A DNA stretch of 64,000 nucleotides from Ilex aquifolium (lineage: Eukaryota; Streptophyta; Magnoliopsida; Aquifoliales; Aquifoliaceae), in assembly GCA_951799425.1 (NCBI GenBank), contig OX637391.1:18772551-18836550 (forward strand), read 5' to 3'. The notes beneath the pieces are model-generated. The model saw only the letters and a program-made list of their open reading frames with translations, ran no database searches and was not told where the DNA came from. A program made the translations under genes and the position numbers. Below, one piece after another: positions 1 through 64,000 of the stretch. The first letter of the stretch is position 1; the number at the start of each line of letters is the position of its first letter.

Positions 1-373
1 ACTTAATTCAAAAGAATTATTGAATAAGTTACAGATATTAATAAATATTGAGATCCACATTCAATGTAATGAATATGAATAATTAAGTCAGTACATTATA
101 TTAGTAAATTAGATTCAAATAACATTACTCTTAATTTTAGTGGGAAACCACAACTGGTAAACAAGTTTACCGAACTAAGTATTACTATTGAATCTTCACC
201 TAAATCCAATAATGCTTCTAATGTGTTTGGTAGAATGGAAAAATGAGAGAATGAAAAATAAAAGAATATGAAGTATGAGACGCTAAGTTTTCCTTGGGAA
301 AATATGCAACTGAGCTTCTGTAGTTGGTAGCAAGTGATTTGAAATTTTGGTTACTACTTTACAACATAGTAAG
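1..373. other. Flanking AT-rich sequence, no gene seen
   Basis: AT-rich DNA to the left of the first LTR. I see no coding region with family resemblance, no inverted repeat and no RNA gene. The last five bases (GTAAG, 369-373) may be the left target duplication of the adjoining LTR element; the right flank reads GTAAC, a 4/5 match. Confidence 0.5.
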
Positions 374-865
374 TGACAACCCCAAGTCCGACTATACTTG
401 GGCTCAGTTCATGGGTTAAGCTCAAATCATCAAAAGACAGATCAAGCTTAACTCATGACCTTAGTTCAATTCAAAGCCCAAGAGTTCAGGAAGAGTCAAC
501 GTACGTGGAAGAGCAATCATCAGGATAGCAATTTCTCCAAGATAGTGTCCATCTCCAATTGTAATTATCCTCCCCAATAAATTAGTAGTCCAACCTTCAC
601 GTCACCGCCATATCTAGGGCTCTATGCCTGTAAATTGTAAACCCCCTACACATAGGGGCAGATCACACACACCTCATCTTGAGTGTACTCTTGCTCTCTC
701 TCTCTCTCTCTCTCTTACTACTTGTATTCTCTCATTAATAGAGTTCTTCGGCCATCGTTGTCGCCTTCAGCGGTTAGGTCACTCAGACCCAACCACTCAA
801 TCTTTGTCTCTTATTATTAATTGTTTCATTAATTGATTGTGCATAACCTATTTTGTATATCATCA
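374..865 (+). repeat. Left LTR of the outer element
   Basis: 492 bp, TGACAACCCC...CATCA. It aligns along its whole length with 3710-4163 plus 23484-23536, sharing blocks such as CACATAGGGGCA and TATTAATTGTTTCATTAATTG. It carries a CT microsatellite (694-715) that is much shorter in the right copy. Confidence 0.85.
694..715. repeat. (CT)n microsatellite
   Basis: About eleven uninterrupted CT units inside the left LTR. The matching site of the right LTR (about 4030-4042) has only four or five units, so the tract changed length after insertion. Confidence 0.9.
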
Positions 866-2029
866 GTTTGGCACAGTCTGTGGGAAACGATTTGATTCTC
901 ACCCTACAGTCTTCATACCTGCAATGACAATCACAACTAGATCCATGAACCACTAAGCGGAATATGATCCACTACATTACGACGAGGTCCCGCCACCACC
1001 GACGAACCCCATCCTTGAATCCCAACAATTGTTGGAGACCATTCAACAGCTGGTTAACCAGAACCAGTAGATCCTCACGTTGATGCTTGATGGGAGTCTT
1101 CAGGGAATCACTTCCCAACATTAGGAAGGAGAAAGGCCCCCTAGCACCAAGATGGCAACCCTCCTTCCCAAGAGGACGAGGGGAAAAATCGGCATAGGGA
1201 CCACGAAAGCTGCACGAACAACCCCACTCGTGATATTCTCATCCATTGGAACGAGAAAATCAAGGAGGTAAACACCAACTCGTTTACGTGTACAACGCCA
1301 TGAAGGTTGAGGAATACATGAATGTTGAGGATGTTGCCAAAGCAAGGCGAGTTGAGTCCTCACGTAGAGGGGAATACAAAAAAGTAGACACAAGAAAATT
1401 CTACTTCTTCACTAATTTGTGGTTAAAATTCAAATTTAGTAAAAACAAGCATTTTTTGGGAAATTTTGGTGCCCAAACTGTTGTAGACTATTTAATTGTA
1501 GTAGATTTCGAAAAAATACCTGTATTAAAAAAAAATTGCCTCAAACAGATAACCGAGTGCAAAGTTATAACCGCTCAAAGTTTTGTCATTTCTTCATAAT
1601 TTTCTAATACTCCACTCAATGCTAGTGCCCAGCGCTAGTGCTCAGTGCCAACGTCGCGCGCCCAGCTTCCAACGCCTGCGCCTGCGCCCAACGCTTGCTC
1701 CTAGCCCTCGCTTCCAGTGCCTGCACACCCACGCGCCCTTGACTTGGCGCCTATCTCCTCGCCCATCTGCGAGCCCTTGCCTTGACGCCTACGCACCCTT
1801 GCCTTGGCAGATACATGTACGCCCTTGTCTTGACACCTACCTCCTCGCTCGCTTGGGCACACTTCCCGCATCGCGTGCCCTGCTCATCCAATAGTGCCCT
1901 CGGTGCTTGTTGTCACCCCTCCTAGAGCATCAAGTGACCTCGCCTTCTGCGCTCGACGCCCATGCACTGTCGGCTCTATCCTACCGACACTCTTTGGCTA
2001 CCCTCACTGTCTTCTTCGTCTCTTGGGAG
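866..2029 (+). other. Decayed 5' internal region with a GC-rich repeat island
   Basis: The stretch after the PBS (about 924-1400) reads like the start of a gag region: a glutamine/asparagine-rich segment with a run of prolines. It is not open for any useful length. From about 1620 to 1900 the base composition changes sharply to GC-rich, built of short degenerate copies of words like GCCCTTGCCTTGACGCC. That island codes for nothing I recognise. It may be a captured or expanded repeat. Confidence 0.5.
869..885 (+). promoter_or_regulatory. Primer-binding-site-like sequence
   Basis: TTGGCACAGTCTGTGGG lies three bases after the LTR end. It resembles the TTGGCGCCGTCTGTGGG type common in plant Tat-like gypsy elements. 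It is only a near match, and I cannot name the primer tRNA with certainty. Confidence 0.6.
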
Positions 2030-2570
2030 AGAGCCTCCAAAATCCTCAAAAGCTTGACCTCATTCTGCCTCTACCCTCACGCAAGCAGCCTCAGTCCCCA
2101 ACTTAACAGCTCTCCCACGAGTCGCCAAAAGGTCGACCTCTTTATGTCTCTGCTTTCATGTAAGCAGCCTTAATCTCCAGCTTAGTGGCTTTCTCGTGAG
2201 TCGCTAGAAGCTCGACCTAACTCTGCCTCTACTCTTATGCAAACAGTCTCAATCCCCAGCTTAGCGACTCTCTCGCGAGTCGTTAAAAGCTCGGCCTCAC
2301 TCTGCCTATGCTCTCACGCAAGCAGCCTCAATCTTCAGCCTAGTGGCTATCTCATGAGTCTTCATAAGCTCGGCCTAACTCTACCTTTACTCTTATATAA
2401 GCAGTCTCAGTATCCAACTTAGCGGCTCTCTCGCAAGTCGCCAGAAGCTCGACCTAACTCTATCTCTACTCTCACGCAAGCAACCTCAGTCCCCAGCTTA
2501 ACGACTCTCTCACGAGTGGCCAGAAGCTCGGCCTAACTCTGTCTCTACTCTCACGGCTTGGCCTCAAGAG
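2030..2570. repeat. 79-bp minisatellite, about seven copies
   Basis: The word AGCTCG (variants AGCTTG, AGGTCG) recurs at 2051, 2130, 2209, 2288, 2367, 2446 and 2525, exactly 79 bp apart each time. Each unit also carries a CTCACGCAAGCAGCCTCA-like core and a CTCTCGCGAGTCGCC-like palindrome. The period is not a multiple of three, so the array as a whole is not coding. On the minus strand single units read like a charged helical segment, so the unit may have come from a coiled-coil region of the antisense ORF nearby. Confidence 0.9.
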
Positions 2571-2656
2571 GTGTTGCTTTCTCATGAGCTAACCTCAACT
2601 GCTCCTCAACATACTGGTGTGTCTGCCTCTCTTTTGCCAAAACTCTTGACATCTTA

Positions 2657-3061
2657 TCAAGTTTGAGAGTCCTCAAAGGCATGGAAAAGCCACAACCATC
2701 TACGAATATCCGAAGGCAAGAATGTCAGTATGACCAAAACATACAGAAGACAAGGTTGCACAGAAAAACAAGGTATCATAGCAAAGCCCTCTATAGCGGT
2801 ATCGATGATACCCTCAAGACCCCAAGAGCCGACCTCTCTAATATCCGAGAATGTCAAAAGCCTCCAAAGTCGCTCCTTAGCCAAATTCACGTCTTGCAGC
2901 ATAGACATTAGGCCACTATTGGAATTAGGACAATTATATAGAGCTCCGATCTTAGTGAAAGTCTGCACATGAGTCTCAATATCTAAAGTAGTCCTAGGAC
3001 CAACCCTAAGACTCAAATAGGTCACATGTTGAGAAAGAGCGAGAGCACCATTAGACCTCAA
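2657..3061 (-). pseudogene. Antisense extra ORF of the outer element (unknown family)
   Basis: A 134-residue open stretch runs opposite to the LTR orientation, between the minisatellite and the 3' LTR. It looks like real protein: it includes ERLWRLLTFSDIREVGSWGL, a hydrophobic block and FLPSDIRRWLWLFHAFEDSQ near its end. I do not recognise the family. Extra ORFs, often antisense and lying near the 3' LTR, are known in plant Tat-lineage elements, and place and direction fit that. It is a decayed piece of something longer. Similarity to the plant mobile domain is possible but I cannot show it. Confidence 0.5.
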
Positions 3062-3709
3062 CTTCGGAGAAACGTAGGCCCATCAGACCTAAACTAGGAA
3101 GCACTAAGGGCATCAGATCTCGCCCTCTTAGAAGGAGGGAAATTCGTCATCCTAGTGACATATAGAGTCTCCGTCATTGATCTATCAACCATGGGATCAC
3201 CTGTTTAGTTTAAATAAAAAAGAGAATTTTCAAAAATTGAAGACATCATCAATTTGCCTGGGTCCTCTATGGTGTCGCCCATGGCACCGCCTAGCCTCGT
3301 GCCTTCCCTGGTGTTACCCAGGTTCATATCTATGGCTCCATCTAAGCTTCTCTCCCTTTCCAAGGTGCCACTCGCCAAAGCATCTCCATCTCCTTGGGCA
3401 GAAGTGTTCGTGCCTCTTTTCATCCTCTCTCTATTGCTTGTGGAAGGAAGAAAAAGAATGGCACTGCCCTAGTTCTAATCAGGAAAAAGGGTTTGAGAGA
3501 CCCAACAGACAAATTTGTTTGCTAGCATAGTGGGTCTCTAGCAATGGCGCTACCAAACGAAAAAATAAGTTTCGACCATGAAATGGAGAGGAAAACTGAA
3601 GAGAAGAAGCCACCATGTGGAACAAGATACCTTGATCTGCCCAAATGAAGGAACTCACTCATGCCCTCAACCCCTTATCACTACTACAGCTTAGGTCATG
3701 GGGGAAAAA
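3062..3709 (+). other. 3' internal region and polypurine tract
   Basis: No intact coding region. The minus strand keeps short open stretches that probably belonged to the antisense ORF. The last ten bases (GGGGGAAAAA, 3700-3709) abut the right LTR and are its polypurine tract. Confidence 0.65.
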
Positions 3710-4163
3710 TGACGAGCCCAAATCCAACTATACCTAGGCCTAATTCATGGGTTAAGCTCAAATCATCAAAAGGTATGCCAAGCTTAGCTCATGACCTCAG
3801 TTCAATTCAAATCTCAAGAGTTCAGGAAGATTCAATGCACGTGGGAGAACAATCATCGGGATAGCCACTTCTCCAAGATAGTGCTCATCCCCAATTATAG
3901 CTATCCTCCCTGATAAATTAGTAGTTTGGCCTTCACGTCACAACCATATCTAGGGATCTATGGCTATAAATTGTAAAGCCCCCTACACATAGGGGCAAAT
4001 CATACACACCTCACCTTGAGCGTACTCTTGATCTCTCTCTCCTACTACCTTGTACTCTCTCATTAATAGAGCCGACAACCGTCGCCGCCTTCAGTGGTTA
4101 GGTCATCCAAACTCAATCACCCAATCTTTGTCTCTTATTATTAATTGTTTCATTAATTGCTTT
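3710..4163 (+). repeat. Right LTR of the outer element, first part
   Basis: Begins TGACGAGCCC and aligns with the left LTR up to the GCTTT where the chromovirus array inserted. It continues at 23484. Divergence from the left copy is large (many substitutions and small gaps), so this element is much older than the array. Confidence 0.85.
4159..4163. repeat. Target site duplication, left (GCTTT)
   Basis: GCTTT stands directly before the first TGTAACACCCC of the array and is repeated directly after the last LTR at 23479-23483. No other junction inside the array has it. Confidence 0.9.
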
Positions 4164-4470
4164 TGTAACACCCCGCATTTTCGTTCATATAGATATATAG
4201 ATATAGCAAATAATGGTTGTAAAGATGTGGATAGGGGTATTGAAGTGTGTTTGAACTTTGTAAATTTGAAAAGTAAAGATTTAAAATGTTAATGAAAATC
4301 ATAGTTGAAATTTAGTTTTAGTGAGTGAAAATATAAAATGTTAGGTCCTATAACTTGTATTAGATAGGTTTGGTGTATAAATATGTGTTGGAGAGGCTTG
4401 TGATGGATTTGGTTAGTTTTGGAATGGATTGGAAATGGAAAACAAAAGAAATAGGCAAAACTGGGTAAAT

Positions 4471-4596
4471 GGTACCAGTACTGGGTACCGGTACCATACA
4501 GTACCGGTACTGTGTACCGGTACTTCGAATCCAGAAGGTTTGGGGTACCGGTACTGAGTACCGGTACCATACAGTACAGGTACTGGGTACCGGTAC
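4471..4596. repeat. GGTACC/ACCGGT palindrome tract in LTR1
   Basis: 126 bp packed with overlapping perfect palindromes GGTACC and GTACCGGTAC, in two blocks parted by a short spacer with TTCGAATCCAGAAGG. It lies upstream of the TATA box, in the presumed U3. The same tract is at 10192-10317 and 15913-16038; LTR4 has a 97-bp version at 21633-21729. Confidence 0.9.
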
Positions 4597-4643
4597 GATC
4601 CGTCTGACGCCGCTAAACAGTTAAAAAGTCGGGATTTTTGTGT

Positions 4644-4650
4644 TATAAAA
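4644..4650 (+). promoter_or_regulatory. TATA box of the array LTR
   Basis: TATAAAA in GTGTTATAAAACCCATCCC, followed about 30-40 bases later by a pyrimidine-rich stretch suited to transcription start. Identical copies are in LTR2, LTR3 and LTR4. It is the best core promoter candidate in the LTR. Confidence 0.6.
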
Positions 4651-4809
4651 CCCATCCCACATCCCATTTGCCCCATTTCTTCATCTCCCTCTTACCCTAA
4701 CCCTCCTAGAAACCCTTAGAGAGAAAGATAAAACTCAAGATAAAAAGGAAAGACAAAGGGTTCACAAGTGATTCAAGACTCAAACCCTAGGTTTCTTCAA
4801 GAGCATAAG

Positions 4810-5858
4810 GTAGGGGATTTCTTCTCTTTCTCTTACATTGATGTTAGGGTTAATAAATATGTATGTTTGATTCTTAATGATATGTATTTGTTATGGCTCC
4901 ATTGTTTCTTGGTTTTTTTTCAATTGTTAACATGTTTTACACAAAGTTAGGGTTGTATACCCATGAAATCCCTCTTTTGTTTGAAAAACTCTAGTTTTCA
5001 AGAGTGATGGGTTTTCCTCTTGAACTCTTCCTTTATTCTTGATTTCAAAATCATAGTGTTTTGTGTTGAGTAATAAAATGATATTGTTGTGATCTCTTGC
5101 ATTTTCTTTGTTGGTTATTGAAAATGACACATGCTTAAATTGGGGATTTTTAAGATATTCTTGTAAATTGTGAAATTGGGTTTGGTATTGTATCTCTTAT
5201 GAGTGTGGGATGACCATGGGTGGCCTTTGACGAGATATCGTAGAGTGGGTAGACGTGTTGCTTGCTCCGTGAGGGTTGGCATTTCTCCTACCACTCGTAG
5301 TGGGGTTAGTGCTTTGGTAAGACTAAACCGCTATTGCTCACGGGTGCCGTGTAAGAGGGTTAGTATACTAATACCTGGGTTGGATACGTCACTGCCATTG
5401 GTGTGGCATACGCCCTTCCTAAAGGATGGATATCTTTGATAAGATTTGTGTGGGTGTGTGTGGGTTAGATATTACTCAATGTGTCGATTCATGGGGTTTG
5501 CCTTACATCATGTTTGAGATACACATACATATTGATGGATTGTTGTGTTATTGTGGAAAATGGTTTCCTACAAGGACTTGTGGGAGTATGGGATTCCACA
5601 AGGTCTTGTGGGAAAATGGTTTATATTTTAGAAAATGGATATGTATTGAATCTTGGTTTCTTTTACTGTTTATGTAAATTACTGTTGCTACTTAAACTTG
5701 AGATCCATTTTAAAATGTCCTTGTTTTACTTCAAAGATTATGTATGCTATTTGTAAAATGAGACCGGCCATTTTATATGTTTTTATAAACCTTGTTTGAG
5801 TTTGGGAAGATTTTGCTACAGAGCTTCGTGCTCATCCCCTACAATTAATATTTTTCAG
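4810..5858 (+). other. Possible leader intron inside LTR1
   Basis: Donor context GCATAAG/GTAGGGG and acceptor context ATATTTTTCAG/ATTTGG bracket 1,049 bp of T-rich DNA. The solo LTRs at 27846, 39576 and 44001 have donors and acceptors at matching places. Splicing is inferred from sequence only. The same segment exists in LTR2, LTR3 and LTR4. Confidence 0.45.
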
Positions 5859-6349
5859 ATTTGGCTTTAGAGGAAGAGCTCGGTGTGAATGAGCCGGGCC
5901 TTGGGGAAGCTTCCTTGGAGGGGTACCTAGATCCCGAATGGGACATCTAGAGATATAGCTTATTTTGTTCTAAACTAGGAGATTTATTTCTGAACAATGT
6001 AAAGTCTAGATTCTTTTGGAACTCCGCTGCGATATATTCATGTAATTCTTTTGGGGAATGTAATTGCCATATCTGGCCTATTCTTTTGTGATAATGTTAA
6101 GGATAGTATAGATGGTAAATAGAAATTCTATTGTTATTGGATGGTTAAATGGACCCTGTGTGGTCAAGTTAATAGAATTACACAGGTTGTGATTTTTGGG
6201 TGGAGCTTCTTGTACAAAGGAGACTCTGCCCAAATTTTGTTAAAAATTAAGAATGTTTCTTATTTGATGGATATATATTTAGTGCTCTCATGATGTGAAT
6301 GTTTTAGAATGTAATGCCGTCCAGGGTGGTATTTGGGGTGTTACAAAGT

Positions 6350-6361
6350 TGGTATCAGAGC
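6350..6361 (+). promoter_or_regulatory. Primer binding site, initiator tRNA-Met type, unit 1
   Basis: TGGTATCAGAGC, the classic plant tRNA-Met(i) primer site, four bases after the LTR end. The identical site is at 12071-12082 (unit 2) and 17792-17803 (unit 3). LTR4 is followed by the target duplication instead. Confidence 0.93.
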
Positions 6362-6533
6362 TTAGGCTTTAGGTCTTACATGGGAGCTGTAGGTTATGGA
6401 TCACCACTAGAGCCTTAGGACTAGGTTGGATAAAAATTCTTGAGTTAGATTTTCACACGTCCTATGTTCTAGATTAAAGTGATAGTGGGATATCTTGTAC
6501 ATCAATGAACTAAGTTGTATATTGATGTGCAGG

Positions 6534-7808
6534 ATGGACGGTGAACGTGTACGTGGACGAGGGCGTGGTCGTGGTCGTGGAGGGCAAACAAACCCACCAC
6601 CGCCACCACCTCCCGATGCAATTAATGGCATCTATCAGTGTTTGAGGGAGCTCACCACTCTGGTACAACACCAGAATGGGAACAACCATAACGGTGGGGC
6701 TCCTCCACTAGCCCAAGTACCGGGCAACGGAGAGGAGAATAGGAGAATGGTAGTTCTCCGAGAGTTTCTGAGGCAACACCCGCCTACTTTCCAAGGGAGC
6801 TCTAACCCTTTGGATGCGGATAAATGGATCCGCCGAGTGAAGAAGATATGTGATGGCATGGGGATAGCCGAGGATCTTCGGGTCGGCTTGGCGACTTATC
6901 AATTCGAGGGGGAGGCCGACCATTGGTGGGACTCAGTGAAAAGAAGGAGGACCACAGATGCACTCACTTGGGAGGAATTTGACCAAATTTTCCAAGACAA
7001 GTACTTTCCGGAATCAGTAAGAGACAGAATGAAGGCCGATTTCCTTGCTCTCCGACAGGGCAGTAGGACAGTGATCGAGTACGAGAGGAGTTTCGATGAG
7101 CTATCCCGTTATGCTACAGAGTTTATATCTACTGAGGCCAGCAGGGCCAAGCGCTTTGAGCAGGGCTTGAGGCCTGCTATCCGGGAGAAGCTGGTGGCTC
7201 TCAAGATCCGGGAGTATGGGGACCTAGTTGACCGAGCTGCATTGGTGGAGAGAGATATAGAAGACAGCCAGCAGCGACAGAGCTTCGCGAGAGGAGGTCC
7301 GATCAGGACGGACCCTAGCACCAGTGGAGTGCAGCGAGCAGCACCATACCGAAGTCCAGACCAGGCAGGTGGACAGAGACTTCTGACAGCTCGAGGAGAT
7401 GAAGTGACTCAGACTAGAACAAGAACTGACCCGCGCCAATGCTTTGCATGCGGAGAGTATGGGCACTTCAAACATAGATGCCCCTCGTTTCCACCAAGGA
7501 CCAAACAAGCAACCGAGCAAGTACCAGCAAACAAGCCACCTCTACAAAGGCCAGCACAGCAGATACCTCAGATAGCTCGAGGAGCGAGAGGCGTACCAGA
7601 GAGAGTAGGCACGGATGCACGCCGATGCTTCGCCTGTGGAGGTGTTGGGCACTTCAAAGATAATTGTCCATTGCTTTCCACCAAGACCAACCAAGTAACT
7701 GAGCGAGTGAATGCAAACAGGCCACCGCTACGACAGCCACTACCACCCCAGAGACCGTTACAAGCTCAAGCCCCCGGCGCGCCAATCATGGAAGGGTTTT
7801 TGCTTTGA
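6534..7808 (+). CDS. gag: Gag polyprotein, unit 1
   Basis: 424 residues, intact. Gag packages the RNA into virus-like particles in the cytoplasm. The N-terminus is an RG-rich run (about residues 5-17) followed by a proline run. A retrotransposon Gag domain covers about 97-240, with the ADHWWDSVKRR and YFPESVRDRMKADF motifs. Two CCHC zinc knuckles, CFACGEYGHFKHRC (303-316) and CFACGGVGHFKDNC (365-378), sit in duplicated segments of 62 codons. The frame is open from 6495, but I take the ATG at 6534 because it directly follows a TGATGTGCAG/G acceptor-like site and starts the RG-rich region. The stop overlaps a protease-like remnant. Confidence 0.88.
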   Translation: MDGERVRGRGRGRGRGGQTNPPPPPPPDAINGIYQCLRELTTLVQHQNGNNHNGGAPPLAQVPGNGEENRRMVVLREFLRQHPPTFQGSSNPLDADKWIRRVKKICDGMGIAEDLRVGLATYQFEGEADHWWDSVKRRRTTDALTWEEFDQIFQDKYFPESVRDRMKADFLALRQGSRTVIEYERSFDELSRYATEFISTEASRAKRFEQGLRPAIREKLVALKIREYGDLVDRAALVERDIEDSQQRQSFARGGPIRTDPSTSGVQRAAPYRSPDQAGGQRLLTARGDEVTQTRTRTDPRQCFACGEYGHFKHRCPSFPPRTKQATEQVPANKPPLQRPAQQIPQIARGARGVPERVGTDARRCFACGGVGHFKDNCPLLSTKTNQVTERVNANRPPLRQPLPPQRPLQAQAPGAPIMEGFLL

Positions 7809-8182
7809 CTCAACAAGAGGAAGATGCCTCCAACACCATTGTGGAAGGTATTGTTCTTCTTTACCATTCTTGGGCCCGAATTACATTGGATACCTATGCG
7901 ACTCATTCTTTTATACGTACTGTGGACGCTGTAGAATTGGGATTGGGTTCCGAGGAGCTAGAACATGCTTTATATGTTGACTTGCCTACGAGAGAACAGG
8001 GGGATACCAGGCTGGTCTGTAAGGGTTACGTGCAGGCGGATTACATTTCAGTTACCAGTAGGTTTACTTATATGTATTTCTTTGACTCTAATTTATATCT
8101 ACTTGCTAGGGAATCATCATGTCTTGCCATTCTGGATAATACTACCTTGTCCCAAAATATATTATGGTGGGGTAAACCCTAA
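7805..8182 (+). pseudogene. Protease-like remnant, unit 1
   Basis: A 125-residue open stretch overlapping the end of gag in another frame. The beginning resembles the chromovirus retropepsin region: TQQEEDASNTIVEGIVLL, then LDTYATHSFIRTVDAVELGL where related elements have the aspartate of the D-(S/T)-G-A-T-HSFI motif. It is divergent and probably inactive. It runs out into the AT-rich spacer. Confidence 0.6.
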
Positions 8183-9290
8183 ATCTTTTCTTATGCCTTC
8201 AAACCCTAGTTTACAAAGGAGATGTGTTTTTCTCTTGATTTCTCCTTTGTTCTTGATTCCCGAACTTAAATATTATTTATTCTAAGCTATGCTATGGGTG
8301 GGTGACCACCAAATCCTTTTGGTATGCTCTTTAAATCCTAGTTTTCAAGAGAGAGGTGTTTTCTCTTTATCTTGCCTCTGTCATTGATTTCAAACCTTGA
8401 TAGTCGTTTGTTATCGATTCCAATACATGATTGTTACTTTATCTCTGATTACAAGCTTGATATCAATTGTTATTGATCTCGAGACTTGATTGTTTCCTTG
8501 TCCTTAACTTCCTAAGCTTAATGATCCATTTGTTCTTGGTATCAAAAATTTGATATTCATTTGTTATTGATTCTACCCTTGTGATTCAATTATTTTTCAA
8601 TATTCAATACTTGATATTCTTTATTCTTGGTTCCAAGACTTGAGTGTTCTTTTGGTCTTAATTTCTAAGCTTCATAATCTTTTGTTCTTGATTACACACC
8701 TTGATAGTCGTTTGTTATTGATTTCCATACATGATTGTTCCGTTAAATCTTAATTTCTCCTTTGTTCACGACTTTCACGCTTGATATGCCTTTATTCTGG
8801 ATTTCCAAACTTAATATTTATTTGCTCTTGATAGCCAAATTTGATATTCATTTGATTGATTATAACTATTGTAAGTCATGTATTCTTGATATTCAATACT
8901 TGACATCCTTTGGTTCTTGATTTCAAGACTTGACATTCAATTGCTCTTGATTTCAATACTTGATTTCTCCTTGTCCTTGAGTTCAAAACTCGATACTATT
9001 TAGTTCTTGGTTACAAAGCTTGATATGCATCTGTTATTGACTCCAAGACTCGATTGTTACTTTGTTCTTGATTCCCAAGCTTGATTATTTATTTGTTCCT
9101 TAATTCAAAATTCTAAAGATTGGTATTGACCAATAAAATGGTATTTTCGATGATATTATGTTAATTTTTCTTAAATTATTTCGTTGGAAAAATGTATATG
9201 GATTTGGAAGCTAAGATGGGAGGACAAGTCGGGTTAGGTTTCAACTGTAACCTTTGGTGGATTGTAATTTATATCAGAGTGCGCAGCGAA
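8183..9290 (+). repeat. AT-rich repetitive spacer in place of the pol core, unit 1
   Basis: Noncoding. Built of degenerate copies, roughly 25-60 bp, of words like TTGTTCTTGATTTC, AAGACTTGATATTC and GTTATTGATTCC. Both ends resemble the intron-like part of the LTR around 4945-5110: the left end has AAACCCTAGTTTACAAAG and TCCTAGTTTTCAAGAGAG, the right end ACCAATAAAATGGTATT. So the spacer may be an expanded, diverged copy of that LTR segment. Copies lie at 13904-15011 and 19625-20731. Confidence 0.7.
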
Positions 9291-9419
9291 CTAACAGAGT
9301 AATGACAAAAAAAGGGGGAAACTACGGAGAAGATTCAACTCATCTGAGAGAGGCTACGGACGGCGCAAGGTAGACAGAATAGCTAGGCGGACCACAGACG
9401 AAGACCCTTAGAATTCAAG

Positions 9420-9842
9420 GTGGGAGACTACGTATTTCTCAAGGTGTCACTCAAGAAGGGCGTGTTTCGATTCAGCAAGAAGGGGAAGTTAGCGCCAAGA
9501 TATACCGGACCGTTTGAGGTAATCAAAGCGGTAGGCAAGGCGGCATATCAACTTCGACTACCAGCCCAGCTATCCGGAGTACATGACGTGTTCCACGTGT
9601 CCAGGTTGAGAAGGTGTCATTCGGATGCAACTCCAGTCGTGAACTTGGAGGAGATGGAAATTTAAGACGGAGCAACCTACGAAGAACAACCAGTAGAAAT
9701 TCTCGACGCAAAGGAAAAAGGTACTCCGTAACAAAGTCATCCGACTAGTGGAGGTTTGGTGGCAACACCATGGAGTGGAGGAAGCTACATGGGAACCGGA
9801 GCAAGAAATGCGGGAGAAGTATCCCTTTTTGTTCACTACTTG
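9420..9842 (+). pseudogene. Integrase C-terminal and chromodomain-like tail, unit 1
   Basis: The open part (9420-9665, 81 residues) reads GDYVFLKVSLKKGVFRF, then KLAPRYTGPFEVIKAVGKAA and VFHVSRLRRC: the GPY/F-type C-terminal integrase region of chromoviruses. Downstream to about 9842 the sequence resembles a chromodomain, with a WWQHHGVEEATWEPE-like stretch. It has no integrase core upstream and is a remnant. In complete relatives this tail guides integration into heterochromatin. Confidence 0.8.
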
Positions 9843-9867
9843 AGGTAAGTTTCGAGGACGAAACTTT

Positions 9868-9884
9868 TTTTAAGGGGGGTGGAT
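9868..9884 (+). promoter_or_regulatory. Polypurine tract, unit 1
   Basis: TTTTAAGGGGGGTGGAT lies directly before LTR2; the AAGGGGGG run is the likely primer for plus-strand synthesis. The same tract precedes LTR3 (to 15605) and LTR4 (to 21325). Confidence 0.75.
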
Positions 9885-12066
9885 TGTAACACCCCGCATT
9901 TTCGTTCATATAGATATATAGATATAGCAAATAATGGTTGTAAAGATGTGGATAGGGGTATTGAAGTGTGTTTGAACTTTGTAAATTTGAAAAGTAAAGA
10001 TTTAAAATGTTACTGAAAATCATAGTTGAAATTTAGTTTTAGTGAGTGAAAATATAAAATGATAGGTCCTATAACTTGTATTAGATAGGTTTGGTGTATA
10101 AATATGTGTTGGAGAGGCTTGTGATGGATTTGGTTAGTTTTGGAATGGATTGGAAATGGAAAACAAAAGAAATAGGCAAAACTGGGTAAATGGTACCAGT
10201 ACTGGGTACCGGTACCATACAGTACCGGTACTGTGTACCGGTACTTCGAATCCAGAAGGTTTGGGGTACCGGTACTGAGTACCGGTACCATACAGTACAG
10301 GTACTGGGTACCGGTACGATCCGTCTGACGCCGCTAAACAGTTAAAAAGTCGGGATTTTTGTGTTATAAAACCCATCCCACATCCCATTTGCCCCATTTC
10401 TTCATCTCCCTCTTACCCTAACCCTCCTAGAAACCCTTAGAGAGAAAGATAAAACTCAAGATAAAAAGGAAAGACAAAGGGTTCACAAGTGATTCAAGAC
10501 TCAAACCCTAGGTTTCTTCAAGAGCATAAGGTAGGGGATTTCTTCTCTTTCTCTTACATTGATGTTAGGGTTAATAAATATGTATGTTTGATTCTTAATG
10601 ATATGTATTTGTTATGGCTCCATTGTTTCTTGGTTTTTTTTCAATTGTTAACATGTTTTACACAAAGTTAGGGTTGTATACCCATGAAATCCCTCTTTTG
10701 TTTGAAAAACTCTAGTTTTCAAGAGTGATGGGTTTTCCTCTTGAACTCTTCCTTTATTCTTGATTTCAAAATCATAGTGTTTTGTGTTGAGTAATAAAAT
10801 GATATTGTTGTGATCTCTTGCATTTTCTTTGTTGGTTATTGAAAATGACACATGCTTAAATTGGGGATTTTTAAGATATTCTTGTAAATTGTGAAATTGG
10901 GTTTGGTATTGTATCTCTTATGAGTGTGGGATGACCATGGGTGGCCTTTGACGAGATATCGTAGAGTGGGTAGACGTGTTGCTTGCTCCGTGAGGGTTGG
11001 CATTTCTCCTACCACTCGTAGTGGGGTTAGTGCTTTGGTAAGACTAAACCGCTATTGCTCACGGGTGCCGTGTAAGAGGGTTAGTATACTAATACCTGGG
11101 TTGGATACGTCACTGCCATTGGTGTGGCATACGCCCTTCCTAAAGGATGGATATCTTTGATAAGATTTGTGTGGGTGTGTGTGGGTTAGATATTACTCAA
11201 TGTGTCGATTCATGGGGTTTGCCTTACATCATGTTTGAGATACACATACATATTGATGGATTGTTGTGTTATTGTGGAAAATGGTTTCCTACAAGGACTT
11301 GTGGGAGTATGGGATTCCACAAGGTCTTGTGGGAAAATGGTTTATATTTTAGAAAATGGATATGTATTGAATCTTGGTTTCTTTTACTGTTTATGTAAAT
11401 TACTGTTGCTACTTAAACTTGAGATCCATTTTAAAATGTCCTTGTTTTACTTCAAAGATTATGTATGCTATTTGTAAAATGAGACCGGCCATTTTATATG
11501 TTTTTATAAACCTTGTTTGAGTTTGGGAAGATTTTGCTACAGAGCTTCGTGCTCATCCCCTACAATTAATATTTTTCAGATTTGGCTTTAGAGGAAGAGC
11601 TCGGTGTGAATGAGCCGGGCCTTGGGGAAGCTTCCTTGGAGGGGTACCTAGATCCCGAATGGGACATCTAGAGATATAGCTTATTTTGTTCTAAACTAGG
11701 AGATTTATTTCTGAACAATGTAAAGTCTAGATTCTTTTGGAACTCCGCTGCGATATATTCATGTAATTCTTTTGGGGAATGTAATTGCCATATCTGGCCT
11801 ATTCTTTTGTGATAATGTTAAGGATAGTATAGATGGTAAATAGAAATTCTATTGTTATTGGATGGTTAAATGGACCCTGTGTGGTCAAGTTAATAGAATT
11901 ACACAGGTTGTGATTTTTGGGTGGAGCTTCTTGTACAAAGGAGACTCTGCCCAAATTTTGTTAAAAATTAAGAATGTTTCTTATTTGATGGATATATATT
12001 TAGTGCTCTCATGATGTGAATGTTTTAGAATGTAATGCCGTCCAGGGTGGTATTTGGGGTGTTACA
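9885..12066 (+). repeat. Array LTR2 (2,182 bp), recombinant
   Basis: Matches LTR4 and not LTR1 at its two diagnostic bases near the left end (10013 C, 10062 A). From the palindrome tract (10192) onward it matches LTR1 and not LTR4. That is the left-3'LTR/right-5'LTR chimera expected from unequal crossing-over. No target duplication lies beside it. Confidence 0.9.
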
Positions 12067-12254
12067 AAGTTGGTATCAGAGCTTAGGCTTTAGGTCTTAC
12101 ATGGGAGCTGTAGGTTATGGATCACCACTAGAGCCTTAGGACTAGGTTGGATAAAAATTCTTGAGTTAGATTTTCACACGTCCTATGTTCTAGATTAAAG
12201 TGATAGTGGGATATCTTGTACATCAATGAACTAAGTTGTATATTGATGTGCAGG

Positions 12255-13529
12255 ATGGACGGTGAACGTGTACGTGGACGAGGGCGTGGTCGTGGTCGTG
12301 GAGGGCAAACAAACCCACCACCGCCACCACCTCCCGATGCAATTAATGGCATCTATCAGTGTTTGAGGGAGCTCACCACTCTGGTACAACACCAGAATGG
12401 GAACAACCATAACGGTGGGGCTCCTCCACTAGCCCAAGTACCGGGCAACGGAGAGGAGAATAGGAGAATGGTAGTTCTCCGAGAGTTTCTGAGGCAACAC
12501 CCGCCTACTTTCCAAGGGAGCTCTAACCCTTTGGATGCGGATAAATGGATCCGCCGAGTGAAGAAGATATGTGATGGCATGGGGATAGCCGAGGATCTTC
12601 GGGTCGGCTTGGCGACTTATCAATTCGAGGGGGAGGCCGACCATTGGTGGGACTCAGTGAAAAGAAGGAGGACCACAGATGCACTCACTTGGGAGGAATT
12701 TGACCAAATTTTCCAAGACAAGTACTTTCCGGAATCAGTAAGAGACAGAATGAAGGCCGATTTCCTTGCTCTCCGACAGGGCAGTAGGACAGTGATCGAG
12801 TACGAGAGGAGTTTCGATGAGCTATCCCGTTATGCTACAGAGTTTATATCTACTGAGGCCAGCAGGGCCAAGCGCTTTGAGCAGGGCTTGAGGCCTGCTA
12901 TCCGGGAGAAGCTGGTGGCTCTCAAGATCCGGGAGTATGGGGACCTAGTTGACCGAGCTGCATTGGTGGAGAGAGATATAGAAGACAGCCAGCAGCGACA
13001 GAGCTTCGCGAGAGGAGGTCCGATCAGGACGGACCCTAGCACCAGTGGAGTGCAGCGAGCAGCACCATACCGAAGTCCAGACCAGGCAGGTGGACAGAGA
13101 CTTCTGACAGCTCGAGGAGATGAAGTGACTCAGACTAGAACAAGAACTGACCCGCGCCAATGCTTTGCATGCGGAGAGTATGGGCACTTCAAACATAGAT
13201 GCCCCTCGTTTCCACCAAGGACCAAACAAGCAACCGAGCAAGTACCAGCAAACAAGCCACCTCTACAAAGGCCAGCACAGCAGATACCTCAGATAGCTCG
13301 AGGAGCGAGAGGCGTACCAGAGAGAGTAGGCACGGATGCACGCCGATGCTTCGCCTGTGGAGGTGTTGGGCACTTCAAAGATAATTGTCCATTGCTTTCC
13401 ACCAAGACCAACCAAGTAACTGAGCGAGTGAATGCAAACAGGCCACCGCTACGACAGCCACTACCACCCCAGAGACCGTTACAAGCTCAAGCCCCCGGCG
13501 CGCCAATCATGGAAGGGTTTTTGCTTTGA
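12255..13529 (+). CDS. gag: Gag polyprotein, unit 2
   Basis: Protein identical to that of unit 1, with the same RG-rich start, Gag domain and two zinc knuckles. Complete identity with unit 1 fits a recent copy made by recombination. Confidence 0.88.
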   Translation: MDGERVRGRGRGRGRGGQTNPPPPPPPDAINGIYQCLRELTTLVQHQNGNNHNGGAPPLAQVPGNGEENRRMVVLREFLRQHPPTFQGSSNPLDADKWIRRVKKICDGMGIAEDLRVGLATYQFEGEADHWWDSVKRRRTTDALTWEEFDQIFQDKYFPESVRDRMKADFLALRQGSRTVIEYERSFDELSRYATEFISTEASRAKRFEQGLRPAIREKLVALKIREYGDLVDRAALVERDIEDSQQRQSFARGGPIRTDPSTSGVQRAAPYRSPDQAGGQRLLTARGDEVTQTRTRTDPRQCFACGEYGHFKHRCPSFPPRTKQATEQVPANKPPLQRPAQQIPQIARGARGVPERVGTDARRCFACGGVGHFKDNCPLLSTKTNQVTERVNANRPPLRQPLPPQRPLQAQAPGAPIMEGFLL

Positions 13530-13903
13530 CTCAACAAGAGGAAGATGCCTCCAACACCATTGTGGAAGGTATTGTTCTTCTTTACCATTCTTGGGCCCGA
13601 ATTACATTGGATACCTATGCGACTCATTCTTTTATACGTACTGTGGACGCTGTAGAATTGGGATTGGGTTCCGAGGAGCTAGAACATGCTTTATATGTTG
13701 ACTTGCCTACGAGAGAACAGGGGGATACCAGGCTGGTCTGTAAGGGTTACGTGCAGGCGGATTACATTTCAGTTACCAGTAGGTTTACTTATATGTATTT
13801 CTTTGACTCTAATTTATATCTACTTGCTAGGGAATCATCATGTCTTGCCATTCTGGATAATACTACCTTGTCCCAAAATATATTATGGTGGGGTAAACCC
13901 TAA
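13526..13903 (+). pseudogene. Protease-like remnant, unit 2
   Basis: Identical in translation to the unit 1 remnant; same overlap with the end of gag and same run into spacer. Confidence 0.6.
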
Positions 13904-15011
13904 ATCTTTTCTTATGCCTTCAAACCCTAGTTTACAAAGGAGATGTGTTTTTCTCTTGATTTCTCCTTTGTTCTTGATTCCCGAACTTAAATATTATTTA
14001 TTCTAAGCTATGCTATGGGTGGGTGACCACCAAATCCTTTTGGTATGCTCTTTAAATCCTAGTTTTCAAGAGAGAGGTGTTTTCTCTTTATCTTGCCTCT
14101 GTCATTGATTTCAAACCTTGATAGTCGTTTGTTATCGATTCCAATACATGATTGTTACTTTATCTCTGATTACAAGCTTGATATCAATTGTTATTGATCT
14201 CGAGACTTGATTGTTTCCTTGTCCTTAACTTCCTAAGCTTAATGATCCATTTGTTCTTGGTATCAAAAATTTGATATTCATTTGTTATTGATTCTACCCT
14301 TGTGATTCAATTATTTTTCAATATTCAATACTTGATATTCTTTATTCTTGGTTCCAAGACTTGAGTGTTCTTTTGGTCTTAATTTCTAAGCTTCATAATC
14401 TTTTGTTCTTGATTACACACCTTGATAGTCGTTTGTTATTGATTTCCATACATGATTGTTCCGTTAAATCTTAATTTCTCCTTTGTTCACGACTTTCACG
14501 CTTGATATGCCTTTATTCTGGATTTCCAAACTTAATATTTATTTGCTCTTGATAGCCAAATTTGATATTCATTTGATTGATTATAACTATTGTAAGTCAT
14601 GTATTCTTGATATTCAATACTTGACATCCTTTGGTTCTTGATTTCAAGACTTGACATTCAATTGCTCTTGATTTCAATACTTGATTTCTCCTTGTCCTTG
14701 AGTTCAAAACTCGATACTATTTAGTTCTTGGTTACAAAGCTTGATATGCATCTGTTATTGACTCCAAGACTCGATTGTTACTTTGTTCTTGATTCCCAAG
14801 CTTGATTATTTATTTGTTCCTTAATTCAAAATTCTAAAGATTGGTATTGACCAATAAAATGGTATTTTCGATGATATTATGTTAATTTTTCTTAAATTAT
14901 TTCGTTGGAAAAATGTATATGGATTTGGAAGCTAAGATGGGAGGACAAGTCGGGTTAGGTTTCAACTGTAACCTTTGGTGGATTGTAATTTATATCAGAG
15001 TGCGCAGCGAA
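13904..15011 (+). repeat. AT-rich repetitive spacer, unit 2
   Basis: Copy of the unit 1 spacer; no difference noticed by eye. No coding content. Confidence 0.7.
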
Positions 15012-15140
15012 CTAACAGAGTAATGACAAAAAAAGGGGGAAACTACGGAGAAGATTCAACTCATCTGAGAGAGGCTACGGACGGCGCAAGGTAGACAGAA
15101 TAGCTAGGCGGACCACAGACGAAGACCCTTAGAATTCAAG

Positions 15141-15563
15141 GTGGGAGACTACGTATTTCTCAAGGTGTCACTCAAGAAGGGCGTGTTTCGATTCAGCAAG
15201 AAGGGGAAGTTAGCGCCAAGATATACCGGACCGTTTGAGGTAATCAAAGCGGTAGGCAAGGCGGCATATCAACTTCGACTACCAGCCCAGCTATCCGGAG
15301 TACATGACGTGTTCCACGTGTCCAGGTTGAGAAGGTGTCATTCGGATGCAACTCCAGTCGTGAACTTGGAGGAGATGGAAATTTAAGACGGAGCAACCTA
15401 CGAAGAACAACCAGTAGAAATTCTCGACGCAAAGGAAAAAGGTACTCCGTAACAAAGTCATCCGACTAGTGGAGGTTTGGTGGCAACACCATGGAGTGGA
15501 GGAAGCTACATGGGAACCGGAGCAAGAAATGCGGGAGAAGTATCCCTTTTTGTTCACTACTTG
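15141..15563 (+). pseudogene. Integrase C-terminal and chromodomain-like tail, unit 2
   Basis: Same 81-residue open part as unit 1 (15141-15386) followed by the chromodomain-like stretch and the polypurine tract before LTR3. Confidence 0.8.
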
Positions 15564-15605
15564 AGGTAAGTTTCGAGGACGAAACTTTTTTTAAGGGGGG
15601 TGGAT

Positions 15606-17787
15606 TGTAACACCCCGCATTTTCGTTCATATAGATATATAGATATAGCAAATAATGGTTGTAAAGATGTGGATAGGGGTATTGAAGTGTGTTTGAACTT
15701 TGTAAATTTGAAAAGTAAAGATTTAAAATGTTACTGAAAATCATAGTTGAAATTTAGTTTTAGTGAGTGAAAATATAAAATGATAGGTCCTATAACTTGT
15801 ATTAGATAGGTTTGGTGTATAAATATGTGTTGGAGAGGCTTGTGATGGATTTGGTTAGTTTTGGAATGGATTGGAAATGGAAAACAAAAGAAATAGGCAA
15901 AACTGGGTAAATGGTACCAGTACTGGGTACCGGTACCATACAGTACCGGTACTGTGTACCGGTACTTCGAATCCAGAAGGTTTGGGGTACCGGTACTGAG
16001 TACCGGTACCATACAGTACAGGTACTGGGTACCGGTACGATCCGTCTGACGCCGCTAAACAGTTAAAAAGTCGGGATTTTTGTGTTATAAAACCCATCCC
16101 ACATCCCATTTGCCCCATTTCTTCATCTCCCTCTTACCCTAACCCTCCTAGAAACCCTTAGAGAGAAAGATAAAACTCAAGATAAAAAGGAAAGACAAAG
16201 GGTTCACAAGTGATTCAAGACTCAAACCCTAGGTTTCTTCAAGAGCATAAGGTAGGGGATTTCTTCTCTTTCTCTTACATTGATGTTAGGGTTAATAAAT
16301 ATGTATGTTTGATTCTTAATGATATGTATTTGTTATGGCTCCATTGTTTCTTGGTTTTTTTTCAATTGTTAACATGTTTTACACAAAGTTAGGGTTGTAT
16401 ACCCATGAAATCCCTCTTTTGTTTGAAAAACTCTAGTTTTCAAGAGTGATGGGTTTTCCTCTTGAACTCTTCCTTTATTCTTGATTTCAAAATCATAGTG
16501 TTTTGTGTTGAGTAATAAAATGATATTGTTGTGATCTCTTGCATTTTCTTTGTTGGTTATTGAAAATGACACATGCTTAAATTGGGGATTTTTAAGATAT
16601 TCTTGTAAATTGTGAAATTGGGTTTGGTATTGTATCTCTTATGAGTGTGGGATGACCATGGGTGGCCTTTGACGAGATATCGTAGAGTGGGTAGACGTGT
16701 TGCTTGCTCCGTGAGGGTTGGCATTTCTCCTACCACTCGTAGTGGGGTTAGTGCTTTGGTAAGACTAAACCGCTATTGCTCACGGGTGCCGTGTAAGAGG
16801 GTTAGTATACTAATACCTGGGTTGGATACGTCACTGCCATTGGTGTGGCATACGCCCTTCCTAAAGGATGGATATCTTTGATAAGATTTGTGTGGGTGTG
16901 TGTGGGTTAGATATTACTCAATGTGTCGATTCATGGGGTTTGCCTTACATCATGTTTGAGATACACATACATATTGATGGATTGTTGTGTTATTGTGGAA
17001 AATGGTTTCCTACAAGGACTTGTGGGAGTATGGGATTCCACAAGGTCTTGTGGGAAAATGGTTTATATTTTAGAAAATGGATATGTATTGAATCTTGGTT
17101 TCTTTTACTGTTTATGTAAATTACTGTTGCTACTTAAACTTGAGATCCATTTTAAAATGTCCTTGTTTTACTTCAAAGATTATGTATGCTATTTGTAAAA
17201 TGAGACCGGCCATTTTATATGTTTTTATAAACCTTGTTTGAGTTTGGGAAGATTTTGCTACAGAGCTTCGTGCTCATCCCCTACAATTAATATTTTTCAG
17301 ATTTGGCTTTTGAGGAAGAGCTCGGTGTGAATGAGCCGGGCCTTGGGGAAGCTTCCTTGGAGGGGTACCTAGATCCCGAATGGGACATCTAGAGATATAG
17401 CTTATTTTGTTCTAAACTAGGAGATTTATTTCTGAACAATGTAAAGTCTAGATTCTTTTGGAACTCCGCTGCGATATATTCATGTAATTCTTTTGGGGAA
17501 TGTAATTGCCATATCTGGCCTATTCTTTTGTGATAATGTTAAGGATAGTATAGATGGTAAATAGAAATTCTATTGTTATTGGATGGTTAAATGGACCCTG
17601 TGTGGTCAAGTTAATAGAATTACACAGGTTGTGATTTTTGGGTGGAGCTTCTTGTACAAAGGAGACTCTGCCCAAATTTTGTTAAAAATTAAGAATGTTT
17701 CTTATTTGATGGATATATATTTAGTGCTCTCATGATGTGAATGTTTTAGAATGTAATGCCGTCCAGGGTGGTATTTGGGGTGTTACA
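15606..17787 (+). repeat. Array LTR3 (2,182 bp), recombinant
   Basis: Has the same chimeric pattern as LTR2 (LTR4-like bases near the left end, LTR1-like from the palindrome tract on), so LTR2 and LTR3 descend from one crossover product. I noticed one base private to it, near 17311. Confidence 0.9.
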
Positions 17788-17975
17788 AAGTTGGTATCAG
17801 AGCTTAGGCTTTAGGTCTTACATGGGAGCTGTAGGTTATGGATCACCACTAGAGCCTTAGGACTAGGTTGGATAAAAATTCTTGAGTTAGATTTTCACAC
17901 GTCCTATGTTCTAGATTAAAGTGATAGTGGGATATCTTGTACATCAATGAACTAAGTTGTATATTGATGTGCAGG

Positions 17976-19250
17976 ATGGACGGTGAACGTGTACGTGGAC
18001 GAGGGCGTGGTCGTGGTCGTGGAGGGCAAACAAACCCACCACCGCCACCACCTCCCGATGCAATTAATGGCATCTATCAGTGTTTGAGGGAGCTCACCAC
18101 TCTGGTACAACACCAGAATGGGAACAACCATAACGGTGGGGCTCCTCCACTAGCCCAAGTACCGGGCAACGGAGAGGAGAATAGGAGAATGGTAGTTCTC
18201 CGAGAGTTTCTGAGGCAACACCCGCCTACTTTCCAAGGGAGCTCTAACCCTTTGGATGCGGATAAATGGATCCGCCGAGTGAAGAAGATATGTGATGGCA
18301 TGGGGATAGCCGAGGATCTTCGGGTCGGCTTGGCGACTTATCAATTCGAGGGGGAGGCCGACCATTGGTGGGACTCAGTGAAAAGAAGGAGGACCACAGA
18401 TGCACTCACTTGGGAGGAATTTGACCAAATTTTCCAAGACAAGTACTTTCCGGAATCAGTAAGAGACAGAATGAAGGCCGATTTCCTTGCTCTCCGACAG
18501 GGCAGTAGGACGGTGATCGAGTACGAGAGGAGTTTCGATGAGCTATCCCGTTATGCTACAGAGTTTATATCTACTGAGGCCAGCAGGGCCAAGCGCTTTG
18601 AGCAGGGCTTGAGGCCTGCTATCCGGGAGAAGCTGGTGGCTCTCAAGATCCGGGAGTATGAGGACCTAGTTGACCGAGCTGCATTGGTGGAGAGAGATAT
18701 AGAAGACAGCCAGCAGCGACAGAGCTTCGCGAGAGGAGGTCCGATCAGGACGGACCCTAGCACCAGTGGAGTGCAGCGAGCAGCACCATACCGAAGTCCA
18801 GACCAGGCAGGTGGACAGAGACTTCTGACAGCTCGAGGAGATGAAGTGACTCAGACTAGAACAAGAACTGACCCGCGCCAATGCTTTGCATGCGGAGAGT
18901 ATGGGCACTTCAAACATAGATGCCCCTCGTTTCCACCAAGGACCAAACAAGCAACCGAGCAAGTACCAGCAAACAAGCCACCTCTACAAAGGCCAGCACA
19001 GCAGATACCTCAGATAGCTCGAGGAGCGAGAGGCGTACCAGAGAGAGTAGGCACGGATGCACGCCGATGCTTCGCCTGTGGAGGTGTTGGGCACTTCAAA
19101 GATAATTGTCCATTGCTTTCCACCAAGACCAACCAAGTAACTGAGCGAGTGAATGCAAACAGGCCACCGCTACGACAGCCACTACCACCCCAGAGACCGT
19201 TACAAGCTCAAGCCCCCGGCGCGCCAATCATGGAAGGGTTTTTGCTTTGA
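17976..19250 (+). CDS. gag: Gag polyprotein, unit 3
   Basis: Intact; one residue differs from units 1 and 2 (E for G in REYGDL). Domains as in unit 1. The small divergence of unit 3 as a whole suggests it is the older of the copies, with units 1 and 2 related by the latest duplication. Confidence 0.88.
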   Translation: MDGERVRGRGRGRGRGGQTNPPPPPPPDAINGIYQCLRELTTLVQHQNGNNHNGGAPPLAQVPGNGEENRRMVVLREFLRQHPPTFQGSSNPLDADKWIRRVKKICDGMGIAEDLRVGLATYQFEGEADHWWDSVKRRRTTDALTWEEFDQIFQDKYFPESVRDRMKADFLALRQGSRTVIEYERSFDELSRYATEFISTEASRAKRFEQGLRPAIREKLVALKIREYEDLVDRAALVERDIEDSQQRQSFARGGPIRTDPSTSGVQRAAPYRSPDQAGGQRLLTARGDEVTQTRTRTDPRQCFACGEYGHFKHRCPSFPPRTKQATEQVPANKPPLQRPAQQIPQIARGARGVPERVGTDARRCFACGGVGHFKDNCPLLSTKTNQVTERVNANRPPLRQPLPPQRPLQAQAPGAPIMEGFLL

Positions 19251-19624
19251 CTCAACAAGAGGAAGATGCCTCCAACACCATTGTGGAAGGTATTGTTCTT
19301 CTTTACCATTCTTGGGCCCGAATTACATTGGATACCTATGCGACTCATTCTTTTATACGTACTGTGGACGCTGTAGAATTGGGATTGGGTTCCGAGGAGC
19401 TAGAACATGCTTTATATGTTGACTTGCCTACGAGAGAACAGGGGGATACCAGGCTGGTCTGTAAGGGTTACGTGCAGGCGGATTACATTTCAGTTACCAG
19501 TAGGTTTACTTATATGTATTTCTTTGACTCTAATTTATATCTACTTGCTAGGGAATCATCATGTCTTGCCATTCTGGATAATACTACCTTGTCCCAAAAT
19601 ATATTATGGTGGGGTAAACCCTAA
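19247..19624 (+). pseudogene. Protease-like remnant, unit 3
   Basis: Identical in translation to the copies in units 1 and 2. Confidence 0.6.
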
Positions 19625-20731
19625 ATCTTTTCTTATGCCTTCAAACCCTAGTTTACAAAGGAGATGTGTTTTTCTCTTGATTTCTCCTTTGTTCTTGATT
19701 CCCGAACTTAAATATTATTTATTCTAAGCTATGCTATGGGTGGGTGACCACCAAATCCTTTTGGTATGCTCTTTAAATCCTAGTTTTCAAGAGAGAGGTG
19801 TTTTCTCTTTATCTTGCCTCTGTCATTGATTTCAAACCTTGATAGTCGTTTGTTATCGATTCCAATACATGATTGTTACTTTATCTCTGATTACAAGCTT
19901 GATATCAATTGTTATTGATCTCGAGACTTGATTGTTTCCTTGTCCTTAACTTCCTAAGCTTAATGATCCATTTGTTCTTGGTATCAAAAATTTGATATTC
20001 ATTTGTTATTGATTCTACCCTTGTGATTCAATTATTTTTCAATATTCAATACTTGATATTCTTTATTCTTGGTTCCAAGACTTGAGTGTTCTTTTGGTCT
20101 TGATTTCTAAGCTTCATAATCTTTTGTTCTTGATTACACACCTTGATAGTCGTTTGTTATTATTTCCATACATGATTGTTCCGTTAAATCTTAATTTCTC
20201 CTTTGTTCACGACTTTCACGCTTGATATGCCTTTATTCTGGATTTCCAAACTTAATATTTATTTGCTCTTGATAGCCAAATTTGATATTCATTTGATTGA
20301 TTATAACTATTGTAAGTCATGTATTCTTGATATTCAATACTTGACATCCTTTGGTTCTTGATTTCAAGACTTGACATTCAATTGCTCTTGATTTCAATAC
20401 TTGATTTCTCCTTGTCCTTGAGTTCAAAACTCGATACTATTTAGTTCTTGGTTACAAAGCTTGATATGCATCTGTTATTGACTCCAAGACTCGATTGTTA
20501 CTTTGTTCTTGATTCCCAAGCTTGATTATTTATTTGTTCCTTAATTCAAAATTCTAAAGATTGGTATTGACCAATAAAATGGTATTTTCGATGATATTAT
20601 GTTAATTTTTCTTAAATTATTTCGTTGGAAAAATGTATATGGATTTGGAAGCTAAGATGGGAGGACAAGTCGGGTTAGGTTTCAACTGTAACCTTTGGTG
20701 GATTGTAATTTATATCAGAGTGCGCAGCGAA
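19625..20731 (+). repeat. AT-rich repetitive spacer, unit 3
   Basis: As in units 1 and 2 but one base shorter, which accounts for the 5,720-bp length of this unit. Confidence 0.7.
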
Positions 20732-20860
20732 CTAACAGAGTAATGACAAAAAAAGGGGGAAACTACGGAGAAGATTCAACTCATCTGAGAGAGGCTACGG
20801 ACGGCGCAAGGTAGACAGAATAGCTAGGCGGACCACAGACGAAGACCCTTAGAATTCAAG

Positions 20861-21283
20861 GTGGGAGACTACGTATTTCTCAAGGTGTCACTCAAGAAGG
20901 GCGTGTTTCGATTCAGCAAGAAGGAGAAGTTAGCGCCAAGATATACCGGACCGTTTGAGGTAATCAAAGCGGTAGGCAAGGCGGCATATCAACTTCGACT
21001 ACCAGCCCAGCTATCCGGAGTACATGACGTGTTCCACGTGTCCAGGTTGAGAAGGTGTCATTCGGATGCAACTCCAGTCGTGAACTTGGAGGAGATGGAA
21101 ATTTAAGACGGAGCAACCTACGAAGAACAACCAGTAGAAATTCTCGACGCAAAGGAAAAAGGTACTCCGTAACAAAGTCATCCGACTAGTGGAGGTTTGG
21201 TGGCAACACCATGGAGTGGAGGAAGCTACATGGGAACCGGAGCAAGAAATGCGGGAGAAGTATCCCTTTTTGTTCACTACTTG
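20861..21283 (+). pseudogene. Integrase C-terminal and chromodomain-like tail, unit 3
   Basis: Same structure as unit 1, with one conservative difference in the GPY/F-type region (KKEKLAPRY for KKGKLAPRY). Followed by the polypurine tract and LTR4. Confidence 0.8.
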
Positions 21284-21325
21284 AGGTAAGTTTCGAGGAC
21301 GAAACTTTTTTTAAGGGGGGTGGAT

Positions 21326-23478
21326 TGTAACACCCCGCATTTTCGTTCATATAGATATATAGATATAGCAAATAATGGTTGTAAAGATGTGGATAGGGGT
21401 ATTGAAGTGTGTTTGAACTTTGTAAATTTGAAAAGTAAAGATTTAAAATGTTACTGAAAATCATAGTTGAAATTTAGTTTTAGTGAGTGAAAATATAAAA
21501 TGATAGGTCCTATAACTTGTATTAGATAGGTTTGGTGTATAAATATGTGTTGGAGAGGCTTGTGATGGATTTGGTTAGTTTTGGAATGGATTGGAAATGG
21601 AAAACAAAAGAAATAGGCAAAACTGGGTAAATGGTACCGGTACTGGGTACCGGTACTTCGACTCCAGAAGGTTTGGGGTACCGGTACTGAGTACCGGTAC
21701 CACACAGTACAGGTACTGGGTACCGGTACGATCCGTCTGACGCCGCTAAACAGTTAAAAAGTCGGGATTTTTGTGTTATAAAACCCATCCCACATCCCAT
21801 TTGCCCCATTTCTTCATCTCCCTCTTACCCTAACCCTCCTAGAAACCCTTAGAGAGAAAGATAAAACTCAAGATAAAAAAGAAAGACAAAGGGTTCACAA
21901 GTGATTCAAGACTCAAACCCTAGGTTTCTTCAAGAGCATAAGGTAGGGGATTTCTTCTCTTTCTCTTACATTGATGTTAGGGTTAATAAATATGTATGTT
22001 TGATTCTTAATGATATGTATTTGTTATGGCTCCATTGTTTCTTGGTTTTTTTTCAATTGTTAACATGTTTTACACAAAGTTAGGGTTGTATACCCATGAA
22101 ATCCCTCTTTTGTTTGAAAAACCCTAGTTTTCAAGAGTGATGGGTTTTCCTCTTGAACTCTTCCTTTATTCTTGATTTCAAAATCATAGTGTTTTGTGTT
22201 GAGTAATAAAATGATATTGTTGTGATCTCTTGCATTTTCTTTGTTGGTTATTGAAAATGACACATGCTTAAATTGGGGATTTTTAAGATATTCTTGTAAA
22301 TTGTGAAATTGGGTTTGATATTGTATCTCTTATGAGTGTGGGATGACCATGGGTGACCTTTGACGAGATATCGTAGAGTGGATAGACGTATTGCTTGCTC
22401 CGTGAGGGTTGGCATTTCTCCTACCACTCGTAGTGGGGTTAGTGCTTTGGTAAGACTAAACCGCTATTGCTCACGGGTGCCGTGTAAGAGGGTTAGTATA
22501 CTAATACCTGGGTTGGATACGTCACTGCCATTGGTGTGGCATACGCCCTTCCTAAAGGATGGATATCTTTGATAAGATTTGTGTGGGTGTGTGTGGGTTA
22601 GATATTACTCAATGTGTCGATTCATGGGGTTTGCCTTACATCATGTTTGAGATACACATACATATTGATGAATTGTTGTGTTATTGTGGAAAATGGTTTC
22701 CTACAAGGACTTGTGGGAGTATGGGATTCCACAAGGTCTTGTGGGAAAATGGTTTATATTTTAGAAAATGGATATGTATTGAATCTTGGTTTCTTTTACT
22801 GTTTATGTAAATTACTGTTGCTACTTAAACTTGAGATCCATTTTAAAATGTCCCTGTTTTACTTCAAAGATTATGTATGCTATTTGTAAAATGAGACCGG
22901 CCATTTTATATGTTTTTATAAACCTTGTTTGAGTTTGGGAAGATTTTGCTACAGAGCTTCGTGCTCATCCCCTACAATTAATATTTTTCAGATTTGGCTT
23001 TAGAGGAAGAGCTCGGTGTGAATGAGCCGGGCCTTGGGGAAGCTTCCTTGGAGGGGTACCTAGATCCCGAATGGGACATCTAGAGATATAACTTTTTTCG
23101 TTCTAGACTAGGGGATTTATTTCTGAACAATGTAAAGTCTAGATTCTTTTGGAACTCCGCTGCGATATATTCATGTAATTCTTTTGGGGAATGTAATTGC
23201 CATATCTGGCATATTCTTTTGTGATAATGTTAAGGATAGTATAGATGGTAAATAAAAATTCTATTGTTATTGGATGGTTAAATGGACCATGTGTGGTCAA
23301 GTTAATAGAATTGCACAGGTTGTGATTTTTGGGTGGAGCTTCCTGTACAAAGGAGACTCTGCCCAAATTTTGTTAAAAATTAAGAATGTTTCTTATTTGA
23401 TGGATATATATTTAGTGCTCTCATGATGTGAATGTTTTAGAATGTAATGCCGTCCAGGGTGGTATTTGGGGTGTTACA
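21326..23478 (+). repeat. Array LTR4 (2,153 bp), the divergent outer LTR
   Basis: Identical to LTR2 and LTR3 for its first 313 bases. From the palindrome tract on it differs from LTR1-3 at about 22 positions, mostly transitions, and has a palindrome tract 29 bp shorter. It is followed by GCTTT and the rest of the outer element's right LTR. Confidence 0.9.
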
Positions 23479-23483
23479 GCTTT
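23479..23483. repeat. Target site duplication, right (GCTTT)
   Basis: Direct repeat of 4159-4163, bounding the array on the right. Confidence 0.9.
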
Positions 23484-23536
23484 ACACCACACACTCAACT
23501 GACTTGATTGTGCATAACCTATTTTGTGCATCATCA
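23484..23536 (+). repeat. Right LTR of the outer element, second part
   Basis: Contains TTGATTGTGCATAACCTATTTTG and ends CATCATCA, matching the end of the left LTR (about 833-865). It completes the LTR interrupted at 4163; the joined length is about 507 bp against 492 bp in the left copy. Confidence 0.85.
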
Positions 23537-23671
23537 GTAACCAAGGCAACATAATGCATGAAATAACAACCTTCTTGATTTTGTCATTAGCTTTATATCA
23601 AAATTGCATGTTCTTGGTATTATATTGGGTTGCCTTGAGGAGAATCAACGAAGTCCATTTGCATGATTAGT

Positions 23672-25171
23672 GACTTAGAGAAATTGCTACCTAACAACTA
23701 AATTGATTTAGATTTGTAGAGAAATATCACGCTATACAGTGGATTATCTTTGATCTTTATTTGTCGCTCTCAAAATTTTTTTGTGATCTTGATAAACCCA
23801 TAGGGCCATGAAATTAGGGCAAGCCTTTTTCCTAATAGTCAAATCTAAAAAACCCGTAGGACCATGAATGTTGTTCTGGAGAGAGAGATATACGTATTGG
23901 ATATTCCCTCACGATTATACATGTGCATTGATAGATACTACCCTAGAGGGGATGGTAAATAGGTTAATTAAAATTTAAGCTCGGATGACCACCTATTTTA
24001 ACTTATGCCTACAACAATTATCTTGTCACACAATAATATGGACATGAAGTGTGAGAACCCTTTTTCAACCACAACTCCACCTTAAATCCATAAAAATTGA
24101 TGTTGTTAATTTGTCAATTACAAGCACAAATATTCAATCTCTCACGGCGATCTCAATTTCAAAGACCCAAACCCTAGCATGTGACTATGGATGATAAATG
24201 TATTCAATCAATCATTCTATCAAACATATAGTGCGTGTGTGTGCTCAAATTGCAAGTGTAAATAACAAAGATTAACACATATAAATTGTGGACGTGGAAA
24301 CCTTTGTCAAGAAAAATTGCAGAAAACCACTCAAGGTTCATCAAAACCTAATTCATTATTTCAATGTCAGTTTACAACCAATATCATGGTCAGACGCTCT
24401 TTTCCTTCAATAAACCTCTCCGACTTAGAGAAATTGCTACCTAACAACTAAATTGATTTAGATTTGTAGAGAAATATCACGCTATACAGTGGATTATCTT
24501 TGATCTTTATTTGTCACTCTCAAAAATTTTTTGTGATCTTGATAAACCCATAGGGCCATGAAATTAGGGCAAGCCTTTTTCCTAATAGTCAAATCTAAAA
24601 AACCCGTAGGACCATGAATGTTGTTCCGGAGGGAGAGATATACGTATTGGATAGTCCCTCACGAATATACATGTGCATTGATAGATACTACCCTAGAGGG
24701 GACGGTAAATAGGTTAATTAAAATTTAAGCTCGGATGACCACCTATTTTAACTTATGCCTACAACAATTATCTTGTCACACAATAATATGAACATGAAGT
24801 GTGAGAACCCTTTTTCAACCACAAATCCACCTTAAATCCATAAAAATTGATGTTGTTAATTTGTCAATTACAAGAACAAATATTCAATCTCTCACGGCGA
24901 TCTCAATTTCAAAGACCCAAACCCTAGCATGTGACTATGGATGATAAATGTATTCAATCAATCAATCTATCAAACATATAGTGCGTATGTGTGCTCAAAT
25001 TGCAAGTGTAAATAACAAAGATTAACACATATAAATTGTGGACGTGGAAACCTTTGTCAGGAAAAATTGCAGAAAACCACTCAAGGTTCATCAAAACCTA
25101 ATTCATTATTTCAATGTCAGTTTACAACCAATATCATGGTCAGACGCTATTTTCCTTCAATAAACCTCTCC
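23672..25171. repeat. 750-bp direct tandem duplication
   Basis: 23672-24421 and 24422-25171 are head-to-tail copies, beginning GACTTAGAGAAATTGCTACC and ending TTCAATAAACCTCTCC. I see only around a dozen substitutions, so the duplication is fairly recent. No coding region of any family I know. Part of the sequence (ATTGTGGACGTGGAAACC) resembles words common in plant LTRs, but no TG..CA ends or target duplication are visible. Confidence 0.92.
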
Positions 25172-27840
25172 ACCGGATACATCCGCCGATGTCTTGGATA
25201 GCTTCACTTGAACTCCCTACAACACAATTCATTTAGGCCTCGAGCATTCACAGGACACATCCACAAATTCGTTATGCACACTTGTCAATGGGTTTGGATC
25301 AGCCAAGTAAGGTATTCTTCTCTAATGTGTGATGTTGGATAGAAATAACTAGATGGTAACCTTTGAATTTAGTGATCCAGGGTTATGAACCATGCTCTCA
25401 AGTCGTAAGATAGGTTAAATTTACTTTCAAGAGGCTTACCCTAGGTGTGGGAAGACATCTCTATATTTATAGGCTCAGAATGGGGTTAGTTTTAGGGACA
25501 AAGAAAGCACAAATTTGCGAATGAACGCTAGAGCAGTGGGAGGGTGATGATCACTGAAACGAAAAAAAAAATTCAAACCGATCAAAGAGAGCAGGACCGC
25601 TCAAGCGACCTCTGAGACTGCTTGAGCAGCCTAGATGGTGACCCCTGTTGCTGCTCTGTTAGCTTTTCCCCAATTTTTTCTCAAGTTTTTTAGAAACCAA
25701 TCTAGCGAAGACTAGCGAACATAGAGCGGTTCCTACTGGTTTTTTACTCATAAAACCAAGGAAAAAAAATTATCCTTTTGAACACTAAAGATTGTTGCTC
25801 AAGAGGGGTCCGCTAACGACCCAAACTATGTTTTCCCAAAACAAAATAGGCTTAGAAAAAAATTTCTTTGAAGAACACCTAGGAGCTATACACAGATCAA
25901 TTACCGATTCTATTTTAACACTAATCCCCCTAAGTCTATTAAACCAGTGGATCATCTTAAGTCTCTAAAGTAATTACTTTTTTCCTAAGCATGGAGGTAC
26001 ATACAGAAAGTTCATATGATGTAGCTTGAAGCATGATTTCCTTCCTTGCATTTGATGTTTTCAAATCTTTATTATTGTAGCAATATGACTATGGATAGGT
26101 TGAGATTTATAAGAATAACATGAAATTAATCAATTACAAAATATGATTTAATAATGAACATAGTCAATTTTTTTTTGTTCCTCGTCTTCCTTTTTCATGA
26201 ACAATTTGAATACTTTTAAAACAACTAAGGCAATTGATTTGGTAGTCAATATTTTTAAGCAAGATTGGTTCTTCAAGGGGTTTTGCTTTCTTCTAAAGTA
26301 GCAGTAGCACTCAGTAGGTTCGGGGATTTGTAGTGGACATGGGATGCTATTTTTTGACGACTTAACCATATTTGCCTTTCTTAGTAAAAAGTTCCCCCTT
26401 TTGTCCATGTGTGTTGGTATCATAGGGGTCAATTTTCACTCAAATTTTGTGTCTCGTAATAATATTGAGATCCAACACTCAGTCTCAGCCAATGCATTCA
26501 AACACTCACAGAAATCCACACACGAACAAAAACTGGGCAGGCAACAAACTCATAGTAGGCACACAAGCATTATAGGCCAAATGGCCAAACCTTTTACTTC
26601 TCAACAAGTCTAAAGGAAATCGTCTAGGGGTCTGCTTACAAAACATGACCAAAATCTGTTAGTTGCATTGCAAACCCTAGCATACCAATATATAACATAT
26701 AATGTGGCAATTACAAGCCCAACTACCTAGGCAATGCAAAGCATTCATCAGATTCGCCCACAAAGCTTCTCACAATGTGTTGATCATAGCTGAGTCTCTC
26801 TACTACTCCCACAATGTGCTGATCATGGAAGGGGTAGTTGAAACTGTTGGCTGACGCAACCAACAATTGCCCATAACCACTCTGCATATTTTGTGCACAT
26901 GCCAGCAACTTCCCTCATGTTGTGCACATGCCAATAACTGAACAGAACCGCCATACATGCCATGTACATGTCAACAAATGTTCAGAACCACCACCATCTG
27001 CAGTGCACATGCCTCAACTATTCGAAACCACCTCACATGATGTGCACATGCCTTCCTTGTGAGCCCACAACACTTGATTTGCCTTGCCTCCATACCAAGC
27101 CATGCCCAACCCATGGCTTGGTCTTTCAAGCAAACAATGCCCCATAATTCAAGCCCACCAGCTACTCTTGCTTGCTTGTGCCCAATTTTCCCATGCATGA
27201 GCTGTCTTTCTCAGCCATGCATAAGGCTTTAATCAACCCACTGGTCGTGCCCAACGTGCCCATGCATGCGCTGCCTTCCTCAACAATGCATGGGATTTCT
27301 GCAAACACCGGGTCCCACTAATCATCGGTCCCACATCTTAGGTCTCGAACTTTGGAAAACATTTCCTACACCCATGACAAGCATTTGTTGGGGTCGTACC
27401 TTGTTTTGGTGTGCCAAGGCTTAGGGGCATAGGGGACCCTGAAAAATTTGGTCTGACACCCCTTCACGGAGCACCCCCCTATAATAACATTAGTGAGCTA
27501 ATGCCTATTGGTAGAAACAAACATAATCTGAGCCAAGGAGTCATAATGACGAGAGCTAGAGGCATAAATTCTACATGCCACTTGAGCCTTTGTCAAACCA
27601 CTTTGTAACCAAACCAAGTATGAGACCAAGTCCTTAGGAAGCCAACTTCGCACTAACGGTTTTTTCACCAAGCACAACCCAATTTGGTTAAGGCATGAGC
27701 ACCTTTGGGCCAGGTAACCACTTGTAATAGCCGAACCAACGAGTTAAGGGGGTAACAATTGGTTACTAGATAATGTTAGCACAATGATAAAAAATGATGA
27801 TAAATTTGCAATGGGTATAACCATTTTCAAAATTTTAGAA
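25172..27840. other. No gene recognised; scattered degenerate repeats
   Basis: Mixed intergenic DNA. About 25400-25500 has a TATTTATAGGCTCAGAATGG stretch of a kind frequent in LTRs. 26750-26830 repeats the word CACAATGTG(T/C)TGATCAT twice. 27200-27320 repeats a CATGCATG(A/C)GCTG word. I find no protein family resemblance. Confidence 0.5.
26877..27055. repeat. Degenerate TGCACATGCC repeat
   Basis: The words TGTGCACATGCCA or TGTACATGTCAA recur about every 35-40 bp, each followed by an AACT...CAGAACC-like stretch, in at least five imperfect copies. Function unknown. Confidence 0.55.
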
Positions 27841-28541
27841 ATTAGTGTAAAACTCAGGAATTTTATAATTTTATTGTGAAGGGTAAAATGGTAATTAGTC
27901 GTAATCGTACATGTTAAAAATTCAAATTTTTCTAGAACTCGAATGAAGAAACGGACATCACCGTTGGATTCGTCTCGCAAAATCTAGTTACCCAGTCAAT
28001 TTTCGTCGAATTTTGATACAGTCGAATTTTTCGCATTTTTACGATACAATCAGGCATCGAGTGACTAAAATAAATGAAATCAGAATTTAATTGCGAAACA
28101 CGAAAAATAATTTAATTTTATTTCAAATAAAATATATTGAACCTAACATGGTACATAATTTAATTGATTCGGAAAAAAATCGGATCAGAAAGACATGATG
28201 TATGGCTTAATGAGAGCCAAGCAAATGAGGGTATAAACAGGGGAGAAAAAAAATCAGATTTTCTCCCCATTTAACCCAGCCATTTCTGGTTAGGGAGAGA
28301 GAGAGAAAGAAGAGAGAGCAAACTCAAGCCTCCTTCATTTCTCTTTCCGATCTACGACAATTCGATCGTCGGATTCATTCGGGCCAAGAACAAAGGTTGT
28401 TCTATGCAACGAGAGCTTTGAGTACGTACCAAAGATCACGGGTTTCACCAAAGTCCCAAGAATGGAATTTTTTGGATCAAAGTTTTGAAGCTTGATTTGG
28501 GTCTTTTAGAGCTTCTCATACGCGGTATTAAGCTTCAAGAG

Positions 28542-29657
28542 GTAAGGTTCCTTTCCTAACTATGTTTATTTCCAACCTAGGGTTGTATATGAAATGGGTA
28601 GAATGATTAGAGATGAAATCTCTTGATTAACATACCCCTAGTGTAACTAGAGTATGAAAAATGGATCTAGAAATATGTTTGAACCAATTTTGCATGATTG
28701 GATTTTGAGGAAAATGACTTGCTATAATTTCATGAAGAAATGTATTGATTTGGGCATGCTATGTGTTTACATAATATTGTGCCTCATAGGTGTTTGACAA
28801 AATGCCTTGAATGATTAAGTATACTATTTGAATGAAAATGACATAACATGCTTGATGAGATTGTGGATTGTGATTATATGCTTATGATATAATTGACAAT
28901 TGAAAATTGGAAAATATTAATGAAGATTGAATGTGTACATAATATGCTCGTGATATGTTGAACATGATATTGAAATTACAATTGTACATTACATTTGCAT
29001 ATACACGGGTAGCATCGCATTCATGGACATTTTGACATGAGTGTGGATGTATGTGCAAGTTTTTGATCAAATACCATTCTCGGTGGATTGATACGTGAGC
29101 TCGGAAAGGTTGGACTTAGGTTTGACTGAGTCGCACGGATTGCATTGAAACATGGGTCGGGGTTAGTAAGAAAGGTTAGATTCTCCCTCGGGTGAAAGAC
29201 TCGGTAAACTTTGGATAAGCACTCCCGTTGGTATTGAGTCCATAAAGTGTGTCGACATACGTGGAGTCATTGGTGGAAGTCCATAGATGTGTGTCAGTTG
29301 GGTACCCGTTGGTAGAAGTCCATAAATACCCACCTGAAGAAAGATCCAAGGATTTTGTAAAATGGTCATTGGATTTTCAACATCAATGGTTGGGGCTTGG
29401 AATGCTCGGATGCATACGCATGACATTGCATGTATTATGGGAGCCGGTGGAGAGCTCGGGTTGCATAGCACGTGTGAGTATCATCTCAGGACATGGCATG
29501 ACATTATGAAATGCATTTGTGAATTGCATATTCTTGAATGAATGATTTATGTGATGAATTGCATCTAAATATTTCATATGCATCTGAGTTAGGGAGTAGT
29601 CTCCTTAGGAGATACCCAATTGAGCATGGTTCATCCTTTATGGGAACAAAATTTCAG
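28542..29657 (+). other. Possible leader intron in the family B LTR
   Basis: Donor CTTCAAGAG/GTAAGGTTCC is a strong plant donor; the acceptor is AAAATTTCAG/GTGTC. Length 1,116 nt. It corresponds in place to the possible introns of the array LTRs and of the solo LTR at 44001. Inferred only. Confidence 0.5.
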
Positions 29658-29910
29658 GTGTCAGACAAACGCCAGTGGATGGCCCTCACTTAGGGCCTTG
29701 TCGATGAAGAAGCCGAAATGTGACTTTTGAATTACTTGTTTTGTAAATCAATTGTGTAATTTGTTTTGAACTTGTAAATTGTACTAAAGGGTTATATAAT
29801 GAACTCTTATAGACTATAATTTGCGTAAATGAATGAATGCATGAGTATGGGAAAGTGATTGAATGGTTAAAGGTTGAAGATTGGAAAGATTTGGAAAAAA
29901 TTAGGGCTTA

Positions 29911-30226
29911 GGCACCAGTACCTAAGTGATTAAGGACTGGTACCACATTGTCGAATGGCCCAAGTACCGGTACCTAGACTTACAGGTTCCAGTACCTGGA
30001 TTTCAGTTGGCTCAGGTATCCGTACCAAAGCTTTAGGTACCGGTACTCCGATGGACAATGACCTCAGGTATCGGTATCATGACATATAGGTACCCGTACC
30101 TAGCAAACAGTGGGTTCAGATACCAGTACCAAGTTCACTAGGGTACCAGTACATAGCAAAAGGAAGGGACCTGACAAACAGAAGACTGAGGTACTGATAC
30201 CACGTGTAAGAGGTACTGGTATCTCC
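29911..30226. repeat. GGTACC-type palindrome tract in the family B LTR
   Basis: About a dozen imperfect copies of words like GGTACCGGTAC, GGTACCAGTACC and CAGGTATCGGTATC, spaced 20-35 bp apart. It lies downstream of the possible intron, unlike the tract of the array LTR, which lies upstream of its TATA box. Confidence 0.75.
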
Positions 30227-30554
30227 TCTAAAATTTTTAAAATTCAAATATAACTTCGCCAACCCTTTAGATCTTGAGCCCTCTTGTTGGAATGATATAA
30301 TCGGTCAAACATTAAGTCCTAATTGATGGGAATGGACCTTTGAATGTTCAAGTGGTTGATATGTGTACAGGTTATGCATTTGGTAGTGCTCCGGTACAAG
30401 GGAGACTTTGTCCAAACTCTGTATTGGTTACGATCCCGGTGAAAGGATGTGCAAATGTGGTGTCTGATTACACGGCATACACGGGTGCTTCCGCTGGTTA
30501 CTGGGTGATCAACGGGTTGAGAAATGACCCCGAATTTTAGGGCGTCACAATTAG

Positions 30555-32283
30555 AATTGAAATTGAATTTCATTTTTGATATTTTTTCTTTCATTTTGAA
30601 TTGATATATGCAAATCTGTTTAGATAAAGTTGAACTTTATGAACTAATGATATTTTTATATTGTTGAGGTAGATGATAAATAATTTTGTTAATACAGAAT
30701 TGGGCGTGATAGTGAATTTGATAAATCGTTTGAGTCGTATTTTCTTTAAATTCGTGAGTTTCTTGATAATAACAGGTTGATACTAATTATTAGTCATTTT
30801 ACAGGTTAAATACATATGTCGATATTTTTGTTTGTGTACTATTTTTAAAGTAAACTTTTTTGTTTATTGTTTTAAATTGATGGTGTGCCTAGACTAATTT
30901 TAAATTGCGTAACTAAAAAAATAAATTACTATTAAAAAAATTTGTGTTACACGATTAGTACTCAATTTTGTGTTGCACAGTGCCTTCAAATAACTAGTTA
31001 TTATTAGTGCATGTATATTTTTTTCCACCAAACATAAAAGAATCGATTCTTCTTACTATCAAACACAAAATAGTAAAGTAAAGTTCATTTTCTTTGAGAA
31101 TAGAAAGTGTATCACTCTTATTTTATTTATTTTTTATTTATTATCCATCCTACTACCAAATACACCATAAATTTTAGTGGCGAATTTCTACTACTTTAAA
31201 AATTAAAATTATGATGTGAAATTGTTTGTGTGTAAAGGGGTGATTTTTAAAATTTTCAAGAAGGCAAAATATTATTAGCCGTCCATCGTATTTTCCAAAA
31301 CTATTAGACCGCGATACACATGTGGCCGCTACACCATTTCAAAAATGTCACGTGGTGTAACGGTCCACTAATAAATAAATAAGTCAATAAATGGACCCGA
31401 ACTAAAACTCTTAATCACTTAGTCATGTAATACATAATCACCTCCATAATAGGAAGTGAGTCTTATTTTATCTTTTTTACTCTTAGCTTATTAGATAGTT
31501 ACACCCAATGGACTCATTTGGTAGACGTATTATAAGTGAATAAAATATTGTATTGTATTATTATTTATTTAATCGGACATAATATTTTGTTTGGTAAATA
31601 AATTTGATTTCGTATTAATTTCAAAATCGTATAGTTATCGTATATTTTTAGTACTATAGATCTTTATTATGGAGAAATTTTAATACAACCAATAGAGGTG
31701 CTATTATAATCAATCTTAAATTTATTATTATACACATTTATTATTATAACCATACAACTCAAAAAACAAAGTTGTCATTAATGTAACAAATACTGATTAA
31801 CAATATTTTTATTAATTTAACATTAATACAATGTCCTAACCAAAAAAATCAATTGGATTAAATAGTTATTATCCAACAATTATATTATATATTATTACAT
31901 ATTAAAGAAAATTACGTATTATTTTAATATTTTAATCTCGCGTGCGTGAGATAGTCCATTCATGGCCACTTATTTTTTATCGTGCAAGTATTTTTTCAAG
32001 ATAAAATTTTGTTGTAGGGATTTCATCCAAATTCAAATGATTGGACCTATCATGTTGTGTTGTTTTCTATAATGACTTTCTCTATGACAGTATGGGGTCG
32101 TCCATGCCTTGATTTACACAGTGAAAAATGATTCAGTTTCAGGCACTCAATTCAATTATTGATGTCATCCTGCATTATTGATGACATCCTGCCAATGTTA
32201 CGAATTTGTCAGTGTGATAATTTTCAAATAAAATTATTAAAATACAATATATATAAATTTATTTATCAAATTATGTTAATTTT
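30555..32283. other. AT-rich intergenic DNA, no gene seen
   Basis: Very AT-rich, with long A/T runs. No coding resemblance, no clear terminal repeats. Words such as CATTTGGTA are frequent in small plant transposons, but I cannot define element ends. Confidence 0.4.
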
Positions 32284-33285
32284 TAGGAATAATTATATTC
32301 AGACCCCTGAGGTTTGTCATTTAATCACTCAGACTCCCTGACATTTGAAATATTACACACATGCCCCTTAAGATTTGTACGAGCGTAACACTTAGACCTC
32401 TGCAATTAGTATATCCGTTAGTAAATTACGTTCAGACCCCCTGAAGTTTTTAGGCGTATAATTCTTAGATCCATCAAGTTTAAAATGTTATATTTAGACC
32501 AAAAATATACCAAACAAAGAATAAATATCAAATATTTTAAATTTTTTAACCAAAATTCATGTTATATTATGACTTTTACTGAAATAAAATAAAAATAAAA
32601 ATCTAATTTTTTTAAAAAAATCATAATTAGTATACTATTTTACTATTTATTGGAATTTAATTTGGTTGTTTAAACGACTAAATTACCCCAATTAAAGTTA
32701 GAATATATTGTGTTTATTACAGTTTGACCCCTTATTTGATTTTTTAGTTTTATTCCAATAGATAGTATAGTTGTATATTAATTATAATTTTGTAAGAAAA
32801 AAGTTAAATTTTTATTTTTGATTTTATTTCAATAAATGACATAATATAACATAAATTTTATGTTCTATTATGAATGACTTAAACCCCTTGTTTGATTTTT
32901 AAATTTTATTCCAATAGATAGTATAATTGTATACTAATTACGATTTTTAAGAAAAAAATTGTTTTTTATTTTTAATTTTATTTCAATAATAATATAATAT
33001 AACATGAATTTTGGTTATAAAATTTTAAAAATTTAATATTCTATATTTAGTTAGAGTATTTTTGACATACATATAACATTTTAAACTTGAGGGATCTAAA
33101 TATTATACGCTTATAAACTTAAGGAAGTCTGAGTGTAATTTACTAACGTGTAACAACATTTGACGGTAGGGGTTTAAGTGTTACGTTGTACAAACTTTAA
33201 GGGGTCTGTGTGTAATATTTTAAATGTCAGGAAATCTGAGTGATTAAATGACAAACCTAAGAGAATTTAATTGTAATTGACCCTA
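32284..33285. mobile_element. 1-kb foldback (near-palindromic) element
   Basis: The first 235 bp or so (from TAGGAATAATTATATTCAGACC) match the reverse complement of the last 235 bp (to TTGTAATTGACCCTA); shared blocks include GGTTTGTCATTTAATCACTCAGA and AAGTTTAAAATGTTATAT. The pairing extends into the middle, where the right arm carries an extra diverged 156-bp direct repeat (CCCCTTATTTGATTTT at 32728, CCCCTTGTTTGATTTT at 32884). No transposase and no clear target duplication. It could be a Mutator-like foldback MITE; the superfamily is unproven. Confidence 0.8.
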
Positions 33286-33683
33286 CTCTTTAAAAGAAAA
33301 AGATGTTGACTCAACAACCCTATTTTTAATCTTTGATTAGATAAGACTATTCACTATTTTTTTTTTTTATTCACACCTAACCACTAGTTCAGTCAGATAC
33401 AAATAAGGGTATTAAGCCTAATAAATTCACTTTGCACCGACCATCGTACCCAATGCTGACAAAGTATATATTGTAAACGGGTTTTGAATTGAACAATACT
33501 ACAGAAAGATAATTTGGGAATTTAACCAAATTAGTCATTGGATTAATTGTGCAATTCAATGTCAAATGAAGCCCACATCTAGTGTTGTGAAAGCGCGCCT
33601 AGGTTCTAGCGTAGGCCCAAAACTAAACAAGGCACACCTGACTCCATATTAATGCTCCAAAGCATAAATATGCAATTCTAACC
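33286..33683. other. Intergenic DNA, no gene seen
   Basis: AT-rich, with a short GC-richer stretch (about 33585-33640, GTTGTGAAAGCGCGCCTAGG) of a type that often marks decayed transposons. Nothing else seen. Confidence 0.4.
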
Positions 33684-33694
33684 CTAAACTCTAG

Positions 33695-34002
33695 AATCTA
33701 TTACTATAATACTGTTATTTTTAAACAAAAATATTGATCTACCATACTTTTCAATTTATTTATTAATCTATTACAGTTTTTGAAAGCGGGATTGTAACTT
33801 CTGTTTTTACCAAAAAAAACGGAATTAACAAGAACTCTTTTAATACTTACAAAAATGTCTTTTTTCTTTTTTGTTATATCACTTGTTAAAAGCGAAATCA
33901 ACAATCCTGCTTTCAAAAATTACAGTAAATCTGTAAATAAGTTAAAAAGTATGGTAGATCGGTATTTTTATTTGAAAATGACAGTATTTTAGTAATAGAT
34001 TT
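33695..34002. mobile_element. 308-bp MITE with long terminal inverted repeats
   Basis: Left end AATCTATTACTATAATACTG pairs with the reverse complement of the right end (AAATCTATTACTAAAATACTG). The inverted arms run for about 100 bp, including GATCTACCATACTTTT and a TTTTTGAAAGCGGGATTGT block. Flanked by an 11-base direct repeat CTAAACTCTAG (33684-33694 and 34003-34013). A duplication of 9-11 bp with long TIRs fits a Mutator-like MITE. No coding capacity. Confidence 0.82.
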
Positions 34003-34013
34003 CTAAACTCTAG

Positions 34014-34586
34014 CCGGGGACTATACTTATTTAATCTAATCGATCTCCTTTTCTCTCCCATTTTCTCTTTCCTTTTTTTTTGAGACACTAACCATAGTTT
34101 GTTGACATCGACCTTTCTTAGGAAAAATAAACACTATTTTTTTTTTTGGTTTAGTTAGGCCCTAATATTGTGACATTATTCTTTACTTCTAAAAAAATTG
34201 ATGTCTGGCTTTGTTATGGTCTCCCTCTCTCTTCTCTGTTTAGGAATCATTTTACAGCTTTTTATTGCAATCTGTTAAGGATGCTAATACTTCTTAAATT
34301 AGCTATATTTTGCAAAATATTGTTTGACATTCAACGCAATTCGCTGAAATTTGTAGCAGAAAGTTGGTTATTATTTTTCGGAATCTTACCATAGTTTGTT
34401 ATATGCTGCTGAAATTAGGTGAAGTGAGTTGTATCGGCATATTTTTCTGGAACTGGATTTTTTTTGCGGAATATCATTGATATCTACTATTGAGATCGAC
34501 TACATATGTTGCAGTTAACATTTTCTGAAATTTGTTGCATTCATCAATATTTGTAGTATAATTTATAGCTTCTGCGTATTATTTAT
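34014..34586. other. Intergenic DNA, no gene seen
   Basis: T-rich sequence between the MITE and the copia LTR; no family resemblance on either strand. Confidence 0.4.
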
Positions 34587-35030
34587 TGTAAGAATTAATG
34601 TGACACACATGATTTGACACATGTGATTTTACTGATTATTATCGAATAATTAAGTTGGGTCAAATAACGATAAAGTTACTAATCTTAATCTAACTGATAT
34701 AACTAATGATTTCTGATTGATAAATGAAAAAAAGTGGTTTCCTGATATTTTACTTTGATGAGAAGTGAAGTTTATGTTGAACTAAGGAACTTGTTCTCTC
34801 TCTACATATAAATATACGCATGCCACATCGAGTTGTGTATCGTAAAATGAAAAGTTAAGAGAGAGAAACCGATTTTTGGACTATACCAAATGATTGTTCA
34901 ATTGTTTGTATCAATAGTTTCAGGTATGCCAAATATGATGTTTTAATTCCGTATTATAAGTATGTGAAAATCAAGATTATTCTATATCTTAGAATCAAGT
35001 TTTCATTGATTTATTGATCAAATTAAAGTT
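34587..35030 (+). repeat. Left LTR of the copia element
   Basis: Aligns with 43782-43995 and 46472-46720; shared blocks include ATAACTAATGATTTCTGATTGAT, CATCGAGTTGTGTAT and ATATGATGTTTTAATTCCGTAT. The right boundary is approximate because the end is poorly conserved and no clear tRNA-Met primer site follows. Confidence 0.75.
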
Positions 35031-35791
35031 TGCGTGCGATATTTGAGTAAGGTTACGAACCTCCATGATTTTCCATTAAAGAATTATTTTTTGAATACGT
35101 AATCACCAACTTGTTCAGTGACATGGTCATGGTGCTTTTGTGGTAGTCACAATATGCCTACAGTTACTTCCTTTGTTGCAATTCATAATGCCTATCAGTT
35201 AGAAACTGAGAACCACATTAACTATTCACAACTATGATTTGTTTGAGTATTTTTATATTTTATGATTTCATTCATTCCGTTATTATTTACATCATCCAAT
35301 GTTGCTTGGCAATCTGGTTCAAGGTTTATATATAGATAAATGACTAGTTTTTTTTTTTCAGTGGTAAAATTTATGATGAGAATCAATTTTGTTACTGATG
35401 TTCTTTTATTGGTCACACGTAGAGGAAGCATACGGGACCGCACTATGCTCATAAGAGATTTGTTTTTCCATTATATGATCAGATGACTAGATTGTTTAAA
35501 GAGCCATACCTGATAACGGGTTTTCAGTTTAAGTTACTTCTATTGAATTATTTTGTCTAAGTCTTTACTAATGGCATTGGAGCATTAATGAACTGGACAA
35601 GTGTTTTAAGCATGACTATTATCATCGATAATGTCAAATGTGAAACAACACTCTTCCAGTAAATTGATATCATCGATAATATTCATGATAATTCAGTATA
35701 GGGGTTTATTTATCTGTTAGGATGTTATGAATGATTTCATGTCATACTGATGAATGATTCATTTATATAACTGTTTGTACAATGTAATTAT

Positions 35792-35912
35792 GAACGGACT
35801 TTTGGTCTACTGGTACTCCTTGTCTTGTAAAAACTGTCTTTTTTAGGTCAAGGGTTCAAGCTCCCTTCCCCCTCCCCGTCTCCCTCCCAAAAAACAAAAA
35901 AAAAAAAAAAAA
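35792..35912 (+). mobile_element. Possible tRNA-derived SINE
   Basis: TTTGGTCTACTGGTACTCC resembles a degenerate RNA polymerase III A box, and GGTCAAGGGTTCAAGCTCCC contains a B-box-like GGTTCAAGC; a C-rich stretch and a run of A follow. Order and size fit a short plant SINE. I could not identify a target duplication, so this is tentative. Confidence 0.45.
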
Positions 35913-35928
35913 TTTGTTAACCTAATAG

Positions 35929-36212
35929 TTTATGTAATATTATTATTTTGATTTCATATCTCTATTATGCTATGATTTGGTAGTCACCAAAGTGACCAAC
36001 TAGAATGTGTCATAGATATCAAATCACATAATTGGTTTTAATATCTATTGTTGTGATATTAAAATAATCGTTTGTGTAATATCATTATTTTGATTTAATT
36101 TCTAAATTATAATATAGTTAGGTAGTCGCCAAAGTGGCCCAACTCAAATGGCTAATAGATATTACATCATATAATTGTTATTTAATATCTATTATTGAGG
36201 TATTAAAATAAT
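35929..36212. repeat. Diverged tandem duplication, 141-bp period
   Basis: 35929-36069 and 36070-36212 both read GTTT(A/G)TGTAATAT.ATTATTTTGATTT at the start, TAGTC(A/G)CCAAAGTG in the middle and ATTAAAATAAT near the end. An old local duplication in the 5' internal region of the copia element. Confidence 0.7.
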
Positions 36213-37640
36213 GACTTGCAAATCGCAGTTTCTTTATCACTTGAATATTTAGAATCGGTCAAAAGGTGCACCACTTTTCAACTGATTAATTAACTGGAAC
36301 AGGATAATTGATTTGTATTTGTAGTTGGTATGTCAACTGGATGCCCAAAGGTAACGGACCTACCTAATTATAAATATATTATTAATTAGTCATATTAGGC
36401 GAGAGAGAATCATTATAATATTTAAAGTATTAGTATATCGTGATTACTACCCAAAGAAGAGTCATTGTAGTACTATTTATTGCTTATTACAATATGAAAT
36501 ATTCATGGTTAAATTTATAGATGACTCAAAACATTAATGTAGTAAGCATTTATTGTTCGATACTTAATAGAATGAATATTTTTCAATTGATGTGAACAAA
36601 TTTAATTTTATTTATGTTTTTTGACTCCTTATCTGACATTTAATTGCTATTATTGAATCAAGTAGTTCTAATGAAAAGGGCTTTTCACAAAGTCTATAAG
36701 AGATCGAACAAACTAGGTATTATGTTTTTGCGAATGATAATTATGAATAACATTAAGTTAGTACTTCCACAAATGAATACTGCTTATGAATGTTATATAA
36801 TTACGCAAGAATGTTATTGAACTATTGATGAGTCTCTTATTAAACACTCATGGCTGAACTTACTATTATGGAATTTGATAGGACATGTGGGATGAATAAA
36901 TATATTCTCATAATTCTATCTACTAAGTTGAAGGTTTTAAGGATAAAGGAGTTCTTTTATGTAATTTATTTTGAACTTTTTTTCCCTTGATATGACCCTT
37001 TATTGATGATAAGTAGCATGTCAATGTAATTATATTTTTTCAAGAGAAAAAGACCAAGAGCCTACTTAGCCAATTAGACTCATAAGAGAAATAAATAATA
37101 TGTATCATTTATATAAAAGTTAGGACATTTTTAAAATGATTAACATAAACAAAGGGCATGATTCGAAAGGAAAAATAAACAGTAAAGCTTTTGCATGTTT
37201 CGAATCAAACATTAATGAAGTTTTTTATAGCATATAATGGATTGACTTGAATTTGTTACTACGAATGTTTCAAATTTGATACTAAGGATTTCTCTTAATC
37301 CAGAATGTTAAATCATAAATTGATATTTATGGTTAATCGGGTCAAAGCCCAATTTAAGATGGTTGAGACTTTTAGTTTGTTTCTAGATATCAATCATTAT
37401 TTATATTACAATTTATGTTCCTACTATTTTGAAGTTTAATTTTCTTATCTAAACTTCATGATGATTATTATTCCATTTTAATATGATAATAAAGTATTAG
37501 TTTGTTTAATAATAATTCTTTTAGCATTCTCATATACTTCATAATGATTTGTACAAATTAAAGCTTGATAACCTATTTTTTGAATCTTTTCTAACTATGC
37601 ATCATAATGTTTGGAACCTACTATAGCCTAATAAATAAAT
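36213..37640 (+). other. Decayed gag/leader region of the copia element
   Basis: Too degenerate to place domains. The position between the LTR and the GAG-pre-integrase block is where gag and protease would be. Nothing else seen. Confidence 0.4.
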
Positions 37641-39570
37641 AAAAAAATTAATTTCATCTTGTGACATAAATGATTAGGTCACATATTAGAGAAAGGTTGA
37701 AGAGACTAGTCAAATATGATATTGCTTTCAATCTAGAATTTAGTGATTTTAGTGTGTATAGATTCTACTAAGGAAAAAATTAATCAAACACACTAAGAAG
37801 GATACTAGAAGTGTAGAACTCTGTGAACTAATCCATAAAAACACATAAAGAATTTTTTATTACATTTATGGATGATTTTTCACATTATGATTTTCTTAAT
37901 ATACTACATAAAAAAAAATTCAAGTAGAGAATGCCATTAAGGTACTTATTATTAATGTTTAAAGATAGTTATATAGAAAGGTGAAAGTCATCAGATCGGG
38001 TAGGTGATGAATATTATGAAATGTATAATGCTTAAGAATAATGTCATTGTCTATTTGTTAAACTCCTTGAAAAGTGTGGTATTTGTGCTCAATAGACTAT
38101 GTCTGATACGCCGTAGCATAATGATATAGTTAAATGATAGCATAGTAAAAATGCTTAGAAGTATATTACTTAATTTTTCATTACACTTATTTTGTGGATG
38201 AATTCTCTTGGAGTTTGAGACATCTGGAAAAAAAAATTAGATTTTAGAATGATCAAAGATTATTTCATTGGTTACCTTGAAAATTTTAAAAGGAATATAT
38301 TTAATTGTTTTACCCGTAATACGAGAATCGTAGAGATCGATAATGTCATATTCATTAAGAATGATGAAATTAATGGGAGTGATAAACCATGAAATTTGGT
38401 TATTGAAGAAGTAAGGATGGAAGTCCCAATGCCCATAAATTTGTCATGATATTGTTGTTCTAATAGTTGTTGTATGATCTGACAACGTTAACCAACAAAT
38501 TAATGATTAATCACTCCATACTGAGATTGTAACCAATAAACAGAGAGTTGAAAAATCACATGAGTAGCATTAAGATGATCTCTAACAGAAATAAGATAAG
38601 TTATTTCGAATGATTAACTGATATAACTATATGAATTTGACTTTGATTTAGGAATAGGTAAAGTTCTGATTTTGTTTTCACAAATCATAGAAAGTGATAA
38701 CTTTGCTAATTGGATTGATGTCGTAAATGATTAATTGAAATCAACGGATCATAATGAAGTTTAAAATCTTGTTAGATATGATGTCAAACTTATGGGCAAA
38801 GGTTTCACTCGTAAATTAGCCATTGATTATATATAGAGCTTTTATCATATATCTAAGAAGGGCTCACTAAGAATCATTATGACATTGGTAACTTATTATG
38901 ATTTAGAGTTATACCATATGAGTGTAAACACTATTTTTAATAAAGTTTAGGTGGATAAGTCTATAAGATTAACCTAAAGGATTTGGATTGCAAACTAATA
39001 ATAGGTCAATATATAGACATAAAGAAGTTTTTCCCACAATGGTATTTTTAGTTCAATGATACCATTACTTCTTTTAGTATTAAGGAAAATACCATTATCG
39101 GTGTATATATATATCTTAAGGTTAGTGTCAGTAAGCTTTTAAGTCTATATATTTATGTTGTATTGTTTGTCAGTAGTAATCTTAAATTATTACATGAAAC
39201 CAAGTTTCTCTCCATAAATATTAAATGAAAGATATGGTGAGACAACTTATGTGATTGTAATTTAAATATCATAGGATCGATCAAGTGGATTGTTAAAGTT
39301 GTCTCATAAATCATATATAGTAAGCATTCTAGAGAGATTTAATGTGGAGAATTGTTTAGCTAAAGTTGTTCCAATTAAAAAAAATGGATAAGTTCAATAG
39401 TATGCAATGTCCAAAGAATGGAATAGATTCTTTATGTTTCTGATGTACGATGTTTTATGTATGCATTTGCATGTATACTATTAGATATTATTCTTGCAAT
39501 TGGTATTTTAGATAAGTACCAAATTGATGCTGAAATGGATTATTACGAACTTACAAGGTATTGACAAGGT
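37641..39570 (+). pseudogene. Copia pol remnant, first part
   Basis: Short in-order blocks resemble copia pol: ERLKRLVKYDI (GAG-pre-integrase, near 37693), ITFMDDFSHYDF (integrase core, near 37865), IERKVKVIRSG (integrase, near 37975), AKGFTRKLAIDY and IIMTLVTYYDLELYHM (reverse transcriptase, 38797-38920) and a degenerate region near 39100-39320 matching the end of the reverse transcriptase. Many breaks. No gene product is expected. Confidence 0.75.
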
Positions 39571-39575
39571 ATAAA
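39571..39575. repeat. Target site duplication ATAAA, left
   Basis: Repeated at 42345-42349 on the other side of the solo LTR. Confidence 0.85.
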
Positions 39576-42344
39576 TGTCACGCCCTAAATTTCACAAAAG
39601 TATGATTATTAAAAATACTTTGTTTATTTCAAAAACACATGCCGGTTTGTTGTAAAAACATCTAGAAAAATATGTCTTTAGTTTAAATAAATCATTTTTT
39701 TTTTTGAATATTTCGGCAAACTTTCTTTTGAAAATCGGGCATCTAGATAATTGCTGAGAACTACATGTGAGAGCATTAAACATAATAATTATCCCTGACT
39801 AGTCATTCACATCATATCAACCATAAACATCCGTTCTGATGACATCCACAAATAAATCATTACAGTTCAAAACCAGGGTAACAAATGGAGGTCCACACAG
39901 TTCTCCCAAACCCGAGTTATAATCTAATTATCCAAAATTCTTCGTCATAAACATAATATATATAATATCTAAAATATTTATAAGTAAACCATTTAAAAGG
40001 TCACAATCTATACATATTCCCTCAAATTAACCAAGATATAAATCACTTTCAAATCCTCAATAATATACATCATCATACATTTCTTTTTAACATACCCTAA
40101 CTAAATATATAAAGCCATAACAACTATCTTCTGCCTCGATACTCCCACTATGTAGTCCACCAACATATGCCCATAACTGAAAATGTTAAATAATAGGGGT
40201 GAGCAACCACATGCTCAGTAGGATAATCATTTTCTCAAGCATATACAAGGTTTTAAATACCAATAGTTCACAATCATAATGATAGGTAATGAAATAATTT
40301 ATCAATAAGTCTAGGCACATGATAAGTAGTAAGCATTTTTGAAAGTACACTACATACTATCATTTGAAATACATAAGTGAAACATCAAGAAATTTACCAC
40401 ATCAAAATCAAATCTCAAGGTAGCCCTATAAAACATTTCTTCTTAAAACATAATGAAACACTATTGATTTTATAAAGTACGAAGTGAGAAATCTTTATAC
40501 AAATATACGTATAATAAATCTAGTAAATCAATCATTTCTTATTTTGAACACAATTCCATAAACTTGTTCTTTCTAGGGTATTTTTCAAAAATATTAACTC
40601 CACGTACTTTCGCCTCAACCTCACCTTACCTCACCTCACTCAAGAGATTTGTTGGAATATTGACTATTAGTTTCTTGGCACCCAAAATTCATGTATGCTA
40701 CCCATATGGACAGATATCATCAAACAAATATCGGTTCACGAATGAACCATCTCCGAGGAACCTTTTGGGTCTTGCACCCTAGGGTCTCATTGCCTTTCTT
40801 GCTTTTGAAGGGTGATGTGTAGGGCACAACATGTGATGCCACACAGGCTATCACCGAAAATCACTACGATCACCAATCCCCCCTAGGACTAGTAGTTGCC
40901 TTGGTAACCCCCCTCAAGGGCCTCAACTGTCTACTAACCCTCTGCTTGTCGGTACCGAGCATACAAGTTTCAAACCATAATTTCATGATCACTTTCCATT
41001 CCCAAGACCAACCACAACTTCGACACTTTAAAAAAAAATACATAGTTTTACAAAATCTCAAATTTCTATTTTCAACATAACACATTTTCAAAATAACTCA
41101 CATACACACCAAAAATATAATTTGTACCATTTTATAGCAAATTTCAGAAATTAAATGATTGAAAAGTTATATAGATCAATACCACCATTTTCATACGTTA
41201 AAATAACTCAACAATACCCCAAATCATGGTAAAATGTACTCAATCATATCATAAAAATCAATACCTCTTTCCACAATTTATCATTTCAATACTTATAGTC
41301 ACTTTGACATTTTATCAAATACATGATAGACATAAAATCTCCAAATACACATTTACAAAGGAACATACTCATTATTAAGAGACAAATCAAATACATTATA
41401 TACAAAATCACATATATTCTAAAGAATCCAAAATCTTAAGTTCAATCAAACACCATAACAAAAATCAAGTTAGGGTTTCAAACCCACAATACCCAAATTC
41501 ATTTAATGCATATAGGTTTACAAATTCATAGTAAACCCATCATTTAATTAAGACCTATAGCATGTATTTAGCTCATACTAAAAAAATAGATATAAAACAT
41601 ACATGAGATGCATCAATGTATATGCAAGAGAAAGGAAAACCCTACCTCAAAACCCAAGAACCCAAGAAACCAAGCTCCGCCTTCAAATCGTCATTTCAAG
41701 AATCTCAAATAATGTTCCTAAGTTTTCAAATAAAAGTCCAAGCTCTAATAACCTTCTTCTCTCTTCCTCTTTCTAATTCTAAGGTTTATGGAGTAGTATT
41801 GGGTGAGATGTGTGAGAAAAAATGAGAGAAATGGAGGTGAAAATGGGGTTATAAGGGCTGAAATTCGGACCTGGTTCCAAAATTACGGTTTTGCCCCAAA
41901 ACTTCTCTAATTTTATTTATATGACTGCCCTAAGATTTTTCGACGTTCCGGATCCATTTTTAATGTTATTTTAGGCTAAAAAAATTTATTTTTATGAGTT
42001 CTATGCAAATCCAAGCCAAATTATACCCAAAATGCCAAATTTATAATTTTTACCCCTTTAAACCACTATATGAAATAAACGCCTATTCTAAGGTTTTCGG
42101 ACCTCCCGAATTTAATAGTAATGTTATTTTGAAAAAAAAAACTTAATAAATTTACTTAATTACCCTTATCAACCTTAAACAACTCAAAAATTAAATTTGA
42201 CCCAAAAGTCGATACGCATGTTGTTCAAACTTATGCGACTAGTCATTTAACAATGATTCGAAATTTCTTTCATCATTTTAATCATTTTAAAAATACTATC
42301 AAGTTAATATAATTTATATGAAATATGAAATATGAGATCTCACA
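39576..42344 (-). mobile_element. Solo LTR on the minus strand, chromovirus-type family D (2,769 bp)
   Basis: Plus strand begins TGTCACGCCCTAAATTTCAC and ends GAGATCTCACA. Read on the minus strand it starts TGTGAGATC and ends AAATTTAGGGCGTGACA, like family B. The flanks are ATAAA on both sides. On the minus strand there is a possible donor TTTTGAG/GTAGGG (at 41645) and acceptor CATTTTCAG (to 40177). The sequence after the acceptor resembles the same place in the LTRs at 27846 and 44001. The region contains no gene. Confidence 0.85.
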
Positions 42345-42530
42345 ATAAATGACTGTGTCCTCACACTTAGAGGTGATTGACAATTATGAATGTTAAATTG
42401 TTGGCTTGCTTTGAGGCTACAATTTATGGATTGTAGTTGCGAAATTTTATCTCAAGACTTAGAATTTTCGACTTTATGGCCATTCGCTGAGAACTTATCG
42501 TGATATTTTGCATGTGTTTTTTGCTAAGTG
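42345..42530 (+). pseudogene. Copia RNase H remnant
   Basis: The copia element resumes here. The stretch around 42430-42520 resembles the copia RNase H region (WLRNFIS-like block, then a block ending near the hAT insertion). Broken. Confidence 0.65.
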
Positions 42531-43276
42531 TAGGGGTGTCCATAGGCCGGGTCGGGCCTGGATAGTGTAGGCCCAAACCCTTACCTAAGTGAGTTATCGG
42601 GCGGGCCGGACTGGGCTTCGGGTAGGGGTAGGCTACCTGTAGCCCAACCCGCGAGCCTATTGGGCAGGCTTGCTGGGCGGGCCTGCTCGCGGGCTTTTTA
42701 TATTGAACTTCATTTAAAAATAATGAATATTTTTGTAACTTAATATTTGTGTAAATTATATTTTTGAATAAAAAATAGAGTCAAAATGGATAAAAATAAA
42801 AAAAAATGAATAATTTTATTTTTAATTAGGGGATGAACTACATCCAATAGAATGATTACATTCCAACTAGGTTGACACCTACTCACTTATCTATCATTTG
42901 CATTACTTTAACCTTGTATGTTTAATACATGGAAAATAAAAAATACATTATTTATAGTATCTAAATTTTTAAAACTTCAAATTCCGACATTGGGAGACTT
43001 ATTTCAAAGTTTCAAATTTAATGGCCTAAAAGTATAATTTTTTTTCAAAGGAAGGGTGGGCAGGCTGTGTGGGCGGGTTGGGCTTGGCGGGCTTTGACTG
43101 GCGGGCTCTTGGGCCAGGCTTCGGGCCAGGTAATGGGTTTGAGGGCAAACCCAAGCCCTCTTTTTAAGGATATTGGGCTCGGGCAGGTCAACTATTAGGC
43201 CTATCGGGTTTCGGACCTATTTTTTTGGGCTGGATAACGGGACCCGTGGATAACCCCCGACCAATGGACACCCCTA
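42531..43276. mobile_element. Non-autonomous hAT-type element (746 bp)
   Basis: Terminal inverted repeats TAGGGGTGTCCAT (left) and ATGGACACCCCTA (right), flanked by a perfect 8-bp direct repeat GCTAAGTG (42523-42530 and 43277-43284): the signature of hAT elements. Subterminal regions are GC-rich, full of GGGC/GCCC words in both directions (42555-42700 and 43055-43250), as in many hAT ends; the middle is AT-rich. No transposase, so it depended on one supplied elsewhere. Confidence 0.93.
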
Positions 43277-43284
43277 GCTAAGTG

Positions 43285-43781
43285 TCTATAGAGCATAATA
43301 GCATGAAACTCAGGATTACAAATCCATTAAGAAAAGAGTTGCTAAATACATTTAAGAAAGGTCTTAACATAATGAATCTTGATTGTAGCTCATGATGGTT
43401 GTTCACTTAATATTGGGGATTTTGCATAATGGTTATTTATTTGACACTTTAACTGTGTATGATATTTCTTGTTTTTCAGAATGTACGTACATGTATGAGA
43501 TTGAATGAATGATAACAAGAATAGCCTTCGACACAAGACATTATAGTTCGACCTTATTATGTATATACATCTCAATTATAGATCATGTCAGATAGGTTGT
43601 TAGTGTTGTGGTACATAGAGGGACTATGTCGCGTTAATAATGTACAACATGCATTAGTGGGTTGTTTAATTGTGATATTATGATAACCAAATTAAGTTGT
43701 TGATAGATTGGATTTATTACGCGCTTATGTAAAATTTACTAGACCCAATTGTAAGATAATTATATGGGCCAAGTGGGAGAA
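43285..43781 (+). other. 3' internal end of the copia element
   Basis: Continuation of the copia element after the hAT insertion, ending in the polypurine tract AAGTGGGAGAA (43771-43781). No intact coding region. Confidence 0.6.
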
Positions 43782-44000
43782 TGTAAGAATTAATATGACC
43801 CACATCATGTGGCACATGTGATTTTCTGATTATTATCGGATAATTGGGTTGAGTCAGATAATGATATGGTTATCAATCCTAATCTAACCGGTATAACTAA
43901 TGATTTCTGATTGATCAATGAGAAGAATTGGTTTCTTGATGTCCTACTTTGATGGGAAGTAAAGTTTATGTTGAACTAAGGAACCGATCTTCTTTCTACC
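43782..44000 (+). repeat. Right LTR of the copia element, first part
   Basis: Matches the left LTR from TGTAAGAATTAAT through CTTTCTACC; the last five bases CTACC are the target duplication of the nested solo LTR. Confidence 0.8.
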
Positions 44001-46466
44001 TATAAAACCCGGGTAAATTGAACTTTTATGAAAAATGGAAAAATGGTAATCTGCTATTTCGGCACGGGTTGAAAATCTGAATTTTTCTAGGACTCGGATG
44101 ACGAAACGGACCTCACCGTTGGATTCATCTCGTGAAATTTAGTTATCGAGACAAATTTCGCCTAATTTCAGAGATAGTCGGATTTTTCACATTTTACGAG
44201 GCAGTCAGGCCTCGGGTGACCCAAAAATAATTTTTTTAATAAAATTTTGAAATTTGAAAAATAATTTAAAGAAAGTTCATAGAAAAATATTTAGAACTTG
44301 AACCGGGGCGAAATTTAATCGTTTCGGGATAAAAACGGATCCGAGAAAAGGGGACGTGTGGCGCGTTATGGACCAAACATTTAAAGAGTATAAATAGGGG
44401 AGAAAATCATTCACACTCAGCTAAATATGTTGGAGGAGAAGAGAGAGAAGAGAGGAGAAAAATCAAGATTTTAAACTTCTCTCTACGATCTACGGAGTTC
44501 TGTTGGTTGAATCGACTCGGGCCAAGAGTCAAAGTTCATCTACGCGACGAGGGCTATGCAACCACACCAAAAAGGAAGGATTTCACCAAAGTTCAAGAAA
44601 CTGGATTTTGGGAAATCAAAGGCTAAGAGCTTGGGTTGGGTTCTTGGAGTTTCCTACGGTTGCTTTACACTTCAAGATGTAGAGTTTTCTCCCTAATTAG
44701 GTTTATTTTCCAACCTAGGGTGTTTATATGGAATGGGTAGGTAGTTAGAGGTATATGACACTTACCTATTGCGATTATTTTGAAAAATGGGTATAGAAAT
44801 GGGTAGAATAAATTCTATATTGAATTGTGTATGTAGAAATTGCTTAACGTAATTTCTTGAGAAATGTGGGCATATTATGTGTTTACATAAATTTGTGCCT
44901 ATTATGGGTGTTTGATAAAATGCCTTGAATAATTGAAGTTTGTTGTTTTGATGAAATTGAAATAACATGCTTGGATGATGTGGTGAATTGAAATCATGTG
45001 CTTATGATGTGATTTACAATTGCAAATGTAAATGTTGATATGTGCTTATGATATATTGGCATTGTGATGATTTATGAAATTATATGCTTAGGATATAATT
45101 ACCCATGCTATATGTTGACATGTGGTTGCATTGGTCCATATGACATTCATAGCATATTGGACATGAGATTAATATTTGCAATTGTTCATTACATTTGCAT
45201 AGTACACCGGAAGCATTACATTTATGAGCATGAGGCATGAGTGTGGGGGTGTGTGCATGTTGTTGGGTCAAACACCATCCTTGGTGGTTGACAAGTGGAC
45301 TCGGTATAGTTGGACCAAGGTTCAACAGAGTCGCATGGGTTGCATGAAAAACTTGTGTCGGGTATAGCAAGAAGGGCTAGATACTCCCTCAAGTGCAAGA
45401 TCCGGTTACTGGTTTATACACTTCCGTTGGTGTAAGTCCAAAAAAGTGTATCGATGTGCGGAACAGGCGATGAGACACCAAAACTCCACTACCCAACAAA
45501 GACACATGATTTTGTTTTATAAAAAAATAGTCATTGGATGTATAACATTAATGACGGATTTATTACACATTGACATTGCTTTGTGTTGTGGGAGCCGGTG
45601 AGGGCTCGGGTTAAAGTGCATGAGTGAGTCTCATCTCATTTCATGGCATGGCATGGTAGAATTCTAACATTGAATTGCATATTCTTGTTTGGGATGGTTG
45701 TTGTTTGTTGAATGTTGCATGTGAACATTTTATATGCATTTAGGTTGGGGAGTAGCCTCTTTAGGAGATACCCTATTGAGCATGACTCACCCTTTATGGG
45801 AAAACATTTCAGGTGCGGGCTATACGCTGGTGGAAGGCTCTCACTTGGGGACTCAAAGATGAAGGAAAGTCGACTTGTGGCTTTTAAAACCATTTTTGTA
45901 AAACTTTTGTGGAATTTGGTCTTGGGCATGTAATTATATGGAAATAATTGTAATAGAACTTGTATAGACCATGTTTTATATGAAAAACTTTGTTATACAT
46001 GTGTTGGAATGTTGTGGAATGGATTGGAATGAATTGGAATTAAAAAATGAATGAATCGTAGGAGAATAGACAAAACCTTCCGGAAGGTTGAACAAAGCCT
46101 TCCGAAAGAAATTTTCCAATGGGCAAAACCTTCCGGAAGGTCTGACAAAAACCTTCCGGTTGGTTTTCCAAAAATCTGAAATTTTGAGAATGTTTTCCTA
46201 TGCTTTTGGGCTTTGAGTCATTTTATACAAATGATGCAAATGAACAATAATGGAGTATAAATAGTGGTTTATTGGACATCGGATGGGTGATGTGGTTTAA
46301 ATGTACACAGGTTATGTGTTTGGGAGCTCCCGGTACAAGGGAGACTCTGTCCAAACTTTTTATTGTTGTGCCATGATGTCGGGTTATGCGGCATTCACGG
46401 GTATTTTTGCGGGTTGATGGGTCATCAACGGGTTGACAAAGGACCCCCAGTTTTAGGGGCGTCACA
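44001..46466 (+). mobile_element. Solo LTR, chromovirus-type family C (2,466 bp)
   Basis: Begins TATAAAACCCGGG and ends GGGGCGTCACA; flanked by CTACC on both sides (43996-44000 and 46467-46471). It aligns over most of its length with the solo LTR at 27846 (e.g. AATTTTTCTAG.ACTCG.ATGA near the start). It has a TATAAATA box (44389-44396), a possible intron (44679-45812), a CCTTCCGGAAGG tract (46074-46163) and the shared 3' motif (46304-46356). Confidence 0.85.
46074..46163. repeat. CCTTCCGGAAGG palindrome tract in the family C LTR
   Basis: Four copies of the 12-base palindrome ACCTTCCGGAAGGT or a decayed form, spaced by 20-40 bases. It occupies the place where the family B LTR carries its GGTACC-type tract. 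Confidence 0.8.
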
Positions 46467-46471
46467 CTACC

Positions 46472-46720
46472 TATAAAAATACACATGTCTCATCGAGTTG
46501 TGTATTGTAAGATGAAAGGTCAAGGGAGAGAAATCAATTTTCAGGCAACACCAAAGGATCCTTCAATTCTTGATCAAGTAATTCAAAGGTTTGTATCAAT
46601 GGCTTTAGGTATGTCACATATGATGTTTTAATTCCGTATTATAGGTATGTGAAAATCATGATTGTTATAGATCTTGGAATTTGGGTTTGATTGATCTCTT
46701 GATCAAATTAAAGTTTACAT
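46472..46720 (+). repeat. Right LTR of the copia element, second part
   Basis: Resumes with TATAAAAATACACATGTC and matches the left LTR through ATCAAATTAAAGTTT. The right edge is approximate. Confidence 0.75.
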
Positions 46721-46793
46721 TAAAAACTAGCCCATTGCATCAATGAGTGTCATGCCTCACTTCAATGCCTAGGCCCTATCAGAACTTGTTGCC

Positions 46794-46795
<2 letters not shown>

Positions 46796-46825
<30 letters not shown>
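46796..46825. repeat. 30-base poly-G run
   Basis: An uninterrupted run of 30 G between GCCTT and AACCTTTCGCC. Long G runs are rare in plant DNA and can form G-quadruplexes; the exact length is easily mis-assembled. Confidence 0.95.
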
Positions 46826-46826
<1 letters not shown>

Positions 46827-47892
46827 ACCTTTCGCCTTGAATAAAAACTGAATTCTATGATCCATTAGCCCAGAACTTTACATCAACCTTGACATACCTT
46901 TTATCGAAATAATATTATTGTCCTCTATCGTATAACACCAAACTATATCCATAAATTGATAGATTTATACACATAGTTTAAACATTATTTTAGAGTGTTC
47001 GAGACCATGTCCGCATCCTACTTTTTCATAATGTGCCTCGTCAATGTGTCCAATTTGTACATGTATCATGTGTCTATGTCCATGCTTCAAAATCTGAAAC
47101 ATTCCTCAATGCTAGTCCAGTGATTTCTTATCTTTCCTGTTGTTATAGTTAAAAGAAAAATTCACACTGCAAACTTTTGGGTGCGAACACCCTCAGGCAT
47201 CTGCTAATGCTAATCACCACAAAATTAGAGAGTTCCACAAATTCCAACCCCTCCCTCTGTAAGTTTTTTTAAGCCACACAAAAGCTGATATTCTAAGGAG
47301 CTACAAGTGGCAATGCAAGGTATCTTAGAGCAACATATTATTTCAATCAAAATTCACATAAATACAAACTTGAAAGGCGACAACAGCCAACCCCTCCCTT
47401 TGTAAGTTGTTCTAAGCCACTCAAAACCTGATATTCTAAGAAGCTACAAATGGCAATGTAGGGTACCTTGCCAATTAGAGAGTTACTCAATGTTCAACCC
47501 CTTCCTTTCTAAGTTGTTCCAAGCCACTTAGAATTTGATGCTAGGAGGAGCAACAAAATTGCAATGTAGAGTACCTTACCATGGCATTCTATATCAAGCA
47601 AAATTCAGGCACATATGAAATTGGAGATGAATCCAAGCTATTTCCATAATCCAAATATTGCCACACTAATGAATGAATCCACATACGGACATGTAATGAA
47701 GAGTACAATGGGTAAGGCGTCTAGTTTGACATTTTCCATATCCAATAGGTTTATGAAGAAAAGCGGGCCCACTAATAGGCTTTGCTTAAGATCTAGTTCA
47801 CTGGTTTTTTTTTTTTCTAAAGTATTTAATGTTTTATGTGATTCTTATAAATGGTATTTATGGCCCTATTCTTTTTAAAACAGTCATGTGAC
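46826..47892. repeat. Intergenic DNA with three degenerate repeat units
   Basis: Near 47247, 47390 and 47496 a unit begins CCAACCCCTCC(C/T) or CAACCCCTTCC, followed by TAAGTT.TT..AAGCCAC and ..GGCAATG.A.GGTA.CTT. The units lie about 145 and 107 bp apart. No coding region is recognisable. Confidence 0.6.
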
Positions 47893-48214
47893 TGTCATGT
47901 GAGTTTTTAATTATTTTGGAGGGCTAAGATTAAAGAGTAATTAAAGTGATCAAGGGCTAAGATGGTAGGGTTCTTGTAACCTTAATATAAATACATCTTT
48001 ATGAGTCCTTGTGTAGGCAGTTTTCTCATATTCTTGTTCCAAAAAAATTAGAATTTTTGTCATTCATGGGTCTCTTTCCCCTAGAAAGTCATACATTCTT
48101 GTTCCGTCTTTGATTCTAGTGTTTTTTTCTTGTCTTACTGTTGAAAATTAATTAAAAAGCATTGATTCTTGCTCTAAACCACAATTCACAATAGATTTGA
48201 GTATTTTTGCTGCA
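47893..48214 (+). repeat. Candidate LTR of a Reina-like gypsy element
   Basis: TGTCATGTGAGTTTTTAATT to TTTTTGCTGCA, about 320 bp, the short LTR length usual for Reina-type chromoviruses. TAATATAAATAC (about 47981) could be its TATA region. A primer-site-like TTGGAATCATAACC (48220-48233, compare TTGGTATCAGAGCC) and gag follow. No partner LTR is present downstream. Confidence 0.55.
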
Positions 48215-48247
48215 TCAAATTGGAATCATAACCTTAGATTTACATCA

Positions 48248-50530
48248 TGTCCAGACGTAGTAAAGGTGATGGTGGAAGAGGAAATCAATTCCAACAAACT
48301 GAGATGGCTGAGATAAGGCGTATGATTGAAGATTTGTTGCGAGTGATACAAATGTTGTAGCAACGGGAACGAGCTGAAGTCTATATGGAGATAACGATAG
48401 GCAAATGTGACCCTTTTGACATAACAAAAGGAATTATGGAGGATGACAATGTAGTAGAACAGGAGAATCCTTTCCATGAAATCGAGCACAAAAACAATTT
48501 GAATTGGGGTGGATTGGAAGAGTGGTTGGTGCGTTCACTTCATTTGAATGGTGGAGAATTAAAATTAAAGTTGCATATTTTTTTGAAAAGATGCATGCTA
48601 AAAATTATTTAGATTGTGAAGCTAGTTTGGAAACCAATTTTGAGTGGAAACTCATGGCTGAAGACAAAAAGGTGCTATTTGTGAATCTTGAATTGAAGGA
48701 TACTGCACTTTAATGGTGGAAACGAATTGAGGGGCAACGATCTCGATAAGGCAAGCAAAAATATCCACATGGGGCCATATGGAAGGATTTTTTTCTAGTT
48801 GATTATGCAATGGAGCTATATAAAAGAATTCATTCTTTGAAACAAAGGGGTGTGATGGTGGAGGAGTATACATTTGAGTTGAACAATCTCGCTACTTAGG
48901 TTAGCTTGAGCAAGATTAATGAAGAAATGACGTCTCGTTATCTTCCGGGCTTGAACCACTCGATTAGGGAATAGATGGGGTGGTGTGTATGTTCAACCTA
49001 GAAAATGCTCACAAAATGCCTTAATGGCTGAAAAGAGAGAGTGACATTGTGGTGTGAGAAGATGATTATCTAGACGTGTTAATGGTGTTGCAGAAAAACA
49101 TTGATGCTTTCTGGGGCATTTGGAGTGAACAAAATGGCCTCAAAATTTGATCGGGAAGCTACTATAAATAACCAAACAGGTGGCTGAAGTAATGAGGTTG
49201 CTGATAGAGGTGAGAGGAAAGGCAATTGAACGGTTTGAGGGAAAATATGTTGTTTGTGAAAACAGTTCAAAGATGGGAATTGCTTCATAGCTTCCTTGTT
49301 TCACTAGTGGAGAAAAAAGACACGTATCTTTTGCATGTCCACAATGAGAAGTTAACTTAGTAGAGCTTGGTGATTAGGAAGAGGAAGGAGTGGAATCTAT
49401 CTATGATGAATATGCAGAGGATTGGAGGAGGAATAATATTTTTTGTACATGTTCTTTTTGTACTGGTAACATTTTGATGGGAGTAGTATCATCATTTCAA
49501 AGGAGGTCGTAAAGAAGTTGAAGTTACCAACCAAAAAACACTCTAATCTAATCCTTATAAGGTTGCTTGGTTAAATTTATTATAGGTAAAAGACTAATGA
49601 CGAAACTTGGTGTGATGTGGTACCCATGGACTCATCTCATATTATTATCTTGGGGATGCCATGGTTTTATGAGAAGGATATGATCCCTTACACAAAAGTA
49701 AATACATATTTTTTCAAGAAAAGTAGTAAGAATTTAACTTGTAGCCTCTAAAGGGAGAAGCTATAGTTTTTCCTAATTCAACAAGTTTAATGATAGTAAG
49801 AATTTAACTTTGCAACCTCTAAAGGAAGAACCAATGGTTTTTCCTAATTCTAGCAAGGTTAATGGCCTTATGGCTGCTAAAAAATTTGAAGTAGAGATTT
49901 AGAAGTGAGAATTATCAGTGCACTGATAGGCAGGAGTGTAACGGAGGCCAACAAATTGAATTCCATGATTATGGCTGCTCAAAAATTTGAAGTGGAGATT
50001 TAGAAGTGAGAATTATTAGTGCACTGATAGGCAGGAGTGTAACGGAGGCCAACAAATTGAATTCCATGATTATGCACTCTTTTCAAAGATTTTCAAGAGT
50101 TGTTTAATGAAGTGTTACCATGAGGCTTGCCACTAATGAGGAGCATACTACATGCCATTGATCGACTACCAAGTGTAGCTTTACCCAATCTACCAGCTTA
50201 TAGAATGTCACCCGCATGTAGGGTCGAAATGCACAAACAAGTTGAAGGGTAGCTTAACTAAGGTTTGATGCATGAAAGCAAAAGTTCTTGTGTTGTCCTA
50301 GCGTTACTTATGCTAAAAAAGGATGGTTCATGGAGAATGTGTGTGGATAGTCATGCCATAACAAGATTTTGGGTTTGAAGTAAAGTATCACTTTTTGATT
50401 CCTCACTTGGAAGACATGCTAGCCAAATCCAATGTGTATTCCAAGATAATTTTGAGGAGCATATATCAACAAATTCGAATGTGGAGTGGTGATGATTGGA
50501 AGATCACTTTCGAGTATGCTCTCTTCCTTC
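48248..50530 (+). pseudogene. Gypsy (Reina-like) gag-protease-RT fossil
   Basis: Starts MSRRSKGDGGRGNQFQQTEM; then blocks of a chromovirus Gag (ELYKRIHSLKQRGVMVEEYT near 48810, SRYLPGLNHSIRE near 48940), the end of a protease region (VPMDSSHIIILGMPWFYEKD near 49622) and the front of the reverse transcriptase (LPNLPAYRMSP near 50187, KKDGSWRMCVDS near 50316). It stops near 50530 where LINE-like sequence begins. Broken many times. RNase H, integrase and the 3' LTR are absent. Confidence 0.8.
49872..50073. repeat. 101-bp tandem duplication in the gypsy fossil
   Basis: GGCTGCT(A/C)AAAAATTTGAAGT...TTCCATGATTAT occurs at 49872 and again at 49973 with very few differences, so it is a late duplication inside an already old element. 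Confidence 0.85.
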
Positions 50531-50534
50531 ATGT

Positions 50535-50892
50535 CCTTTTGGAGATGGAGCTTTGATTTCTTAAGGATGAAACGAAAAAGAATTTGTTGAAATTTATTCA
50601 CTTTTGGGTATTCTAGATAATCTTTTGTTGAAGCCTTTTTCTTTGGATAAAAGGAGGTGGGGTTTTTCTTCCTCGGGGGAGTTTTCTTGTAAATCTCTTT
50701 TCAAGTTATTAATTACTAATCCTTGCTTACAAGTCTTCCAACCTTTATTTATGATTGGAAGTCTATGAATCCTCTAAAGGTTCAAAGTTTAGCATGGTTG
50801 CTTGCACATAAAAGACCAACACCAATGATATGCTCCAAAAAAAAGATCATTATGATTTCTTATATCGCAATGGTGTATTCTATGCAAGTGTG
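50535..50892 (+). pseudogene. LINE reverse transcriptase C-terminal fragment (zf-RVT region)
   Basis: One frame reads VEIYSLLGILDN, LDKRRWGFSSSGEFSCKSLF and VQSLAWLLAHKRPTPMIC: the end of a plant L1-like ORF2 with its zinc-binding-like zf-RVT region. The open stretch runs from about 50613 to a stop near 50850. It is an isolated piece without an endonuclease or a poly-A tail. It is joined on the left to the gypsy fossil and on the right to a hAT transposase pseudogene. Confidence 0.7.
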
Positions 50893-51846
50893 AGGAAAAA
50901 TATCATGCGCTTCATCCAACTTCCCAATGTCCTGCAACATTAAGTTCAATTAGTGAACTGCACATCGTGACTAAGATATTGTTCGAATCTCCTGCTACAA
51001 TAACCCCTCCACAACAACATAATTTGTAGCATTGTTAGTTACTAGATGCACCACATTTTCTACACCAACAAGTAACACCACCTCTATAAATAACTTAAAT
51101 AACATCTCTGGTGTCTTTGAAGCATCAGAAGCATCAGAAGCATCAACTAACTATAGAAACATTGTTTCTCTAGGACAATAGGCCAAGAAATTAATAAGAG
51201 TTTTCCTACACTGATGGTAGCACAACCAATCTTCTTCCATGTGATTTGAAAACTATGGACAAAATTTTTGAATTCTTTGAAATTCTTGTTCAACAAATAA
51301 CCACGAAGGTCATGAAAGTTAGGCCCTTATAACTACCACCATAACCTATACTTGCATCAAGCATAGGCCGATAATACTTGGAATTTAAAGCATTAAAGGG
51401 AATACAAGCATCAATCATCCATTTAGAAATAACAAGATCACACCTCTCTTTTGGCTCCTTACTTTGCACCACATTGTTAATAGTAGGCTGAGCACCTAGA
51501 GTAGTCCTTGGCACAAAGAAAGAGATAATTGTTTGATCCTTTATTCGTACATCCATTTTAGGTGTGGATTTACCTCGACTTCCACCAACGGAAATGCTCT
51601 TTCCCTTAAAAGAGAATGGGAGTTCTTGAACATCATCATTCTCTTGCATGTACTCTAGCTTTTCATAATTTCTAAACCCCAGTCCATATTGATTTGTTTC
51701 CTCGTAATCTTATTGCTTCTTTTCTTGTTCATAATACTTTCTAAAAACAATTTCATTTTAAGGCTCACATTGGGAAGATATCTAGTACATCGTTCTGCTG
51801 CTCCTTTAATCCCCCACCAGATGTTGTTTGAATCTGTTGATACCAC
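50893..51846 (-). pseudogene. hAT-family transposase pseudogene (BED/DUF659 type)
   Basis: Read on the minus strand. A degenerate BED-type zinc-finger region (STDSNNIWWGIKGAAERC, about 51790-51840) is followed by the 51290-51649 open stretch with KERCDLVISKWMIDACIPFN, the DUF659-type start of plant hAT transposases. Then come blocks TWKKIGCATISVG, NVVHLVTNNATNYVVVEGLL and MLQDIGKLDEAHDI (near 50900), which match the catalytic region in order. Frameshifts and stops separate the blocks (for example a stop after NYVVVEGLL), and the C-terminal dimerisation domain is missing at the LINE junction. No terminal inverted repeats found. It is not the partner of the 746-bp hAT element in any way I can show. 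Confidence 0.78.
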
Positions 51847-51849
51847 TAC

Positions 51850-53480
51850 TCTTTATAACCACATTAAAAAGGTTGTTTACATACACCTTGGAAGAAAGAG
51901 TGAAGGCATCAGAAAATGCCTCTATCGATTGGGTTGAGTGCATATTAGAAAATGGTCTAGAAAATCTGAACCAACAAATAGGATTGGAAGATCTTCAGTC
52001 TGTGCCTGCTAATCTGGATGATATAAAAGTAGATGTTCAAGATTTATTAGAAGAAGTGGACTTGGGGGACAATACTGATAATAAACCTATCTATGTCAGT
52101 GCAGTCCTTGGTACTCATTTTAAGCAGAGGCTAGTTGAATTACTAAAAAAATTCAAGGATTGCTTAGCATGGAGTTATGAAGAAATTCCTGGTTTAGACA
52201 GATCCTTGGTGGAACACAGATTTCCAATTAAAAAGGGTTTTCATGCTCATAAACGACCACCTAGAAGAATGAACATCGAAGTGACACTACTGGTGAAAGA
52301 AGTAATTGAAAGGCTACTAAAAGCAAGTTTCAGAAGGATTGCCAGATATGTAGAATGACTTTCTCATGTCGTTCCTGTAATAAAGAAGAAAATTGGAAAA
52401 TTCAGGGTCTGTACAGATTTTAGAAACCTAAACACCGCAACTCCTAAAGATGAATATCCTATGCCTATAGCAGACATCTTGATTGATTCTACAAGTAGGC
52501 ATGCTATTTTAAATTTTATGGATGAAAATGCTGGATATAATCAAATATTTATAGTAGAAGAGGATGTCCAAAAGACTGTCTTTAGGTGCCCAGGTGCATT
52601 GGGGACTTATGAATGGGTGGTAATGTCATTTGGCCTTAAGAATGCAGATGCCAAATATCAGAGGGCAATGGACCTTATCTTCCATGACATGATAGGAAAA
52701 TCATTGGAGTTATACATCGATGATGTGGTTATCAAGTCCAATGATCAAGAATCACATCAGGAGAGCCTAAGAAAGGCCTTTCAAAGGATGAGAATGCACA
52801 GCTTGAAAATGAATCCTCTGAAATGTGCATTCGATGTTTCTGCTGCAATTTCCTGGGATTTTTGGTCCATCAGAGAAGAATTGAAGTGGGCAAAGGTAAA
52901 TCCAAGGCCATTTTTTAGGCCTAGGCACCAGTTAACAAGAAAGAATTACGAAGGTTTTTTGGCCAAGTGAATTTCCTGAGAAGGTTCATTTCAAACCTTG
53001 CAGGAAAAACAATGGCTTTCTTGCCTTTGTTAAAGCTTAAGTTAGAAGCCGATTTCAGATGGGAGGAAGTGCATCAAAGGGCTTTCAAGGAAATCAATGA
53101 ATATTTAATAAAGCCTCCTGTATTGATGCCACCTAAGGAAGGCAAGGCATTGAAGTTGTATATCTCAGTAGGAAAAGAGTCTATTGACATCCTTTTAGGA
53201 CAAGATAATGATCAAAGCCATGAGCAAGCAATTTATTACCTAAGTAGGAAATTAAATAGTGTGGAAAGTAATTATTTTTCCATAGAGAAATTATGCTTGG
53301 CTTTGTATTTCTCAGCAATAAAACTAAAGCATTATTTACTTTCATTTATCTTGTGCATTATCGCTTAGACTGATATAGTCAAGTACATGCTCACACGACC
53401 CTTATTGAGAGGGAGAATGGGATAATGGATTCTTGCCTTAACATAATACTATTTTCAATTTGTGCCACATAAGGCAAATA
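51850..53480 (+). pseudogene. Tat reverse transcriptase and first RNase H
   Basis: Recognisable motifs in order: WSYEEIPGLDRSLVEHRFPI (front of the RT), KFRVCTDFRNLN, VVMSFGLKNADAKYQRAM and LYIDDVVIKS (the YxDD catalytic box), NFLRRFISNLAGK, then the RNase H region ending IYYLSRKLNSVESNYFSIEK. The YIDDVVIKS and PG-L-DRS style are of the Tat/Athila branch. A decayed copy; no product is expected. Confidence 0.85.
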
Positions 53481-53554
53481 AGGGCCAAGTTTTGGCTGAC
53501 TTTCTAGGAAACCACCAAAGCATCCTCATTGAATAAGATTTGTTCGAAGTAGGC

Positions 53555-53985
53555 CGCATGGAAATGATACCTTGGAAATTAATGTTTGATGGGTTGAAGA
53601 ATGAAGGAGGATTAGGAGCTAGTATTGTGTTAGTATCGCCAGAAGGCAGGATGTTCTAGTTCGCTTATCAATTGGATGAGACATGGGTTATGTCGAATAA
53701 CCAGGCTGAATATGAAGTTTTTATCATAGGCCTAGAAATAGCCTTGGACATGAAAGTTAAGGATCTGTTGGTTGTGGGAGATTCATAGTTGGTGATTAGA
53801 CAAGTGCAAGGTTGGTATAAATATAATCACCTCGCACTAGAAAAGTGCATTATAAGAGTGCAGTCCCTCATACAGGGCTTCAAGGATGTTCAGTTTGAAC
53901 ATGTTATGAGACTTCATAATGAAATGGCCCAAGTGGCCTCTGGACTAAGGATTCCATAAGGGATGAGTGAAAGGGTCATCAAAAT
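53555..53985 (+). pseudogene. Second RNase H region of the Tat element
   Basis: WKLMFDGLKNEGGLGASIVL (near 53575) followed by MSNNQAEYEVFIIGLEIALD, DLLVVGDS and LHNEMAQVASGL: the layout of the additional RNase H that Tat elements acquired downstream of their own. It supports the Tat assignment. Broken. Confidence 0.75.
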
Positions 53986-54149
53986 TCAGAAAAGGCATTT
54001 GACAACAATGATGGCATGGCCAGTCGACATCCTAGCTATCGAGATGGAAGAAAAAGATTGGAGGTTTCCTATTATTAGGTACCTGTAAGATCCATCTCAG
54101 AAAGCAGAAGGACTAATGGCTCAATTTCTATCGACAGTAATCAAATTAA

Positions 54150-54800
54150 ACAATTATAGGGGCAGAAATAACAAAGTTTGCATCTGAACAAGGCATACAA
54201 CTGCTAAATTCATCACCCTATTATGCTCAGGCCAATGGGCAAGAAAAATTGACTAAAAAAACATTGAAGTCAATCCTAGAAAAGACTATAGAAGATAACA
54301 CAAGGCAGTGGCATGAGTTGTTGCCAAATGTTTTATGGGCATATAGAACTTCTAAGAAGACTAGCACAAGAACGACACCATTCGAATTGGTCTATGGGTA
54401 TGATGTTGTAATACCTATGAAGATAACAGAAAAATCAATAAGGGTGTTAGAGCACCAGGGTATGTCAACAGAGGTGTATTCTCAAGCTATGTTCCTTGAA
54501 TTGGAAGATATAAGGGGAGTCGACTGGAAGCATTAAACCATATCCAAATACAGAAAAAGAAGATAGAAATGACTTATAATAGAAAAGTTAAGTTCAAAAG
54601 ATTTTCAGAAGGGGATTTATTTTGGAAAGTCATTTTACCTTTTGGGGAGTAAAGATAAAGAATAAGGCAAGTGGTCCCCCACTTGGGAGGTACCTTTTAA
54701 GGTAGGAATAATATTAAGAGGTGGAGCCTACACTTACAGTCTTTAGAGGTAGAATGGCATATGAAACCCATTAATGGAAGATACTTAAAAATATATTATC
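54150..54800 (+). pseudogene. Tat integrase, C-terminal half
   Basis: FASEQGIQLLNSSPYYAQAN precedes an open stretch (54249-54536) with RQWHELLPNVLWAYRTSKK and TTPFELVYGYDVVIP, the last third of the integrase core; WEVPFKV near 54690 is the C-terminal region. The zinc-binding front of the integrase was not found. Confidence 0.8.
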
Positions 54801-54880
54801 CAACCATGTGGGATTCTTATAACATTAATTAAAGATATTATCCAACCATGTAGGATTCTTATAACATTAATTAGAGACTG
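54796..54880. repeat. 42-bp tandem duplication
   Basis: TATTATCCAACCATGT(G/A)GGATTCTTATAACATTAATTA occurs twice head to tail at the end of the integrase remnant. Confidence 0.8.
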
Positions 54881-55162
54881 AATTGCCAAAGAAACAGAAG
54901 AAATGTCTATTTCTTGAAAAGTTACTCACAAAGTAAAGAGGCCACAAGAGTTGGCCGTTACATAAGATATAATTAAGAAATACATGGAAATATCGATAAA
55001 AACATTTGTCATCTAAGCCATCTTTGTTGACTAGGGATCCTTCCTAGGTTTTTTCTTCCTCTAAGATGAGTCAGAAGAGTTCTCTATCTCATGTGAAGGT
55101 TCAGTAGAAGCAAGAGTTCTATTGGTAGTAGTCCCTTAAGGAGATGGAGAAAATGGTGAATC
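54881..55162 (+). other. 3' noncoding region of the Tat element
   Basis: No gene in the plus sense. Words such as TTTTTTCTTCCTCTA(A/G)GATGA recur at about 55040 and 56763, on both sides of the inserted solo LTR, so this region contained a local repeat before the insertion. Confidence 0.5.
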
Positions 55163-55167
55163 AGCTT

Positions 55168-56671
55168 TGCTGAGACTTAAACATTACATTATTTTATAAC
55201 TTAACATATTCATTCTAGATTTGATAGTGTACTAATTCACTTTATTTAGTATAGTTTGCGTGTTAAGCTTTAATTTCTATGTTGCAGGTATTTTAGGTGT
55301 AAATGTGAAGAATAAGCATTAATTTCAAGGCAAAAACAGATTTGGGATTAAGTTGCTCAAGAAATGATGAAGCCGAGTCCTTGGAGATCAATTTTGGAAG
55401 AATAATATAAGTTCTACCAGTAGTAGAACCATGTTCTACTGGTAGAAAAACTCACAGTACTTTGCACTTTTTCATCAAAGAAGTCCTATTGGTAGGAAAT
55501 GTTACAGTACTTTTGTCAGAGAAGTCCTACCGAATGTTCTACCGGTAGAAAAAGTCATAATACTTTCAGAAGTTTTTCAGACAGATGTTTGACTGGTAGG
55601 TTTTACTGTTCTACTGGTAGATCAGGCCAAAGAAGGAGTTTTTACCGGTAGTTAGAGTCTGTTCTACCGGTACGTTGGGGTAGATTTTCACGAGAAACTT
55701 AACTAAAGATCAGATCTTGCCAAATCTTTCGGGGATTCTCAACCAATAGGAAAAGTAAATAATTTTGGGGAAGATATTTACCAAAAATCTGAAGATTCCC
55801 CTTCCATAGAAGACCTTTTGGGGAAGACGGAGAGAACGTTTTGAAGTTTTTGGAGTTTTCCTCTGTTTTATTGTTTAGAAAATGTTAGGGTTTTCTTGAG
55901 AGTTCTAGTTACTGTTTTTTACTTCAAAGTTTTGTTCTAGCAATCTTACATTCAGTTGTCTTTAATTTTTGATTTTGTTATTTAAATTCAGTTTCTCAAT
56001 ACAAGCAATTACTTTCAAGTCAATTTCTATTTAGATGAATTCAATTATGCCTTCTTTAATTTCCTATTTTATTTACATTACCATGAGTGAGTAGTTTTTC
56101 TCTGGATAATCTGAAGAAGGATTCCCAACCTTTGAATTCGGGTTACACTGTGAACTACAGTTTTAACATTTTATGTGATTGTTTTATTAAAGTTGTGTTT
56201 TCGAAAATCTATTTGGTTGCATAATTTCCAATTACCCATATACAATTGATTTTGGTATAGGTAATTAGTGGTGTTTTCTGCAACCAATAGAGTACTGATT
56301 CTTTCATCATAAACTATCTCTCAATTACTACTTTTGATTCTTTTCCAAGTATTTAGTTGAAAATCATCTGTCTATACTAGTTTGAATACAAAAGCAGATG
56401 AGTTATAGATTTAGGGTAGAAATTCTTGTTCATAGGTGGGATGAATTTTGAAGATTATATAGTTTTTTAATTATTGAATATCATTTTTATTAGTGATTAA
56501 TCTCAAAATTTTCAACTCCAAAGAAATTTTTCTTCTTTTTTTTTTCATCACCTTATATTCCAAATCTTTCCTGAGGAGACGACCTTGAAATTTTTGTTTG
56601 AGTTAATACACAATACTATTCTCTTACGTTTGGGAGCTTTCGTGAAAATACAATCCTTTGGAGGGCAAGCA
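55168..56671 (+). mobile_element. Solo LTR (1,504 bp), Athila-sized, family unknown
   Basis: Begins TGCTGAGACTTAAAC and ends GGAGGGCAAGCA, with a 5-bp direct repeat AGCTT on both sides (55163-55167 and 56672-56676). No coding region. It contains a tract of TTCTACCGGTAGAA palindromes (55411-55672). The Tat 3' region continues on both sides. Its length is that of Athila LTRs, but I see no further proof of family. Confidence 0.75.
55411..55672. repeat. TTCTACCGGTAGAA palindrome tract
   Basis: About nine perfect or imperfect copies of TTCTACCGGTAGAA, or the variants CTACTGGTAG and CTACCAGTAG, within 260 bp. Similar in kind, not in sequence, to the palindrome tracts in the chromovirus-type LTRs of this window. 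Confidence 0.85.
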
Positions 56672-56972
56672 AGCTTCACATGTTGATATCTCACCTGCCA
56701 TTTGTTTGGCTATTGTAGAAGAGGAGACCCCTTGTTCTACAACTTCCATTTGTTTCTTGTGTTTCTTCCTCTAGGATGAATCCTCCCCAATAGTAGGATT
56801 GACAAAAGGGTCTATTACAGTATGTCCCTTAGAGGTGAAAGAAAATCCAGAGGGATATGTTGCAGATGTTGTTGCTTGGAGTTCCTTGAGTAAGTACGAG
56901 GGCGTAAAGGACATGTCATTGGGCTTTCAGTTGACAAAAATTAACCTAGATATATAACCATTTGAGTGGTCA

Positions 56973-58522
56973 TTAAATATCAAAGCTGCGATTTTTTGTC
57001 ACTAATTGACAAAGAGGGGGAGAGACAGATGGTTCTCCATGATGGTGTTCAAAGTGAAAAACTTTTAACGCTTTGTTGTAAGTTGAAGAAATAAGCTGAG
57101 CAATGTAAGGATCTCTCAGCCTAACCCTTGTGTTGGCATGCTCATCCACAAGAGGGTATATGAAAGGCATATGGATACTTTGGGTAAATCCAAATTGTTT
57201 GGCTATCTGGTCAGGGGAGTAGGACTTGAAGCCACAACGGGTGTATTTTGAATCATAGATCACGCCACCCATATGAAGATAGCGAGGTATAAGGATGTTT
57301 CCCTAGAAATTATGGAAAAAATGCCTTGCTCATCATAAAAATCAATGGAGCCATCAAGAAATGTTCTAAGACAACAAGAGGAGTAAAGGCATTCAGAGAA
57401 AGGCAAGAAGAGAAGGGGATATCTGGTAAACTCCAGATCATGAAATGCCTTAAAATAAAAATTGAAGTCTTTGTCCAGAGATGAAGAGACTAACACAAGA
57501 AAGTAATGGGCATGGTTGAGAGGGTGAAACTTTGGAAAAGGAAGGTACTCGATGGCCCAAGTTTTGAGGAAGTGGGCCTATAGCCATGCTTGGAATAGCC
57601 AAAAAGGGCCGCCATAGAGATCATTGGCAATGTTGTAATATTCAATTGTTACCTTGAGGTAAGGGACACAAAGGGCGAAACGACAAAGCCAACAAAGAAG
57701 GAAAACAACATGTTCCTCGTAGGAAGGAGAGCTAGAGTTTGGCCCATAAAAAAAGGTGAGGTGATCGGAATAGCTGAAGTTGGTAGAAATGTCTATCAAA
57801 ATTCGGTCAGGTTTTAGATTTGCAGTCACTTCAATCCCAATCGACGAGAGCTTAGTTAGGTACATGACATCGAGGAGTGAAGGGGACATCATGCCAAGAG
57901 GAAGAGCATGGCATTGCAAGATTTTGACCAGAAGCAACTAGCTGCACCTATGAGCCAGTGATTCATGTATAATGGGCAAGTGTAGAACTTGATTTGCTCA
58001 TAAATCTTTTGTTCTTTCCACTGTTCAGAGAACTGTACTTCCATTCGTTCCACCCAATAAGACCATTGTTGGTTTGGGCTAACTCACGTTTTCAAGGGGG
58101 TGAGCCCTTGATCCAATGCTTCCATCGAAGTTGAGGATAATGAAGAGTTAGGAATTCTCCATGTGAAATGAGGTAATGCTCAGATAATGTTGGGGACATG
58201 TTAGACTTAAAGATAGGGCCTAGGGTGAAGTTGGAATCTGAATCTTCAGAGGGCATTAGAATTCGATCATCAACTAGGTCTCGAATGGCATATCGATGGT
58301 CAATAGAGAATCAAAGGACATGTGGTGACTTCGAAGGAGGGACAACAGTAATGACTTGAACTGCTTTCCGCTTAGACGACATTGAAGATCAAGGAAAGAT
58401 TTAGATTTGAAGATAAGCCAAGGATAAACTGCCACGGGTGAATCAAAAGAGAACATAATGGGTGATGTTTTGGGTAAATAAAAACAGTGACTGTGCCTTT
58501 TAAATAGTGATTTAGGGGTCAT
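56973..58522 (-). pseudogene. Antisense ORF region with plant mobile domain-like sequence
   Basis: Four open pieces on the minus strand, opposite to the Tat pol genes. The 57578-57937 piece has KILQCHALPLGMMSPSLLDV, SYEEHVVFLLCWLCRFALCV and EYYNIANDLYGGPFWLFQAW; the 56973-57272 piece has a QLISSTYNKALKVFHFEHHH region. This resembles the plant mobile domain (aminotransferase-like, PMD) found in plant host proteins and in mobile elements. Known PMD proteins of the MAIN/MAIL type act in the nucleus in silencing and genome stability; what the retroelement versions do is not known. Broken, no product expected. Confidence 0.6.
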
Positions 58523-58674
58523 TGACAGTTACTGATTTTTCACTTACCTGCTTGAATGAAATGAATCAACCGTTCAAAATTATCTTAAATAAATACTAAA
58601 AGAAGAACAACGAATGTGGCTATTCATTTACTTGGGTTAATTAGGAGATAAACCCAAATTAAATGAGGGGGCAT

Positions 58675-59350
58675 TGTTTGGACTTATAATATAAAATTAT
58701 AAGAATTTTCAATGCATGGGTAGTTTGCAAGTCTGAAGACAATAAAGGGTTGCCACGTGTCAGAATCTGAAGAAGAAGCGGGAAATGATCAGTCATGACC
58801 TTGTTTAAAAGAAGAGAATAATTGTCTGAGTTACAGAACAATTAACTGTTGATGGAAAGAGAAATTGTCAAAGGAAGTGGTTATAAAAGGTGGACAAGAA
58901 GGAAGTGAAAGAACAACTCAAACCCCCTGCAAGACCCACCATCACGTGTCAGAATCTGAAGAAGAAGCGGGAAATGATCAGTCATGACCTTGTTTAAAAG
59001 AAGAGAATAATTGTCTGAGTTACAGAACAATTAACTGTTGATGGAAAGAGAAACTGTCAAAGGAAGTGGTTATAAAAGGTGGACAAGAAGGAAGTGAAAG
59101 AACAACTCAAACCCCCTGCAAGACCCACGATCAGGGCATTTAGGAGTAGTGTTAAAGTTAGTTTTAGGGAGTAGTTAGTGCTATAATCAAAGGTTGTTAA
59201 TTCAGTCTCATTATAACTAAAACCAATTCAATTGGATTAATAAAGGAATTTACTTTTATTAATTCGTCATTCTGTGTATTCATCGCTTTAAATTTCATCA
59301 AAGAAAATCCTGAAATAAGACAATTAAACTCATCCACAAGCAATCACCTG
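58675..59350 (+). repeat. Candidate 3' LTR of the Tat element
   Basis: A polypurine tract AAATGAGGGGGCA leads directly to TGTTTGGACTTATAATATAA. A TATAAAAGG box (58882-58890) lies in a suitable place. The right edge is approximate, since no second LTR is available for comparison. Confidence 0.6.
58754..59131. repeat. 189-bp tandem duplication inside the Tat LTR
   Basis: CACGTGTCAGAATCTGAAGA starts at 58754 and again at 58943; the copies are almost identical. Each copy carries TATAAAAGGTGGAC (58882 and 59071), so the presumed core promoter is doubled. Confidence 0.9.
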
Positions 59351-60928
59351 AGAAATGTCTGTCGATTGAAGATTTTGGAGCAACACTATGCCTTGAAGTA
59401 TGGTCTACTATTTTTTATGCCTATTAAATTTATAAAGTGTCTAAAAAGTTTAATTAACTTTGAAATTTTTTGTGTTTTTCTTAATCTACTATTATATTGA
59501 ACATAATTTTATAAAGATTATATCTGTTAGAATACTTATTACTATTTTTTTTTTTTTTCAATTATACCGCCAATCCAATTAGCTGACTCAATGGTTGAAC
59601 CAATGAACCATTACTCCAGTCTCTCTAACGGTTCGATATATAGTCTAGTTCTGATAACTATGGTTAAAATATCTACAATAATGATAAAAATATCTACAAT
59701 TAAAAGTGATAAATTTATATGTTATAAAATGACTCATAAAAATTATAAAAACACCTATTAATATAATAAAATTTATCAGTTCCAAACCAAAATTGTGTTT
59801 TCGGCGCCATAGTCAAGTCCGATATGTTTTTTGCGAACTCAGTCGGTGATACTTGGAAAAAACCACGTGCCGTACTACCATAGACACGTACCAAAATACT
59901 ACCAGAGGCGCCAATTATCGATATTGCCATTGATATATCGGAACTTCTCCCGATAAATTTCGTTTGCTTTGCTTAAGCCGATACTTTGCCTTTTTTGTGG
60001 CTATTTTCGCGATAACTATGAGAACAGAAGGCCTGTTATTTGGATCCGTTGGTGTCCAAAATCCAAGACAATGTTCGTTGGATAGCACTTTGGTTATTTT
60101 TTTAAGCTAAAATAAAATTTGATTATTATCTAGCAAAAGTGAGTTAGATTTGTGATATTGTTGTACATCTGACTGAATAAGTTCCCACATGAAAAAAAAA
60201 ATAAAAAATAACTAAAGACAAATGTTATATAAATGAAGCAAGTAAAAAAGTTTAAAAAAACATTTTACGTGATTCAATGCATGCCCACCCCCCAACCCCC
60301 GCCCAAAAAAAAAAAGGGGTTTTAGCCCTGAAAGGCCTAACCATATTCATTAGAGCTAGGTATGTTAATTTTTATATTTAAGACGAATATGAACTCGAAA
60401 ATAATACTAACAATTAATATGAATGAGAGAGAGGTGTTAGAATGTGCTTGGTGTTACTTAAAAAAAAAAAAAAAAAAATTATTTTTTGGACTTTTGACTT
60501 ATTATAAGTACTTTCATGAAAAAAATAATGTTTGGAACAACTTATTAAAAGTACTTTTAAAAAAGTAAAAATTATTTTACCACTTAAATATGCCAAAAAG
60601 TATAAATTAAAAAAATAAAAAGCTTTTACTTATCAAAATAGATTCTGGCCAACTACTTTTTATCACAAATTTTCTCCCGACTCTCTCAATGTTCTACTTT
60701 CATGGTTGTTATCAAGACCTTCTTCAACTTCACTGACCTCGACGACCATGCTGGAGAGTTAGGTGATCACCGGAGACATCATGACAGATCTCATTTCTCG
60801 CCCTTCTTCTAGAGCTATTGCAAATCTAAATAGTCTATTTCGAATAGGTATGAACTAGTCATGTTTTTTATTTTTCAGCTTCTATTTCGTTTGATTTGTC
60901 CGAGATTTGTGTATTTTGTGGAACATAT
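59351..60928. other. AT-rich intergenic DNA, no gene seen
   Basis: No family resemblance on either strand. Contains long A/T runs (about 59546-59559, 60302-60315 and 60461-60478). 59930-60020 has several CCGATA/CGATA words in a weak pattern. About 60430-60620 is A/T-rich with AAGTACTTT words that may belong to a decayed small transposon. Confidence 0.4.
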
Positions 60929-61164
60929 GTTGAGAGTGAGATCCTTCACAAGCATCAGTCACAAACAATTAGTTAGGAATTAGTTATGCTTAGCTATTAG
61001 TTTGTTAAGAAGTGGTTAGCTGGTATTTTAATTAGTTAGCTAGATTTTTGTTAAGTCGGTAAAGTGGTCTCTACAAATAGAAGATGATGTAAACAGATTC
61101 AGTATTGAATAAGAATAGAGATCATTCTCTTTCTCTCATCTCTCTCTTTCTCTCTCTCTTTGTG

Positions 61165-61207
<43 letters not shown>

Positions 61208-61222
61208 TTCATTCTTTCTTCA
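60929..61222 (+). repeat. 5' LTR of the second copia element
   Basis: About 294 bp, TGTTGAG...TTCTTCA; the right edge is set by the primer site ten bases later. Contains a long pyrimidine tract. No second LTR in the window, so the ends rest on motif alone. Confidence 0.65.
61132..61203. repeat. (TC)n-rich pyrimidine tract
   Basis: Seventy bases of TC repeats with short interruptions, including a pure run of about 20 bases before TGAGTTTC. It is inside the LTR, close to the primer site. Confidence 0.9.
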
Positions 61223-61231
61223 AGTTTAAAA

Positions 61232-61243
61232 TGGTATCAAAGC
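61232..61243 (+). promoter_or_regulatory. Primer binding site of the second copia element
   Basis: TGGTATCAAAGC, one base off the classic TGGTATCAGAGC used by plant copia elements for initiator tRNA-Met. Confidence 0.8.
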
Positions 61244-61281
61244 TTCTTTAAAGCTTATTTTGTTTCACATCCTTTGTACCA

Positions 61282-62160
61282 ATGGTGATTGATTCAACAA
61301 CATCCTTTGCTTCAAATTCAAGTTCAATAGAAGATCCTTCGAGCTTCTTCATTCACCATGGAGACAATCCAGGAGCTCTGCTAGTTTCTCAGCCACTGAT
61401 AGGAGAAAATTACAATTCATGGAGTAGATCTATGTTTATGGCATTGAGTGCCAAGAACAAAGTAGGTTTCATTGATGGAACAACTTCCAAGCCTACAGAT
61501 CTGACTAATCCGCTTCACAGTTCATGGATTTGGTGTAACAATGTGGTGATCTCATGGATTTTGAACATTCTTTCGAAGGAGATTGAGTGTTCTATATTTA
61601 AATTCAGCCAAGGAAATTTGGGATGAATTGGGAGAGAGGTTCTCACAGACAAATGGACCTAGAATCTTCCAGTTGTAGAAATATATTTCTTCTTTAGCTG
61701 AAGATCAACTTTCAGTTAGTTCGTATTATACTCGCCTCAAAGGACTTTGGTATGAGTTGATGAACTATTGCCTTTTACCTGTTTGTTCTTGTGGAGCTTT
61801 AAAGAAGCTTGTTGAAATTTAGGGATAAGACTGTGTCATTCAATTCTTGGTGGGATTGAATGATAACTATAATTAGATGCGTACTCAGATCCTTCTTCAA
61901 GATCCTCTTCCTAAAATCAATAAGGTGTTTTCCTTAATCCTTCAAGAAGAAAGGCAACAAGAGATTACCATTCTTGTTTCTCCTAGCATTGAATGTACTG
62001 CTCTCTTAAGCAAATCAAGCTCATCGTATTAACAAAAAAATGGTAAGACCTTCAATTCAAACAAATCTAGGCCAACTTGTACTCACTGTGGTATAACAGG
62101 TCACACTGTTGATAAATGTTACAAGTTACATGGATATCCACCTGGGTCCAAATTCACAAA
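61282..62160 (+). pseudogene. Copia gag
   Basis: An open stretch of 114 residues starts MVIDSTTSFASNSSSIEDPS; LLVSQPLIGENYNSWSRSMF and LSAKNKVGFIDGTTSKP are the conserved start of copia Gag (UBN2-type). A CCHC knuckle CTHCGITGHTVDKC lies near 62082. It is broken in the middle. Confidence 0.82.
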
Positions 62161-62368
62161 ATGAAAATGAAATAAAAATTCAAAAAATCAAGTTTCTAGC
62201 CAAGCTAGTGGAGAGTCTTCACCATCATGTAACAAAGTTGCTTCATCCTTACAACAATCAATCACTCAAGACCAGATTCAGCAATTGCTCAATCTCTAGA
62301 AGGTTCAGTCCAAAACTATAGAACAACCAGTAATAAATCAAATAGGTAGTTCTCGAAATGATTCATTA

Positions 62369-62917
62369 TTGAATTTCGCATGCAATGAAATTGTATCTCT
62401 CTTTATTATGTCCTCTCTACATTCATCAAATTCCTCTGTGTCAAATAGTAAGACTCCTTGGGTAATAGACACTGGTGCAACTGATCACATAGTGCGCTCA
62501 GTTGATTATCTCAGTTTTGTTGTTTCTGTGCCTAACACATTAATGAAATTACCAAATGGAAACACTATTTTAGTAAGTCAGATTGGAACAGTCAACCTCT
62601 CGAACACAATCATTATATATAATGTTCTATGTGTTCCATCTTTTACTTTTAACCTTCTCTTTACCAGCAAGCTTACTCACCAAATATCTTGCTGCTTCTT
62701 ATTTTTATTTAGACATTGTTTTATTCAGGACTTGTTAACATGGAAGACGATTGAGATGGGTGAAGAGAGAAGTTGCCTGTATTTCTTCTTATCTAAACCA
62801 ACTACAAAGTCTTCATCAATTGTTTCATCAATTCAGAATTCTCCTGAAGTTCTTAACAACCTATGGCACTATAGAATAGGACATTTATCTTTCCAAAGAT
62901 TACAATTGTTTTGCTAA
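62369..62917 (+). pseudogene. Copia protease and GAG-pre-integrase region
   Basis: 182-residue open stretch. WVIDTGATDHIV holds the aspartic protease active site (D-T-G) intact; LNNLWHYRIGHLSFQRL near the end is the GAG-pre-integrase signature (W-H-x-R-x-GH). Part of a broken polyprotein. Confidence 0.85.
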
Positions 62918-63833
62918 CATATAACTATAATTTCTGTTTATGATTATGATCATTGTAATATCTGTCATTATGCTAAATAGAATAGCATAACCTTTCTTAC
63001 TAGTCACACTATTTCAGTAATTCCTTTTGAATTGATACATTACGACATATGGGGTCCTTTTTCCACTCTTTCTTTGAATGGATCTTCATATTTTTTAACA
63101 ATTGTAGATGATTTTTAAAAATGCACTTGGGTGTATTTGATGAAATCGAAATCAATCAGACACAAGGCCCTTGATTGAATCCTTTTTTGGTCTAGCCAAA
63201 ACTCAGTTTAATAGAACCATTAAGACCATTAGATCTGATAATGGTTTTGAATTTGCTATTTATTCTTTCTTTGCTTCACAAGGTGTCATTTATCAACATA
63301 GTTGTGTTGATATTCCTCAACAAAATGAGATAGTAGAGATAAAACATCAACAACTTTTTAAAGTAGCTAGAGCTCTTAGGTTTCAGGCCAACCTCCCTCT
63401 TTCTTTTTGGGGTGATTGTGTTTTGACTGCAACATTTTTGATCAATCATATTCCTTCTCGTCGTCTTGCTGGGCAATCTCCTTATGAGCTTTTGTTTTCT
63501 AGAAAACCAAACTATTCTCACTTGAAAGTGTTTGGGTGTTTGTGCTATGCATCCATTCTTTCTCACAATAGGACCAAATTTGATTTCAGGGCTACACAAT
63601 GTGTGCTTATTGGTTATTCTACCACTGCCAAAGCCTATAAGCTGTATGAATTAAAGACACAATTTGTCTTTCTTTCTAGAGATGTTATTTTTCATGAACA
63701 TCTATTTCATTTTTCCAATATTCCTTCTCATTCATCTTCTTCTTCTGCAGACTCTATAGTTTTTTCTACACACATTCTTGATACTGCTTCTAATCCTCAT
63801 CTTCCATCTCCTAATTCTTTTTTCACACCTTAG
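62918..63833 (+). pseudogene. Copia integrase region
   Basis: FELIHYDIWGPF near 63027 is the first catalytic-core block. The 63171-63833 open stretch reads IKTIRSDNGFEFAIYSFFAS (second core aspartate), then LPLSFWGDCVLTATFLINHI, SPYELLFSRKPNYSHLKVFG and a tail rich in serine that leads towards the reverse transcriptase. Broken, yet most motifs are readable. Confidence 0.85.
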
Positions 63834-64000
63834 TCATCCTCCTCTTTTGAGGATATTGATATTCCAACCTCGTATCCTTCTAACACTACTGCTCTTATAC
63901 AATCCACTAGAACCAAAAAAACCCAAGGTTACTTACAAGACTATTACTGTTAGTACATTTATTCTCATCCATCCACTTCCCCTTTTGTGGTTTCAGTTCC
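63834..64000 (+). other. Linker before the copia reverse transcriptase, cut by the window edge
   Basis: Serine/proline-rich low-complexity sequence typical of the stretch between integrase and reverse transcriptase in copia elements. The reverse transcriptase itself is outside the window. Confidence 0.5.

Follow-up and report, generated by a model that had tools for sequence, protein, structure and literature searches.

A three-body LTR-retrotransposon array in Ilex aquifolium with polarised hybrid LTRs, very probably multiplied in place by unequal recombination

Introduction

Tandem LTR-retrotransposons have been described in rice, Arabidopsis, almond and cotton (Morales-Diaz et al., 2025; PMC11899658). 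In plants they are reportedly common and variable, with the choice between tandem insertion and later growth left undecided, and those of rice are mostly of the gypsy type, as is the element described here (PMC11899658). Plant arrays exceeding two bodies have also been published, namely Wukong, Cassandra and other TRIMs, and in the available text of these reports Wukong reaches up to seven LTRs and Cassandra up to 12 repeats (PMC4528315, PMC7215508, PMC4717578). Unequal crossing-over is suggested for Wukong in the available part of its report (PMC4528315); for TRIM arrays generally, the same partial texts suggest a mechanism or offer two options (PMC7215508, PMC4528315, PMC4717578).

Here, we describe an array in a 64-kb stretch of the Ilex aquifolium genome (the window). 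Like the tandems of Morales-Diaz et al., it consists of alternating LTRs and internal regions of high identity with an LTR at both ends, and, as in their clear cases, a 5-bp target duplication surrounds the whole (PMC11899658). Their two detailed loci have two bodies each, whereas the window array has three; complex insertion and recombination were left undecided there, whereas polarised hybrid LTRs decide between them at the one locus described here (PMC11899658). TRIM arrays, as far as the accessible text of the Cassandra, Wukong and survey reports describes them, are likewise non-autonomous LTR-body-LTR arrays, but TRIMs are small and lack gag, which the window element has (PMC7215508, PMC4528315, PMC4717578). 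The maize repeats CRM1TR and CRM4TR, derived from centromeric retrotransposons, have a unit cut from LTR and UTR sequence (about 0.7 to 1.4 kb, according to the portion of the report available), in contrast to the whole LTR plus body of 5.7 kb found here (PMC3648361). A literature search found neither a whole-element LTR array of 51 units nor polarised hybrid LTRs in a plant array. The window structure is of a known kind, while such direct evidence of the formation route is uncommon.

Overall structure of the array

Sequence comparison within the window shows four LTRs alternating with three bodies at 4164-23478, the array starting and ending with an LTR. Its parts are as follows.

4159..4163, + strand, target-site duplication GCTTT, left copy
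4164..6345, + strand, LTR1, the insertion's original 5' LTR (2182 bp, bounded by TG...CA; ancestral A129 and T178)
6346..9884, + strand, body 1 (3539 bp, same sequence as body 2)
9872..9884, + strand, polypurine tract AAGGGGGGTGGAT at an inner junction
9885..12066, + strand, LTR2, a hybrid (columns 129 and 178 resemble LTR4, everything from column 314 onwards resembles LTR1)
10063..10197, + strand, interval to which LTR2 confines the first exchange point (columns 179-313)
12067..15605, + strand, body 2 (3539 bp, zero differences from body 1)
15606..17787, + strand, LTR3, the same hybrid as LTR2 plus a private T at 17311 (column 1706)
15784..15918, + strand, interval to which LTR3 confines the first exchange point (columns 179-313)
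17788..21325, + strand, body 3 (3538 bp; differs from bodies 1 and 2 by four substitutions and a 1-bp deletion)
21326..23478, + strand, LTR4, the insertion's original 3' LTR (2153 bp, with a deletion of 29 bp; ancestral states at columns 827, 1558 and 1810)
23479..23483, + strand, target-site duplication GCTTT, right copy

This arrangement agrees with that given in a preliminary description of the locus, in which a period of 5,721 bp was reported. The LTR start-to-start distances are 5721, 5721 and 5720, so the period is exact for two spacings, and the third is shorter because of a single base missing from body 3. All three inner LTRs start directly after the polypurine tract (the junction reads AAGGGGGGTGGAT, then TGTAACACC), and the ends of LTR1, LTR2 and LTR3 abut the primer-binding site (GTTACA, then AAGTTGGTATCAGAGC). 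GCTTT borders the outer ends only, as had been claimed; a target duplication at an inner LTR junction, which the preliminary description had named as contrary to its own reading, was sought at those junctions and is absent. The repeated copies are 97.6 to 99.6% identical in pairwise comparison over kilobases, which excludes chance, and the bodies are 99.9 to 100% identical. A search for N bases in the 64-kb window found none, and an Rfam scan of the window gave nothing at gathering level.

Element identity and coding content

The element is a non-autonomous retrotransposon of the Ty3/gypsy type. It shows the hallmarks of this class (TG...CA LTRs, a primer-binding site, a polypurine tract and a 5-bp target duplication), and Pfam found Ty3-type gag, protease and integrase signatures (PF03732, zf-CCHC, RVP_2 and SH3_Tf2-1), with Ty3_capsid scoring under its cut-off. 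The features of body 1 are as follows.

6350..6361, + strand, primer-binding site TGGTATCAGAGC, which we take to be of the initiator Met tRNA type
6495..7808, + strand, gag open frame (Retrotrans_gag PF03732, two CCHC zinc knuckles)
7805..8182, + strand, partial aspartyl protease (RVP_2 PF08284)
9420..9665, + strand, integrase C-terminal SH3 domain (PF24626)

No stop interrupts the gag frame in any of the three bodies. The three Pfam-scanned frames contain no reverse transcriptase, RNase H or integrase core, no open frame of at least 70 aa is listed between 8285 and 9420, and no frame for the remaining pol was found in the body. Lacking a reverse transcriptase, RNase H and integrase core of its own, the element is a non-autonomous member. 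The bodies, which had been called complete, are therefore complete as units but, without a reverse transcriptase, are not complete elements.

Hybrid LTRs and mutation polarity

Both inner LTRs are mosaics, with the mutations of LTR4 at the left end and the sequence of LTR1 over the remainder. The two sites at which they match LTR4 against LTR1 all lie to the left of the 22 events at which they match LTR1 against LTR4 (chance 1/276), the left side of the hybrid being marked by just these two sites, columns 129 and 178. LTR1 and LTR4 differ by about 1.1%, while LTR2 and LTR3 differ solely at column 1706.

The polarity of the key sites was set by five relatives. All five carry the LTR1 state at columns 129 and 178, and LTR2-4 therefore have derived states in common there. 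Conversely, the relatives carry the LTR4 state at columns 827 (five of five), 1558 (four of four covered) and 1810 (two of two covered), so that the derived states at these columns are common to LTR1-3. Relatives are divided at column 314. At column 366 the state of LTR1-3 occurs in no relative, that of LTR4 in two and a third state in two. Column 1817 is conflicting: the sole covered relative has the LTR4 state and the near matches listed have the LTR1 state. Single states recur outside the array (A178 in at least seven other places, T827 in at least 11 and A1810 in two others). The combined haplotype C129+A178 is matched exactly by three sequences in the 800-Mb assembly, namely LTR2-4, all at this locus; the remaining seven matches at one mismatch or fewer all lack C129.

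Related arrays in the same genome

The preliminary description called arrays with three complete bodies seldom seen. This is not supported: arrays A, B, C, D and E, read in the same genome, contain 4, 3, 3, 4 and 3 bodies, a related array K on contig C3 spans 263 kb with 51 units, as judged from probe spacing with one of the units read, and plant reports exist. In the middle bodies of B, C and E sorting is complete, with all last-like sites to the left of all first-like ones (order strings FFFFFGGGGGGGGGG, FFFGG and FFFFGGGG; chance 1/3003, 1/10 and 1/70, respectively). The LTRs of C (p about 0.017) and D (p 0.00015-0.0006) tend in that direction, those of B show no order (AUC 0.506) and those of A and E none that is significant; the bodies of D show weak order, and those of A and of the window array are uninformative. 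Every significant order test points as unequal exchange predicts. The disrupted arrays F (C5:21616691) and G (C2:24984778) were omitted from these tests.

LTR differences are about three times body differences in arrays B and D, an excess that E does not have. A simple exchange model does not explain this excess in B and D, whose LTRs, those of B above all, look not recently exchanged. Array D, whose bodies, unlike those of the window, have a long pol frame as judged by eye, was set aside as an example of an array within one clean duplication: it is preceded by GGTCA and followed by GCCTT, which also precedes another LTR start 947 bp upstream. The last LTR of C is cut after column 1763, which places C outside the duplication comparison. 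At its lower end, K breaks off about 134 bases before its body would be complete, and no K-type LTR was found in the stretch beyond that point.

Proposed mechanism and alternatives

The anatomy, the single target duplication and the polarised hybrid LTRs with a left haplotype confined to this locus are direct observations; the number, order and dates of the exchanges, and crossover as opposed to break repair on a misaligned template, are what we infer from them. The window array is very probably a single insertion multiplied in place by unequal recombination between its own LTRs. One non-autonomous Ty3/gypsy-type element would have inserted, making the 5-bp duplication, and its two LTRs would have diverged by about 1.1% before any exchange. 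Misaligned copies, on sister chromatids or homologues, would then have recombined homologously (LTR4 with LTR1), creating an LTR whose left part came from the 3' LTR and whose right part came from the 5' LTR, and so an array of the form LTR1-body-hybrid-body-LTR4. Bodies 1 and 3 may subsequently have gained the few mutations that separate them, before a second exchange between the old hybrid (now LTR3) and LTR1 produced LTR2 as a further hybrid and copied body 1. The identity of bodies 1 and 2 and the restriction of LTR2/LTR3 differences to column 1706 are as such a second exchange predicts.

The preliminary description had reached unequal recombination from the single target duplication. Its conclusion stands, but a concatemer inserted whole also leaves one duplication, which is therefore not decisive alone; the deciding evidence is the polarised hybrid LTRs. 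Formation of a tandem molecule in replication, by template switching or one-LTR-circle read-through, followed by its insertion whole, has been proposed for tandem LTR elements (PMC11899658) and, in the available text, for Cassandra (PMC7215508), and the LTRs of array B look star-like, resembling three LTRs that diverged from a common starting sequence. LTRs from one reverse transcription begin identical, however, so that last-left/first-right derived mutations in the inner LTRs would be unexpected, as would identical bodies 1 and 2 between outer LTRs about 1.1% apart, and we consider this origin quite improbable here. Separate or nested insertions of similar elements might be entertained for so abundant a family (1705 junction matches at three mismatches or fewer), but inner junctions without target duplication, exactly shared LTRs and the near-identity of the bodies leave them almost no probability. 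Both concatemer and nested insertion rank below recombination at this locus on the mosaic LTRs, their polarity and the haplotype count.

A one-LTR circle, excised from the element or from a copy on the other chromatid and re-entering by recombination, would by reasoning alone produce the same hybrid LTR as direct unequal exchange; it takes two steps and a free circle where a single exchange suffices, no sign of a circle was seen at the locus, and we judge it unlikely. There is a similarly small chance that the second body is an error of the assembly. Units 1 and 2 do not differ over 7248 bp and could not be placed by short reads, and the support for the identical second body is the assembly itself. 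Body 3, LTR1, LTR3 and LTR4 have variants of their own, however, so that at least two bodies look real, five similar arrays in the genome have variants between units, and the window is free of N.

Implications for satellite formation

Satellite DNA is a long array of many head-to-tail units, which the window array, with its three bodies, is not. We lean slightly towards the view that long-LTR Ty3/gypsy elements in Ilex aquifolium follow a path that leads in steps from one insertion to a satellite, of which the 3-, 4- and 51-unit arrays would be stages. LTR-LTR unequal exchange would yield a two-body array that body-body exchange then lengthens, and at the C3 site the process may have continued to 51 or more LTR-body units (263 kb, estimated from probe spacing with one unit read). 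If this path is correct, its steps would be legible from last-left/first-right mosaics. The corresponding test on inner copies needs one assembly, gives the order of events and is applicable to any long-read plant genome. If the 51-unit array arose likewise, whole retrotransposons can seed satellite DNA without prior loss of the body.

Overall organization of the array

Self-comparison of the window shows a single repeat family spanning positions 4163–23478, which column-by-column alignment of the units divides into four LTRs and three bodies (3539, 3539 and 3538 bases for bodies 1, 2 and 3). The LTRs are

LTR1, 4164–6345 (5' LTR of the original insertion)
LTR2, 9885–12066
LTR3, 15606–17787
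LTR4, 21326–23478 (3' LTR of the original insertion)

GCTTT is present directly 5' of LTR1 and directly 3' of LTR4, and no copy was found when all of the inner junctions, which are of the polypurine tract–LTR and LTR–primer-binding site type, were inspected. The self-comparison, the unit alignment and the restriction of GCTTT to the outer ends thus bear out the preliminary description of four LTRs and three bodies with one target duplication. The array lies in the second copy (3707–4163) of a diverged repeat pair, the first copy of which (371–867) serves as an empty-site comparison. The joined flanks are collinear with this first copy, apart from ∼24 additional bases at the insertion site; identity is 83% on the left side and, on the right, 94% across 35 bases. 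This collinearity is consistent with a straightforward insertion into a repeat that was already there.

In the Pfam scan the open gag frame of the body matched PF03732 (E = 1.3e-21) and has two zinc knuckles, a partial protease matched RVP_2 (E = 2.7e-11), and of the integrase the SH3 end was recognized (SH3_Tf2-1, E = 1.1e-26). None of these frames is interrupted by a stop codon in any of the three bodies, and the open-frame listing of the window gave no frames of 70 or more amino acids between 8285 and 9420. By its domains the element is classified as Ty3/gypsy type, and it presumably depends on another element for replication.

A short distance to the right of the array is a 750 bp head-to-tail duplication (23672–25171; 98.1% identity); other scored genome matches to 23484–24200 are at most 83% identical. 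The window also contains a run of 30 G (46796–46825) and a retroelement remnant, probably of copia type, with Pol_BBD and SH3_retrovirus domains (62369–63833).

Hybrid inner LTRs

In the four-LTR comparison, LTR2, LTR3 and LTR4 are alike and LTR1 differs at alignment columns 129 and 178, whereas from column 314 to 2047 LTR1, LTR2 and LTR3 are alike against LTR4 at 22 events, including a 29 bp deletion. A T at column 1706 is private to LTR3. The states were polarized with five correctly oriented relatives, namely the loci with sequence that scored highest outside the window. At columns 129 and 178 all five relatives have the LTR1 state, so that the inner LTRs and LTR4 have new mutations in common there; the LTR4 state is found at columns 827 (5/5), 1558 (4/4 covered) and 1810 (2/2 covered), so that at these columns the new mutations are common to the inner LTRs and LTR1. 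States are mixed among the relatives at column 314, and at column 366 the LTR4 state occurs in two relatives, a third base in another two and the LTR1 state in none. Column 1817 was left out of the polarization because the sole covered relative (LTR4 state) and the near matches listed for the right-hand pattern (LTR1 state) conflict.

The left haplotype (C129 and A178) has ten genome matches with at most one mismatch; the three exact ones are LTR2, LTR3 and LTR4, and the remaining seven lack C129. Exact genome matches number five for the right-hand pattern with A1810 and 14 for the T827 pattern, three of them in the window array in each case. Our reading is that each inner LTR arose by local recombination, in which the 3' LTR supplied the left end and the 5' LTR the remainder; the exchange point would fall within columns 179–313.

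Other arrays in the genome

The assembly comprises 800 Mb in 103 contigs (here C1, C2 and so on; the window belongs to C1). A junction probe has 1705 genome matches with at most three mismatches. The first 100 matches listed, which lie on C1 to C9 and have no mismatch, form 87 loci when sites on the same strand with 3 to 9 kb spacing are grouped, and eight loci have at least two sites (21 sites). In a random control, with sites placed mid-contig and the lengths of three contigs guessed, such sites averaged 0.4 and never exceeded six in 2000 trials. Multi-site loci were five of 95 among 100 of the 272 matches listed for a second probe, and two of 20 for 22 further sites beyond the listed junction matches; all of these counts come from partial lists biased to young copies. 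Sequence was read for seven of the eight multi-site loci, including the window and excluding the C1:25867700 pair, and five other arrays were aligned:

array A, C1:61705325–61729056, five LTRs, GTATA duplication
array B, C8:30244802–30263498, four LTRs, AGTTG duplication
array C, C5:26273616–26291059, three LTRs and a cut fourth
array D, C2:29187484–29216953, five LTRs
array E, C7:19401197–19420141, four LTRs, ATCCA duplication

Their LTRs match the window LTR in parts only, and on this basis they are assigned to related subfamilies. The target duplication matches in four of the six arrays (the window array, A, B and E); the last LTR of array C is cut, and the outer flanks of array D have no matching target duplication. 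A different LTR begins 947 bp ahead of array D (C2:29186537–29187483), with a flank, GCCTT, identical to the far-end flank of D. Visual inspection of one body of array D (1445–6186 of the array extract) showed a long pol frame, which indicates that coding elements also make arrays.

Probe spacing alone describes three further runs. Eight LTR-start sites at C1:25337722–25394633, of whose seven intervals six measure 6.8 to 6.9 kb and the other 15.6 kb, probably mark an array with at least seven bodies; three sites each lie at C3:10047497–10056237 (4335-base spacing) and C3:14290879–14304424 (∼6737-base spacing).

The longest run, array K, was found on C3 as a regular series of matches to a probe named after column 827:

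array K, about C3:19806334–20073993, 51 LTR–body units, 5.2 kb period, ∼263 kb

Sequence was read at both ends and for one unit, and the remainder follows from probe spacing. The unit has an LTR of ∼2.0 kb and a body of ∼3.2 kb (period ∼5204), and its identity is 91% with the window LTR and reaches 93% with the window body; neighbouring LTRs are 99.4% identical over a 1.2 kb piece. A junction probe for this array has 51 sites (42 exact and nine with one mismatch) on one strand at C3:19809373–20071962, and successive sites are 5118 to 5214 bases apart in 49 of the 50 intervals and 7956 bases apart in the other. The start of the first LTR is at C3:20073993, and the far end breaks off within the last body. 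A variant junction occurs in runs of four, three and one units, as block exchange would leave.

Order of sites within arrays

In each inner copy, sites like the last copy of the array were marked F and sites like the first were marked G; unequal exchange predicts F on the left and G on the right. The test was devised after the alignment tables had been seen, and copies of one array are not independent in it. The LTRs of the window array (2F 22G) are completely sorted (p = 0.0036 and 0.0039). Order is also significant in the LTRs of array C over the first 1763 columns (19F 4G and 18F 4G; p = 0.017 each) and array D (p = 0.0006, 0.00015 and 0.00015); values are higher in array A (3F 7G; p = 0.13 to 0.14), array E (p = 0.26 and 0.40) and array B (20F 18G; AUC 0.51; p = 0.48 and 0.49). 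Bodies are completely sorted in arrays B (5F 10G; p = 0.00065), E (4F 4G; p = 0.014) and C (3F 2G; p = 0.094), so in each of these three-body arrays the middle body has a left part like that of the last body and a right part like that of the first. The array D bodies gave p = 0.12 and 0.038, and those of the window array (0F 5G) and array A (0F 1G) have a single kind of site. No significant order in the opposite direction was found in any LTR or body test of the six arrays. The LTRs of array B appear star-like, and this array may have had an initial two-body stage at insertion or soon after.

Proposed order and dates of the exchanges

Bodies 1 and 2 of the window array are identical, and body 3 differs from them by four substitutions and one deletion. 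A first exchange, between LTR4 and LTR1, would have given a two-body array with one hybrid LTR; a second, between this hybrid and LTR1 at a point between columns 179 and 1705, would have given the present structure. The second exchange accounts for the identity of bodies 1 and 2 while body 3 and LTR3 (T1706) differ, and T1706 itself could instead be a later mutation in LTR3.

At the rate used (1.3e-8 substitutions per site and year, from rice), 23 substitutions over ∼2150 aligned LTR bases place the insertion roughly near 0.4 million years ago. The four body substitutions date the first exchange to tens of thousands of years before present, and 7248 bp without any difference between units 1 and 2 make the second younger than about 16 000 years. 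The dating is approximate, since LTRs and bodies keep unequal pace in arrays B and D, where the within-array LTR difference is ∼3 times that of the bodies; array E has no such excess. Homogenized bodies and faster LTR change are both candidate explanations for the excess.

Relation to known tandem elements

Tandem LTR elements that carry a single duplication have been described in rice, with tandem candidates in three other plants, and the authors leave both complex insertion and recombination possible (PMC11899658). Passages in PMC7215508, PMC4528315 and PMC4717578 describe similar arrays of small non-autonomous elements, and one on maize repeats proposes repair from the sister LTR (PMC3648361). 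The window array resembles the rice elements and the small-element arrays and is of a kind already known. What it adds is a readable, polarized record of unequal exchange, in a genome where one process may extend from three bodies to fifty-one.
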